Below, piece by piece: positions 1 to 64,000 of a DNA stretch of 64,000 bases (position 1 is the first letter of the stretch; each line of letters opens with the position of its first letter). This DNA is from Effrenium voratum (Eukaryota > Sar > Dinophyceae > Suessiales > Symbiodiniaceae), in NCBI GenBank assembly GCA_963377175.1, contig CAUJNA010000510.1, positions 62,001-126,000 of the forward strand. The letters run 5' to 3'. Position numbers and translations under genes: made by a program. The notes under the pieces were generated by a model. It did not search any database. It had not been told where the DNA came from and saw only the letters and a program-made list of their open reading frames with translations.

Positions 1-382
1 TGTTGTTGGGGGGGGCCCTGCAAGGGGAAATGATCTTTCAGGGCCTTCTGGCTGTGGAAGGGAGGGCAGCATTTTTTTTTGGCCGGGGATGTTTGATGGG
101 AACTCCGGGTTTTCGGGGTTCCTGGACCCAGGCGGCCGCCTTCGCGGAACGCCGCGGCGTGTGGGAGGTGGCGAACGCCGACTTCGCGGCGGCGGTTCTG
201 GCGAAGGCGCGGAACGGTTCTGTCGCATCGTGTTGCCTGGAAGAACCTTCAAACAGACAACGCAAAAGCCTTGAGAGCACGTGAAGAAACAGTGTAAGAT
301 TGTCGTCATGTCTTCCACAAACGAACGTGTGGAAAAGCGCGTTCAGAGGGTGCCGGTCGGTAGGTGGTTTATCCCTCTGAAG

Positions 383-433
383 GGTTGGTTTGGTTGGTTT
401 GGTTGGTTTGGTTGGTTTGGTTGGTTTGGTTTA
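383..433. repeat. GGTTTGGTT minisatellite
   Basis: About five copies of a 9-bp unit made of GGTTT and GGTT blocks. It lies in a GC-rich stretch without a recognisable gene and can be read without stops, so the repetitive peptide it gives is not evidence of coding. Confidence 0.85.
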
Positions 434-2341
434 CAGGGTTAGTCATGCGCCAGCGAAGTCTGCTTTTCCACCACACCGAGATGTAGCATGCGCTTTGCGA
501 TATGCGAGGCTGAGAAAGACCTGGACCGCAGCAAGAGACTTCAGGTGCGACGGGTTGATCCTGCGTGGCCATACTCGGGGCACTTGAGTTTGTCGCGCAG
601 GCGGCTGCCGACTCGCTGAGGGATCCGAGTCTCAGCAAGCAGCGGCGCCGAATGCTGGTGGCCTTGGTGGAGGCGGCTTCTTCCAGGTTTGGAGGGATAC
701 AGTCAGGCAACTAGATAGTTGAGTGTGTGTCAAAACAGCCCCCGCCTATGGTGGGTTTCCTTTTTGTTTCCAACGTGGAAAGGGTACCCTCAATAACACA
801 CATATATATATATATACATACAATATTAATATTTGTAGACATGAGCAGTCAGGTGGGCCTTCAAGTGCACTTGTGCATGAGAACGGGCTTTTTCCAGGCA
901 GAGCGCAAGAGGCAGGCGCCGATGATCCCCGGCTTGGAGCAGGCAGCCGGGGCCTCGCGGAATTTCTTCGGCCGAGCTGATTTCTCGGCTCACCAAGGCC
1001 ATGGCGGCCGCTGATGCTGAAATCAAGGCCTGGCATCGTTGGATGCCGACCGACACTCCGAATTCCTGACGAGGGAGCTTTGACAAAGAGATGTCTGAAT
1101 CAGACCTGGCCAGGCGTGGCAGCACTACGTGATTCAGGCTGAGCGTGACTACTTGAACTTGATTCAAGAGGCGCGGACGGTTGTTAGCCAGAGTATGCCT
1201 AGGTGACAAAGCGCCGCAAACCGCTTGCTGCCAGGCAGAGGCCGCAGAAACACGGGCAGGGCACCCCATGCAACATGTCACTTCACAGATCAGTCCCGTT
1301 GGCACTCAGGCAATGTCGAAAGCTGACCGAGACAGCCGCCGTGCTGAGCAGGCGATCATGTGCGCGAGCTGGGAAAGGCGGAGATCGCATGGATTTCTTC
1401 GATGGGGCAGGCACGCGTGGATTTGGAGCGAAGCCGCATCCTTGGTTCATGACGCACACACACACACACATGCAAGCAGCCCTGCCAGTTAGGGAAGCGA
1501 ACGTTTCTGAAGCGGCACTGTTAAGCCATTCGGTGATTCAGTCATGCAGTAATGCAGTCATTCAGTCATTCAGTTCATTCCCAACTTGTTCCTTGCGAGC
1601 CGAAAAGATCCCGCCGCGTTTCGCCGCGTCCGAGAACGGCGAAGACGGGAGCGCGAGCTGCGGGCCATCGAGCGGGCGGCCATGCTACGGGCGGACGAGC
1701 AGAGCCGCGCGGCCGCGGGCTCACGAGTCCGATGACCCCAATGGGCAAGAACAGTCGCGTTATACCAACGCAGAGTAGATGAGCGCATTTTCCAGTGACA
1801 TGTTTTTTTGTTTGTTTCACACAAACCTTGCGTATTGGGACTCTTAGCATGTAGGTTGTCAAGTGAAGCACGCGGCATCCTCCCGTTTCAAGCCACCAGG
1901 TGGAGGAAGCTACCGCGCTCGCTGAAGAGCAAACTCGGGAAGAGTTCGAGCCTGGGCCTTGCAAATTGGTTTGGACCTTTCGCGGGTCTCAAAGGGGTCA
2001 GGCAATGGACCCCCGGAACAGTTGGTTTTTGTTGGGGTTAACGCCAGGGTTTTCCAGAAAATTCTGTCATGCGTTAAATCATATCCAGGATGCCATTGAT
2101 TGAAAACTCATTTGCGCAGCCACACAATTGACTGGCAAGTGCTGCGCAAATCAATGGTTGTGAACGTATTCTGTCTGCAGACCGTGCGAGATGCGAGGTG
2201 CCTCTCAAGGGGAACACAACCCCATGATGTAAGTTGTGTCATTCTGTAGTCATCCGTTAAGCCCATCATTGGCGCCTTCTTGGTGCCCACATTTCTGCGC
2301 ACCCAGCGCCTCAGCCTTCCGCGAATTGCCCCCAGCGCCGG
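434..2341. other. Host DNA with no resolved gene
   Basis: I see no complete gene. Short stretches rich in Arg, Glu and Ala codons on the + strand (about 597-700, 960-1,050 and 1,600-1,735) look like exon pieces of a charged helical protein and may belong to the same gene as the exons at 2.3-4.8 kb, but no splice chain can be proven. A short CA run lies near 1,455 and a TA run near 803. Confidence 0.4.
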
Positions 2342-4800
2342 CTCGCGAGGGCGGAGCTCATGGAGCGCGCGGAGGACGAGGTGAGGGAGTTCTGCGACTT
2401 CGAGCGGCGCAGGGAGGCGGAGGAGTTTGGTGCCCCAGGGAGTCCAATGCCCCTTTTTGGGTTGGGAAACCACATGGAAACCAAGATGGCAGGAGTTGTT
2501 TGACGAGGGAGTGTCGCTTTTTCTCGCGGTTCTTCGTCCCCACGAATGTTGTTTTTTGGTCAGATCTCCCACCTTGCAATACTTTCGAAGGGTCTTCTGG
2601 TGTACTCCAACGCGGGTGTGTGGGTCTGCGAGCCGCGCTGAAAACGGCGAGCTCTGAGGCGGCGGAGGATGGCGGCGGACGAGGCGGAGTTCCACAGGTT
2701 GCAGGAGGAGGCGCCGATTGCGCCTATTCAGGGGCGGGTCCGATTGAGTCCAGGGTAAAGTCGATGGCGGATTCGATGTGTTTTTTTGCCCAAGTCCTTT
2801 CCTTTTTTGCATCCGAATGGTGTATCGATTGCATCCCTTGTTCATATGCAAGAACTGGACCTTTAGGAGCCCATTTCCTCTGCAGCAAACCAGTGACACA
2901 GACCCTTACCGCAATTTAGGTCTCAGAATTGTCACCTGCTTGATTTGAGGAGAGACGCCGCAAAGTAGAAGAGGAGCGGAAACAGAAGCTGGTCATGGAA
3001 TGGCGCAGGCGAGCCAGGAAGCACTTCTGCGGCAGTTTCCATTGCCTCAGTGCCAGGAAACAGGCTGCTAGGAGAGCCAGGGCCCTGGATTCTTCAGAGT
3101 TTGCCCGCAGCCACTTCTGCCGCTTCTGCTACATCTGCCTTGTGTTCTTCTGCCACTTCTGCTTCTGCCGGTTCTGCTTCTGCCGGTTCTGCTTCTGCCG
3201 CTGCTTCCGCCGTCTTCCGCTTCTGGCACGATTACCCATGTCTGTCATGTCTGCCACTGCCGCATCTCCTTTTTCGTCATGTCTGTCATGTCGGCCGTTT
3301 TTTGCTCACCACCCCTGCTGCTGCCGCTTCTGCCGCTGCCGCTGCCGCTGCCGCCGCCGCCAGGTTGCCACTGTTTCGGCCGCCGCTTCCGCTGCCTTAT
3401 GCCGCTGCTTGGACTTCTGCTGCTTTTGCCGCTTTTGCTACTTGGCAGGCTTTGGACTCTGATGAGGAGATGTTTAGCTTTTCTAAAATTGTCTTGGCAC
3501 TTGGGCGCAATTCAGGAGCCCTCAGAAGCCGACGAGGATGACAAGAAGAGCCCGGAGCGCATGATGCATGCCTGCTGATTTCCTTGCAATGACTTGCTGC
3601 GAGGACAGAGACAGAAGCAATCTGGACAGGAAGAAAGATGCCAACCATGAGGCACACCAACTCAAACAGTTCCGCCGATAAATGCTGTGAACAATGGGAT
3701 GCCTACCTCATGCAGGAGCAATCGGATATGCTCAAGGCAGGGGTGCGAGGAACCGTGCCATGTCAGAATTCCATGTTATCACCGTTGCTTGTTATTTGCC
3801 GGAATGGTTCTTTTCAACCGGAACCAAGGCTTCGGAGTTGGCAAGTGGGGAGTGAAGTCCAAAGCCACGCCAGGCGGCCCGCAATCCCTTTGGTCCCGTT
3901 CGAGAGAGGTGCCGACGGGAGCGGCATATATGTTTATAGGTGTATATGTATTTGTCTCTGTATGGCGAGGGAACATTTTGCAGATTGGTTTGAGGGGAAA
4001 CCCAAAGCTGCATTTTTTGGGCCCCTGTCGGGAGCATGTTTCAATGCTTTGAAAGGCAAGAACTGAATCGAGGGTATGGCACAGAGTGAAATGGAATGGG
4101 AGTGGAATGATAGAGGAAGAGAGCATTTTGAAGAAGAATCATATTCAGCAAGAAGCGAAGAGGAATAGCCGCAGGAAGGAGGGGCAGATGACAAAGTAGC
4201 CAGGCAGTTGACGAGACCCATGAACGTGTAAATGCCCTGGATGTGCAAAGAAAGAAGAAAGGTTGTAGGAATTTTGAGTAGGGGACATACAGGCAGGGCA
4301 GGCACGAAGCAGGCGGGAAGCAAAAGCCGATGCATCCAAGAATATGAACGTCAACGCATATTGAGGGAAGGTAGATAAATCGAAATGTCGAAAGCCCAGG
4401 GATGGAAGAAACTGAGGGTAGTTTTGCAACAAAGCAAAGAAGACAAGCTTGAATGAAGCACATTTGTAAACGTGAAGCCCATTGCACGGCAAAGGTGTGC
4501 CTCAAATGCCGGGGCATTGGCAGTTTCAGGCCAGCAGAGAAGGAAACATCGACGAAGCCTGAGAAGGAGAGCAAACGGACGCGAGAGGAGGAGAAGCGTA
4601 GGCCGTACTTGTGGTTTTGGTTCACTCTGTAGGAGAAGCTCTTTTTTCCCCCCTCATTTGTTCCTTTTTTTTTTAAATTTTCGTGGCTTAGCACCTACAA
4701 GCGAGAGGGTTCAATGCACTTGGATCAGGCTGAAAGAGGAGGAAGCTGCAAAAAGGCGGAAACGCGAGAAGGAGGCATTTGTGCAGCGAGTCTTTGAAAC
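2342..4800 (+). CDS. Exons of an unidentified coiled-coil protein
   Basis: Four separate + strand stretches have the same Arg/Glu/Lys-rich, helix-forming character. They are 2,342-2,431 (contains EDEVREF and ERRREAEEF), 2,655-2,756 (ADEAEFHRLQEE), about 2,947-3,035 (RRRKVEEERKQKL then MEWRRRARK) and about 4,728-4,806 (RLKEEEAAKRRKREKEAF). Each lies in a different reading frame with stop-containing DNA between, as expected for exons separated by introns. I do not recognise the family; heptad-like charge alternation suggests a coiled coil such as a cytoskeletal or trafficking protein. Start, end and exon borders are not resolved, and the pieces could belong to more than one gene. Confidence 0.35.
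3110..3450. repeat. TGC/CGC triplet-rich tract
   Basis: An imperfect repeat based on the 9-mer TTCTGCCGC and the triplets CTG and CGC. It stays open in three + frames and yields Cys/Phe-, Ala/Ser- or Leu/Pro-rich peptides. It follows the charged exon at about 2,947-3,035 and is most likely intronic, because none of the three peptides looks like a folded domain. Confidence 0.7.
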
Positions 4801-5092
4801 GGGGAAAGATGACTCGCTTTTGCTTTCGCTTTTTTAAGGGAAACCAAAAGGGCCCCCCATCCCCAATTGGGACTCTTTCTTTTGAACAACTGCCAAGAGG
4901 GTTCTTGGTCAGCCCATTCATTCCATGGGAATGCCGCAGCGCGGCCTCAAGTTGCGAGACGCGCATGCACGGTGTGAGAGCATCCGGAAGGTTGGTATGG
5001 TGGGGCCTGACGATCAAAGATCGCTCTTGCTATTTCCTTGCCCGCGCCACCATCTCGTGGATGCCGAGAATGTGGAGTTCGAGCTGTTGGTG

Positions 5093-7941
5093 ATGAACAC
5101 CAGCCCCAGTCACTATACCATCCTGAAGGGCTCGGCTTGCTATGTGCTGTCCAGCCTTGTGCTTGTAGGGGCCGCCTGCCTGTGTGTGCTGCATGCATGT
5201 GGCAGCAATGTTGAGGAGGGTTTGTCCGAGCTACACGCGTTGTCCCCATCCTTAGCGCATTGCGGACGGCAGATCATTTGGTCAAATTTTCCCACCATGT
5301 GCTTGGCGGCCGCAACAATTGCCAACGGTTCACAGATCTACTTGCAAAATTGTGGCGCAGGCTATCAAAGTGACTGGCATTTTACATCGGACGGGAAGAT
5401 ACGCTTGGCAACAGCATCACATTACTGTATTGAAGTGGCCGATACGGAGAAAGGCAAAGGGTCAGGGCTTGAGCTATGGACTTGCGTTGACAAGCCAGTG
5501 AACAAGTCCGATAAATATTATTCGGCGCAGAAGTTCGAGTTTCTGCGAAAGGGAGAGATCAGATGGGTGAACTCCTCCTTGGTGCTTGATGTCTCCTGGC
5601 ATTTGCCCAATCCGGGCCAGAAAGTGCAGCTCTGGAGCCGATTGAAAGACACCTCGCAGAGCTTCGACTTCGGCACCTGCACCGATCAGTGCAGTCGGCA
5701 AGTGGAGTTCCTGCAGCACCGGGGGATTTGCCTGACCACCGCGGGCTGGCACCTCAGGGAAGGAATGCGGATGCAGCTGGCAGACTGTGCTGAGACCCAT
5801 CAGGGAGCTAGTCAGTTTCACTGGAGCTTGCGGGGTGGTGCATTGAAGCTGGCCATGAATCATTATCTCTGTGTGGAGGCAGTGGATGGAGATTCGAGCC
5901 TCAGACTCGCCCCCTGCTCGGGCCTTGACAACCAGCACTTCCTGCTGGACGGGAAATTGTACATCGGAAGCGACAAGAAGCGGTGCTTGACGGCGGATGG
6001 CTCCCAGCCCCAGCTGCAGCTCGCAGAGTCCTGCGAGCAGGCCCAGGTCACCGGCTGCGAGCACGTCGACCACTCCGGGGGCATTGCCTCGCTGCCTGAT
6101 CCCGGGAGCTTGGCGTGCCCGCGCCAGCTCATTTGGAGCGCATACCCCAACCTCTGCTTGGCCACGGCTACGTGGCACGTGGGCAACGGACAGAGTATCG
6201 TGGTGGTCCCTTGTGAGCAGGACGAGGAATCGGATGTGTCTGGCCAGCGGCAGCATTGGATTTGGGGCACAGGTGCCGCACAATAGCATGTTGCGGCCAG
6301 CGTCACGTTGTTCATGGGGCCGTGGGGTTGAATAAATTCCTCGTCTTGTTTTTGTCTAAGATGGAACGTGCCCGCATTCAGCAGATTCTCAAGCTCGGGA
6401 GTCCGACTGGATGGTCAAAGCCCCCCGTTTGGGTTTGGAAAAGATTGACGTCTAGGAATTTGAGACGGCCAATGATGCCTTTCCTGAGCAAAGAAAGCAC
6501 GATGGGTTTGAAAGGTGCCTATAGCCAAAACCCAGTGAAGTATGAAACAATACACTATTGAGTTTTGAAGGAAACCAGAATTCCTTAGCTGTGAACGGTC
6601 AAGCTTGAGCCGTGCGAGGTCCTGGAGGATTCGTTATGTGGGAGGGATGCTTCTTCCACCCTGTCTCACACTTTCCCTGGTTTGCTAAGATTCCTTGCTT
6701 GATATATGGCACCTTCTCCCAGTGTTCCCTTATTTTCGGGCCATTTTTCGGTTTGCGCAGATGGAAAGATTCGCTTGGCTTCGAGCCCCAGCTATTGCAT
6801 AGACGTGGCCGACCACATCGAGGAGGACGGGACCTATCTGCAGCTGAGCCAATGCATCGAGGGCGATGAGGGCCAGCGTTTCACGGTTTGGAAGACCATC
6901 CAGCACCAGGGCAGGTGGGGCATATAAGGAATATTGCCAGTAAAAAAACACCCCCTCCCCCAAAACAAAATAATGCCCCCCCAAACCCAAAACCGCCCCC
7001 CCTGGACACAGCCTTCCTCCCCCTCCCACCCCCAATGAAACACTCGGCGTACCGATGCACTTCATTTTGAAAGAAAACCTTTTTGGGTTTTTGGGCGACA
7101 GCGATCAGCTCGCTTGATTTTAGGGGCGTGGTTTTTTTCTGGAAGCTTTCGCTTTCGGAGGCCGCCCGCATTGGGCTCTTTTGAGACGGACCCCAGTGAT
7201 CCCCTCAGGTGTGTGGGTGTGGCCGGGAGCTCAGCGCTGCCCTTCAGCAGGTTGGAGCTCACGGAATGCGGTGGTCCCGCGCAGGAGGGTTTTTGTTTGG
7301 AGAGGGGCTGAAAATGGTGAGTGTTTTGTCCAGGGTCTTCTTGTGTGGTTTGAAGGCAAACCAGAAAGGACACCCCTGCCATTGTTTGGGGTGCCCTATT
7401 TTGGGAAGTACCCAAATGAGTCACAACCAAAACCCGGTAGATGAAGTGATCCCGACCATTGGTGGGTGCAGCTGCCTTTTTGCTTCTTTACATGGTTTTG
7501 AGTACACCATTTGACCTATGAATTCGGCAGATGGTGTGTTTGTTTGTCTGTCAGCCTGCCTGCTTGTCTGGTCTGGTCTGGTCTGGTCTGGTCTGGTCTG
7601 GTCTGGTCTGGTCTGGTCTGGTCTGGTCTGGTCTGGTCTGGTCTGGTCTGGTCTGGTCTGGTCTGGTCTGGTCTGGTCTGGTCTGGTCTGGTCTGGTCTG
7701 GTCTGGTCTGGTCTGGTCTGGTCTGGTCTGGTCTGGTCTGGTCTGGTCTGGTCTGGTCTGGTCTGGTCTGGTCTGGTCTGGTCTGGTCTGGTCTGGTCTG
7801 GTCTGGTCTGGTCTGGTCTGGTCTGGTCTGGTCTGGTCTGGTCTGGTCTGGTCTGGTCTGGTCTGGTCTGGTCTGGTCTGGTCTCTGGTCTGGTCTGGTC
7901 TGGTCTGTCTGGTCTGGTCTGGTCTGGTCTGGTCTGGTCTA

Positions 7942-7976
<35 letters not shown>

Positions 7977-10900
7977 CTCTCTATCTCTCTCTCTCTCTAC
8001 CTCTCTACCTCTCTACCTCTCTACCTCTCTACCTCTCTACCTCTCTACCTCTCTACCTCTCTACCTCTCTACCTCTCTACCTCTCTACCTCTCTACCTCT
8101 CTACCACTCTACCTCTCTACCTCTCTACCTCTCTACCTCTCTACCTCTCTACCTCTCTACCTCTTTACCTCTGTACCTCTCTACCTCTCTACCTCTCATC
8201 TCTTTCTTTCCATTTATTTCCTATTCATCTCGAGACACCTACCTATCTAGCTATTACCGGCTCTACCTATCTTTTCATCTTTCAGTTCATCTCTCTCTTG
8301 TATCTATCTATCTATCTATCTATCAGTCTGTCTATCTACCGACCTTGCGAAGGTGCTGCGCCTGCTCTGCAATCGAAAGTGTGGGAGAGGACGTTTTGTA
8401 CGGTTATGTTGTGTGATAATAAATCCCTTTTTAGTTTTTGAGAGTCTCTCAAATTTGTTAATTCTACGGTGGAGTTAAGAAATCTCAAGTTTTTCCGAGC
8501 CTCTGGGTGGTAAAATATCTGGGGTCTTAGCTTTGCTGCGTAGATTTTGAGGCAATTTAGCATGTTCAAGTGGGGCTGTTTTGTTGCCTTAGCCAAAAAA
8601 GGGGCCTGAACCAATCAATCACGGGACATGGGGGAGCCATGCAGGTTAGTAGCCAATTTGCAAGAAAAGCGTTGAACCCAAGCTGCATCACCTCGAGATG
8701 TGCCATTGGCAAGTCCCACCCCATCGCACCCAATCGCACCCAATCGCACTCTTCACCTCAAGATGTGGCAACGAAGATTGCAGAATGAAGCCCGCCACCC
8801 AGCGTTTTCCAATCGGTAGGGCTCAGACTGGGTTCATGTTCAGACGGTTCAGGCCCGTTTCCTGGCCTTTACACTTTTGTGAATGAGCTTGAACTAATCT
8901 ATTCGCAGCTGAGAGGTGCCTGGCACTTCAATAGATACACACTCATGGTTGAACAGAAATCAGGTTTTTGCGCTCCGAGACTGTGGGAAATTTATTTTCT
9001 TGAACGACCGTAGTTTGCTTTTCCCTGTACTAGTCGAGGGCTAGGACTGCCTGAAGTAGAATCGTGTCTCCAGACAACGTAGGCCTAATAAAACAAGTCC
9101 ATATCGGAGTCTTCAGAAATATTGAACTGATACTTTTTGTATTCTCGCCCAGTAAGCCTAACAAAGCACAACCCCCAAACCTTCAGGCAGTTTTATGTTT
9201 TTTTTCTCTTGTCCCCGACAAAAGAGCAAAACAGAAAGCTTTTAGACCCATGAGCAGTAAACTGTAAAACTGCCTAACACAAGTTTTACCTCGGGAGGTT
9301 TACATTTTTTGTTTGAGCTGGCGACAAGTAACAACATAACGCTTCCCAACGTATGTTTTCTTTTTTATTTTATTTTTTTTGGGGGGGGGAAGTGTTACTT
9401 GTTTTCTTTCCATAGGACTAGAAGTTTTAATTTACTACATTTTGTCCTTTTCCCCATTTGCAAAAACGGCAGGCAAACGTAAAACTTTTGGAAAGCAATA
9501 AAATTGGCTGAGATAGACCGCAACTTTTGTCAGATTAACATTTACTTTTACTGGAGAAAGTCAAAAGTAAAACTGCCTGAATCAAGACATTTTCAACTTT
9601 CTTAAGCCTTGTTCAACCTTTGGTTCATTACCTTCATTGTCAAACTTGTCATTGGACTTATCCCTTTGTGTGTACTAGAAATTGAATTATTAGTAGCCAC
9701 TGAATTTACTTCACTGCCTCTAACATCTTCTCCAATTGAAGTTGTTCTCTTTATCTGTGCAAGATCTTGGAGTGCTAGAAGCAACTGGAAAAACTCGGTT
9801 TCCTTTCACCTCTTTTTCCATGGGGCTAGAACTGTGAGAGAATTGACCTGGTTCTACATTCTTTAACATACAAGCTCCACCAACAGCCAAACCTGCAACA
9901 GCACTGGCGTGTATAATATATGTATATATATATATGGAACATCCATTGTATAGGTATAGAGACAGGGATATGCAATGTTCAAGGGATCCTCAAAAAAGGG
10001 CCTCCGTCATAGTGACCACATGTGAGCTCGCCCAAAAATAGGCATTATGTGTACAAAGATATATACATATACAGAGAGACACCGCCCTCCCAAAATGTCC
10101 TTTTTTGCATTTGGTAGACCTAGTAGAATGGGAAACAGCACACAACAACTGCCAAAAGCCTGCACACGCACACATGGATACATGTCAGTCTTATCAGTGG
10201 ACACAAACATCCCTGCACGAAACGTGTATGTTTCTGACAAAACAGTGCAAAAAAGGTGTTTAGTACATGTTGTTTCGCTTCAGAGAGTCCCATGCTTCAC
10301 TTTTCCTGACTAAGAGTAAAATTGTGAGCCATGAACAGTAAAAAGTAAAGCTGACAAAAGTGTCCTTCTACGGGAAGTTTTACCCTTTTACTTTTCCCCT
10401 TGTTTGATCAAGGGTGGGGAAACATCCTTGGAAGCTCTCTGCTTACAGATATATATATATATATACAGATATGTATATCCCTGTGAATAACCAAATCCAC
10501 AGCGCACACAATGAGACCCATTCGGTTTTGAGCCAAGGGTACTGGACAACACTCACACGGCACGAGCAGATGTAACACGGCAGCAAAGTCGAGGTGGTCC
10601 CAATGTAATTCTGCCAAGCAGGACTTTGCAGAAGGAGCTTGCCAAATGGACAAGAATGCGATTCCTCAAAATCGGAGAGGCTCGTTCCTGGTTGTCGGCG
10701 ATTGGGGCTGGGACCATTTGGTCCATGGCAACGTGATGAAGGCGGATTGCCAAAAGATGATCGGCCAGGTGATGGCAGAGACTATGGAGCGGCTGAGTGA
10801 TGTGAAGTTCATCATCAATGTGGGAGACTCTTTCTACCCGGATGGTTTGACTGGCAAGAGTGACCCTCGCTGGGGCTTGCAGTGGTACAACCGTTTTCCC

Positions 10901-11788
10901 GACAAAGTGAGGGATGTGCCATGGTACAGCGTCTACGGGAACCATGACACGCACCATGACCCCGGGATGTGCAGCCCTGAAGATGGTGCCCAAATCAACT
11001 CGGATCTCCATGACCGGAATCGCTTCTACATGCCCAGCTACAACTGGCGCATCGAGCATGAGGACAAGTTTGTCGTATCTGAACGAAGCAGTGGAAGTGG
11101 AAAGCCTCTAAAATACTGCAGTGTACAAACCTGAGCCAAAAGTACGCCTTCCAAAGGGCACTTTTGCATCATGCAGTTATTGAGTTGCCTTTTGTGGAAT
11201 CTGCACTCGGGTTTGCTTGGGTTTATGATCTCACATGTGTGTTTACAGAACGTCTACCGGATTTTGAGATCGCCTGCCGAGAGTCCCAAGTTTTGCCAGC
11301 CGTTACTCTTGCTTGGTCGGTTTTCAGGGAACCGATTACTAGAATGGGAACCGGGACTCCTTCTTCTGCCTTTCGTTTTTTCCGGACGAAAGACAAGCTT
11401 GTCCGTTTCCCTGGAGACAAAAATGGGTTGCGAGGACATGGACCTGGAGGTGGTGGCCCTGGATCTGAACAAGCACCTTGGCACTTCCGATCGGTGCAGG
11501 AGATGCAAGGAATGAGTATGGAATGCCCAAGAAGACCATCCCTTGCTGGTGGTTCCTGGAGGGGACCAAAGCCTGGTTTCATTCCTTTTCGATTTCCGTA
11601 CAAATCGCACCAGCAAGTAAACCAAAAACTGTTTAGTTGAAGTTGTGTCCTCTTAACTATGAACCACCCGAACCAACAAACAGTTGTCCAGTTGTGGGGT
11701 CCCACTCCAAGTTTCTATTCCTTGGGATGTGCTTTTTTTGTTTCTTTTTTTTTATTCTTTTTTTTCTTCTTCTTCCGCATATCCCACT

Positions 11789-11822
<34 letters not shown>

Positions 11823-12762
11823 CGCGCAAGTCCAAGAAGCCTCCAGAAAATTATTCAGCAAGTTTGCCAACCCACAAGCCTAGGGGTTTGGTTGCAACCT
11901 AGCTAGATTTTGGTTTGATCTGGTTTCTTAGGGTACGGCAGGTACATGGACGGGTGGAACACGAGCAAATCCTCGGATGAATTGGAGCTCTCTGACTGCC
12001 AATACTCCTCGTGCCCAGAGACGTGCCTGGAGCACGCGGAGTTACGGGCGCAAAGTGCCATCGAGCTACTGGGGAGGCGGTTGAATGAGTCCACCAGGAC
12101 GGCAGGAAGAGGGGAACAACGGGAAGAGGGGGAAGAGGTGGAGGAGGGAGGGGTGGAGCCAGATTCTTGTTTGAATAATTTTGAACATCAACTTTCCCGA
12201 ATATATTGGAAGGAAGGGACTGGGTTGTTGAAACTAATCTATTCTTTGGAGCCCCAAAGATATGAACCCAGGACGGTGTACAAGTAAGAATTGAGATAAG
12301 GGGAAAAGAGGAAGGCCTAAGGGGGCAGAGGGGCGAGGGAGAACAAGTTTGTGTCTTGTCAACCACGCAATTGGAGCTCTTTGGACTGGTATGGCAAGAT
12401 TGCAGGCAGACTATGCTGGTGTTTTCACACTACCCCACAGATTACTTCCAATCCTTGCCTCGCTTCTTGGACTCTTTGCGGCCGGACGGCCGGCGCAATT
12501 TGGCGTATTTCGGGGGGCACCGGCACAACACGGACCAGGGCAGCTTGGTCACGAAGCTTTTTATTTTTCCATTGAGACAGCTGTTTCAACTCCTTCAAAT
12601 TTCAATGAGAGATTCCCTTTTCCATTGGTCGAAGGCAGCACCTACCGCACGGGCCCCCACGACTGGCTGGTGGGGGGCGGGGGCGGCTGGAGCTGTGATG
12701 GCCTGGAGCAGGGCTTCCTGGTGGGAACGATCGATGACTCCTTCAACCTAAGGACCGGACCT
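5093..12762 (+). CDS. Ricin-type lectin / metallophosphatase fusion, multi-exon
   Basis: The first large exon is open from 4,925 to 6,286. I prefer the ATG at 5,093 because it puts a hydrophobic segment (about residues 8-38) at the N-terminus as a signal anchor. Beta-trefoil (ricin B-type) lectin repeats follow. A module beginning RQIIWSNFPTMCLAAAT recurs as RQLIWSAYPNLCLATAT at about 6,121; the second copy breaks at about 6,270 and resumes at about 6,760 after a TTTGCGCAG acceptor with DGKIRLAS, matching DGKIRLAT in the first copy. A further lectin-like exon may lie at 7,188-7,290. Purple-acid-phosphatase-type exons follow: about 10,632-11,085 (GDWG, NVGDSFYPDG, YGNHD), 11,415-11,515, 11,942-12,105 (CQYSSCPETC), 12,405-12,550 (SHYPTDYF, GGHRHNTD) and 12,640-12,762 (GPHDWLVGGGGGWSCDG). 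The five metal-site motifs are all present, so activity is plausible. The likely role is a sugar-targeted phosphatase, lumenal or extracellular. Exact splice sites are inferred. Confidence 0.75.
7565..7940. repeat. (TCTGG)n microsatellite, about 75 copies
   Basis: A nearly perfect pentanucleotide array inside the lectin-phosphatase gene, with a few irregular units near 7,881-7,910. All three + frames are open through it because the pentamer contains no stop in any phase, which creates long spurious GLVWS-type ORFs. It is almost certainly intronic. Confidence 0.95.
7941..8336. repeat. CT, CTACCTCT and CTAT repeats
   Basis: Directly after the TCTGG array come a (CT)n run (about 7,944-7,974), about 24 copies of the octamer CTACCTCT (about 7,996-8,195) and a short (CTAT)n run (about 8,301-8,325). 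Each appears to be a new pyrimidine repeat grown next to the previous one. All lie in the same intron. Confidence 0.9.
8340..10625. other. Long intron, AT-richer, with diffuse internal repeats
   Basis: No exon of the surrounding gene is recognisable. The part from about 8,890 to 10,400 is clearly AT-richer than its surroundings and contains similar phrases at about 9,250-9,300, 9,545-9,590 and 10,325-10,400 (AGTAAA/AAGTAAA followed by AAAACTGCC or AAGTTTTACC), which suggests a decayed dispersed element. TA runs occur at about 9,920 and 10,450. Confidence 0.5.
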
Positions 12763-13084
12763 CCGGACCTCCGGACCTCTGGACCTGACCGATTCGGGTC
12801 TCCAGGGCATTGCGTTGTTTGTTTCTTTCTCTTGTTTTTTGGGAGAAAGAGTCTTTGTTGACAACATATTCATTATCCCAACAAGTGGAACAATGATGCC
12901 TGGTGCTGAAAAGGGCATTTTGAGCTGCGCATGATTGACCCACTTGGCAGGCATTATGCTGGGGTGTTTCTCATAGTAACTCTAAAGATGAGGAATTTCA
13001 GCAGCTGTGTGCCGGTTTTTTTTCTTCCCCCCCCCCCAGTTAGCTGAAAGCTATAGGGGTTCTAACTTCTAATAACGAGGGGAA

Positions 13085-13635
13085 AGTGATTTGCGAGATT
13101 GAGGGCCGGGTGCTAGGGGGCAAGCAGTTTGGGGTGCATGCTGTTTTGCGAGCTTGACGGCCGTGCTGGGGGGCATGCAGTTTGGGGTGTTGGTGGACTG
13201 GTGGATGCTGTTTTGCGAGCTTGACGGCCGGGTGCTAGGGGGCATGCAGTTTGGGGTGCTGGTGGATGCTGCTTTGCGAGCTTGACGACCGGGTGCTCGG
13301 GGGCATGCAGTTTGGGGTGCTGGTGGATGCTGTTTTGCGAGCTTGACGGCCGGGTGCTGGGGGGCATGCAGTTTGGGGTGCTGGTGGATGCTGTTTTGCG
13401 AGCTTGACGGGTGCTGGGGGGCATGCAATTTGGGGTGCTGCTTGACGGCTGGGCGCTGGGGGGCATGCAGTTTGGGGTGCTGGTGGATGCTGTTTTGCAA
13501 GCTGCCGGGTGCTAGGGGGCATGCAGTTTGGGGTGCTGGTGGATGCTGTTTTGCAAGCTGGCCGGGTGTTGGGGGGCGTGCAGTTTGGGGTGCCGGTGGA
13601 GGGGCATGCAGCTTGCCGTGCTGGTGGGTGCTGTT
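13085..13635. repeat. About 61-bp minisatellite
   Basis: About nine units built around GCATGCAGTTTGGGG, GGTGGATGCTG and TTTTGCGAGCTTGACGG, with deletions of 12-20 bp in several copies. It lies just downstream of the phosphatase exons. Spurious repetitive peptides can be read on both strands. Confidence 0.9.
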
Positions 13636-13659
13636 CGCGCGTAATGGTTCGTGGCTGGT

Positions 13660-14110
13660 GTATTGTTATGATGACACGTCATGATGCTGCTGGGGTCACC
13701 GCGGTGCTGCGTTATGGTTTGTGGGTGTAGAGGCGCCGTGATGTTGTCAACATCAGGATGATGCTGAATTTCATTACGTGTCGCAAGATGATTCGTGGCT
13801 GTGGTGCCATCATGATGCTGCCTTTGCCATCAGAATGATGCTGTTCGCATCATCATGATGTTGTCCGCATCATCATGATGCTGTCCGCGTCATCATTCAA
13901 ACTCATCAGAACGTCGTGTTTGCCTTTTCCTGCCAGATATGTAGCGCGGACTCACTCGTGGCTGGTGTATCAGCATGATGTTCTCAACATCATCATTATG
14001 CTGCTGAACTCATTAGGACGTTGTCTGCGCGTTTGTTTGGCGCAACATGCTCCGTGGCTGCGGTATCATCATGGTTCTGTCTACATCATCATGATGCTGC
14101 TGCGTCATGG
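13660..14110. repeat. Degenerate CATCATGATGCTG repeat
   Basis: Imperfect copies of CATCATGATGCTG alternate with TTCGTGGCTGTGGTG and GTCCGCATC-type spacers. It is an older and more diverged array than the 61-bp minisatellite beside it and has no coding character. Confidence 0.75.
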
Positions 14111-15380
14111 TTCGTAGCCGTGGTGTTCTATCTGGGGTCTACGCTGGTTGGGATGTTTTTTGTAACCTTTTCAGGATTGGTTGGTGCGGGTTTAAAGTGA
14201 GGATACGCAGCGATACATTTGAAAGGGTTGGCTTGCAATCTATTGCGGGGTGGGCCTTTCTTTTGAACTCCCAAAAAGGTTTCCCGTTGTTTTACCCTTT
14301 AGATTGGCCCCGTTTTGCGGAGGGTATGGTTGAAAACAGGCACATCCGTGACTTTGAAGCAAAGAGATTCGAGAAACTCCAAGACATGTTGCTATGACTC
14401 TCCTTGACAAGGACATTGGGAAAGAATAGCACGGGTTGGACACATGAATGTTGTGTGGACGTCATCGGTTGTTGGCCAGCTTGAGGAATTTGGAGGGCCA
14501 TGGCTTGTATTTTTGGTGATACCCCGGCAGCCTTTTCGGCGGAATGTAGGACATGGGTGCCAAGGAGGCTTTCCAAAATCTACCTTTGAGTTTTCTGGGA
14601 AACAGATAAATAATAGCTTTGATTCCTGGGGACATGCTGGCTTTGTAGGTAAACGTTGGGTGTCTTACGGAACAAGTTGCGGATCCCTTGAAGGGATCCC
14701 ACATGCTTTTGATCGTTTAATCGAAGCCCTGTCCCCATTGACAATAGGCCTTCTTTGCCGAAGAAATTCTTGGCCAGGTGGTACTAGTATCAAAGGCTGT
14801 TTTTTTTAGTGAAGCCATGGCCATTTTGGACCCTTTGGGGGGTGGTTTCCCCTATTTTTGCCACTAGCGGTTGATCAACCCATAAACTAGGGGCTTATGC
14901 CAGGAGTTCAAAAACGGAAGCCAACAATCAGTCTTTGGTCGAAACTAGTAGTTGATTCCTCTTTTGATATGCCAAAGGCCCTGCAAGGACCTTCCCCGTC
15001 TTGGTGGACCCGGCAGCTTGTTGCCCCAGCATGGCCCTTCTCGATGTTTTGACGTAAACTCGGGCCTTCGCAAAGCGAGGCTCGCGGAACGCGTTTTTCT
15101 CTCTGAACCAACTGCCCACCCAAAGGTTGGGACTTGGACGACCCCAAATTTGGGAGATTGCGAATCGAGGGAAGCCGAGATTCGCAAAAAGACGCAGGGC
15201 CGCGTTGGAACCCGGGATGGGGGTGCTCTCCGGGTTCCTTTTGCGACTTCACTGCACCTCGCTGGTCTTGATACTTGCTGGTTCTTATGGAATCAACTGT
15301 TTTTTTGGTTTCCGAGTTTTGGACCTAGGGATTCTCAAAAGGGAAACCACCTGGGAGGGTTCAGAAGGGTCATTCCCTGT
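14111..15380. other. Host DNA, nothing recognised
   Basis: Open frames here are short and have no recognisable motif. A 10-base match to the conserved core of the dinoflagellate spliced leader occurs at about 14,819-14,828 but lacks the rest of the leader. Confidence 0.4.
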
Positions 15381-15389
15381 GTCGCGTCT

Positions 15390-18300
15390 TTCAGGAAGCC
15401 GCTGCTGAGCTGCAGCGCTTCGAGCAGGAGCTGGGGAGCTGACAGGGGCCCTCAGGGGACTCGGAGATGCGATTTGAATTCACTCGGTCTGACTTGGTCC
15501 CAGATCTCTGTTCTGAGCGAAGGAGTTGCAGCGCCGCAACAACTTCCTACTGCGGCGGCGCCAGCAGGAGCAAAAAGCTACAGTACACGCTGTTTGCTTG
15601 AGACTGCACGGCAGTTCCGCTAGGAGGAGGATGATTTGCGCAAGGAAGCTGAGGCTTGGAATGCCGAAGGGAGATGCTTTGGTTCGTCCCCGCAACCTGA
15701 GGCTCAGGAGCAAGCAGTCAGAGATGAGGAGGAGCGCTGGGGCCTCATTTTTTATTTGAAGCCTTCGACCTTGGGAAATGGACCCTTGTAGCTAAGGCAA
15801 GAAAAGAGAGGTTGAACAGTCGCGCAGAAGCCTAAGTGCAGATGATCTGACGCAGCGGAGATGCACGGCCAGTCGGTGCTTAGGTATGGCATGGGAAGAT
15901 AAGCTGCGAATGAAGTTTGAAGTGGAGGATGGGATACAAGTCAAACCAAGCATCAAGTGGATACATACTGTACACCTCAACCAAATCCAAAGCCCACCTG
16001 ACTGCCCCCCATATGCTCCCTCAGTGTTTCTACTTCACAGCCTGAATGGCTTTGTTTTGAGGCCTAACCTGCTTGCAACCATGCCCCGCCAATTCGCATG
16101 AACATTGTGATCAGCCACCACAAAAAGCGGCCCAATTGTGGAGACCGTACCCATAAACAAAAGACCTGTACAGACCTCCATGTTTCTTTTCGGACGTCTT
16201 GTTTCTCGCTCGAGAGTAGCCATATCCTAGCGAGTCCCACACTCCCAGCCACCAATGGGTGCAGCTGTCCTTTTCTCGACATTTGGGTAGCCCCTTTGCC
16301 AGGTCTTGCTTGCGGCTCACTTTGAGGCGACCCTTTGGGTCAGTTAGAGAAATGAACAGAAACCACTCATTTCTCATATGCATCATATCGCATATGTCAT
16401 GCATATGTCGCATATGTGCAACGCAACGATTTCCTTGGGGCCTCGAAAGGGAAGCCCGGGTCCCCGGCCGCAGGAGCGCCGCAAGGAGGCGGAGGCGCGG
16501 AAGCATGAGGAAGCCGAGCGGCGCAAACAGGAGCCGCCGGACATCGGTTGCGGGAGACATGTCGTTGCGGGGCAACCAAAAGGAAAGCTCGAAAATGGAG
16601 GCCTTCCGAACCATGTTGAGACACCCATGTTTGATTTGCCAAGACCTTGATGGAAGCCAACACGTTGAGAGGGGCGTGTTTTGTTTCTTCTTTTTTTTTT
16701 TTTGTCTTTCCTTTGTTTTTGTTTTCCTGCTCAATAGCAAGTTGAAGCAATGCACAAGGGGCTTGGATTTGGTTGTGCGTTGAGTTTAGAACGGTTCAAA
16801 CCAGGGTGCCTGGATGTGTCATGATTCAGGAGCGGGCGGAACGCAAGCGGGAGGCCGACATGCTCAAGTGAGGGGGACTCTGCGGGGTGGTATTCAACCC
16901 AGGCCATGCGGCCCCAGGAGACCGTCAGGCCCGGTTCCTCAGATCGGATGCGCGTGAAAACAAGGGTGACCTTGCGAACCAATGGGAGGACTGGTACCAC
17001 ACTGATTGGAGGAATCGACCCCATCCGCTCGAGGAATCTGCAACGGATCCAGCATGATCATGCAGCTGCCATGTTTTCTTCAAAGCAGACCGCAAGCGCT
17101 GGCTCTGTTGGCCGTGTTCCTGGACTAGCCCAAGAGGCAGCTGGAAGTGCCCGAGTTGCAGCGCCCCATTGATATCAGGAATTTCTCTTCCTTACGGTCC
17201 GTCGGCCGAAGTTGTTGCAACCCCGAGGCTTCTGCAGGAAAAAGAGCAGGACCCGGCAGTTGGCTTTCTGCAGCGCAAGCTCCGGGGCGGGCCAGGAGAT
17301 CAAACGGATGCAGGCAGAGCTCGCGAAGAAGAGGCGGGGTGATGCTGTGCCAGGTAGTCGAGCATCGGAAAAGGCCTGGGGGGACAAGCGTTCTTGGGCA
17401 CTTTGACTGGCTGCAGACTGCGGACTGATTACTGATTGCCAGTGTTTGCAACTTAAGATGCGCAGGGCTGCTCTTGAGTGAGACATGAGAGTCGCGTGTA
17501 GGGAGGAGGCCAAGAAGCAGGAAGAGCAGCGCGAAAGAGGCGCGCGATTTCAGATACAGAGTGAACAAGAACAGCTGCTTTGAGCTTGCGTGACGGCTTC
17601 CTGGGTTGCTTAAACTTAGCGTTTGAAGGGTTGCTCCAACTTGCCTTTGGGGTCGTTTGCCCTCTAAACCGCAATGCTCAGGAAAGTTTAAGCGGATGCG
17701 CTAAACTTGATTTTTCAGGCCCGAAAGATTTTGCTTTTGGCTTCCTTGATTTTGGTTTGCTTGAGAGACACGAAGCATGGGCGCCTCTCGGTAGACGGGC
17801 CACCCAGATGGTTGCAAGCAGGCAGCTCCTCAGCGCCGGCCAGTCGGTCCAGCAGCCCGGCGCGGGGCCCGTGGCCCGTCCCACTGAAATGTGGAGACGC
17901 GCGTCCGCCGTTTGGGCGGGAAGAAGCCGTTTGGGTGTGTTTTTGTTGAGGGGACACCTTTTTTTTGGATTTTGGAGCGGTTGTAAAGAGAAGCCAAATG
18001 GAGGCCAACCAGTTTGGGGCGCCCGTTTTGACAGGTTTCCAACAAGAAACAAGGGAGCGTCAAGGAGACTGAGAATGTTGGGGGGGAGCGCCAAGGGAAA
18101 TCAAAAGCGCAGGCCGCTTTGCTTGGCGCGCTCGTTTTTAGACAACTGCTACCCAACATTGCAAAGTTGCACTGCCTCAGCCCAGGTCCGCAAAGAAAAG
18201 CACAAGCGTCGCAAAGAGAAACGACGCAGTGCAGGCAGGTGGTGTGGGGCTGCCCCACTTGCTTCCACTTGTCCATCACAGGTAGTCGAAGTAGATCTGA

Positions 18301-18453
18301 GCGTCGCAACAAGAAGCGCCAGTCCCAGCAGTGACAGCAGCACTCATCAAGATGATGCTGTGTGCTCAGGCGCAAGAAACGTCGAAATCAAAGCAGCTCT
18401 AGCTCTAGCCGCCCTCGCGGAAAAAAAAGAAAGGTTTCATATGTGCGCTAGCC
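15390..18453 (+). CDS. Exons of a charged coiled-coil protein with SR/NLS tail
   Basis: Helical, charged + strand pieces occur at about 15,394-15,440 (AAELQRFEQELGS), 16,460-16,545 (QERRKEAEARKHEEAERRKQ), 16,829-16,872 (QERAERKREADMLK), 17,130-17,172 (KRQLEVPELQRPI), 17,293-17,345 (GQEIKRMQAELAKKRR), 17,500-17,580 (EEAKKQEEQRERG) and 18,180-18,240 (QVRKEKHKRRKEKRR). A tail at about 18,365-18,453 has a serine run and a basic GKKRKV stretch that could be a nuclear localisation signal. The pieces alternate frame and are separated by stop-rich DNA, as for introns. The family is not recognised. The tail suggests a nuclear, perhaps RNA-related protein, but this is inference. Confidence 0.35.
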
Positions 18454-21400
18454 GACGGTGCCGAAAACAGCTAGTTGTTGAGGAGTGCCGGTTTTGAAGC
18501 GCGCTGCGCTTTCTTGAGGTTGTGGAGCAGCGCACAAAAAGTCTTCCAAGGGAGCCAAGCAATCTCGAGTCAACGTGGAAGATGGCTGCCACGCCCCTGC
18601 TGTAAGAAAGTGGCTCCAAAGTAGATCTGGAACTCAGCGCGGTCACGCTCCCGCAGGAGCGAGGCCCCAGCAGAAAAGAAGCAGAGCAAAAACCAAAACG
18701 AGGCAAACACTCCCCGAAACGAAACGGTTTGAGGCGTAGTTTCGGCTGCATTTCCAATCTCGCACGCGGGGGGGGGGGGGGTAATGGGTCCTATTTGAGC
18801 CGGTCGGGCCTGAGTCTTTGGAGTCAGACTGCGTCGAGGTGTGCGCATTTGGGTCCACTCAGGGAGTAGCTAAAGCCGGCGTATGACTTGCCAGTAGCTT
18901 TCAACCCTCCTCAACTTTGCGTGGATCCTTGTCACAGCGAGCCAAGCCAATTCGCATTTGATTTTTGAACGCAGGAAGCTTACACGAAACCTTTTCGCCC
19001 GCGCCGAGCTCGAGCATCTTGATTCCTGAACCGTGGCCTGCTTAAAGATAACTGCTCGCCTTGCGCGTTGCAAAGTCGGCTGTGATGGATTTAGGCCGCA
19101 GGACATGGGTTGAAAGAAGCGGGGGTGGCAGAAAAAGTTGAGCCTCTCAGCCTGCCGTGAAGCTCGGCTCACGGTGATGTGTGGAGGGCCGGCTACTAAA
19201 CATGGATTTGCACTGCTGCTTAGGAGTATTCTACATCAAGGACTATTATGCGGCTTTCCAATGCATCATGTTGACTATTTCTTCAAGGAAGATTCATCCA
19301 AGGGCCGGCCATGGGATAAAGGTAAGCTAACCATGTAGGGAGAATCCGTCGTTCAGAGACAAAACGAACTTATGAGCCGCTTAACCCAAGATTAACTTGT
19401 TTTGAATCTGTGTTGCCCAGTGCGGCATTTGGATCGTCCCAATGCTTTGCGAATTAGGTTGCGTTCCAGGGGGCATGTTTTTTTGAGCTTCCGTGTTGAG
19501 GCAGGAGGCATAGTCCGTGGCACTTCGATGACAATAGAACCAGTTGGGTCGTGTTGTTCCTTGTTCTACGGGTTTCGCACGTGGCACCGCCCATGGCCGG
19601 CGCAACCGTGTTATCAACAGAACAAGATCTTGTAACTTGACATGACCTCACGATCCCACAAGCAGCATCCAGAACACCCGATTTCGCACATCAGACTTGT
19701 TGTGCATGTTGCTTTCCCACATTCAAAGCATTGCTCGCAGCCGCGAATCTCCGCGCAATGGCGCGCCAAGGGCTTGCAGCAAAGAGTCGGTCCACGATCA
19801 CACGGCCAGCGGATGACTTCCGCGACAAGATGGTGTCCGTCGCCGTGGTGGCGCAGACCTTGCTACACAGATTATTCCTGCCCGTTGACACGTGACATTC
19901 AAGGGCTCGCAGCCCCTGAGGCCTGAGACACAACTTGACGCTCTCGTGAGAAAGCCTAGGGCCGGCAGCCTCCAGTCTGGGAGGTGGCAACCCCCGAAAC
20001 TGCGCAGGGCTGTCAAGCGGGCCTGTTCTGCTTTGCCAAGCGAAATGTTCTCCCAGTCGGCGGACATGTGTCTTGGCTCACTACCACCATCAAAAGAACA
20101 ACAGACACCTTCTGCGCTTGGCGGTCTCAACAGGGGCAACTACGTGAGCACCGCGTAATACCCGCAGGTGTATGTGGGGGCCAACATCAGTCGGGCGCGT
20201 GAAAAGAAAGAATAACTTCAGGAACAGACTGCCGCGCAAGCCAGCATCCCCGAACAGGCAGGTCGCTCGCAATAAGGGCAGGCCGCGTTGGAAGTGGCCA
20301 GTGCTCCAAAATGCTTAGACAGGCTGAAGCACCAAACTAGTCAATACTTGCATAAATTTTCGCACAGAAAGCCCGTTCCTCAAAATTCCAGCAGGGGGCG
20401 TTGTGGAGGCCTGCGTCTCCTAAACCAATACCCTCACCGTCTCTCCAGTTGAATTTAATACGGAAGTCCTCAAGATCGGCGAAGAGCTGAAAGCTTGACT
20501 GCAAGACTCCGCCACTTAGATAGTTCCCCATTTGCAGAATGCGAGCGCCTCACAGAAGTACCCCGCACCTGCAGATTCCCATGCAGAACTTCCACGAACG
20601 ACAATTATGTGCAGGATCTGCGGCGCAGAGCCCCGCAAAAGTGCCTTGCAGAACAACTTCGCAAAACCGCTGCTAGAAGCGCAATGACTTGCAGCGTGTG
20701 CTTGATGCGGTAACCTGACTCCTATCCTGTTTTTTTCCCAACCGCCAGCGCATGCGCAGACATCGCAGACTCTGACAGCGGTCGGTCGTGTTGGCCAGCG
20801 CTGCAAGTTTGCCTCCAGGAAATGTTCGATGACCAGAGTTCAGTGACTGCGTGGACATAGCTTTCAGCCCAGCAAGCTTATGCGCGGTTGTGAGCGCCTT
20901 CTGCTTGACCTCCAGGGCTTCACGTCGACCATGTTCTCGTCGAGAGTGGCGCTTCCCACGTCGCACGTGTTATTATCCAGCACTCTTGAAAGTGGCTCAG
21001 AAGCCGCGCGCAGCACTTCGTGGCGCAGGGAGATCCTCGAACAACAGCATGTGAGGCTTTGGTGTCCCAATCTTGGCTTCTTGGCTCTGACTTAGGCAGT
21101 GGCCCAACTGAGCAGTGTCCAAAACCTCAGTGTACATGTTTAGTAACAGTCGTGTCATATTATCGACCTGTGCGTAAGCAGTTTCGGTCGTGGCTCAACC
21201 CTGATCAACATCCAGGTCCGTACGGCAGGGTTGACCGTCAGGAAGTAGAATGGGACCATTGTACATCGAGGAATTGGGACAAACGGACCGCATTCTTTCC
21301 CAAAAACGCTTACCACCCTCATGTCTGGCCACGAAAGTGATCAGCGAGCGGCACGGCTGCCAGCTGGAGAAGGTGCCGCTCTGGCGCATGCAAATCATGA

Positions 21401-22050
21401 TGCGAACCTCGATTCAATGAGGTCTAAATAGCATCTCGCAAATCTCGACCGGGTGAGCTGTTCAATGAACCAGCCCTCCCTGCCCAAAGGTTGTGTCCAA
21501 ACATATATCCAAATCGCACGTACTAGCTTCTCGGTGAGCCGGCAGCCCTGTGCCACATTGAACGAATCCTTTTGGCTCCAGAGTTGCAAGGGCCAGGATG
21601 TGTAGCGCTGGGAGGCGCGCTTGAGGGTTCGTTAATGGTGAGTTATGATCATTAATGCAGCCGGCCTCGGACGGCTGGCAAAGCCTTGTTGCGCAGGCTT
21701 GTCCTCGCAGTTTTTTGGACATTCATCCTGGGCCCTGGGCCCCTCCCTGGCTTTCAGCCTTTGCCTGTAGAGTGGGCGGAATGGAATGGAGGCGCTCGCG
21801 TTTGTGTGGGACCAGTGTCGCGCGCCCGCTGAACTCCAACGGCTCCGTGGACTCGGCACTCCAGCGACCCCTCCAGACTCCGGCAAGACGGGCAGCCCCC
21901 GTCGACATCTTTATGGAAGTTCCCGCGTGCGCCTGACGCGTTGGCGTACCTTCCCCGTGTCTCGCCCCCTTTCTCTCTCTCACTGGACTCCGTCCCACTT
22001 GCGAGAAGGCGCAGTGGGTTGCAGCAACTGTTTGCACCAGTTATAGGGGG
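18454..22050. other. Host DNA, nothing recognised
   Basis: No exon chain or RNA gene could be recognised on either strand. A short open piece at about 19,189-19,335 with a plausible hydrophilic peptide could be an exon but matches nothing I know. A run of G occurs at 18,768-18,781. Confidence 0.35.
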
Positions 22051-23770
22051 GGTAAGTGCTACTATTTCTCGCTGCCCGAGTGCTGTCTGTTGACGTACAG
22101 AGACTTGTTGAGCTCGCTGCCGCTTCGTATGAACGTTTTTGAACCATGTAGAAGTTGATGTACCAGTTGTGTCAGACAGCTCGGGCCAAGTGCAAGGAGC
22201 AGCGTGAGCATCAGGTTTGCCGTCCCAAATAGGGCCATATTTCAGAACTGCAGTGGTTTCACGTTTGTTTTCTTCTTCGCACTCGCCTCTGTTCAAAAAC
22301 GGAACATGGCGTTGCGACTTTTCCGGCAGATGAAAGAACATCAGGACATAGACGGACATGGATGACTAAAGAAGCAACTATTTCCGATCAGGTTTCAAGA
22401 GGTTCAGACCAACTTGATTCAGCTGTGCAGTGTTTGATCTGCCCTTATTTGCTTGCAGTAGTTGCACCTGCAGGCAGGGGGTTGTGCTGTGAAGGGAATT
22501 GACGTGCAGAAAGGTGCAACTGGGAAGTGGCGCAATGGCCCGCAGGGGCTGCCACTCAGCACCGCGGATCTTGCGCAACGGCGATCGTGCGGCCGATAAA
22601 TCAGTGGCTCCGAGCTTTCCACGCCCATTGCAAGGCAGCAATTCTTGATTCTTGACGCGAGACGCGCAAGTTCCAACTGCAGAAATTCGGAGCCAGCCCA
22701 AGGCAACTGTAAGCCACAGTCAGTACTTGGCGCAGTATGCCAGCAACAGCAGAGACTTGACAAGACGAGGACTGTGGATGTGGCGCTTTTGGTTTAGACA
22801 CATTATCATGCTTAAGCGCAAGAACCAGGCTGCTCTCCATGAGGGCTGGCTGCATGTGAAGGTTGAGAATGCGTTCAGGTTGGCGTTGGATTGGCGTGTC
22901 CCAGAGGAACACATTTCCTCAGGGGGGTGCAGCGTGGGTCAAGACTAAGTCTTGCGTAACTGAACCAAGCCTTGGGTTAAGTGCTACTATTTTTGGCTGT
23001 CCGAGTGCTGCTTGTTGATTTGTGTCAGACAGTTCGGGCCAAGCGCAAGGAGTAGCGTGAGCATCAGGTCTGCCGTCCCAAATGGGACCACTCGCCACTG
23101 TTGAAAACGAAGCATGATCCTGAGAGTATGTCTTCCCTGCTGCAAGAGCTTGACAGGAATTGACCATTGACGTGCAGAAAGGTGCACTGGGAAGTGGTGC
23201 AATTGCCCACAAAGGCTGCCGCTCGGCGCCGTAGATTTTGCGCAACGGCGATTGGGCGGCCGATAAATCAGTGGCTCCGAGCTTTCCACGCCCATTGCAA
23301 GGCAGCAATTCTTGATTCTTGACGCGAGACGCGCAAGTTCCAACTGCAGAAATTCGGAGCCAGCCCAAGGCAACTGTAAGCCAAAGTCACTTGGGGCTGA
23401 GAAAGCCCGCGCGAGTGGCGCTGCTCATGGCAGCAACAGCAAAGACTTGACAAGACGGAGAGGGACCTGTGACGAGGACTGTGGACGGACATGGATGATG
23501 AGAGAAGCAAACAGTTCAGATCAGCTCCCTGATGCATGTTCCCGGACTTTCACACCAACTTGATTCAGTTGTGCAGTGCTTGATTTGCCCTTATTTGCTT
23601 ACAGTAATTGCACCTGCAGGCAGGGAATTGCGCTGTGAAGTGGCGCGATGTGGCGCCTTTGGTTTAGACTTATTTTGCAAACATTAACGTGTTTTGGCAC
23701 ACGAACCAAGCTGCTCTCCATGAGGGCTGGCTACATGTGAAGCTTGAGAATGCCAAGACTTTTGTCGGGG
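22051..23770. repeat. Tandem duplication of a roughly 0.9-kb segment
   Basis: Segment 22,051-22,977 recurs in diverged form from 22,978 to about 23,770. Matching anchors include AAGTGCTACTATTT at 22,052 and 22,980, the GCAGAAAGGTGCA neighbourhoods at about 22,506 and 23,174, and the CCGATAAATCAGTGGCTCCG neighbourhoods at about 22,593 and 23,261, which continue almost identically for over 120 bp. The second copy carries internal deletions. No conserved protein is evident in either copy. Confidence 0.8.
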
Positions 23771-26640
23771 CGAGCCACTTGAATGCGCAAGAAGCAGGTT
23801 TTTGCTAATTTGCGGGACAACGGCCATTCCACTACTTGCAACTCTCGACGCGTGGCAAATGACAACGGTACCGTGCAAGACGGGGCATACTTACAAACAA
23901 GCCTTTGTGTGCCGCTTGTTTCCCCGCGCCGCTTATGTAAGACCAGTAGGCTTAAGCAGCACGCTTCCGCGCAGCAGTTCGTGTTGCTTTGGGAAGCGTT
24001 TGCAACGCTTGGAGCCTTGCCTTTGAGAGATTGAGGGGTGGGCCCCTGACGCAAGCGGCATGTGAATTTTGCGCCAAGGTCCCAGGCTTTGAGGTGAGCT
24101 ATTTGGGGCTGCTTTGAGGAGGCGAAATTGCCGCTGCCGGTGAGCAGATCAGGCGTCTCTGCAGATTCGGCGCCGCGCTTCCATAAGTTTGGGCCAGTGT
24201 CCTGTGTCCTGACCCAAGGGGATTTAGGCCGCGTCCCCCGGAGAGGCTGGTTTTGGTTCATTAGCGCGAGGCGCGGTTGTGGGGCCCAGCTGTGGAGATT
24301 TGCCAAGGATTGTCAGAGCTGTCAATGAGGCGGCAAGAAGGCACTTACTGGGTTGCTCTTTTCCTTCAGCTCGAAATTCTTTGGACCTTTTGATCAAATG
24401 ACCGCGGTTTCCCTCGCCAGCGTGGAATGAGGGCGGTTTGGGATGAAGCTGTCCGATGAAGCACAGGGCTCTCGAGCGCAACTCCAGCTTGACCTAGACT
24501 GCTCGTGCAGCAAGGCATGGTCGCCGTGCATGATGACAGCTAGAGATGCGCTCTCGACACTACTTTACTTGCCTACCTTTAACAGAAGAAACATGCGCGG
24601 GGTGAATTGTGGACTGTGAGCTGTGCAAACCGCGTGATGGTGTCAAAGAGGCGCGCTGGCTCGGGAAAGTGGCAAGGCTGCCTTCCAGGGCCTGCCCCAG
24701 GCGTTCATCCGATTGCTCGCCGGGTTTGGACCAATGCATCAGATGCAGCCTTGAGCACGGGCCATGTGGCTTCGTTTGGGCATTGCGACTGCACACTGAT
24801 GGGGCTGCAGCGCCTGGTTCGCTCACTGGCAAACACCCTTGACTGCTCGTTTGTGCCAGAGAGTGATGCTCGGAGCAGCATTTTTGCGCAGTTCAAGAAC
24901 TCTACACCGTAGAGCACCAGATACGTACACCTACCAGCCATTTTATGCAGCTTACGTGTTCGGTTGCCGTGCCAACTGTTCGCTCTGAGAGCGCTGAGCG
25001 ATGCAACATTTACTTCTCGAAGGTTACTGCAGGTTGCTTGGGACAGGCACGCTGGGACGTGGGTCCGTACATCGCGGCCGCTCTGGACCTTGCCAAATTG
25101 CAATGCAAAGCATGTAAAACAATCTGCGCACGTGTCTGACCTTTGATTGTTTGGGTGATGTTTCTGTCACTGTTTGCCACAGCATGCGCACGCTTGCCGG
25201 GCTCTGCAGCTGTTTCCAGTCTTGGATCAAGTTATGACGCGGTCCGGGGCGTGCATTCGGCTGGCATGGGGCAATCGCAATGCTCCTAAGGCAGCTGCGT
25301 GCGTGTTCCGTGGAGAGCGGCTGGTCCGAGGCCAAGCCAAGCGGCGGGCGATCCCAGTGAAGCTGCAGGCGCGCGCTTGTGGACGTGTGGGTATGTGTAC
25401 CGTCCCTTTGCTGGAACAGGAAACTAAGGAACACCACAAACATTGAGGGTTCTGTATTTTCAGACAAAGACGTGTGGTATCGTCGACAGCTCTCTGGGTT
25501 TCGCCTTCGCTCCGCCTGCGTGCAGGCAATCCGGCATCGAGTTTCCCCAGCATCCTTTCCGGCTGTGTAGCGGTATGCTCCGACACCAGCGAGAGCACCG
25601 GCTCGCAGCAGACTCAAAGCTTGGAGGCGGATGTTAGTTTAGACACGTGTTTTTGGATCTCTCCACCTGCCCATTTGGTTTTGTGGATGCAGTTTCCTTT
25701 CTTGAGGTTGGCCAAAGTGGTCCAGCAGTGCTGCATCGCGTCTGAGCGGGAGGCCGAAAGTTTGAGAGAGTTCGGAACATACCGTGGACACATCCTGCAG
25801 TTGGAGCGTTTGGACCCTGCCCCCAAACACTAACAGTCACCACAATTTGGAAGACCATTTTAGTGGTGGTTGATCCAAATTTCCATCATCCACAGTTAGT
25901 GGGGGGCAGGGTACAACGGAGAGTTTGTTTCGTTCCATCAGTTGCGTTGCGCGAAGGGGGTGTTGGAGCTGGTGGAGCAGCATCGAGTCATTGGGTGCCG
26001 CGCTCACGACAGTTTGGACATCACCCCGACCTGGGGCTGGATCTAAATGCATAGAAAACCAGGGAGGAGACCTCATTTCCCGGATCCTTTTGGGGAAAAA
26101 ACATGTACTTTTGACAGTGGCTCATCTTGGGAAGGCGTTTTTGTTTCTTTGTGGTTGAAGGCACTGGCTGATAAGCACCATCCCGCAAAACTCTGCGGGT
26201 TTTTTGTTCACAGCTCGGAGTTTTTCCCTGCATACTCAGGGATGCTGTATCTGTGGTGGAGGAGGAGGTTGCGACCTCAGCTTCCACTTGGCCATGCTGT
26301 TGAATAGGTCGCAAGACGCGAGAAATCAAGACGTTTGGAGAGATGTCTTCACAGCGACGATCGTTGATTCTGAGGCGTGGGTAGCTTGGACCTCCCCACG
26401 GGTGTTGGACATCGCAGGAGGCGCAGTGGTGTGGCTCTCTGGTTTCTGTATGCCTGTTTTGGGGTTTGGATTGACGGGCAAAGAAAAGGAACACCACAGT
26501 CCCACGAATTTGACACATGTTCGTGTGGGCTTTGCTGTTGACAATGAGCCCGCAGGCCTCCGGCAGAAATTGCTATCGCGTCCACAAACAGACCAGAGGT
26601 CAGGGCCAGTGTGTTCGAACGCGCGCGTTCGCGGTGGTTC
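23771..26640. other. Host DNA upstream of the kinase exons, no gene resolved
   Basis: Short open frames occur (for example 24,607-24,912 and 26,204-26,330), but none has a family signature. Unrecognised 5' exons of the kinase gene may lie in the right half. Confidence 0.35.
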
Positions 26641-26647
26641 TTTGGCA

Positions 26648-27933
26648 GGTTCATCCAGCATTATAGTTTGGGTGATCAAGTCGGAGAGGGCTCTTTTGGC
26701 AACGTGTACAAGGCCGAGAGCTGGTGCACCTGGCTTGGTTGAGCTGAATCCTACCTCAGGCGCACGCCAGAGGTGTGAATGGAGTTTGGCACCAAGAGGA
26801 TACTAATGCGACTAGAACTTGCCAGCAACACCCGAGGCTGACCGCGCATACGCAGTGAAGGCCAGGGTTGTTTTAAGCTTGCAACTTTTTCGCGATGCCT
26901 GGCGCCGTTTCAGGTCTTTTCACTTGCCTCGCCCATCGCTTCACCACAGGCGGGATAGTGCCGTTGGGAGTGTGCGGACACGTGCAAGTGCCAAGGCGAA
27001 AGTAGAGTCCGAGGAAGCTAAGCGCAAACTTGCGAGCTTCCTGGGCGAGTATGTGCGCAGCCTAGTGCTTCTCGTTCTTGCTGCCCAAAAAATCCTTTTT
27101 CAAGTACAGGCCATGCTGGCACGCTTGGACCACCCTCACATCATCAGGCTGGGGAGTGACAGGGCATTTGGTATGCGGCAATGGACCTCAAAACTGGTTC
27201 TCGCATAATCCCCACACACACACAACACACACGCACGCCACACACAACACACGCAGACACAACACGCGCACACACACACATCGCACACACACACACACAT
27301 CACACACAACACACACACACCCAACACACACACACACAACACACCAAAAACACACTCGCACACAGAGACACAAACACAACACACACACACACACACCACA
27401 CACACACACCACACACACACACACACCACACACACACACACACACAACACACACACACGCCAGACGCAGCACTCAGACACAACACACACAAACACAGCAC
27501 ACAACACACACACACACACACACCACACACACACACACAACACACGCGCGCGCGCGCCAGACGCAGCGCACAGGCACAGCAAGCACACAAGGGCACGCGA
27601 TATAGACACACACACACCCACACACACCCACACACAGACACACACCCACACCCACACACCCACAAACACCCACACACACACACACACACACCCAGACACA
27701 CCCACACACACACACACACACACCCACACACACACACACCCACACACACACACACACCCACACACACACACACACACCCACAGCCACCCACACACACACA
27801 CACACCCACACCCACACCCACACCCACACCCACACACACACACCCACACCCACACCCACACACATCCACGCCCACGCCCACGCCCACACCCACGCCCACG
27901 CGCACGCGCACGCGCACGCACCCGCGCCCGCAC

Positions 27934-27964
<31 letters not shown>

Positions 27965-29690
27965 GACGTGCGCAGGCGCACGCACACGCACACGCACACG
28001 CACAGGCCCACGCCCACGCCCACGCCCACGCCCACGCCCACGCGCACGCGCACGCGCACGCGCACGCGCACGCCCACGCCCACGCCCACGCCCACGCGCA
28101 CGCACACGCACACGCACACGCACACGCACACGCACACGCACACGCACACGCACACGCACACGCACACGCACACGCACACGCACACGCACACGCACACGCA
28201 CACGCACACATTCTTGGGCGTCAGCCATTCTGCCCGCGGCATCCCCCTTTCGATCAGGATGTTTGAGTGCTTCCAGTCGGCCAGCGAGCTGCACTTGCTC
28301 TTGGAGATGTGTGCCGGGGGCGAGCTCTATGCACTGCTTGTCAAGAAGATCAAGGAGGAACCCAAGAGCCAAGCCAAATACCCTCCCGTCCACGTTACCT
28401 TGGAACCTGACTGACGTGTCCTGGAAGACTCGCTTCCTTTTAAGGGGACGCTTCCATTTCAAGCCAAGCCACCGAATGAGGGAGAGCTGACTGGAGGGAG
28501 CACGGTGTTTCCAAGTGTGGTGCGACATGATTCGTCCGATGCTTTGCAGGAAGGGGGCAGCGGGCTTCCTGAAGGAAACGTGCAAATCTTCTTTAGGCTC
28601 GGCATAGTTTTTGTGTGGACGATGTAGGCAGAATCCTGTATAGGCAGATGCTATGGGCAGTTGGCTACCTCCACGGCCGCCGAATAGTTCACCGCGACAT
28701 CAAGATGGCGGCTCAGCGTTCCCACAAGTGCAGCGTCTGGCCGCTGACGTGCCAGCAACCTGGCTGGGACTCCCGTGCTTCCTGGCCCTGAGGCCTGAGA
28801 ACTTTCTGGTTTGCCTCGAGGGATCTGAGGAGGCAGGGCATTCACTGCATGGTTTGAGAAGGGCATGTGGCATCTGCGAAAGCAAACGTGTTTGTGTTCT
28901 TTGCCACCCTCAGGTTGGTTTTAGAGGGAAGCCCAAACGAACCCATCCATCTCTAGGGTTCCCCGACACCCAAATGTGGATCGGCAAGAGGCCGTGCTGA
29001 AGCTTTGCGACTTTGGGACTGCCATGGTGCTGACCGAGCAGAAGCCGAGGCAAGGTCGTCAGTGAAACAGGAGCAGCGCTGTACCCTCTCCGGTGCTCCA
29101 CCAACATGGAACCCACCGGGGGTCGTTTGACACCGTCCGGCGAGGTCGTTGGTGAACATCGGCACGCTGTCTTACACGGCGCCGGAGGCGGATGTTGCTT
29201 CAGTTGACAGGGTGCTGCTTTTGAGTTGAGTTTCAACTGCTCTTCAGATAGGGATGGAAGCTCTTTGTGTTCCCTCCGCTTCTTTTGGGAACCTGAAGAT
29301 GAGATCTATGTTTGTTGTGCACATTGCTTCCGGCTGACCCCCGGCTCGGGTCCCCCGGCTCGACCTTGCAACTGCTTAGTGAAGGTCCGGTTGCGAGAAC
29401 TGATGAGAGTCTCACCTGCCAGGTGTACATGCGCAAAGGAGCTGATCTCCCAGCAGACACGTGGCCGGTGCCACGGTCTGATGAGCTTTTTGCTGAAAAT
29501 CTGAGCTGCGAGCCGACAGAAGGTTTGCTTTTCTTGGGTTTGGTTTTGCCTATAATCTGCGAGGGATGTTTTGTTTTGGAAGCTGTGACGCTTCAGCGTT
29601 GACACTTGGCGTGAAATCTGAACGCTCCGCTCGCCGACTTTTTGGCGGCAGCAAGGTCGTTGGGGGTGGTCCTCTACGTGATGCTGCGCC
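26648..29690 (+). CDS. Ser/Thr protein kinase, multi-exon, probably CDPK/CaMK type
   Basis: Successive exons carry the kinase subdomains in order. They are the glycine loop (GDQVGEGSFGNVYKA, 26,671-26,715), the ATP-binding lysine (AYAVKA, about 26,837-26,866), helix C/beta 4 (AMLARLDHPHIIRL, about 27,103-27,154) and beta 5/hinge (SELHLLLEMCAGGELYALL, from 28,258). Next come the catalytic loop HRDIK (YLHGRRIVHRDIK, 28,637-28,704) continued by PENFLV (about 28,793-28,836), DFG (LKLCDFGTAM, 28,982-29,050), APE (IGTLSYTAPE, 29,151-29,193), then ADTW (about 29,455) joined to SLGVVLYVML (about 29,650-29,690). The frame changes between pieces fit introns, one of which holds a 1-kb CA-rich repeat. 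The catalytic Lys, Asp (HRD) and Asp (DFG) are present. A possible subdomain XI piece (LLEADPS) lies near 35,200, and EF-hand-like exons at 35.6-35.8 kb may be the same gene, which would make it a calcium-dependent kinase. Starts and borders are inferred. Confidence 0.7.
27190..28210. repeat. CA-rich microsatellite tract within kinase intron
   Basis: About 1 kb of (CA)n that passes into CCCACA, GCCCAC, CGCGCA and finally a long regular (CACACG)n block at about 28,095-28,210. It lies between the kinase helix C/beta 4 piece and the hinge piece, so it is intronic. It keeps long frames open on both strands (His/Thr- or Cys/Val-rich), which are not genes. Confidence 0.95.
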
Positions 29691-29999
29691 ACACCCGGTC
29701 GACCCAAGCAAGATTTGTTGAAACATCCGAGCTCGTTTCTCACGTTTCTTGGAGCCCAAAAGGAGGTTGTTTGAGCAACAGGGGTTTGAACATCAAGGGA
29801 TTTGCTTGCAAGGACGGGGACCAACCCATTCCGCGTTGGCAAGGACTCCACGAAGCAGGCGGCGCAAGTGAATGATCATGCGAGCATGTGCCCAAAATAG
29901 GGGAATCCCCCCCCCCCCCCCCCCGCAAACGGTTGGTTTCCCTTTTGGATTCCCGTCCAACCTTCTTCCAACCTGAAAACGGACCCTTAAAGAACATTA
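29691..29999. other. Spacer with poly-C tract
   Basis: No gene is recognised. A run of 16 C lies at about 29,909-29,924, just before the direct-repeat block that begins near 30,000. Confidence 0.4.
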
Positions 30000-30365
30000 C
30001 ACACTTAAACTCCAGATGGAGGGTGCTAATCTTTCGAGTACAACTGATGAGTCTCGAGTACAACTGATGAGTCTCGAGTACAACTGACAAGTCTCAAGTC
30101 GGATAAGGTTCGGCTGGCAGGTCACTTGGCTTCACTCTAGTGTCGAAAACGTTACAAGGTTCAACATGAAGCACACACAGCGGCAAAAGAAGCGGCCAAC
30201 TGGACTTTCATCAACATCACTTCGCAAAAGCAGGTACACACGGGTGATCAATCCGTGCATCCACCATCAAGCATAGCTTCGTTGGCCAGCGTTTGCTTGA
30301 TGGCCGCTGGCCCCCTGCTACTAATTGTGGTGACAGGGTATTCTGCCACTCCGCACACACACGCC
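30000..30365. repeat. Left direct repeat flanking the 660-bp tandem block
   Basis: It begins with ACACTTAAACTCCAGATGG, contains three copies of a 20-21-bp unit (GTCTCGAGTACAACTGAT) and ends near a GTGACAGGGT segment. The same sequence recurs at 33,499-33,815 in the same orientation; the left copy has about 48 extra bases after 30,110. Direct repeats of this size around an internal block resemble LTRs, but no primer-binding site or polypurine tract was identified. Confidence 0.8.
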
Positions 30366-30559
30366 CCTCAGTGAGGGGCGAGAAGCAGGAAGATCACATA
30401 CTCAACTTCGTATCTCCATCGTTTACCAAAATATCCACAGCGGCGAGGAGAACGCGAAACTGCCCGAAGCCGCTCAGAAGACGGGAACGAAAGATCACCA
30501 CGATGAGCATGACGGGTGTCGCCATAGAAGACCGGAGGAAGTTGCAAAGCAGTCGAGCG

Positions 30560-32960
30560 ATCACCGTCAGAATTAGGGGGGCATAGGTGAACATCTCCTC
30601 GACTCGGATGATGTCCGAAGAATTCTGCACGTCAACAAGTGATTGATCCTGGGCTTGATGAGTGGAGAAGGACTCAAAGCGAGAAAGAATGTGTTGATAA
30701 CCTTGATGCTGCCAGTCGCGAGTTGTCCACGCCTGACTGTGTTCACCAGTCCCACCAATGGGATCAGTTACCCGCTGGTACGGCTTCTTCTGGTTGCCAC
30801 AGCTGAGGTTGTCCTGGAGTATAGATCCGCACCCACTCCTGATCCTGGCAGACTGAATATTCGAGCCATGGGTGCTGCTCAGCGGTTCGGCCCGACGTCT
30901 GAGTTGCATCCTCGATGTCCATGCCGAAGTGAAAGACAGGGCGTACCGCGGGTTCCGATCCAGCTAGCAAAGAAACAGTCACCATGCACAACCATGCACA
31001 ACCAGCAACTACACAAGAAAACTGGTCTGTCAAGCAATGTACCAGGCCCGTGAAACTGTAACCACGTCGGCTGCGCTCCATGGGTCCAAGTCATGAATGT
31101 CTGCGCATCTTGCTCCAACATGATTTGAACACTCAAACCCGCAAGACGAAGATAAACGCGGTAGCAACCGGAGGAAGTTGCAAAGCAGTCGTGCGATCAC
31201 CGTCAGAAATAGGGGGGGCATAGGTGAACATCTCCTCGACTCGGATGATGTCCGAATTCTGCACGTCAACAAGTGATTGATCCTGGGCTTGATGAGTGGA
31301 GAAGGACTCAAAGCGAGAAAGAATGCGTTGGTAACCTTGATGTTGCCAGTCGCGAATTGTCCACGCCTGACTGTGTTCACCAGTCCCACCAATGGGATCA
31401 GTTACCCGCTTCCACTCCCGAAACGAGTTGTCTGGTAGGTCAGGTACGGCTTCTTCTGGTTGCCACAGCTGAGGTTGTCCTGGAGTATAGATCCGCACCC
31501 ACTCCTGATCCTGGCAGACTGAATATTCGAGCCACGGGTGCTGCTCAGCGGTTCGGCCCGACGTCTGAGTTGCATCCTCGATGTCCATGCCGAAGTGAAA
31601 GACAGGGCGTACCGTTCCGATCCAGTTAGCAAAGAAACAGTCACCATGCACAACCAGCAACTACACAAGAAAACTGGTCTGTCAAGCAATGTACCAGGCC
31701 CGTGAAACTGTAACCACGTCGGCTGCGCTCCATGGGTCCAAGTTATGAATGTCTGCACATCATGCTCCAACATGATTTGAACACTCAAACCTGCAAGTCG
31801 AAGAGATAAACGCGGTAGCAACCGGAGGAAGTTGCAAAGCAGTCGTGCGATCACCGTCAGAAATAGGGGGGGCATAGGTGAACATCTCCTCGACTCGGAT
31901 GATGTCCGAATTCTGCACGTCAACAAGTGATTGATCCTGGGCTTGATGAGTGGAGAAGGACTCAAAGCGAGAAAGAATGCGTTGGTAACCTTGATGTTGC
32001 CAGTCGCGAATTGTCCACGCCTGACTGTGTTCACCAGTCCCACCAATGGGATCAGTTACCCGCTTCCACTCCCGAAACGAGTTGTCTGGTAGGTCAGGTA
32101 CGGCTTCTTCTGGTTGCCACAGCTGAGGTTGTCCTGGAGTATAGATCCGCACCCACTCCTGATCCTGGCAGACTGAATATTCGAGCCATGGGTGCTACTC
32201 AACGGTTCAACCCGACGTCTGAGTTACATCCTCGATGTCCATGCCGAAGTGAAAGACAGGGCGTACCGCGGGTTCCGATCCAGCTAGCAAAGAAAAAGTC
32301 ACCATGCACAACCATGCGCAATCAGCAACTACACAAGAAAACTGGTCTGTCAAGCAATGTACCAGGCCCGTGAAACTGTAACCACGTCGGCTGCGCTCCA
32401 TGGGTCCAAGTTATGAATGTCTGCACATCTTGCTCCAACATGATTTGAACACTCAAGCCCGCAAGTCGAAGAGATAAACGCGGTAGCAACCGGAGGAAGT
32501 TGCAAAGCAGTCAAGCGATCACCGTCAGAAATAGGGGGGGCATAGGTGAACATCTCCTCGACTCGGATGATGTCCGAGTTCTGCACGTCAACAAGTGATT
32601 GATCCTGGGCTTGACGAGTGGAGAAGGACTCAAAGCGAGAAAGAATGCGTTGGTAACCTTGATGTTGCCAGTCGCGAATTGTCCACGCCTGACTGTGTTC
32701 ACCAGTCCCACCAATGGGATCAGTTACCCGCTTCCACTCCCGAAACGAGTTGTCTGGTAGGTCAGGTACGGCTTCTTCTGGTTGCCACAGCTGAGGTTGT
32801 CCTGGAGTATAGATCCGCACCCACTCCTGATCCTGCCAGACTGAATATTCGAGCCGTGGGTGCTGCTCAGCGGTTCGGCCCGACGTCTGAGTTGCATCCT
32901 CGATGTCCATGCCGAAGTGAAAGACAGGGCGTACCGCGGGTTCCGATCCAGCTAGCTAGT
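30560..32960 (-). repeat. Four tandem copies of a 660-bp unit with a repeated ORF
   Basis: The marker GATGTCCATGCCGAAGTG recurs at about 30,917, 31,581, 32,237 and 32,902, a period of 656-665 bp; the first copy lacks 36 bp present in the others. On the minus strand each copy encodes the same polypeptide, with phrases such as VRIYTPGQPQLWQPEEAVP, REWKRVTDPIGGTGEHSQAW and WTHGAQPTWLQFHGPGTLL, interrupted by small frame differences. I associate this style of polypeptide with repetitive ORFs in Symbiodiniaceae genomes but cannot verify it. It is probably a mobile-element fragment amplified in tandem rather than a host gene. Confidence 0.7.
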
Positions 32961-33498
32961 TTGCGAAGCTGTGTGGTAAAACGCTGATGCAGCATGTCAA
33001 CATCGCCAAAATATTGATCCTTCATGGACGCGGACATGATGTCAATGTCGATGTCTGCATTGATACGTGAGAACCATCCACCATTACTACATGTTCATGT
33101 GCACGATGTAGGAGGTGGTCATCAATGTCTGAACAGCGACACGGAAAAGATATGTCAGGAGTCCACCTGCGTTGCCATGCGCGGTAGTTGTAGATCCTGT
33201 CCCCCAAGGTAACTCAAAACTGCGACACCTCAATCTTGAGAGAATCGAATCCGACAAGATGCAAGTCAACGCAAGTTCAAGCCAAGCACAGATCAACACG
33301 CGGTCATGCAGCCACCAGCAGCAATTGTGAGACTTAGCTATGATCTGACGGCTGTCTTCCGTTTAGTGAAACCTCGTTCCTGGTTAAATCAGAAATTCCG
33401 CTGTTCTATGATAAGCACGTTGAGGTCAAATTTTCCGACAGAGTCGGTCCGGGGTCACACAATGGGTACACCCGAGGATTCCCCACGAATGGGGTGTA

Positions 33499-33815
33499 CA
33501 CACTTAAACTCCAGATGGAGGGTGCTAATCTTTCGAGTACAGCTGATGAGTCTCGAGTACAACTGATGAGTCTCGAGTACAACTGACAAGTCTCAAGTCG
33601 GATAAGGTTCTTCAACATGAAGCACACACAGCGGCAAAAGAAGCGGCCAACTGGACTTTCATCAACATCACTTCACAAAAGCAGGTACACACGGGTGATC
33701 AATCCGTGCATCCACCATCAAGCATAGCTTTGTAGGCCAGCGTTTGCTTGATGGCCGCTGGCCCCCTGCTACTAATTGTGGTGACAGGGTCTTCTGCCAC
33801 TCCGCACACACACGC
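33499..33815. repeat. Right direct repeat flanking the 660-bp tandem block
   Basis: It is the second copy of the segment at 30,000-30,365 in the same orientation, without the 48-base insertion, and ends in a (CACA)n stretch. One base difference in the GAGTACAACTGATGAG units (C to G at about 33,541) and others show the copies have begun to diverge. Confidence 0.8.
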
Positions 33816-35580
33816 ACACACACACACGGACGCACACCCGTATGAGGGAAACAGGTTGAGATCCCAAAGAAGGTTTGCTGCACGGTGTGCTTTTCTGTCT
33901 GAGGAGACCGTGAAAAAGATTAAAGCCGGAGCGTCCCAGCCTCGGAATGGCACGGCTTACCTGGCTGGCACGCTTCAGTGATTCAGAGCTTCGAGGTTTG
34001 CCACGCAGCGTCCTGGCTGGCTCAAGGTATCAGAAGCAGGCGCGGAGGTCAGTGACTTGCGGTACTTGCGCCTAGGTTGTCAGTTTTTCTCTGAAACAAG
34101 TGCACGCATGGCCACCTGGAACATCTCGAGCCCAATAGTTCTGGTGGCCACAGGCCGTGACCTGGTGACGAAGCTTCTTGTCTTATCGGAGCAGACGCGC
34201 CTGACCTGTGCGCAGGCCGGGCTTTGGGTCAAATCTCACTTTCTCGCGACCCGTTTTTCAATTGCCCAACGCGACATGCCTTTGTGTTCTTTTTCTTGCG
34301 ATGAGACAGAACCAGTTTGAAAGTCTGGAGCCGTTGGTGACTTGGCAGGCTCTGAGACATGGCTGGGTCTTGTCGGCGCAAAGGCGCGCGATCCATTTGC
34401 GTGAGCCGCTGGGAGAAACTGAGCGGCTTTGGGACAGGAGCTCACTACGAGAAAGCGAGCCAGCGTCACTGGTGAGCCCTCAGCCCTGCAAGCCCCGCGA
34501 GCGCTTGACAACTGGTAGCGGCGAGGCTGTCGCTGCCGTGCCGCTGCTGCGGCGGATGCTCCAGCTGCAAAAGCCGCAGAGGCAGGGCGAAGCGCGTAGA
34601 GTCAGAGGTGCAGATGCTGATGCTGGCCAAGCGGTAGTGAGATGACGGGTTTTGGACGATTTGCATCTTGCTGTTTGCAATGGTTTGCGAAAGTTACTTT
34701 GGGAAGTGGTTTTGTGTTGGCGTTTGCTTCGCAGGTATGCCCTCCTCATGTGCGCTTTAAGCGCGACGGAGGACAGACCTGAGGGTTGTGCCATGTTCAT
34801 GTCCAAATGTTGACAGACCAAGGCAGACCTTCCTCAACCAGCAGCTTGGAGGACGCTTTTTCTGATGCTCGATGAGGACGGGCTCCGCATTAGCCGCACT
34901 TGCAAGAGATCAAGGGGAGCTTGTGCTTTTCGGCGGGCCTGGCGGCCTGGAGGGTTGTCTATCGGAAAGCCTCGAGTGCAATCAGACCTTGTGACAATTC
35001 TTTCGAATTCTTGTTTCGAGCGGTGGGACACAGTCTGACATGTTGTATTGCAGACTGGTTGCGTGCTAAAATTGGGATGGGCCCTCCTCAAAATGGTGGT
35101 CCTGCCTTTGTTATCCTTCTAAAGAACCGCCCACACACACACACGCACAGACCACTGGGCACAGGACAACGATGGGCTTCTGAGCAGGGCCGCCGCGTTT
35201 TTGTTGGAGGCCGATCCAAGCTGCACCCCCGGCCAGCCAGGCATCGAGGAGTGCGCCGCCGGTGCCGCGCTTTGCCAGTTTGAACAAATCAATTGTGGTT
35301 TGAATATGTTTCAAGGGGTTGGCCCAACCCTGCCCTGCAGTTTGTCACTGACGTGGCCATGGGTCAGAAGCCCGTACCCCCAGTGAACATCCCAATCCCC
35401 ACTAAAATAGACTAAAATGGGCGGTGCACCTACCCGGTACCTAAATGGTGCCATTGGTTCTGACCCACAGCCACGTGTGAAACGTGGGCTTTCTGATAAG
35501 GCTTGAGGAGGCTCTCAAACATCTCACGCTCCGAGGCCGGCTTTAGATTGCTTGGGCAGTGAATTGCGAGCGAGCATCCA
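33816..35580. other. Host DNA, possible kinase 3' exons
   Basis: No full exon chain is visible. The segment around 35,195-35,225 reads LLEADPS, which resembles the end of kinase subdomain XI, and lies between the kinase exons and the EF-hand exons. The remainder shows nothing I can name. Confidence 0.3.
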
Positions 35581-35775
35581 CAGGTGCCTGATGAAGACTT
35601 GACAGAGGCGGTGAAGGCATCAACCGGCTCAGGTAAAAAGCCAGGTGCTAGTCGTAGCTTAAGAAGATGCAATGTGGACGGCTGTGGATTCCCAGGACGG
35701 ATGTGTCGTGCTAGCACTTGCCAGGCAGCCGACATCGACCAGAGTGGGTTTGTAGATTGGGCCCGCTGCCCGGTC
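35581..35775 (+). CDS. EF-hand-like exons, possible kinase C-terminus
   Basis: Two short coding pieces. The first (about 35,582-35,631, VPDEDLTEAVKASTGS) sits exactly between a CCACAG acceptor and a GTAAAA donor. The second (about 35,728-35,770) reads ADIDQSGFVDWA, which fits the D-x-D-x-S-G loop of an EF-hand calcium-binding site, with Asp at the usual glutamate side. Together with the kinase exons 6 kb upstream this fits the kinase-then-EF-hands order of calcium-dependent protein kinases. The link across 6 kb is inference, and only one EF-hand loop can be seen clearly. Confidence 0.45.
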
Positions 35776-38700
35776 TATTCAGTGCCGCAGTGCCGCAGTG
35801 CCACAGTGCCACGGTGAGGCCGAGTGGCTCTCGGTTGCGCTTCTCTCTCTTCCGAAGCTTTCAGAGGACGGGTTCCATTTTCTGCATCCGCTCCGCTAGC
35901 AAATCTGAAGCGCAAAGCCCTAGCGGATTCGGTGACTCGCCAATTTCTCGCCGTTCTGTGCCAGGCCGCGATTGCGACTTTTGCCCACCGGCATCTCCAG
36001 AGGCTAGGAAACGGGTTCCAGCTTGCACCAGAGAACAGTCATGTGCATGTGGGGCTCCACCAGGGACAGATATTTGTTGCGGCCGTGTCCGCCTGTATTC
36101 CAGGCTGTGGTCTGACACTGGCCAAAATGAGGCGAGTTGCCCGCGATTTTGAGCGAACAAGTGAGAGTGTCTCCAAAAGCCATCCCATCCCGGAAATTTC
36201 CGTGGCCTTGAGACCCGGCTGAACTGCAGGTCGTGGTCGCCATCTGGAAGCTTGCTCGGCAGTTGAGGCTCGAAAAGGACAAGGCCCGAGAGCTGCCGAG
36301 CGCACTTCCAGCGGTTGCAACACCGACTCCAAATCACAATTGGCTGCTTGAAGGGTGCAAAAGAAGAGGGTCTAGGGACACCCGTGAATCGTCCAGTTGC
36401 TCGCTTTGGGGTCCCCGATGACGTAGGAGGCGAGCCTCGGGCCGCTGTCTGCGAGTGATTTGCAGCTGGTATTGTCGAGCTGCCAGGCAGGGGTTCAGCA
36501 ACATTCAGCAAAGGATGGATGTGCTTCCGTTTCAAGAGAAGCCAAATCGGAAATACTTCTTGTCACGTGTAAGTCCTCGGATTCCAACTGCGAGCAACAG
36601 CTGAGAGAAGATTTGAGAAGGGGCCGAAAAACCTGTTCCACACAGTGACCATGATCACGGTTGACCGTGCTGGTCGGCGGTTGGACGGCCAGACGTGCGC
36701 ACCCTAAGCCGTGCTGCCGTGCTTCTGCCGCGCTGACTGACGGCTAGCTGTGCTGACCTAACCTCGCTGACCGACGGCTAGCCGTGCTGACCGACAGCCA
36801 GCCATACCAACCCTGACCGTGCTGACCGACTGCCCGTGACGGCCTGTTCGCACGGTTCGAATTTCAACGCTGAGCTGCCAGCCTCCGCATCTCCCGCCAG
36901 GACAGCGCGGGATGAATGTATCACTTGAGAGCTCTTCAGCTCAAACCAGTTGTTTTCCTCCGGTTCGCACTTTTGGCTTGGTCCAAAGTTGGCCAATAGC
37001 CAGCCCGGCCGAGCCGGGTTTGGGGCAACCGGGTCGCCAAAGGCCCCAAACAGCCCCCAAGGGCCGAGGGAACGCCAGGCCGCGAAACCTAGAGCCACGA
37101 AATCGGGCTGGAAGCAGTGGGCGTCTTGAGGTCAAGGGGCTGTTCTTGGCTTTCTTGGAGCATCGGCATAAATGTCCTTCCCGTGACCCGCAGCGTTTGA
37201 CGTTTCAGAATGCTGCTTTTCTCATTTGCAAGCTTATGAGCAAGGGATCTCGAGCACAACAGCACGTCTTTGAAGGCGTCAAGCTGCAAGCAGGTCCCAA
37301 AGCCTTACGACACGAGTTGTCCCCGCATCGGATGCGATTGCTTCATGTGGCTGTGGGTCAAAAACGGGCACCCAAAATGGAACCCTAGCAGATGGAACCA
37401 AGGACTAAAACCTGTGGTCCCCTGGTGATTTAATTTTGACCCATACCTATGTCTGTCGAAGCTTTGGAAGACGAGCTGTGCGAGATTCTTGCAGACAAGC
37501 AGGCCGGCTAAACTGATGTGGCAGTGATGCTTTTGAGGGGTATGTAACGAAGCCGCGGCGGACATTCGTTACAGACATGATCGTATTCCCCATGTAACAA
37601 GACCTGCTGGCTCTACGGAACAAGCACTGTTCAAAAGGGACATGCCTGTGTCTCTGGACGTATCGGGTTTTCCCAAATGTTCAACCCGATGGTGGGTTTC
37701 CTTTGGAGGGGTATTTGCTTTTTTCGCTTTTGGCTTCCTGGCTTTTCGGCTTCTTGGCTTTCGGCTTCTTGGCTTCTTGGTTTTTTGGCTTCTTGTTGGT
37801 TTACGCGGCTTTTGGTGGCTTTTTGGCTTTGGCTTTTTCGCATCCTCTGCATTCCCAGTTGGCGTTTGCAGCTTTTCGCTGGTTTATGCGGCATTTCCGG
37901 TTCATTGGTTTTTGGCTTTGGCTTCCCGCATCCTCAGCATCTCCAGTCCCTCCCGATTTGAATCATCACTTCTTCGCAACTTGTTGGATTGCTTGCAAAG
38001 GTTTGATTGCACCCCTTTCTTCAAACATCATGGGTGGGGGCTGCCGCCTCCCCCCCCACCCCCGCCACTCCCGGTACTTTTTAGATTTCTTGCAGAGATT
38101 TAGTTGCACCCCTATTTGGTTATCACTTTTTGGAGCATCAAATTTCGCGAGAAAATGCTGTAAAAATACGACATTTTATGTCATCTATGTAATCTGTGTA
38201 ATCTATGTAATCTAAGTAATCTAAGTAATCTATGTAATCTATGTATGTTTGTATGTATGCACTTCTTCGGAATCATACGGGAAGCCACCCCTGCCAACCC
38301 TCCCGCTGCTTTTTATATTCTATCGCACCCTTTCTTGAATCATTGCACCCCTACTTGAATCATCATTTCTTCGAACATCATAGGGGGGGCTGCCGCCGCC
38401 CCCCAACCCCGCGGCTGCTTTTTAGACTTTTTGCAGCGAAAAACATGCACCCCTATTAAAATCAACTTCTGCGAACATCATGGGGCAGGTTTGCTTTGCA
38501 GCGAGTGAAATGCCTTCCTATTTGAATCATCATTTTTTCGACCCCGTCAACCCGCAAGCTACTTTTTAGATTTTGTTGCCCACGATTTGTTGGTGATGCT
38601 AGGGATCTTGGTCGGACATGTGGGGGATGTTGAAAACGATGCGTTGACGAGCTAGTGTGCAATACGTCAATTTTGCGATAAAATGCGGTAAAACACGACA

Positions 38701-38985
38701 TGTTACTGGCCCGGACGGAAAAGGACAAACTAGAGGGACGATTGGCCCGAAAGCATTTTTCCCCAGGTGCTCATCCAGCCGCGGAGACACCTTTTTACAT
38801 CGCTGCGGCGAGCGTGTCTGCACGCGGCGATGCTCAATGTGTATGGTCACATGAGAGCTCCATCTCATCGTCCTACGAGAGGAAACATGGCAGTGCTCGA
38901 TCCCACATATTTACATCCGTTAAAACAAGAAGAGTAAAGCTCGTAAAGCTCGAAACGAATGACAAGCAAAAGGAAAAGCAATCAA
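35776..38985. other. Host DNA with low-complexity tracts, no gene resolved
   Basis: Contains a GCTGACC-type repeat at 36,655-36,835, a Phe/Leu-rich TTTTGGCTT-type repeat at about 37,710-37,930, an ATGTAATCT-type repeat at about 38,180-38,255 and several diverged copies of a phrase around TTGAATCATCA (about 37,967, 38,337, 38,354, 38,523). A possible exon at about 37,450-37,514 (SVEALEDELCEILADKQAG) is unidentified. Confidence 0.4.
36655..36835. repeat. GCTGACCGACGGCTAGCC minisatellite
   Basis: Imperfect units based on GCTGACCGACGGCTAGCCGT with variable length. No coding character. Confidence 0.75.
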
Positions 38986-38989
38986 TAGC

Positions 38990-39485
38990 AAAGCTTGCAC
39001 GACGGCCACAGTTTCTGCAAAGCACGCTCGCGCAACTTAGCTCGGCTCTGCGCAGCTTGGCTGTGAAAGCTGGGTCTACGCAAGCTACTTTTCGCGAGTG
39101 GCTCGGCGCAACTGGCTCTGTGCAAGTTGGCTCTGCACGAGTCTGCTCGGCGCAATGCGCTTTGCGCGAACTGCGCCGCGCGATTTCTCACGAAAGTGGT
39201 CTGCGCAAGCTGCATTGTTCCAAGCTGCTGCGCGCAAGTTGCTCTCTGCGAGCTGCTGCACACAAGTGCTCTGTGCAAGTTGCTCTGCGCAAGTGCTCTG
39301 AGCAAGTTGCTCTGCGCAAGTGCTCTGCGCCAGTTGCTCCGTGCAAGCGCTTTGCGCATGTGCTCTGTGTAAGTTGGTCTGTGCAAGTTGCTCTGCGCAA
39401 GTGCTTTGCGCAAGTGCTCTGTGCAAGTTGCTCTGCGCAAGTTGCTCTGCGCAAGTGACTCTGCGCAAGTTGCTCTGCACAAGTG
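38990..39485. repeat. CTCTGCGCAAGTTG minisatellite
   Basis: Many copies of a roughly 15-bp unit (CTCTGCGCAAGTTG and variants such as CTCTGTGCAAG) that degenerate towards the left. It is open on both strands, giving Cys/Ala- or Gln/Arg-rich peptides that are not genes. A relative of this unit reappears at 41.4-41.9 kb. Confidence 0.85.
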
Positions 39486-39499
39486 CTGCCGGAGCTGTG

Positions 39500-39735
39500 G
39501 GAATGTACTTCGCGTACTATTGTTGTACTTAAAAGTTGCGATTTTCCAGCCGGAGCTGCGGGAGTGTGCTCCGCGTACTACGTTTGTGCTTAAAAGTTGC
39601 GATTTTCCAGCCGGAGCTGCGGGAGCACGCTCCGCATACTACGTCTGTACTTAAAAGTTGCGATTTTCCAGCCGGAGCTGCACGCTCCGCATACTACGTC
39701 TGTACTTAAAAGTTGCGATTTTCCAGCCGGAGGCT
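39500..39735. repeat. About 60-bp repeat, four copies
   Basis: Units contain TACTTAAAAGTTGCGATTTT, CCAGCCGGAGCTG and CTCCGC.TACTACGT. Starts of the conserved part lie near 39,527, 39,588, 39,649 and 39,701. A fifth, isolated copy is at about 40,607-40,655 after the G-run, so the unit flanks a 0.9-kb interval. Confidence 0.85.
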
Positions 39736-40545
39736 GTGACTGGAGGCGGGCGGGGCTCGGCTCACCCTCACCTCCCGACTCCTGCACCACACCCAACAAC
39801 CAACACTCACTCACACAGCCAACTAATACAAAGAGCTCTACAGAGCTGCAGAAAGGCATCCTACTAGCTGAGTAAAGCCACCACCAAGTACCTCATTAGG
39901 GTAGAACAATAGCAAACTTTTGATAGAGCAAATGCACATGAAGTTTTCTAGTTCAGCAAGAAGAAATTGTTATTGATGATCGCCAATTGATTACTACGGA
40001 CTACCTCCACCAAACAGGCAATGGTCAGCAGCCTATATAATATTATCCGTCACCCACTAAAGCCAGCAATAAGAGAGAGTGCTTGTGGGGGGCCAGTCCC
40101 ATGGAGTTACCAGAAATTGTGTATTCATTGATGTTTCATGTTTTTGGGTGGCCATCTTGAAAACTGCCGCCCAAAAACATGAAATTTTTTATATATAATG
40201 AGTGAGCGCAGGTCAATTTCCCAAATGTTGGTGTCTAAAGCCATATATTGGGGGTGCCCCCGTCCCCACGGATGTTGAGGTGGATGTTCTCAGAGCAGAA
40301 GCTGTGGGCAAGACCTCTAAAGCTGACTTCATTAATTGGACGCCTCCGGAGCGGAGAGCCAGGAAGCTTCTTTGACCCTCTCAAGAAGAAGAAACTCAAG
40401 ACATGAACTATATAGGACGCTCTTGCTCCAAGGTGAGTTTTGCACCACATGCAAATAAAGAATGATTGTACATGTACAGTTGTTTCTTAGTATTGGTAGA
40501 TCACCTCCCAATCTCACCTCTCACCTTCAACCTGCCCTGAAAAGG
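39736..40545. other. Host DNA between two copies of the 60-bp repeat
   Basis: I see no gene. The interval includes a phrase TTTTTGGGTGGCC near 40,140 and the inverse-related GCCCAAAAACATG near 40,168, which form a small imperfect inverted repeat. Confidence 0.35.
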
Positions 40546-40547
40546 TC

Positions 40548-40606
40548 AGGCCCGTAGCCAGAGGGGGGTCGGGGGGTGGGGGGGGGGGGGGGGGGGGGGG
40601 GGCCGT
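40548..40606. other. hAT-like end motif and G-run
   Basis: The sequence CAGGCCCGTAGCCAGAGGGG at about 40,548 resembles the terminal motif of some hAT-type DNA transposons and is followed by a run of about 30 bases that is almost all G. No matching inverted end was found nearby, so this is only a possible transposon relic. Confidence 0.3.
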
Positions 40607-40778
40607 CCTACGTTTGTACTTAAAAGCTGCGATTTTCAAGTCGGAGCTGCCGCGGACCAGGGGGGAATCGAACCCGCGACCGCAGGATTGCGAAAGCAGG
40701 CGCGCAAACCACGACAACTTCCAAAGGCCACTTCGCGAGCAGCGAGCAACAAAATCGCACGGCGCCACAGCGAGAGCG

Positions 40779-41260
40779 CTTCGACACGCACGATCCCCGC
40801 AGAGGGTCGCGCGGGCGCCGCTAAAAACGCAAAAACAAACACGAGTTTTTGCACCTCGACACGCCGATCCCCGCAGAGGGTCGCGCGGGCACCGCACCAA
40901 AAAAAATAAAAGTCGAGATTTTGCACCTCAACCACGCCGATCCCCGCAGAGGGTCGCGCGGGCACTTCAAAAAGCGCAAAAAACCACGAGTTTTTGCACC
41001 TCGACCACGCCGATCCCCGCAGAGGGTCGCGCGGGCACCGCAAAAAACACAAAAACCGGAGTTTTTGCACCTCGACCACGCCGATCCCCGCAGAGGGTCG
41101 CGCGGGCACCGCAAAAAACGCAAAACACCTCGAGTTTTTGCACCTCGACCACGCCGATCTGCGCAGAGGGTCGCGCAGGCGTATCAAAAAACGTATTTTT
41201 TTAAAGAAAGAAAAGTCAAACATTTTGCACCTCGACCACGCCGATTCGCATTCCCGATCG
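40779..41260. repeat. About 70-bp minisatellite, seven copies
   Basis: Units contain the invariant core GATCCCCGCAGAGGGTCGCG followed by an A-rich spacer and TTTTTGCACCTCGACCACGCC. Spacing is 70-73 bp. The rightmost copies diverge (GATCTGCGC, then GATTCGCA). Open frames on both strands are by-products of the repeat. Confidence 0.9.
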
Positions 41261-41394
41261 TCGGCAACATCCCCACCCGCCGCCCAGAAAGAGATTCTTA
41301 ATACCGAGCTCTTTCTCTTTCTTTCCCGCGCGTTAAGTAATTAACCTAACTTACTTAACCTAGCTTACACAGCTGCTAACGCCGCGCCTCTACA

Positions 41395-41935
41395 CCTAGC
41401 TTAGCTTAGCTCTATGCACCTAGCTCTATGCACCTAGCTCTATTCGCTCTTTGCACTTGGCTCTGTGCACTTAGCTCTGTGCACTTGGCTCCTTGCACCT
41501 CGCTCTTTGCACTTCGCTCTGAGCGCTTGGCTCTATGCGCTTGGCTCTTTGCACTTGGCTCTGCGCAAGTAACTGTACGCGCTGGTGACTGTGTGCAAGT
41601 ATCTCCATGCTGGTGACTCTGTGCAAGTATCTCCATGCTGGTATCTCCATGCTGGTGACTCTGTGCAAGTATCTCCATGCTGGTAACTCTGTGCAAGCTA
41701 CTCTGTGCTAGTAACTCTGCGCGAGTGTCTCCATGCTGGTATCTCCATGCTGGTGACTCTGTGCAAGCTACTCTGCGCAAGTTGACCAAGAGCTCCTGGT
41801 ATTATCTCCATGCTGGTGACTCTGTGCAAGCTACTCTGCGCAAGTTGACCAAGAGCTCCTGGTATTATCTCCATGCTGGCGACTCTGTGCAAGCTACTCT
41901 GCGCAAGTTGACCAAGAGCTCCGCACGGAAGAACC
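41395..41935. repeat. Compound CTCTGTGCAAG / CTCCATGCTGG minisatellite
   Basis: Left part: 12-bp units CTCTATGCACCTAG and variants. Right part: CTCCATGCTGGTGACTCTGTG units, which end in three copies of a longer 63-bp unit containing GACCAAGAGCTCCTGGTATT. The GTGCAAG phrase links it to the minisatellite at 39.0-39.5 kb. Confidence 0.85.
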
Positions 41936-42323
41936 CTTCGCAATGCTTTCGGGAAAGAAACAAAAACGGAAAAACATCCAACATATATCCGCGCCCTTTT
42001 CCTTTGTTTACAACCCCAAGAAGTGCACCTGGAATATCCTCTTACAAACACAGACTGGTACCTGGAACCTTCACAAATGGGTCGTTTCCGTATAGCTTCC
42101 GCAGATGTGCTTGTCGCCTTGGCCGCCAAAAGAACGCCACATTCAATGGACAAGGTTTATTTTGCACCACTTAGTAGGTTATCCACGTCAACTAGCGTTT
42201 GGCGTGGCTTTGTTCATCCACAGGTATTGAGGATGGTGCGGCATGTTGCAATTGAAAGACTTGGGCCTGTGACCCACAAAAGTCGCGCACAGATTTTCTA
42301 ATTTCATCTTTCCAAGTTTCGGT

Positions 42324-43145
42324 GACCCGGAAGGAGGATCTTACCGCGAGGTCTTTGAGGTCTTTGACTCGCCTCGGCTGCCGCAGGCCTTCCAGCTGAG
42401 GCTCCGGCAGCTCCGCTCGGAGCTGCGCCTGGTGGAGGCCAGCGTGGAGGCGCGATGCCGGACAGCCAACTGGAGAACCAGCGGCTATCTTCAAAGGAAA
42501 ACCGTTTTTTTGTTGTTTTTCCTTGTTTGTTTGTTTTTTGTTCTTTTTCTATCTTTTTTTTTCTTTTTCTGGGGACTGTTTTTGAGACGTCAGGCGGTTT
42601 CCAAAAGGGGAGGCGCGTATTTTGTTGTTCCTTGGGTTGTTGTTTGGCCAAGAAGCGCCGTGGCTGCTGGCAAAAAAGAAAACCATACTGGACACAAGTT
42701 GCATCGTATTGTTTACAATTCTGTCTGTGTGTGTGAGAGTGTGTGTGTTTGTGTGTTTTTCATCCGCAAATTTGGAGACTCCACACCAGGGGTGGATTCT
42801 GAGCATTGGTTGCTTTTCTGAAACGGTGCATCTTCCGGCTAGGCGCTACAACAGAAGGAGAACTGGCTGTCTGGCGAGCTGGTCGGCGGCTTTTGGGCGG
42901 CTGGGCTCTGGCTGAGTAATTTCAAGGAGACTTTGCTGTCAGACTTGCAGTTGAGTCAGTCGCCAATTGACTTTTGCTGCTGCTCGGCAATGCATTCGAT
43001 GTGCGGACGCTGCGATGAGGCAAGGCGCTCAGCACGCAAGAGCAACTTGCCCTCTGTGGACGACTTTCTGGAAGGCAGCTGTTTTCTGTGCATTCGTAGC
43101 TCCGTTTTCGGGGTTTTGCCGATCTCACCGTGCCTCAAACCTTGA
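42324..43145 (+). CDS. Candidate exons of a helical protein
   Basis: One piece at 42,324-42,470 reads through without a stop in a Leu/Arg/Glu-rich frame (REVFEVFDSPRLPQAF, then RLRQLRSELRLVEASVEARC). A second at about 42,842-42,960 contains LQQKENWLSGELVGG. They are separated by T-rich DNA typical of an intron. The family is unknown, and coding status rests only on composition and open frame. Confidence 0.3.
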
Positions 43146-44200
43146 TATGTTGAGTGAGACTCAGCTTGCGCAGTGGACAGTGCGAAGGACGTGCAGGCTC
43201 CGAGGGCCCCAGGATGTTCGAATTGGAGGACGGCGAGGCACCGGTTTGGCCCTGGATGAGAAGCCATGTCCAGAGTTGGTTGGCAAAGCAAATCTAACAA
43301 CCGTCCAGTTCTCGCACGGCTCACCAAACCAACAAAGATGTTGATGTGCCAGAAGCTTGGCACAGGCCGACCTGTCGTGCCAAGAACACGACGACTGGGA
43401 GACCATGCTGGACACCCTTGGCGTCGCGAGGCCTAGGGTTTCAGAAAGAATAGGCCTCGGCTCAAGCCATGTCCATTCTCAAGAATTTTAATTCAGCGCC
43501 TGTCAAAGATGGCCACGCACATGGCCGCCTTTGATTGTTGCACCCATCAGAGTTTGCAATACCAATGGAGTTAGGATGCTTGTGGTAGGCCGAGTCTGCT
43601 GATTTTTTCTTTTTTGATCGGCTAGTGGAGCGCATGAAGTGTGGCGGTAAATATCAACGAAAAGAGGCATGGACCGAAACGTAGGTGCGGCTACTGCGGC
43701 CTGCGGCTGCCCCTGGACGCCTTTCCGCCACGGTTCTCCGCTGCCAGTTTCTTGCCGGGAGGCCCTGATTTCCCAATGCCCACGCAGCCTGAAATGGCCG
43801 CAAAAAATGCCAGATGGCCGTCATCGAGCAGCACTCGAAGGAGTGTGCAGTGACCAGCCCCACCAACAAAGCGGCGTGTGCCGTCCCACGTTTGGCAAAG
43901 CGCATTCAGACGGTGAACAGATGGCACAGCCAGCGAGACGGTTGCAGGTGCTTCTCCAAGAGACCGCGCTGACTTCATGATGGGGCGGTGTAGTTCTTGT
44001 CCTTGCCTTAGACCCACTTGACACTGGCCACAGCACAAGTCCTGAGGTGGCGATGCTGTGCCGCTCGCCGTGGATTCCATGGAGTCGGGATCCCAATGTG
44101 CGGAATGCCATGCAGCGGTTGGACGCGGTTGGGAGCTGGAGCAGCAACGAGGATCGTGTTTACACATAGGACATATTCATTGCTAAGGCAACATATTTGC
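43146..44200. other. Last host-like segment, nothing recognised
   Basis: GC-rich DNA like the rest of the left part. A short open piece at about 43,678-43,735 has a CGYCG motif but is otherwise unidentified. Composition changes abruptly at the end of this segment. Confidence 0.4.
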
Positions 44201-44229
44201 AACACAGAACAAACATATAAATTGATAAC

Positions 44230-45300
44230 AATCCAGATTTAATATGATCGATACATATATATATATATATAAATGTATATATATATATAATAAATTGATA
44301 ATAGAAGTTGAATTAATTCTTGGTTATTATTGAATTAGTTTTTTGAAAAAATGGGTTAATAAGTATTGTTTGTGATTATATATGCTATTTCTGTATTTTT
44401 GGTGGGAAGGAGAAAACATATTTAAAATTGAATATATACATACATATATATATATATATTTGTTTGGTGTTTTTTTTTACATTTTTTTTAATTTAGGATG
44501 TGTTATTTAAACAAATATATATATTGAATATTGTATGTTATGTATATATAGTGAATATAAATAGATATATGGTAGTGATTTTTGTTTGAGGGATTTGTAA
44601 TAGAATTATGATGGATATATGTTATAGATTGTATTATATATTTTTGTAATATTAATTGGTTTATTATATAGTATTTTGTTATATATATATATGTTGTTAT
44701 TGATTTTTTATTTTGTATTGTTATTATATATTTTAGATGATGATTTTTTGTTTTTGTCGTAGTTTGGTTTGTGTTGAATAGTATTAAGTTGATTTATGGA
44801 GATATTTTGTATATTGAATTTTGTTTTGTTTTATTATAGATTGTGTTATAGGTTTAATTTTAGTTTGGGTTAGCGATTTTGTTTTTTGTTGTAATTTGGT
44901 TTGTGTTGAATAGAATTATGGAGATATGTTTTGTATGTTATGGATGCGTGTTTTATGTGTTATGGGTTGTGTTATATTATTATAAGTAATGTTATATAAT
45001 TATTATATATTATAGATTTAATTTTAATTCGGATTGATAAAATATTTTGTTTTTTGTTATATTTTTTTAATATTTTATTTATTAGGTGTTTTTTGTTATA
45101 TATTTGTATAATAGGGACTTCCGTTATAGATATGTGTAATAAGGGGTTATAGATTCTTAAAAAAAATATGGTTTATATAAATATAAAAAATAGTATAATT
45201 TAAATTTGTGGTACGGATTTGTAGAAATTGGTTTTTAGAATTATGTTGAATTAATTATAATATTTAAAAAAAATAGGAAATTGATAATTTTGTAATTTAT
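44230..45300. other. AT-rich, C-depleted left arm without genes
   Basis: There is no open frame of note on either strand. The + strand is almost free of C: I count only two C in the 300 bases 44,581-44,880, against many G. Several TA runs occur (44,255-44,289, 44,440-44,460, 44,515-44,522). A motif-like inverted copy of the early-promoter sequence lies just to the right (45,312-45,334), pointing into this arm, which may once have held a gene. Confidence 0.6.
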
Positions 45301-45311
45301 ATATTCTTCAA

Positions 45312-45334
45312 GGGCCTCTTTAAGAGGGGTTGCC
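45312..45334 (-). promoter_or_regulatory. Partial copy of the element's early-promoter-like motif
   Basis: On the minus strand this reads GGCAACCCCT followed directly by CTTAAAGA, the two halves of the motif found before the polymerase gene (60,738-60,766) but with the spacer between them removed. It points towards the gene-free left arm and may be a relic of a lost gene's promoter. The CCTCTTTAAGAGG part is also a short palindrome. Confidence 0.4.
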
Positions 45335-45360
45335 TTAGATTTGAGGAATTATGATCGAAT

Positions 45361-45480
45361 CTAATATTAAGCTTTATTAAATTTTATTAAGTTTTATTAA
45401 ACCTTATTAAGGTTTATTAAGGTTTAATAAAGCTTAATAATGTTTAATAACGTTTAATAACGCTTAATAACACTTAATAA
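45361..45480. repeat. 12 x 10-bp repeat that switches orientation midway
   Basis: Twelve consecutive 10-bp units without gaps. Units 1-6 (45,361-45,420) end in ATTAA (mostly NNTTTATTAA); units 7-12 (45,421-45,480) end in AATAA (mostly NNTTTAATAA). The core TTTATTAA is the reverse complement of TTAATAAA, so the array is a quasi-palindrome around 45,420. The first two bases of each unit vary while the rest is nearly fixed. The 10-bp spacing is close to one helical turn, as in arrays of protein-binding sites at replication origins or element ends. Confidence 0.85.
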
Positions 45481-45499
45481 TTTGTTATTTAGATGAAAA

Positions 45500-45790
45500 T
45501 GCTCAAAACGGATATGTTCTCTCTTATTTTCAACAATCCTGCAAATCCGTTATTTCGAAAGACATCTAGCCTAGAACATATGCCCCAGGATTGTAGTCAA
45601 AATACTATACTTCGAAAAGGGACCAAAATATTGTTTCTTTTTGAGAAGTAAAAGGGATGGTTGCCTGTTCTGTTTTTTATTTCAATTTAACACGTGTACC
45701 ACCTTATCCGTTTTTAAAAGGCTGATTTTGGGGGCATGAAATAACGATATGGATGTGGTAACGAATTGATGATTTGGTCCCCTGTCTCGT
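45500..45790. other. Interlocked inverted repeats, no ORF
   Basis: Several exact inverted pairs interleave: AACGGAT 45,507-45,513 with ATCCGTT 45,545-45,551; ATATGTTCT 45,512-45,520 with AGAACATAT 45,573-45,581; CAATCCTG 45,534-45,541 with CAGGATTG 45,586-45,593; and GGGACCAAA 45,619-45,627 with TTTGGTCCC 45,773-45,781. TATCCGTT recurs at about 45,704. The order gives a pseudoknot-like arrangement. The stretch is less AT-rich than its surroundings and has no coding frame, so it may be an origin, an end structure or a structured RNA. Confidence 0.6.
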
Positions 45791-45969
45791 TCCAGATTTC
45801 AATTTTTAGTTTTATTGATTGAAAGAGGATAGGATTTTTTATGGTTTCATGGGTTGGCTTTTGGGAGGTTGTTGTGGTTTGTTATTTAATGAAATATTTA
45901 TAGATTAAAAATTCACTATAATTATAATATATAAGAATATAAATGATATAATTATGGTTTAATTATGAA

Positions 45970-46595
45970 CTATATAGGTTCATCAACAATTAGTTTAAAC
46001 CTTATAATTTGTATTCCTTCAAAATTCATTCTATTTCTTTCATCATCAATACAACTGTATATTTTTTGATGCGCCGCTCTCATTACATCGGCTATATTAT
46101 CTATGGTTATATTATCTACAACATCATCACTATGAAAATGAAAACTAAAAGTGTTAAAATGATTATCTTCATAATAATTGAAATGATAAAACCTTACAAA
46201 CATATATTTTCTTCAACTATTATCACTGCTTCATAACCGTTATCGGTTTCAATGTCATCTAACAAACAATCTAAGTTTTCATTTTCATTAAAAACTATAT
46301 CTTCGATGTTTTTAATGCTTAAAGGTATATTTCTTGAAATGTAATACTCAATTACGTATCTCTTTATATCATCGCCATCTTCAACAGTATAGCGCTTTGT
46401 CTTTCTTTTTGTTTCTGTTCTGCGTATTTTATATCGTTGTTGTATTCTCTTTAATATCTTAATATGATTATGTTTTATTTTCAAACATTCAGGCCCCCCT
46501 AATTTATATGAAATGATACCTTTTAATACATCAGCAGGTAAGCTAGCACAATTCTCAAACATAAAACTATTCTCTGACATTTTACCCTTACTCAT
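45970..46595 (-). pseudogene. Unidentified accessory gene, F-box-like start, frameshifted
   Basis: Two open frames, 46,595-46,194 (133 codons) and 46,203-45,970 (77 codons), overlap by 10 bases and together look like one protein of about 210 residues. The first ends shortly after AVIIVEEN, and the second continues with a compatible beta-rich, acidic sequence. Residues 17-50 contain SLPADVLKGIISYKLGG followed by LKIKHN, a pattern that recalls an F-box-like LPxDV...IxxY motif. A similar phrase occurs in the broken gene at 51,026. The gene has the ACTACTTAAAGA motif 27 nt before its ATG. Two overlapping genes instead of one frameshifted gene remain possible. Function unknown. Confidence 0.55.
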
Positions 46596-46622
46596 TTTTC
46601 TCTTAATATATAAGGCTTTTTC

Positions 46623-46650
46623 TCTTTAAGTAGTTTTGGCTAGGGGTCGC
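46623..46650 (-). promoter_or_regulatory. Early-promoter-like motif before 46,595 gene
   Basis: Reads on the minus strand as GCGACCCCTAGCC then AAAACTACTTAAAGA. It matches the polymerase upstream motif at 60,738-60,766 over nearly its full length. Its edge is 27 nt from the ATG at 46,595. Confidence 0.65.
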
Positions 46651-46760
46651 TGGTTGACCAATCTGAGTTTCAGGTTTAATTTAATTGTCTTAACCTTCTT
46701 GTTAGATTATAAAAACAATGTTTAATCATATTATAAGAGAATAATATTAATAAACAAAAA

Positions 46761-47424
46761 TTAATTTAACCCGTACTCAATCTCACCAGCGATACAACCA
46801 ATATAACAACTCATACTATACTCGCAACAATAATGCCCGTATCCTTTTATTAATTGGTCTATGTAAATGTCAATTAATTCACTAAGAATATATCTCATAT
46901 AATAATTGTTATTTCTATATGACCACCAACTGTTTAGGTTTGGAAAACTAAACCCACAACGTTTAAAATTTTTTAAATCTTCAATGTCAAGACATTTTCT
47001 TAAAATGATACAAATTTCATTTTCATTATTCTTACAATATGATTTTAATGCTTGATAATACATTTTTTCTATTTTTAAACCGTTCTTTAACTTCTTGTAT
47101 ATCAATCACTCGGTTAATGTGTTTTCTGTAATGTCTTATTTTTATACTATATGGGTTTTCTGCTAGTAATATAATAACATTATTTTGCATTAGCTTAATA
47201 ACTTGTAATTGAAGTTCTGCTTTTTCCAGTCCTTCTTCAGGAATGTCTTTATCTCTCATAAAATGTTCTTCTTCATCCATCAAACACCAGCAATCAAAAC
47301 ATGTTACTCTAATATAGCCACCTATAAGATTACAAACATTAACAGGTAAAATATTAGCTAGTGCTACGACAGACTTACATTTTTTATTTTTACAAGGACA
47401 ATTATCATAATTAAATAGTGTCAT
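46761..47424 (-). pseudogene. Unidentified accessory gene, frameshifted
   Basis: Frame 47,424-47,032 (130 codons) and frame 47,105-46,761 (114 codons) overlap by 74 bases in different phases. The switch lies in an A-rich run (near 47,060-47,075), so one gene of about 210 residues with a single frameshift is the simplest reading. The N-terminus has clustered cysteines (CPCKNKKC, then CFDCWC), perhaps metal-binding, and ANILPVNVCNLIGGYI, again reminiscent of an F-box-like motif. The C-terminus is Tyr/Cys-rich. The ACTACTTAAAGA motif is 29 nt before the ATG. Function unknown. Confidence 0.55.
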
Positions 47425-47453
47425 TTTTTCTCTTATTATATTATATCCATTTT

Positions 47454-47468
47454 TCTTTAAGTAGTTTT
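47454..47468 (-). promoter_or_regulatory. Early-promoter-like motif before 47,424 gene
   Basis: Minus strand reads AAAACTACTTAAAGA, identical to the core of the motif before the polymerase gene. It is followed by a TATAATATAATAAGAG stretch that resembles TATATTAAGAG before the 46,595 gene. Confidence 0.65.
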
Positions 47469-47525
47469 ATTTTATGTTAAGGGGTGAAGTTTATATTGAA
47501 AAATATTTTCTCATAATTTAATATA

Positions 47526-48421
47526 ATGGCGAGATTAACAAAAGACCAAATAATCAGTAACATCTATTATGATTTAGACGATGGTTTCGGAAGCACACAA
47601 GCAACACACAAGAAGGCAAAGGAAGAAAATCCAACAATAACATTAGACGATGTAAAGTCTTTCTTAAAGAAACAACTAAATAAACAAATCAAAAATTATA
47701 GAGGCACTAATTCCTATACCGCTCCATGCATATGTCACCTTTAGCTAAAGACAAGAATGTTCCACAGTATGCTTTAGTCGTCGTTGATATCTTCAGTAAA
47801 TTAGCAGATGTAATTCCGATGGAGGAAAGAGACGGAGAGCACGTTTTGAAGGCGCTTAGAGCAAGTTTTAAAAAGATGGGTTACCCGATGTCTGTGTATT
47901 CTGATGATGATGGAGCGTTTGTAACCAAAAACCAAGTTCAGGATTTCTTCAACAGCGAAGGTATCAAACACATAATAACGAAGACACACGCAAATGTAGC
48001 CGAACGCTTTATTCGGACAATGAAAAACAAAATTCATGATAGAGCTAGGCTTAATAATATGAAATGGATCGATGCCTTAACACCAGCATTGAAACAGTAC
48101 AACAGCACATTACACTCGTTAACAAGGATGACACCAACCGAAGCACACAAGGACAACAATGAAATAAATGCAAAGGTCAATCTGAAACTACGAGAAAAGA
48201 ACAAAAGAAAGTATCCCAGAATATAAGAGAACGATAAGATAAAAGTGTTTTAAAAGAAAAGGGGCAATTACACCGACATAAAAGAGTATAACTCTAAATG
48301 GTCTAATAAAATATTCAATGTTGATAAAATTGAATATGATATTATGGGTAATAAAACTTACAGAGCAGCAGGAATAAACAAACCACTTCTGAGACACGAA
48401 ATTTTGTTAGTTAATGATTAA
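47526..48421 (+). pseudogene. Polinton-type integrase (rve), broken
   Basis: Retroviral-type DDE integrase that would insert the element into host DNA. The N-terminal helical part is open at 47,526-47,744. At about 47,725 the frame changes just after YRGTNSYTAP, and the short segment that normally follows, with the first catalytic Asp, is missing. The core resumes in another frame (47,726-48,226) with the second acidic residue in VYSDDDGAF and the glutamate in NVAERFIRTMK. In the same frame TAA codons stand at 48,224 and 48,251, after which the C-terminal chromo/SH3-like region (NYTDIKEYNSKWS to KPLLRHEILL) reads on to 48,421. A deletion plus frameshift and two stops make it inactive. It ends tail-to-tail with the gene at 48,418. 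Confidence 0.85.
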
Positions 48422-48690
48422 ACATATTTCTTGGTATCTTCAATATACTTGACTTGGTAGAAATCCAGACTTGATTGTTTAGGTTCTTTAATAGCTTTTT
48501 TATTAAGTTTTTTAATATATACATTTCGTTTATTCTTGTATTTAGTGCTCTCTCTATCAACTTCTTTTGGTTGGTAATTATTAGTATTATTGCAAGCTGG
48601 TTTCTTTATACTTTCTAATAGTTAATAAATACGTTTATTTTGTTCCATTATTTCATCAATTTTCAAAATTAGTTTATCCATACCTTCCAT
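48418..48690 (-). pseudogene. Small unidentified gene with one in-frame stop
   Basis: A 91-codon frame from ATG 48,690 to the stop at 48,418, interrupted only by TAA at 48,624-48,622 (codon 23, after NKRIY). It is Lys-rich, helical at the start and unlike any family I know. Its stop codon overlaps the integrase stop on the other strand, so the two genes converge without a gap. Confidence 0.5.
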
Positions 48691-48731
48691 ATATACTATA
48701 TTATAAAACTAAAGTTTTAAAACTAAATATT

Positions 48732-49040
48732 TTAATTTCGAAGGTCTTTGTTACTTAAATGTTTAAATTCTTCGCCTTCTATCATAAGTCTAACAATGTT
48801 ATCTAAATCTTTTTGAGTATGTCCACATACTAACGCTTTGTCTAGATATAAATATTCATAGCTAAGACCAACACTAAGTAATAAAAGGTTATATTTTTTA
48901 GTTTGAGTACGAGTTAAGACTATTTTACATCCACACTTACAAATATAATAACTAACACCATTATAATTATTGTCTCCAATTTGTTTATCTAATTCAAGTG
49001 CACCAAAATGTAAATGTGTTAAACTTGAAAATTCAATCAT
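48732..49040 (-). CDS. Small CxCxC...CxH zinc-binding protein
   Basis: Intact 102-codon frame. YICKCGCKIVLTRTQ near residue 33 and LVCGHTQKDLDNIV near residue 70 provide Cys and His ligands for a zinc site. The same layout, CQCGC then CNHSQLDLDEIV, is found in the protein at 54,953-55,279, so the two are paralogues or a recurring domain. Role unknown; such small zinc proteins in viral elements often act in regulation or assembly. Confidence 0.6.
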   Translation of the reverse strand: MIEFSSLTHLHFGALELDKQIGDNNYNGVSYYICKCGCKIVLTRTQTKKYNLLLLSVGLSYEYLYLDKALVCGHTQKDLDNIVRLMIEGEEFKHLSNKDLRN

Positions 49041-49108
49041 ATACTATATTATTCAACTATACTTTTAAAACTAAATGTTTAAATTATGTTAATTCTACTC
49101 TTTAAATA

Positions 49109-49631
49109 CTAATTTTTCATCATTTCTTTAATAGTTTCCTGTGTTTCGTTATCACCATGTTCCGAGAGTGCTGCATCCTTACCCCATTTAAAAATTATAT
49201 TATGAACATCTGTTTCTAAGTTGATACTGTCTTTAGTTTTATCAATATTCATTTTCTTATCATTTTTACTAATTTTAAAACTTGTTGGAATACACGAACA
49301 TTTACAATTTCCTTTCTTTTGTATTTGTAATTCATTCTTAAATTCTAACATTCTTTTACATGTAGGACAAACAACCTCAATAACTAATATTTCATTAACA
49401 ATTTTTTCATTAGTTAATGAAACACTTAAACCTGTTTTATTCTTTTTGTTTTTCTTTTTTGGTATTTATATTAATATTTACATTTTTATTTTTGAAATAT
49501 TGTATTCCTAACTTAATTAATTCTAATAAATAATAACAACATTTCTTAATTTTATTATCGGTTATAACAACATCTTCTTTTTGTTGTACTTCATTTATTA
49601 TATCAATATAATCTGTATAATTCCTTTTCAT
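49109..49631 (-). pseudogene. Small zinc-ribbon-like gene, frameshifted
   Basis: The N-terminal frame starts at ATG 49,631 (MKRNYTDYIDIINEV) and runs into an A-rich run around 49,440-49,460. The downstream frame, open without ATG from there and with a first ATG at 49,351, continues through VVCPTCKRMLEFKNELQ and CKCSC to 49,109. The pair of Cys clusters suggests a zinc ribbon. One shift in the homopolymer splits a gene of about 170 codons. Function unknown. Confidence 0.5.
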
Positions 49632-49719
49632 ATTAAATAATAAGATGAAATAATCATTTAATCTTATTATTTTCATGCATAATAGAATATTGGTGGGGCA
49701 CAGCACTTGGGGTTTTCTT

Positions 49720-49880
49720 ACAATGCATCAAACTAATTAGTTTCAATGCTTATTAATTAAATAAATGGAAACCCTGTTCCATTATGTTATTTATAACCAT
49801 TCATAACATAAAGATGTTCCATTTAATATATTAGAAGTTAATTTTTAAATATAATTTTCTATATATTTTTAATATCAATT
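49720..49880. other. Intergenic spacer with short palindrome
   Basis: Contains AAACTAATTAGTTT, a 14-bp perfect palindrome, at about 49,729-49,742, between a minus-strand gene on the left and the ATPase on the right, so it lies in a divergent promoter region. Confidence 0.4.
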
Positions 49881-50636
49881 ATGACAAACGTTCCAATAAT
49901 AAAACCAATAAACATAACTGATTATGAATTCAAACAATCCAAATATGAACATGTACTAAAACTACCTTTTCGCTCAATTGTTGTTGCTTCATCAACGGGT
50001 GGCAAAACAGTTTTAATCCAAAACCTTATCCTACATGTTTATAGGGACTGCTTCGTTCGTATATTCATTTTTAGCCCGTCTATTCATAATGACCCTACCT
50101 TCGTTGAAGTCAAGAAATATCAAAAAGATAATATGAAGGTTGATGATGAAAAAGAAAAGTTATATTATGACACCTACCAACCTGAAGAACTGGAAGAAAT
50201 AATTAACACGCAAAAAAAGATAATTCATTATATGAAAGAACAGAAGATGAAGAAACTACATTCAATTTTAATCATAGTTGATGATTTTGCAGACGACCCT
50301 AAATTTGTTAGATACAGCAAGTTATTACATGGACTGGCAACGAGAGGCAGGCACGACGCTATTAGTTTTTGTTTAAGCGTTCAAAAATACCGTGTCCTAG
50401 CACCAATCGTTAAGTTGAATTCAAGTTCGTTGTACATATTCAAGTTAAAGAATGTATCAGAGTTAATGTTATTCATTGAGGAAAACTCTGCCATTGTTGA
50501 TAAAGAGCAACTGTTAAATATATATCATAAAGCAGTAGATAACAAGCCCTACTCCTTCTTTTATGTCAATATGAATTCCAAAGATGTTAATAATATGTTT
50601 TATGTTAGATTTGAGAAAGCTTTTAAAATAAAATAA
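49881..50636 (+). CDS. FtsK/HerA-type genome packaging ATPase
   Basis: Intact 251-codon gene. Residues around 38-48 read ASSTGGKTVL, a Walker A (A-x4-GKT) motif, and residues around 130-140 read SILIIVDDFADD, a hydrophobic strand ending in acidic Walker B residues. The length and motif spacing fit the A32-like packaging ATPases of Polintons, virophages and related viruses, which drive DNA into the procapsid. It is the best-preserved core gene of this element. The ATG follows a TATATATTTTTAATATC run with no early motif. The small gene at 50,656 follows after 19 bases. Confidence 0.9.
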   Translation: MTNVPIIKPINITDYEFKQSKYEHVLKLPFRSIVVASSTGGKTVLIQNLILHVYRDCFVRIFIFSPSIHNDPTFVEVKKYQKDNMKVDDEKEKLYYDTYQPEELEEIINTQKKIIHYMKEQKMKKLHSILIIVDDFADDPKFVRYSKLLHGLATRGRHDAISFCLSVQKYRVLAPIVKLNSSSLYIFKLKNVSELMLFIEENSAIVDKEQLLNIYHKAVDNKPYSFFYVNMNSKDVNNMFYVRFEKAFKIK

Positions 50637-50655
50637 ATCTATTATATATTATAGA

Positions 50656-50961
50656 ATGTTAAAAATGTTTCAAGAAAGAATATATGAAGAACCAGTAAGG
50701 TTTTTCGGTTGTGATGATATACCAAAACAAATTCAAGAATACCGGAAGCAAAGACTACAACAATTAGTAGAGTGTGAATGTGGTGAAACTTTTTTAATGA
50801 AAGATACTGCTAACCATGTTGAAAGTGATTGTCATTTTGCTTTTAAGGAAGAAGAAAGAATGAGGAAAGAATTAGAAGAACCTAATCATATAGAAAATGA
50901 TACTGATAGTGATATTGATAATTATAGTGATGGTGGTTTAACAAGAGTGTCAGATGATTAA
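50656..50961 (+). CDS. Small acidic zinc-finger-like protein
   Basis: Intact 101-codon gene directly after the ATPase. CECGETFLMKDTANHVESDC (residues 36-55) gives a C-x-C...H...C type site, and the C-terminus is acidic (DTDSDIDNYSDGG). A similar finger, CEQCSKKM...H...C, occurs in the protein at 57,537. Function unknown; close spacing suggests co-expression with the ATPase. Confidence 0.6.
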   Translation: MLKMFQERIYEEPVRFFGCDDIPKQIQEYRKQRLQQLVECECGETFLMKDTANHVESDCHFAFKEEERMRKELEEPNHIENDTDSDIDNYSDGGLTRVSDD

Positions 50962-51025
50962 AAAAATAACTAAATATGTTAGATTTGAAAAATTATTTAA
51001 ACTAAAATAAATATTCAAATATATT

Positions 51026-51583
51026 ATGTTAATTTATGATTTACCATTAGATATTAAAAACATTTGTATTATCTTATAGTTTAGGGGATGTTAAATTATT
51101 AAAAATAAAAATAATTATATTGTTAAAAATTATAATAATAAATATAAACTAGTTTATAAGTCTTACACATTAAATAACATACATTATTTTGAAATTGATA
51201 ATATTAATATTAATAATGGAATCTCATATATTTTGAATTTAAGTGAGTTAGATAAATTACATCAAACAAAAAATCCATTAAAATTATTTATTGAATATGA
51301 TATATTTGTTACATATAACTCGTTTACTCGTTGGCTTCATGTTTGTAATCGAATTTTAATATCAATTAATTTATTTAATATTTATTATTTTCTTAATAAA
51401 GACCTTCATAAACTTAAATTAGTGTATGCGAGTAATGTGGTTAATTTTATTTCAGTACAAGTGAAAAAACAACTGTTAAAATCATCAATAATGGTGAACA
51501 AAATATTATTAATGATTTTTATTTTTTTTTATTTGCAACTAATAATATTAATAATGTTTAATATTATTAAATTAAATCAATGA
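51026..51583 (+). pseudogene. Degraded F-box-like accessory gene
   Basis: ATG 51,026 begins MLIYDLPLDIKNICIIL and hits a TAG at about 51,077. Shifted frames continue with LGDVKLLKIK and then a long open piece to 51,583. The order LPxDI...LG...LKIK mirrors SLPADV...LGG...LKIKHN in the gene at 46,595, so this is a decayed paralogue. At least two frame changes are needed to read it through. The 3' end overlaps the minus-strand gene at 51,572. Confidence 0.45.
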
Positions 51584-51781
51584 AGCGTTGCATAAATTCA
51601 ACGCAGGTAATTTATATAATAATTTGTCCGGTTTTTGATTTTCTAACTTTTCTATTCTCGTTACACATTCTTGAATAGATTTTATTATTGAAGTATCCGC
51701 TCTTGTTTTTTCATCTACTCTTAAACTCTTAATATTTTCCATACTGTTATTTTCGTCGCTTTTGCTTTGACCAATACCCAT
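51572..51781 (-). CDS. Small protein with N-myristoylation-type start
   Basis: Intact 69-codon gene. It begins MGIGQSKSDEN, a good match to the consensus for N-terminal myristoylation (Gly at position 2, Ser at position 6). The rest is helical and charged with a short hydrophobic C-terminus. It lies 9 bases downstream of the fibre gene on the same strand, suggesting a virion or membrane-associated role, but this is inference from the motif and position. Confidence 0.55.
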   Translation of the reverse strand: MGIGQSKSDENNSMENIKSLRVDEKTRADTSIIKSIQECVTRIEKLENQKPDKLLYKLPALNLCNASLI

Positions 51782-51790
51782 TATATATTA

Positions 51791-54402
51791 TTATTTAGAT
51801 TTTTCTTTTTCCAATTCCTTAATTTCTTTTTCAAGTTTATCTATCTTATCGCTCAACTCTAATATTGCCTTATGAAGTAACACGGGTAAGACTAAATAAA
51901 TCAATCCTAAATACTCTTTATCTTTGCATACAATATTTCAAACTCTTTAGGAATTGCTTTTAATACTTCATCTGCGATATATCCTATATGAGTTTTACCG
52001 CCATCATTTCTATCGTGTCTTTTAAACTTCTTCGGTTTAAACTTCTTAACAACATTCATACAATTAGATTTGATATTGTCTATGTCATATTTCAATCGTG
52101 AGTCACTTGAATTAACAAATGTTCCATTAATCGTCAGGGTTGTCGCTGTTAAATCTATATTAGTTCCTGTTGATGGTTCTAGTGTACACATAGCAATTTC
52201 TTCGTTCCTAAAACTGTTATATTTTCATTAAAAGTCGATGGAGCATTATTTGTAAAACTTTCAGTGTTTACTGTTGTTCCGAAAGTTTTATTAATAAACA
52301 GTAGCACCGACGGCGTACTCGAGCTATCAGCAATTCTAAATACTGTATTTGATGTTCTGAATATTACATCAATTGTAGATAAACTAATTCTATCGTAATA
52401 AGTTGATATTTCACTCGTACCAAGCTTTAAGTCTGTTCCAGTAGTCATTGAAATATTATCCAAAAATGAAATCGTTGTTAGATCAAATGATTGAATTGTA
52501 TTAGTTGCCAAATAAGAATTTTGAATTGCTAGATTAGTATCAACAGTTACTAATGTTCCTCCATTAGGCGGTATATGATTACTTCTTAATGCTCCACCTG
52601 TTTTAACATAACCATCATCAGCAAATAAATTACCCATAAAATCAGCAGTAGCAGTATTAAAAGTCCATCCGCTAGAAATATTAACAGCTCCAACGATGTT
52701 AGATTGAACAGCAGGGTCTCCACAAATGAACCTAATTGAAGAATTAGCATCACTATTCCTCATATCAAAAGATGAAAAAGCACTAACATATCTATATAAT
52801 TCACAATTTGTATCAATTGTTAATTTACCATCGGTATCAATATTAAGATTATCACAATTAACATCAGCATTCGTATATATATTGCCGAGAATATCTATAG
52901 GCTTATTAAAAATTGTTTTTCCTACAAGCGAATCTGCCATGAAGTATTGGTTAGAAGCATTAGTTATATCTCCTACACAACACGCTACAAAATTAGGATG
53001 ATGTATATAAAAACCTTCTATTGCATCCGGCGTATATGTTTCTAAATATGGTTCTAATCCATTTATTGAAGTATTGATATTATTTATTTTTGTTTTAATA
53101 TCTGTTGAAAAATCATTATTTGTAAATAAATTTCCTTTCATATAAACAGTACCTTCGAAATATAATGTTCCGTGTGCTTGAGCAAAATTGTATAAAGTAT
53201 GAACATTACCGTTAATCGTAATTCTTGAAACATTATTAGGTCTCCCGATGATGACGTCGCCTGTGTTCCATCCTAACAATAATCTATAAGGAGTAGCGCC
53301 TTCTAACCCTTGATAAGAGTCTAACTGACATCTTCGTTTAAACTCGAGTCTTTGGTTACTAACTGCGTCCTGGATTCTAAATATTGGATTAGTATTATCT
53401 GTTAAACTAAGTATTAATAGCGAATTCACTGTCTGTAATGATGTATTAACTTTGTTTAATTTTTGTCCTAATGATGCATCCTGTGAATTATTACTAGTAA
53501 CTATTGAATTAATTGTATTTGTATTTCCCGTTATTAATCTACTTAGTCCATCTGATTGTAAAACATATCTAGCGTTAGAACCTGCTGCATCTAAAATAGA
53601 CGAATACGAAAATAAACCTGATACGTGTAAATTATTTAATATTGTTGTATTATGATTTAATAATATCTTATTATTTTGAAAAGTTGAAGAATTATTAATT
53701 TCTATATCTCCAAAACCTCTTTGATTTAGAAACATAGTTGCTCCACTTAAATTTCCATAAACATAACTATCAAAATAATTATTATACATTTCATAAAAAT
53801 TAAATAATTTCCAAAATTTGCTATTTTAAAAGTCGATGTTGTTGTTATATTATTTATTAATGTATTATTTAATATTGATACAAAAATTTTTCTGATAATA
53901 AATTACTTGTTATTATTTTATTATAATAATCTGATTCATTAAATGAAGCTCCATTATTCTGTAAATCTGATATAGCTGAAATATGTGAATTTATTGTACT
54001 ATTTAATCCTGTTATTAAATTTGTATTGGAACTAATATTATTAAAATTACTTGTCATAGTAGAATTTAAATTGTTTATTAAATGTGTATTAGAACTGTTG
54101 CTATTAAAATTTGTATTTGAAGTTATTGCCAGATTACCTATTAAAAATGTATTTGAATTAATATTATTTGATAATACATTAACTTCTGTCTTATTGTATG
54201 ATTGAGTTATATCATAAAAATTAGCATTTATCTGCTCCTTTGTGTAAGTATCTACTTAGTCTACTTTGTTGTTGAGTAAATCAATTATATCTGATTGATT
54301 AGCGTATATGTTTCTAATGTTTGTTACCCCGCTTGTAGAATTGATTTCGCTAATTGTGTGAACTACAACATTTTCAAAGTTTGTTAAGTTTATTGAAGGC
54401 AT
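51791..54402 (-). pseudogene. Fibre/adhesin with C-terminal peptidase S74 chaperone domain, broken
   Basis: Reads from ATG 54,402 (MPSINLTNFENVVVHT) to the stop at 51,791, about 870 codons. The N-terminal part has Asn/Ser-rich short repeats (for example SNTNLI and SNTHLI), the middle (53,789-52,179, 536 codons open) is Thr/Asn/Gly-rich as in beta-structured fibres, and the end is an intramolecular chaperone domain (SSDSRLKYDIDNI, HIGYIADEVLKAIP) closing in a coiled coil (LSDKIDKLEKEIKELEK). S74 domains fold trimeric tail spikes and are cut off afterwards. Defects seen: TAA at 54,258-54,256 and frame changes near 53,870, 53,800, 52,185 and 51,925. It probably encoded the host-attachment fibre. 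The domain is better known from phages and giant viruses than from Polintons. Confidence 0.75.
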
Positions 54403-54462
54403 TATATATTAATAGTAGAAAATGATAATATTTATTTTTAGTATTATAATTCTTACTTATTT

Positions 54463-54950
54463 TTAATCTAAAATCTGTACTCCGGCATCTCTAATGGATA
54501 ATATTTGTTCTGATACTAATGTTATGTAAATCGTGTCAGGTATATTTGTTGTTGCCATATTTCCAATAGGTTCACACGAATTAGAAGCTGTTGTCCGGCT
54601 TTAGTGTTAATTCCAGAATATGAAGAATCCGGCACCTTTTCGAAATTCATAGCAAAAATAAACTTATCAACACGATAAGCAGAATATTCAATTAATAAAT
54701 GGTGTTGATGGAACAATGGTAAATTTAATGCTTTTCGTAAATAATAGAATGCTTGTGTTAATGAACGACAAGGATACTCAGGATATAATTTTGAACCTAA
54801 TTGAAGTTGAAATTCTAAATCAAGGTTGGGATTGTAGTATCCACTGTCTTGATAATTCAAATTATATATAGGATGATAGAAATTGTTGTATTCTTTCATA
54901 ATAATCATATCATCCGTTGTTTCATTGTCATATTTCTTATAATGTATCAT
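54463..54950 (-). pseudogene. Major capsid protein, C-terminal part only
   Basis: Open from 54,950 to 54,522 (142 codons), with a frame change near 54,575-54,580, after which the other frame reads to the stop at 54,463 with YITLVSEQILSIRDAGVQIL. LGSKLYPEYPCRSLTQAFYYL, YRVDKFIFAMNFEKVPD and GINTKAG are typical of the second jelly roll and end of double-jelly-roll capsid proteins of Polintons and polinton-like viruses. Those proteins usually have 450-650 residues; here only about 160 remain and the 5' two-thirds are absent. The next gene begins 2 bases upstream, so the missing part was removed by deletion. The MIHYKK start is probably accidental. Confidence 0.75.
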
Positions 54951-54952
54951 TA

Positions 54953-55279
54953 TTAATAATATGAAAATAGTTTTATGTTTTTTCTTTTTACTATTTCATC
55001 AAGGTCTAATTGACTATGATTACACTTGTTTCTATTATCATTGATGAGGAAATAACCATTTTGGTATTTTGGTACAAATATATTATAAATTGAAATAATC
55101 CAGTTATAAGTAATATAGTCAGGTCTAACTCTGACACTCCTAATAATGAAACACCCACACTGACATTTTACATGTGTTCGTTTATTATCTCTATTTAAAT
55201 ACTTTAATCTGTTTTCAATTGTTAATGGTTTATATATTGTTTTACTTTCTGTCAAGTTTTCATTTAACTGGTTATTCAT
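54953..55279 (-). CDS. Small CxCxC...CxH zinc-binding protein
   Basis: Intact 108-codon gene. VKCQCGCFIIRSVRVR (near residue 38) and NKCNHSQLDLDEIVKRK (near residue 85) match the zinc layout of the protein at 48,732-49,040. The gene sits between the truncated capsid gene and the hydrolase in the minus-strand virion block. Function unknown. Confidence 0.6.
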   Translation of the reverse strand: MNNQLNENLTESKTIYKPLTIENRLKYLNRDNKRTHVKCQCGCFIIRSVRVRPDYITYNWIISIYNIFVPKYQNGYFLINDNRNKCNHSQLDLDEIVKRKNIKLFSYY

Positions 55280-55322
55280 ATATAATTTATATATACATTT
55301 ATATATTTAAGTACTTATTTAA

Positions 55323-55983
55323 CTACATTATCGCACTTACAAGTTCAACACTTCTTGAAACATCACGCCCCGTATCACCGTATCCAGTTATGTAATCGTG
55401 GTTAGTAAATGGATTTAATGAGCCAGTATAAACAGTTATAGCACCACGGTCAGCAATGCCAACAGGGTCTAAGATACTTCTAAAATTAATGTAATCATCG
55501 GTAATTTTAGACCTACGTGATATAAACGGCGTACCGTAAGTGGTTAAAATTAATTCTCTTTCAGGATAATCTTTTGTTATTGGTGCCTCTACACTTGAAC
55601 CGAGACTATGTGTTATAAGGTGCTTAACTTCATTGTTTTCATCCATTGCTTTTGATGTGTCTTTATATCGTTGTGAATATTTTGTCATGTTAAAAGGTAG
55701 TCCAACATCTGCCAGAATGTTATTAACAGCTCCTCCAAACGTTCCTTTTCCAAATGTTCCTGCTACATACATTTTATCACCATCAATAAAAAAAACCTTT
55801 ACCATTGCCATATGCTCTACTTAATCCTTGTGCATTAGTTAAATTTGAATTAGGATAATAACTATTTAATATTTTGTCAATTTGTTTCATAATGTTAGTT
55901 ATTTTAATTGATTTCTTGTAAGGTTGATAATGTTTAATTTTACCATGCTTCATTTCATAAATTAACTTTTTATTATTAATCAT
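55323..55983 (-). pseudogene. Lipase-like alpha/beta hydrolase, frameshifted
   Basis: The first frame runs from ATG 55,983 to about 55,790 and ends NAQGLSRAYGNGK; the second (open 55,811-55,323) continues FFIDGDKMYVAGTFGKGTFGG. The shift sits in an A-run at about 55,790-55,798. The joined gene is about 220 codons. THSLGSSVEA is a nucleophile-elbow motif (G/S-x-S-x-G-like), and ILDPVG and NHDYITGYGD supply candidate Asp and His of a triad, as in lipase class 3 folds. A lipase or esterase in a viral element could help membrane passage or release. The assignment rests on motifs only. Confidence 0.6.
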
Positions 55984-56022
55984 ATAGTTAAAGTTATAAA
56001 TTAATTTCTCAATTAATTAATA

Positions 56023-56873
56023 ATGCTCACATACAAGAAGGTCTATATTGACAGCGCTCATAGAATTAGTGGTACATCATCAAATTTCAAAGTTGAATTG
56101 CCAGAAACATTACAAACAGACAACGGAGTTCATTGCTACATTCACGAAGTAACATTGCCTAACTCTTGGTATTCAATTCAGTCAGGATTAAATAATATAT
56201 TATCTTTTTATTTTTCTCCATTAGCTCCAGATGAAGATAACACAAATGTCCATTATTTAGCGTTACAATTGGACGAAGGAGTATATACTGGCACAGAACT
56301 AGCGACAGAATTAAAGGCAAAAATAAATGGTGTTGTAGATAATACTAATTTCTCAAATACTTATGATTTTTTAGTGTAAAAACTAATAAAATAACAATTT
56401 ATTCAAACTATGCCGATAGAAAGTTCGTTGTATTAATTGATGAACAAATGAAACTAATATATGCAGATTATATATGGAATAGAAGTTTTGATGTTAATAA
56501 TTTACATTCTGTTAATGAAGTTTTAGGAAATTATTAAGTTGTAGTTTATCAATATAATAATCCTTATGTTTCTGGGTTTATTAATCTTCAACTTATTAGA
56601 AATATTTATTTTCATTCTTCTCAATTGTTTAATTATAATTAAGTAAATTTAAGAACCGGCGATAGCACAGTTGTTAAGAAAGTACCAGTCACAGCACCAC
56701 ACGCGGGAATTATCTTTGACTCAGAATTAAACCCTCTTGATTACTTGGATGTATCAAATAGAAGCTTTAAACAATTAGATTTTTGGATTAGTAATTCATT
56801 AGGAGATGAAATTAATTTGAATGGAGTGAATTGTAGTTTTAGTTTCCTTTTCGTAAAGAGTGATATTATTTGA
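56023..56873 (+). pseudogene. Penton (minor capsid) protein, broken
   Basis: Open 56,023-56,379. The start, VYIDSAHRISGTSSNFKVEL then GVHCYIHEVTLPNSWYSI, is characteristic of the Polinton minor capsid/penton protein that fills the fivefold vertices. A frame change near 56,375-56,382 moves to a second frame (TNKITIYSNYADRKFVVL), which then carries TAA at 56,535 and TAA at 56,640 but otherwise stays coding (VVKKVPVTAPHAGIIFD, LDYLDVSNRSFKQLDFW) to TGA at 56,871. Total about 283 codons, the normal size. It is divergent from the hydrolase gene, with 39 bases between the starts. Confidence 0.8.
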
Positions 56874-56916
56874 TAATGAAAATAACATATAAAGACATAA
56901 AACAGTATATTACATT

Positions 56917-57489
56917 ATGGAAAACAGATATTCAACAGGCCAAATTTATAAAGTATGTGATAAAGCATATACAAAATGATACATAGGAAACACAACAATT
57001 TCATTATCCAGAAGAATGGTTCAGCATCGTTCAGACTATAAAAGATGCAATGAAGGACGCTACAAATCCTATTTGATTGTTTTTAACTTATTTGATGAGT
57101 TTGGAATTGAAAATTGTAAGATAGAATGGATAGAAGATTACCCCTGTAATAGTAAGAAGGAATTAGAAGCAAGGGAAAGACACTATCAACAATCAATTGA
57201 TTGTATAAATAAGGTAGTTGCCGGTAGAACAAAGCAAGAATGGAGAGACGTTAATAGAGAAGAACAGTTGGTAAAACAGAAAAAATATAGAGAAGCCCAT
57301 AAGGAAGAAATTGCAAACTATAAAAAAGAATGGGCGTTTAGAAATAAGGAACACTTACAAGAGAAAGCAAAAGCATTTTACACAGAAAACAAAGAATATT
57401 TCAATAATTATAAAAAAGAATGGTATGAAAAGAATAAGTCAAGGATACTTAAAAAGCAAAAAATAGAATATCAAATGTCAACAACTTAA
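56917..57489 (+). pseudogene. GIY-YIG endonuclease with one in-frame stop
   Basis: From ATG 56,917 the frame reads GQIYKVCDKAYTK, then TGA at 56,977, then YIGNTTISLSRRMVQH, that is, the GIY and YIG signatures with the catalytic Arg region after them. The stop replaces one residue just before YIG. The frame then stays open to 57,489. The C-terminal half is made of repeated Lys/Glu/Tyr-rich helical units (YREAHKEEIANYKKEW, FNNYKKEWYEKNKSR). Such nucleases are common as accessory genes in polinton-like viruses, phycodnaviruses and other large viruses, where they act as homing or recombination enzymes. Confidence 0.8.
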
Positions 57490-57494
57490 AATAA

Positions 57495-57530
57495 TATATA
57501 TAGATTTTCCATATGGAAAATCTATATATA
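57495..57530. terminator. Perfect 36-bp palindrome between genes
   Basis: Left arm 57,495-57,512 (TATATATAGATTTTCCAT) and right arm 57,513-57,530 are exact reverse complements with no loop. It lies between the GIY-YIG stop and the next ATG at 57,537 and could form a cruciform or an RNA hairpin ending the upstream transcript. A regulatory role is inferred. Confidence 0.6.
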
Positions 57531-57536
57531 TATTAT

Positions 57537-58022
57537 ATGTCAAGTATTGAGGTAGTAGATGTTAATAATGAATCTAAAACAGAAGGACGCGAAGCATTCG
57601 CGTCGCTACGCGAATCACCTGTTAATAATGAAGTCGTTGAACAAAATGAAATAGTTAATGAACCAACGCCAGAAGAAGTTATTCCTGAACCAAAAGCGAA
57701 AGCAAAAGCATTACCAAGAACTAAAAAAGAAGTTGAATTAGTAGAATGTGAACAATGCTCTAAAAAGATGACATTGAAAAGTTTGAGACACTCACATCCT
57801 AAAAATTGTAAAGGGGCACCTACTGAATTATTACCAGTTAATCCACAAAAGAATATTAGAAAAATTCAACCAGAAGTAAAAGAAGAAATTAAGAATGAGA
57901 TTAAACAAGAAGTTATTAAAGAAACCATTCAGAAACCCACAACGACAGAACTATTAACCCAACATTCTGAAGAACTGAAACAAAAGAAAAACAAGATAAA
58001 TCAGATAAAACAAGTAAATTAA
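57537..58022 (+). CDS. Lys/Glu-rich protein with C2HC-type finger
   Basis: Intact. I choose the ATG at 57,537 (MSSIEVVDVNNES) over the ATG at 57,513 because the latter lies inside the palindrome. Residues around 70-92 read VECEQCSKKMTLKSLRHSH then NCKG, a C-x2-C...H...C zinc site; the flanks are acidic and basic low-complexity (PKAKAKALPRTKK, KNEIKQEVIKETIQK). Similar proteins with a short finger in a charged linker recur in polinton-like viruses. Function unknown. Confidence 0.65.
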   Translation: MSSIEVVDVNNESKTEGREAFASLRESPVNNEVVEQNEIVNEPTPEEVIPEPKAKAKALPRTKKEVELVECEQCSKKMTLKSLRHSHPKNCKGAPTELLPVNPQKNIRKIQPEVKEEIKNEIKQEVIKETIQKPTTTELLTQHSEELKQKKNKINQIKQVN

Positions 58023-58069
58023 CTTTATCAATGTTTTAAATAATAATCTAATTATTATATATAACAATT

Positions 58070-58402
58070 ATGTTTATGAGAAGTCATAGAAATGTCGAAT
58101 TTAAAAGGGCTCCGCAAGTAGAACGTTCCTACGACTCAAATGATTTGTGGGGTGCTGCTTCAAGAAAGAACTATTTTAGACAATTACAAGAAACAATGGA
58201 TGCGAAACAATCACAAGGAGCATTAATAAAATATAGAAATGATTTAGCTAAAAACAACAGAACTGAAAGTTATACAAAGGAGTTAGACAAGATAAGACGA
58301 GAGTTGGACAACACACGCTCACCAGATGGAATACAGACAACAAAACAACTCACAGCAAGAAAGAAATATTTAGAAGAAATAATTAAGAATATTTCGGATT
58401 AA
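58070..58402 (+). CDS. Unidentified helical protein
   Basis: Intact 110-codon gene starting MFMRSHRNVEFKRAPQ after a TATATATAACAATT run. It is mostly charged helix (KELDKIRRELDN, LTARKKYLEEIIKN) and probably forms a coiled coil. The family is unknown; position among virion and accessory genes suggests a structural or scaffolding role, without direct support. Confidence 0.6.
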   Translation: MFMRSHRNVEFKRAPQVERSYDSNDLWGAASRKNYFRQLQETMDAKQSQGALIKYRNDLAKNNRTESYTKELDKIRRELDNTRSPDGIQTTKQLTARKKYLEEIIKNISD

Positions 58403-58429
58403 TTTATTTTCTAAATTAATTAATATATT

Positions 58430-59134
58430 ATGATTAAATCAATAAATAGACTGAATACAACCAAACCACATGCCATAGGTTCATTAAAATCACACCTACA
58501 CTTAAGACCTTCTTATGATGAATTGTTAAAAGAAACATTAGTAGAAGATGAGAATAGACTATCGATTGAAAATGTAATAGATAGAAAGGCGACGAGATAC
58601 AGATTAAACCAATATGGAAGTCAATGGGACAACAAGGACAGCTTAGGATTGTTAAATCAGGAAACGATGAAAAGAAAGGAGGAATTAAGAAAAGCAGAGA
58701 CAGCATCGTCGTCTAGAATAACCAGCCGGTCTTCTTCAAAGTCAGCTTTTTCCACACCAGACAGTCCACTGACAGAATATGAAGAGTATGAACATGATAT
58801 ACAAGCATCATTTGAAGAACAAGACAGACAAGTCAGAGAAAAAAGGGGAAAACTCAGTCCAAGCACACACGAAGATTTGAACAAAGCATCGTCAAGTTCA
58901 ATACCTGAAGGGGTAGTAGTTCATTCAATGACATCAGATGACGAACTGCCACCTTTAGAACCCATAGAGGAAACAGCAACAGCGAAAAAGGGTAAAGACA
59001 ATGATGATGATGATGATGATGATAAACCAACAACAATTTCTACCACCGAAATAATGGAAATGCACGAAAAAGCGAACGAGATGGAATTACAAAATGTAGA
59101 AAACGAAGAAGTGGATGATGAACAATTTTTTTAA
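58430..59134 (+). CDS. Unidentified acidic, Ser-rich protein
   Basis: Intact 234-codon gene. The N-terminus is basic (MIKSINRLNTTKPHAIGSLK), the middle is Ser/Glu-rich (SSSRITSRSSSKSAFSTPDS) and the end is acidic with a run of Asp (DNDDDDDDDKPTT) encoded by a GAT repeat. It ends in EEVDDEQFF. Likely largely disordered; the next gene starts inside its last codons (ATG 59,115) in another frame, so the two may be translationally linked. Confidence 0.6.
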   Translation: MIKSINRLNTTKPHAIGSLKSHLHLRPSYDELLKETLVEDENRLSIENVIDRKATRYRLNQYGSQWDNKDSLGLLNQETMKRKEELRKAETASSSRITSRSSSKSAFSTPDSPLTEYEEYEHDIQASFEEQDRQVREKRGKLSPSTHEDLNKASSSSIPEGVVVHSMTSDDELPPLEPIEETATAKKGKDNDDDDDDDKPTTISTTEIMEMHEKANEMELQNVENEEVDDEQFF

Positions 59135-59402
59135 AAAAGTATTTAGAAACCATAAAATGGATGTGGCCGGTGTATCTTTCGAAAAATCCAGGAACTATGA
59201 TGGATAATATAATTTCAAATTATATTAATTCAATGTAATAAATGCTGATAAATACGATGAGTTTAAAGAATTATTAGATAAATATAACAATGCAAGCACA
59301 ACAGAAAGAAAAGGAATTCGTACTCGGTTAGAAACATATTACAAGGAAAACATTTATAACAAGTACTTCAAACAGAAACTAAGTTCATCAACTCAACAAT
59401 AA
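59115..59402 (+). pseudogene. Small gene with two in-frame TAA codons
   Basis: Starts within the end of the previous gene (ATG 59,115 or 59,118) and stays in one frame to TAA 59,400. The frame is interrupted by TAA at 59,205 (after SRNYDG) and TAA at 59,226 (after YNFKLY). Between and after them it reads as normal coding (FNVINADKYDEFKELLDKYN, RTRLETYYKENIYNKYF). About 95 codons. The overlap and maintained frame show it was a real gene until recently. Function unknown. Confidence 0.5.
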
Positions 59403-59473
59403 AAAAAAATATATAATATTTAAATATAATTAATAAATATTATGGATTAAGAAGAAGGAAATTTTTTGATGAA

Positions 59474-60307
59474 ATGCTGAAAGAAGCGATGCCACACAGA
59501 TTGAAAATTGAAATCATCCCCGAAAGACGGGCATTTGACACATCAATTAACGATATAGATTTTGACGATTTTGACCTTTCAAAATACGACAGGAGACTAC
59601 GGTTGAATGCTAGGGTTCAAACTGATACACAAGTTTTATTACATGAATTAACGCTAGAAATGTTTGATGAAATACCGCCAACATCACAGATGTATGAAAA
59701 CAATGAGGCAGATACACAAACAACGCGATATGTAGCAAAGGAGTTAGATGATGAAAAATTCAGTGATGTAATTACAGGCAAGAGTGAGGAAAATAAAAAG
59801 TCAGAAGATGAACTAGAAGGTGTAAAAGATAATGATTTAAAACAGTCAGACGAAAAGCAGGAAGATTTACAAAGTCTTCATTTAACATCATCATCGTCAG
59901 CATCAACCGAGAAAGAGGAAAAGAAGAAAGAGGAAAGTCGAGAAATCAAGTCATTAAGAAACTTATTCTTAGGTGGAGAAGATAAGAATGTGTTTGAATT
60001 ATTCCAACGAGGTAAGAAATCATCCACTCCATCAGAACAATCGCGAGAACAAGAAGAAGAACAACCGAGGGCATTTTTCTGGTCAAGACGACAGGTTGAA
60101 GCAAGAAGTAGAAGCCACTCACCAGAAGAAAGAGCAAGAGGTAATCAAATGAACAGAAGACAATTAGAAACAAGAAGCAGGAGCAACTCACCCCAAGAAA
60201 TAGCACGAGGTAGTGAATGGACGAGGGAACAAATGGAAACAAGAAGTAGGAGCAGAAGCCCAGAAAGCACAAATACAAAAAGTAGTCGAGACAAGAAGAA
60301 AAAATAG
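59474..60307 (+). CDS. Acidic protein with C-terminal SR-type repeats
   Basis: Open 277 codons from ATG 59,474. The original start was probably ATG 59,442: the frame from 59,446 already encodes a plausible LRRRKFFDEMLKEA, and a one-base loss near 59,448 separates it from that ATG. The middle is acidic (SEENKKSEDELEGVKDND). The end has three 23-25-residue repeats around RRQVEARSRSHSPEERARG, RRQLETRSRSNSPQEIARG and REQMETRSRSRSPE, then KKKK. The RSRS-SPE motifs resemble substrates of SR-protein kinases, suggesting an RNA- or chromatin-binding protein controlled by host phosphorylation. That role is inference. Confidence 0.6.
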   Translation: MLKEAMPHRLKIEIIPERRAFDTSINDIDFDDFDLSKYDRRLRLNARVQTDTQVLLHELTLEMFDEIPPTSQMYENNEADTQTTRYVAKELDDEKFSDVITGKSEENKKSEDELEGVKDNDLKQSDEKQEDLQSLHLTSSSSASTEKEEKKKEESREIKSLRNLFLGGEDKNVFELFQRGKKSSTPSEQSREQEEEQPRAFFWSRRQVEARSRSHSPEERARGNQMNRRQLETRSRSNSPQEIARGSEWTREQMETRSRSRSPESTNTKSSRDKKKK

Positions 60308-60320
60308 AATTACTTAAAGA
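60308..60320 (+). promoter_or_regulatory. Early-promoter-like motif before zinc-finger gene
   Basis: AATTACTTAAAGA, one base off the shared core ACTACTTAAAGA, followed by GAAAA as in the other copies and by TAATATAG. It is 23 nt before the ATG at 60,344. It lacks the upstream GGCAACCCCT part. Confidence 0.55.
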
Positions 60321-60343
60321 GAAAACGTGATAATATAGTAAAA

Positions 60344-60655
60344 ATGACAGGAATTTTCATTAATGGCAATAGAAAACAGAGAATAACGAATGACGAATTT
60401 AATGTAAGGGTTGAACTTATGAAAGCGGAAAACGACTTAGTCTTACAGAGAATGAGCGAGAAGGTTAGCGAGAGCGACGACCAACTACTGAGATGGAAAG
60501 ACGACCAGAAGACCTACTACCAGAACTACTTCAACAAAAACCTAAAACAGCCTTACACCTGCGAGGACTGCGGAAGGACGATATCAAGCAAGTCCAACCT
60601 ATCCAAACACAAGAAAAGCAATGTATGCAATAAAAACAAAAACATCCCTTTATGA
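60344..60655 (+). CDS. C2H-type zinc-finger protein
   Basis: Intact 103-codon gene. The N-terminal two-thirds is charged helix (VRVELMKAENDLVLQRMSE); the end carries YTCEDCGRTISSKSNLSKH then NVC, a classical C-x2-C...H finger with a Cys as last ligand. It is likely a DNA-binding regulator. It shares the early motif with the polymerase gene next to it, which fits early expression. The G and C content of the second half is higher than its neighbours. Confidence 0.7.
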   Translation: MTGIFINGNRKQRITNDEFNVRVELMKAENDLVLQRMSEKVSESDDQLLRWKDDQKTYYQNYFNKNLKQPYTCEDCGRTISSKSNLSKHKKSNVCNKNKNIPL

Positions 60656-60665
60656 AAGGATAAAT

Positions 60666-60701
60666 CATTAATCTTATTAAAACTCATTAATAAGATTAAT
60701 G
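60666..60701. terminator. 15-bp hairpin after zinc-finger gene
   Basis: CATTAATCTTATTAA (60,666-60,680), a 6-base loop, then the exact reverse complement (60,687-60,701). It lies 10 bases after the zinc-finger stop and before the polymerase promoter, the right place for transcript termination, as hairpins do in mimivirus-type genomes. Role inferred. Confidence 0.55.
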
Positions 60702-60737
60702 CGTTGAGTTTTAACCCGGAGCCCAGTTTCTCTAACA

Positions 60738-60766
60738 GGCAACCCCTACCCAAAACTACTTAAAGA
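60738..60766 (+). promoter_or_regulatory. Early-promoter-like motif before DNA polymerase
   Basis: GGCAACCCCTACCC followed by AAAACTACTTAAAGA, 34 nt before the ATG at 60,801, with a TATTATATATAATATAGAG stretch between. The full motif recurs on the minus strand at 46,623-46,650 and the core at 47,454-47,468. Confidence 0.7.
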
Positions 60767-60800
60767 AATATTTATTATATATAATATAGAGTATAGATAT

Positions 60801-63800
60801 ATGGTGTCAGTGTCAGAAGAAAAAATCATAGATTCCATTATAAAAAGTCATCAAGGTGAACTAGTACAAAAAGAAGGGAAACAAACACAAAAACTCAAAA
60901 TAGGAGGTAAGAGCTACAGATACAGTAAGAACAAACCCACTTCGAAGGTGTTGAATATCAGACTAAAGGAAATGGCGAGAAGCGATGGTTATAGAAAACA
61001 TAATCTTCTAATGATGAAAGGGGCTAGCTTCATCAAACTCACACGAAGAAGACCCTTACAGGATTATGTCAAACGTTTCAAATCCAAAATCACAGATGAA
61101 CAGCAAGCCTTCAAAGGCTACGCCAACACATATTCGGTCAGTGATATAAGATTGAAAGGAATGAAAGGCTTATCATACTTAAAATACCAGAAGCAACGAA
61201 TGGTAGAATTCCTGAACAGAAACCCGAATATGAAAATCATTGTTGAAGTGGATTTGACGTTAAAGAACACTGACAACGAAGAGATACGACGAAGGCTGAG
61301 TTCCGTTCAATGTGGTTTTTATGAGATATACAAAAAAGACCATCCCTGTGATATGTATCATTCTAAAAAGTATGTTAATGATAGTTTCATCAAGTGGGAC
61401 AATATAAACTTTCCTGTAGGCAATGATGAGATTGAACAATTTGAAGAACAGAATAAACACATATCGGTCAATGTTTATTACATTAATCCTAATACCAATA
61501 GTAAAACAATTTTAGTGCACAAAGAAGCAACAACCCCCAAGCACAGCAAAAGATTGCTTTAATAAAGTTGACTGGAGAAAATGCCAACTCGCACTATGTT
61601 TACATCAAGAACTATAACAAGCTGATGGGAAGCCAAACCAACAAAACAAATAGGAAAAAACATCATTGTAGGACGTGCTCGCACGGTTTCAAGTCAGAAG
61701 AGTTATTAAAACAACACGAAGAACAGGGTTATCTAGCGGTTGAAGGACAACAAATAGAAATGCCAGAGATAGGAGCTACCATTGAATTTAAGAACCATTT
61801 TAAGAAACTGAAAGCACCTTATGTAATATATGCCGACTTTGAATGTTTAACAATGCCCATTGATGTTAAAAACAAATCGACAAAAGCAACAACAACATCA
61901 TATCAAAATCATCGTTCTTGTGGTTTTATGATTAATGTAGTCAATGCCATCACTGGAAGCAATGAGCCCTATTTATACAGAAGCGAAGATTGTATAGATA
62001 AGTTCGTTGAGAAAACGAATGAAGTCAGAGATGATGTAATAAAGAAAATGAAGGAAGTGAAAGAGATAATCATGACTGAGGACGATAAAACAGATTTTGA
62101 CACTGCTACTAAGTGTTTCGTTTGTGGAAAGGGCTTTCAAGAAGGAGATAAGAAGGTTCGTGACCATTGCCATTTTATTGGTAAATATAGAGGTTGTGCT
62201 CATAATGATTGCAATCTTGCTTTTAGTATGAGATATTATAAAATACCAGTCTTTCTTCACAACCTGAAAAACTATGACGCTCACTTAATCATCAATAAGG
62301 CACACGAACTGAGCAAGAATGCTAAAATCGATTACATCGCACAGAACAGCGAGAAGTTCATAACCTTTGGTTTTAAAAACCTTTGTTTCAAGGACATTTT
62401 TAGCTTCTTATCGTCTTCGTTGGATAAGTTGGTAAAGTTGAGTAAGTATGAAGATGATAAAAGGCATGAGAACTGGAAGAATAATTTTAGATACAATGAT
62501 AGAAATCCATATGTTAAAACCGATGAAGATTTGGATTTGTTGACTGATAAGGGGATTTATCCTTATGACTATTTTGATCGTTTTGATAGATTTACTGAAA
62601 GAAACTTACCATCAAAAGAAGCGTTCTACAGTAAATTAAGTGAGGAACATGTCAACGACAAAGATTATGAAAGGGCACAAAAGGTTTGGAAGCACTTCGG
62701 TATTAAAACATTAGGACAATATCACGATTTGTATTTGAGAACCGATGTTTTATTATTGACTGATGTTTTTGAAAATTTTAGAGACTTATGTATGGAATAC
62801 TACGGTTTGGACCCCGCTCATTCTTATACGCTTCCTAACTTCGCTTGGGAAGCTATGTTGTTGAAAACTGGTGTTGAAATTGAGCAGTTGCACGATAAAA
62901 AAATGTATGAGATGGTTGAACAGGGAATGAGAGGAGGTATGTGTCAGGTCAGTTATAAACTGGCTGAGGCAAATAATAAGTATATGGATGAAGCCTTTGA
63001 TGAAAGTAAACCGTCAAGTTATATCAATTACTTAGATGCTAACAATCTGTATGGTCTGGCAATGTCTCAAAAATTGCCTTTAAAGAACATCAAGTGGGCA
63101 AAGAAAACACCTAACATTGAAAAGTGGGATGAAAAAGATGAGTACGGTTTCATCCTTGAAGTGGATTTGGAATATCCAGAAACACTATACGACTACCATT
63201 CGGACTATCCACTAGCACCTGAAATCATGAATGTCAATGCTAACATGCTTTCAGACTCTCAAAAGGAAATCTTCAAAATCTACTATGGAAACAAAGAACC
63301 GAAGGACGAGAAAACCAGCAAGTTAATATTAAATTTGAAAGATAAAGAAAAATATGTTGTTCATATCAAGACTTTACAGTATTATCTAAAAATGGGTATG
63401 AAACTCACCAAGGTTCATAGGATAATAAAATTTCAACAGAGGGCTTGGTTGAAACCGTGGATTGACTTCAACACTGGCAAAAGGAAAGAAGCGAAGAGCG
63501 ATTTTGAGAAAGACCTGTTCAAATTAATGAATAACGCGGTGTATGGAAAAACTATGGAAGACAAAAGAAAACATATGGATTTTGAATTAGTAGATAATGA
63601 TGTTAGGTATGAAAAATGTGTGAATAATCCAACATTCAAAAATAGATTTATTATTAATGAACATCTGGTAGGAGTGGAGAAAACTATTGCTAAACTGAAA
63701 TTGGATAAACCCATATTCTTCGGAATGACAATATTGGATTTGAGTAAATTACATATGTATGAGTTTTACTATGGTGTGTTGAAAAAGAAATACAACGAAA

Positions 63801-64000
63801 ATATCAAATTGATATATACAGATACTGACAGTTATGTAATTCAAACCTTCACGGATGATGTCTACAAGGATTTTCAATGTATCAAGTAACATATGGATTT
63901 TAGTGATTATCCTGTTGAACATCCATGCCATGACACAACAAGTAAGAAGGCCTTAGGAATGTAAAAAGATGAATGCTCTTCAAAGATAATTACAAAGTTT
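60801..64000 (+). pseudogene. Protein-primed family B DNA polymerase, broken, runs off window
   Basis: The replicative polymerase of the element. The N-terminal domain (60,801-61,562) ends in a frame change in an A-run near 61,548-61,552. The second frame, from 61,553 on, carries a C2H2-like finger (HCRTCSHGFKSEELLKQH), exonuclease motifs YADFECL, HNLKNYDAHLI and YHDLYLRTDVLLLTDVFE, and an HNH-like zinc insert (CFVCGKGF...VRDHCHFIGKYRGCAHNDC) typical of Polinton polymerases. The palm motifs are YLDANNLYGLAMS, NNAVYGKTMED and YTDTDS. TAA codons follow in the same frame at 63,887 and 63,962, yet coding-type sequence (HMDFSDYPVEHPCHDTTSKK) continues to the window edge. All catalytic motifs that are covered look normal, so the breaks are recent. 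The C-terminal thumb lies outside. Confidence 0.9.

Follow-up and report, generated by a model that had tools for sequence, protein, structure and literature searches.

Viruses of a Polinton-type family integrated in the genome of the dinoflagellate Effrenium voratum nearly always lie, with base precision, at runs of G or C. Specifically, at least five of the six bases just outside the virus tip are identical G or C in 38 of 40 distinct flanks, and most likely the integrase itself would select these tracts. One member of the family is found in the stretch of 64,000 nucleotides analysed here (hereafter the window; C510:62,001-126,000), close to an abrupt change of base composition. The explanation that we favour, with a probability of roughly three in four, brings together the edge of an AT-rich island at a site on which host genes converge, an old virus of 21 kb lying 1.5 kb to the right of this edge, and a family integrase that would cut within G/C runs. 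The new part is the G/C-tract target rule, whereas the virus itself is of a known kind, since such viruses are already known in large numbers in dinoflagellates (available part of PMC10120064). No report of Polintons choosing G/C tracts was found in the literature searched, which omits most subscription journals. All positions below are window coordinates, continued to the right beyond 64,000 (position 2902 of L009 corresponds to 66,902), unless a contig or another piece of sequence is named.

Compositional break and host surroundings

The GC content of the window breaks at a well-defined point. By maximum likelihood over 43,000-45,300, the best change point falls at 44,159 (2-log-likelihood interval 44,153-44,212), with a GC fraction of 0.567 to its left and 0.192 to its right and a log-likelihood gain of 178; in 100-bp windows, the content passes from 64% at 44,050-44,149 to 13% at 44,250-44,349. 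The tandem repeats and the pattern of open reading frames (ORFs) also switch at about 44,159. The abrupt junction is genuine and far above chance, and the original prediction of a sudden change of composition, repeats and genes near 44,200 was correct, GC dropping there from 57% to 19%. The same prediction had placed the join between virus and host at this point, and in this respect it fails, as a non-viral island lies between the two.

In particular, the DNA to the right of the junction consists of an AT-rich island (44,159-45,364), with 1-6% C on the plus strand and the GC junction as its left edge, followed by TTAATAA-type inverted repeats (45,365-45,500) and by a stretch in which the outer tip of the left virus arm (about 40 bases) and its tract would be expected (45,501-45,655). 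The first 1.2-1.5 kb after the junction is not viral. When the genome was searched with the island and the best 40 of 220 candidates were scored, its matches elsewhere were partial, the best one reaching 75% over query positions 524-762, and no second full-length match was found; the other matches of 44,180-45,364 in this set were mostly short and of low complexity. It could be argued that 44,159-45,655 is instead a degenerate outer part of a virus that starts at the junction, given that the stretch is AT-rich and touches the virus. This is very improbable, however, as the match of each of the 39 other scored copies starts at 45,656, with a tip of about 40 bases there, the genome matches of 44,180-45,364 are of the partial, low-complexity kind just described, and comparable islands occur past the right end, separate from the virus. 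A virus edge at 44,200 is ruled out by this common start together with the island search.

The islands beyond the right end are three, at about 67.6-68.6, 69.8-70.7 and 71.8-72.7 kb, and show the opposite skew, with 3-6% G on the plus strand. Across 87 kb of host DNA of the contig, stretches of at least 300 bases below 30% GC are five, the first two of which adjoin to leave four islands, all of them at the virus site. No window below 30% GC occurs in seven control stretches (25.5 kb free of N), and milder GC dips are present elsewhere on the contig, for example at 1,750-2,750 of L032. On both sides, T is abundant and C scarce on the would-be coding strand; as a matter of speculation, this might stem from transcription-linked mutation or provide a supply of T for 5-hydroxymethyluracil.

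An abrupt change, next to a left virus arm that lacks its tip, is also what could be expected if an assembler had fused unrelated host and virus DNA near 44,200. Such a chimeric contig is nevertheless extremely unlikely: to the right of the virus the contig continues with GC-rich host DNA, the non-viral island sits between the break and the virus, intact relatives flanked by target words are found within many other contigs, and a second virus resides on the same contig.

GC-rich host DNA occupies 1-44,158, with two recognised host genes, both on the plus strand, namely an ORF with a beta-trefoil (ricin-B type) sugar-binding lectin domain (4,925-6,283; PF00652, E = 1.5e-23) and an ORF with a calcineurin-like phosphoesterase domain (10,646-11,131; PF00149, E = 1.9e-7). 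That is, Pfam matches above the cut-off were obtained for two of ten plus-strand ORFs versus none of ten minus-strand ORFs on this side, these 20 having been picked by length out of 97 listed, and two plus-strand frames of 29,001-44,000 gave no Pfam domain. On the right side, where six frames of 20 kb (L010 and L029) were scanned, the minus strand holds pieces of a cyclophilin and an FkbM methyltransferase, and the plus strand gave no Pfam match at E 0.1. Among 1-kb windows, a positive GC skew is seen in 31 of 44 to the left (9 of 16 in the last 16 kb before the site) and a negative one in 11 of 11 and in 9 of 10 to the right of the virus. These data suggest that host gene arrays converge on the virus site from both sides, although the recognised host genes are only two per side. 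The junction would then mark the left limit of an AT-rich island of host DNA, situated where two arrays of host genes face each other, and the convergent arrangement probably has to do with the island. In Symbiodinium microadriaticum, according to the available part of the study, GC likewise drops where gene arrays converge, with a clear reduction only at convergent boundaries; the mean reduction there is about 10%, whereas here discrete islands of less than 30% GC are found in which one strand is nearly free of C (left) or of G (right) (PMC8110479).

Some other features of the host DNA deserve mention. A 20-base unit, TCGAGTACAACTGATGAGTC, forms two arrays at 30,034-30,099 and 33,533-33,598; the sequence CTGATGAG resembles a hammerhead ribozyme core, Rfam giving no match for it. 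At 27,213-28,209, a CA/CACGCC array of 1 kb shows a pronounced skew between the strands. In the window as a whole, no RNA family reached the Rfam gathering score and no tRNA was detected.

Limits, genes and relatives of the virus

The virus measures 21.2 kb and extends from 45,656 to the end of the window and on to about 66,902, as delimited by its inverted ends, by the tip motif and tract at its right end and by the common start of its copies. The left terminal inverted repeat (45,656-45,955, plus strand) pairs with 66,861-66,560, with 281 of 302 positions identical; inverted ends, which the original prediction had proposed to look for, are thus present. The right arm extends about 40 bases more, its tip ...CCTTTTCTACATTTTTTT (plus strand) ending at 66,902, and an identical tip occurs at both ends of the element on contig C3520 (81,756-103,170), the closest relative by ATPase. 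These outer bases are missing from the left arm of the window virus. In a genome search with 45,640-45,960, in which the best 40 of 597 candidates were scored, all 39 other copies of the left arm start matching at 45,656, and the pieces fetched from those copies carry the tip of about 40 bases at that point. From this common start and from the tip found there, it follows that the virus spans the interval between 45,656 and about 66,902 and that its left tip was lost. In other words, the virus would have integrated long ago about 1.5 kb right of the junction and then decayed, losing some 40 outer bases of its left arm, and the left tract of this copy presumably disappeared together with the tip.

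Both the length, which falls inside the 15-40 kb range of Polintons/Mavericks, and the inverted ends of hundreds of bases are features of this group. The C3520 element has a length of 21.4 kb and six other two-ended copies measure 22.4-22.8 kb. The arms of one relative, the second virus on C510, are identical at 444 of 455 positions, and those of another differ by 5 mismatches over 779 aligned columns.

The gene content points to the same class. A broken integrase is encoded on the plus strand by a first piece (47,526-47,741), whose residues open the single frame of the C3520 copy, and by a core piece (47,726-48,223; PF00665, E = 5.7e-9), the C3520 integrase also matching PF00665 in one frame of 326 aa. 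An A32-type packaging ATPase follows on the same strand (49,881-50,633; PF04665, E = 5.9e-11). On the minus strand, an S74-type chaperone domain (51,910-52,191; PF13884, E = 3.3e-11; tail-fibre families of PHROGs) lies next to an upstream ORF (52,182-53,789) that, from its position, may encode a fibre-like protein, and for which no PHROGs family and only a sub-threshold Pfam match were found. A conserved fragment with 80 homologues (54,525-54,950, minus strand) is a capsid candidate on account of a putative resemblance to a capsid protein; it has no Pfam match, and the pLDDT of its structure model, 39, is too low for the fold to be read. A minor capsid protein and a maturation protease were sought in the ORFs at 55,326-55,811 and 56,023-56,376, neither of which has a Pfam family above the cut-off. 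Towards the right end of the window, a conserved plus-strand ORF (60,801-61,559), possibly the N-terminal piece of the polymerase, precedes a piece of 754 aa (61,625-63,886, plus strand) assigned to a family-B DNA polymerase via its homologues: PF03175 is present in 19 of the 120 listed, and the window ORF alone has no polymerase Pfam match and no PDB relative. Further inside the virus, a GIY-YIG domain (PF01541, at L009 311-580) scores exactly at the cut-off, and a piece of a C5 cytosine methylase (PF00145) is found at L009 1052-1555. No tyrosine recombinase domain was found among the part of the virus ORFs scanned with Pfam.

By its sequence, the virus is of the Polinton/Maverick type with a retroviral-type (rve) integrase. 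Signs of decay are the integrase split over two frames versus the single one of C3520, the polymerase frame of 754 aa versus 1,249 aa in the closest listed homologue, and arms that differ at 7% of positions. The view that a decaying Polinton-type virus resides in a large dinoflagellate genome, put forward in the original prediction, is hence upheld by the rve integrase and its broken state, the A32 ATPase and the polymerase homologues. A recurring motif resembling CTTTAAGTAGTTTT stands before virus genes at 46,595-46,650, 47,425-47,468, 60,296-60,341, 60,739-60,786 and about L009 1,985-2,030, and is possibly a promoter signal.

The genome that was searched comprises 1,155,904,702 bases (1.16 Gb) in 3,699 contigs. 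At least 150 related ATPases (150 scored of 5,083 candidates) and at least 150 related integrases (150 scored of 3,007 candidates, 148 of the 150 being free of stops where they match) are present in the assembly, the candidates taking in other virus lineages as well. A second Polinton-type virus is located on the same contig at C510:37,309-59,060 (L031, L030) and ends about 3 kb left of the window; it looks more intact, has a different tip sequence, and its ATPase and integrase are 44% and 48% identical to those of the window virus. The neighbourhood of the abundant ATPase relatives in L012-L020 grades into minisatellites of about 50% GC and other repeats, and their ends are unrecognisable. 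The element at C238:91,624-96,600 (ends in L038 and L037) measures 5.0 kb, has both arms of the family, is flanked on each side by a G tract and is apparently a shortened derivative. The flanks of the element at C3034:3,077,050-3,099,856 (C3034b; ends in L059 and L050) duplicate, in inverted form, those of the copies on C1563 and C281, which suggests a product of recombination between two copies. One ATPase homologue bears a name, Skav208340, which points to Symbiodinium/Fugacium kawagutii. In IMG/VR, no relative was confirmed by ATPase or by polymerase.

G/C tracts at the virus ends

The tracts were measured on the six bases just outside the run of A of the tip, an offset of one base being allowed. 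The 40 flanks are the outer ends of the 39 other scored copies, minus four identical to another flank in their last 40 bases (C1471-, C3034b-, C3422+ and C1563-), plus five further ends, that is, both of the C3520 element, both of the second virus on C510 and the right one of the window virus. The left end of the window virus stays outside the count because its tip is missing, and the ends in L012-L020 because they are unrecognisable; since scoring covered the 40 of 597 candidates with the highest similarity, distant members may differ. Six of six identical G or C are found in 24 of the 40 flanks. Among 110,270 host positions scored in this way, mostly from one contig, 2.1% have at least five of six and 0.26% have six of six. 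The binomial log10 P is about -61 for the 38 and about -51 for the 24 flanks, on the assumption that flanks are independent, kin being thinned only by identical flanks. Counted by hand per insertion, 32 of 33 are at tracts, and the two exceptional flanks are both ends of a single element, on C2380, which has the 5-bp word CCGGG on both sides.

The tracts are often long pure runs, of up to 22 G. The window virus shows its tract at the right end alone, where the tip is followed by AGGGGA and 17 G; in the C3520 element, a run of C directly adjoins the outside of each tip, both runs being read on one strand, and the second virus on C510 is bordered by C10 and C17, which likewise fall on one strand. 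Moreover, 36 of the 40 flanks (with C644, mostly N, among them) have at least 48% GC at 40-160 bp from the virus end, the other four having 38, 20, 41 and 44%. A target duplication, the other check proposed in the original prediction, is absent in the window copy, because its left tip is missing, and present in relatives, as a clear 5-bp CCGGG at C2380 and as tract words elsewhere.

Nine elements have two ends (those on C238, C3245, C1513, C1702, C1563, C2380 and C3520, C3034b, and the second virus on C510), and in eight of them the same base or word stands on both sides of one strand, the exception being C3034b, in which it is inverted. This direct repeat argues that the tract belongs to the target and not to the virus. 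Long pure runs, which can grow, could in principle have been made by the insertion itself, through added bases or later slippage, without any choice of target. We regard this as improbable, because bases added at inverted ends should be inverted as well, whereas the repeat is direct in those eight elements, because several tracts (C3566, C263, C1845, C856) are interrupted or run into G-rich or C-rich host repeats, and because C2380 has an ordinary duplication. The direct orientation, the run-on into host repeats and the CCGGG case together argue that the tract predates the virus.

The mechanism we propose is that members of the family integrate by their own retroviral-type integrase, which would cut within a run of G (or C) with a stagger of about 5 bp and join the two inverted ends to the cut. 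After repair, the virus would be flanked on either side by G/C bases that form a direct target duplication. We are slightly inclined to a more specific version, in which one lineage of rve integrases found in Polintons would recognise poly(dG)/poly(dC) itself, by its helix shape or in quadruplex or single-stranded form, and would have placed hundreds of viruses base-precisely at tracts, a habit that would be common to two lineages with 44%-identical ATPases.

Insertion might, on the other hand, be unspecific, the pattern arising from open chromatin or from the loss of harmful insertions elsewhere; that location can matter is indicated by Breviolum, where Maverick elements are reported to be enriched at domain edges, around about 11% of edges (available part of PMC11071213). 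We consider this doubtful, as the tract stands base-precisely at the tip in 38 of the 40 flanks and selection alone should spare many insertions in the large non-coding remainder of the genome. Choice of the tracts by the integrase is the reading we retain. Of two other conceivable targets, AT islands were rejected for the family, none of 590 windows of 100 bp (windows with N skipped) falling below 30% GC in ten 3-kb flanks of five other insertions. Convergent sites are not supported as a general target, GC skew being positive to the left as well as to the right of the second virus on C510 and the same five insertions showing no consistent reversal. With neither AT islands nor a clear reversal of skew at these five insertions, island and convergence are local features of the window site and not rules of the family.

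Comparison with known systems and implications

Dinoflagellate Polintons/Mavericks, as described in the available part of PMC10120064, which also reports a dinoflagellate capsid cluster, agree with the present family in several respects: they are of comparable length, encode an rve-type integrase, an A32 ATPase and a family-B polymerase, have inverted ends, and are elements of low GC that reach a high copy number in a GC-rich host. A polinton of S. kawagutii is given as about 21.2 kb in a figure legend of PMC12721341. In contrast to the present family, no mention of G/C tracts as a target is made in the available parts of these two sources, the comparison being one of descriptions alone. OmPLV of Oxyrrhis marina shares several traits with the window virus, being an endogenous dinoflagellate virus of low GC with inverted ends, an A32 ATPase, a GIY-YIG domain and signs of decay; it is described as having a tyrosine recombinase and a helicase-polymerase fusion, without rve integrase or target duplications, whereas an rve integrase and target words are found here (available part of PMC12721341).

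Among the polinton-like viruses of cryptophytes, members with an rve integrase resemble the present family in having short target duplications, typically of 6 bp; the available part of the source mentions no tract target, and one low-complexity word, GAGGG, was judged spurious by its authors (PMC12220804). The endogenous mavirus-like elements of Cafeteria resemble the present family in their inverted ends, in their short target duplications and in a GC content that is low against that of a GC-rich host, but their integration is reported, in the part of the source available, to be without sequence specificity, in contrast with the 38 of 40 flanks at G/C tracts (PMC8547959).

Viruses integrated in protist genomes are often detected through capsid genes and through dips in GC content. 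As in the window, such a dip can extend beyond the virus into host DNA, and it is the base-precise definition of virus ends that exposes a target rule. If the G/C-tract target is true, the choice of target by this class of integrases would be directly testable, and virus copies in dinoflagellate genomes could be delimited exactly and dated relative to one another. Furthermore, it may help to explain how many viruses of low GC are tolerated in GC-rich chromosomes.
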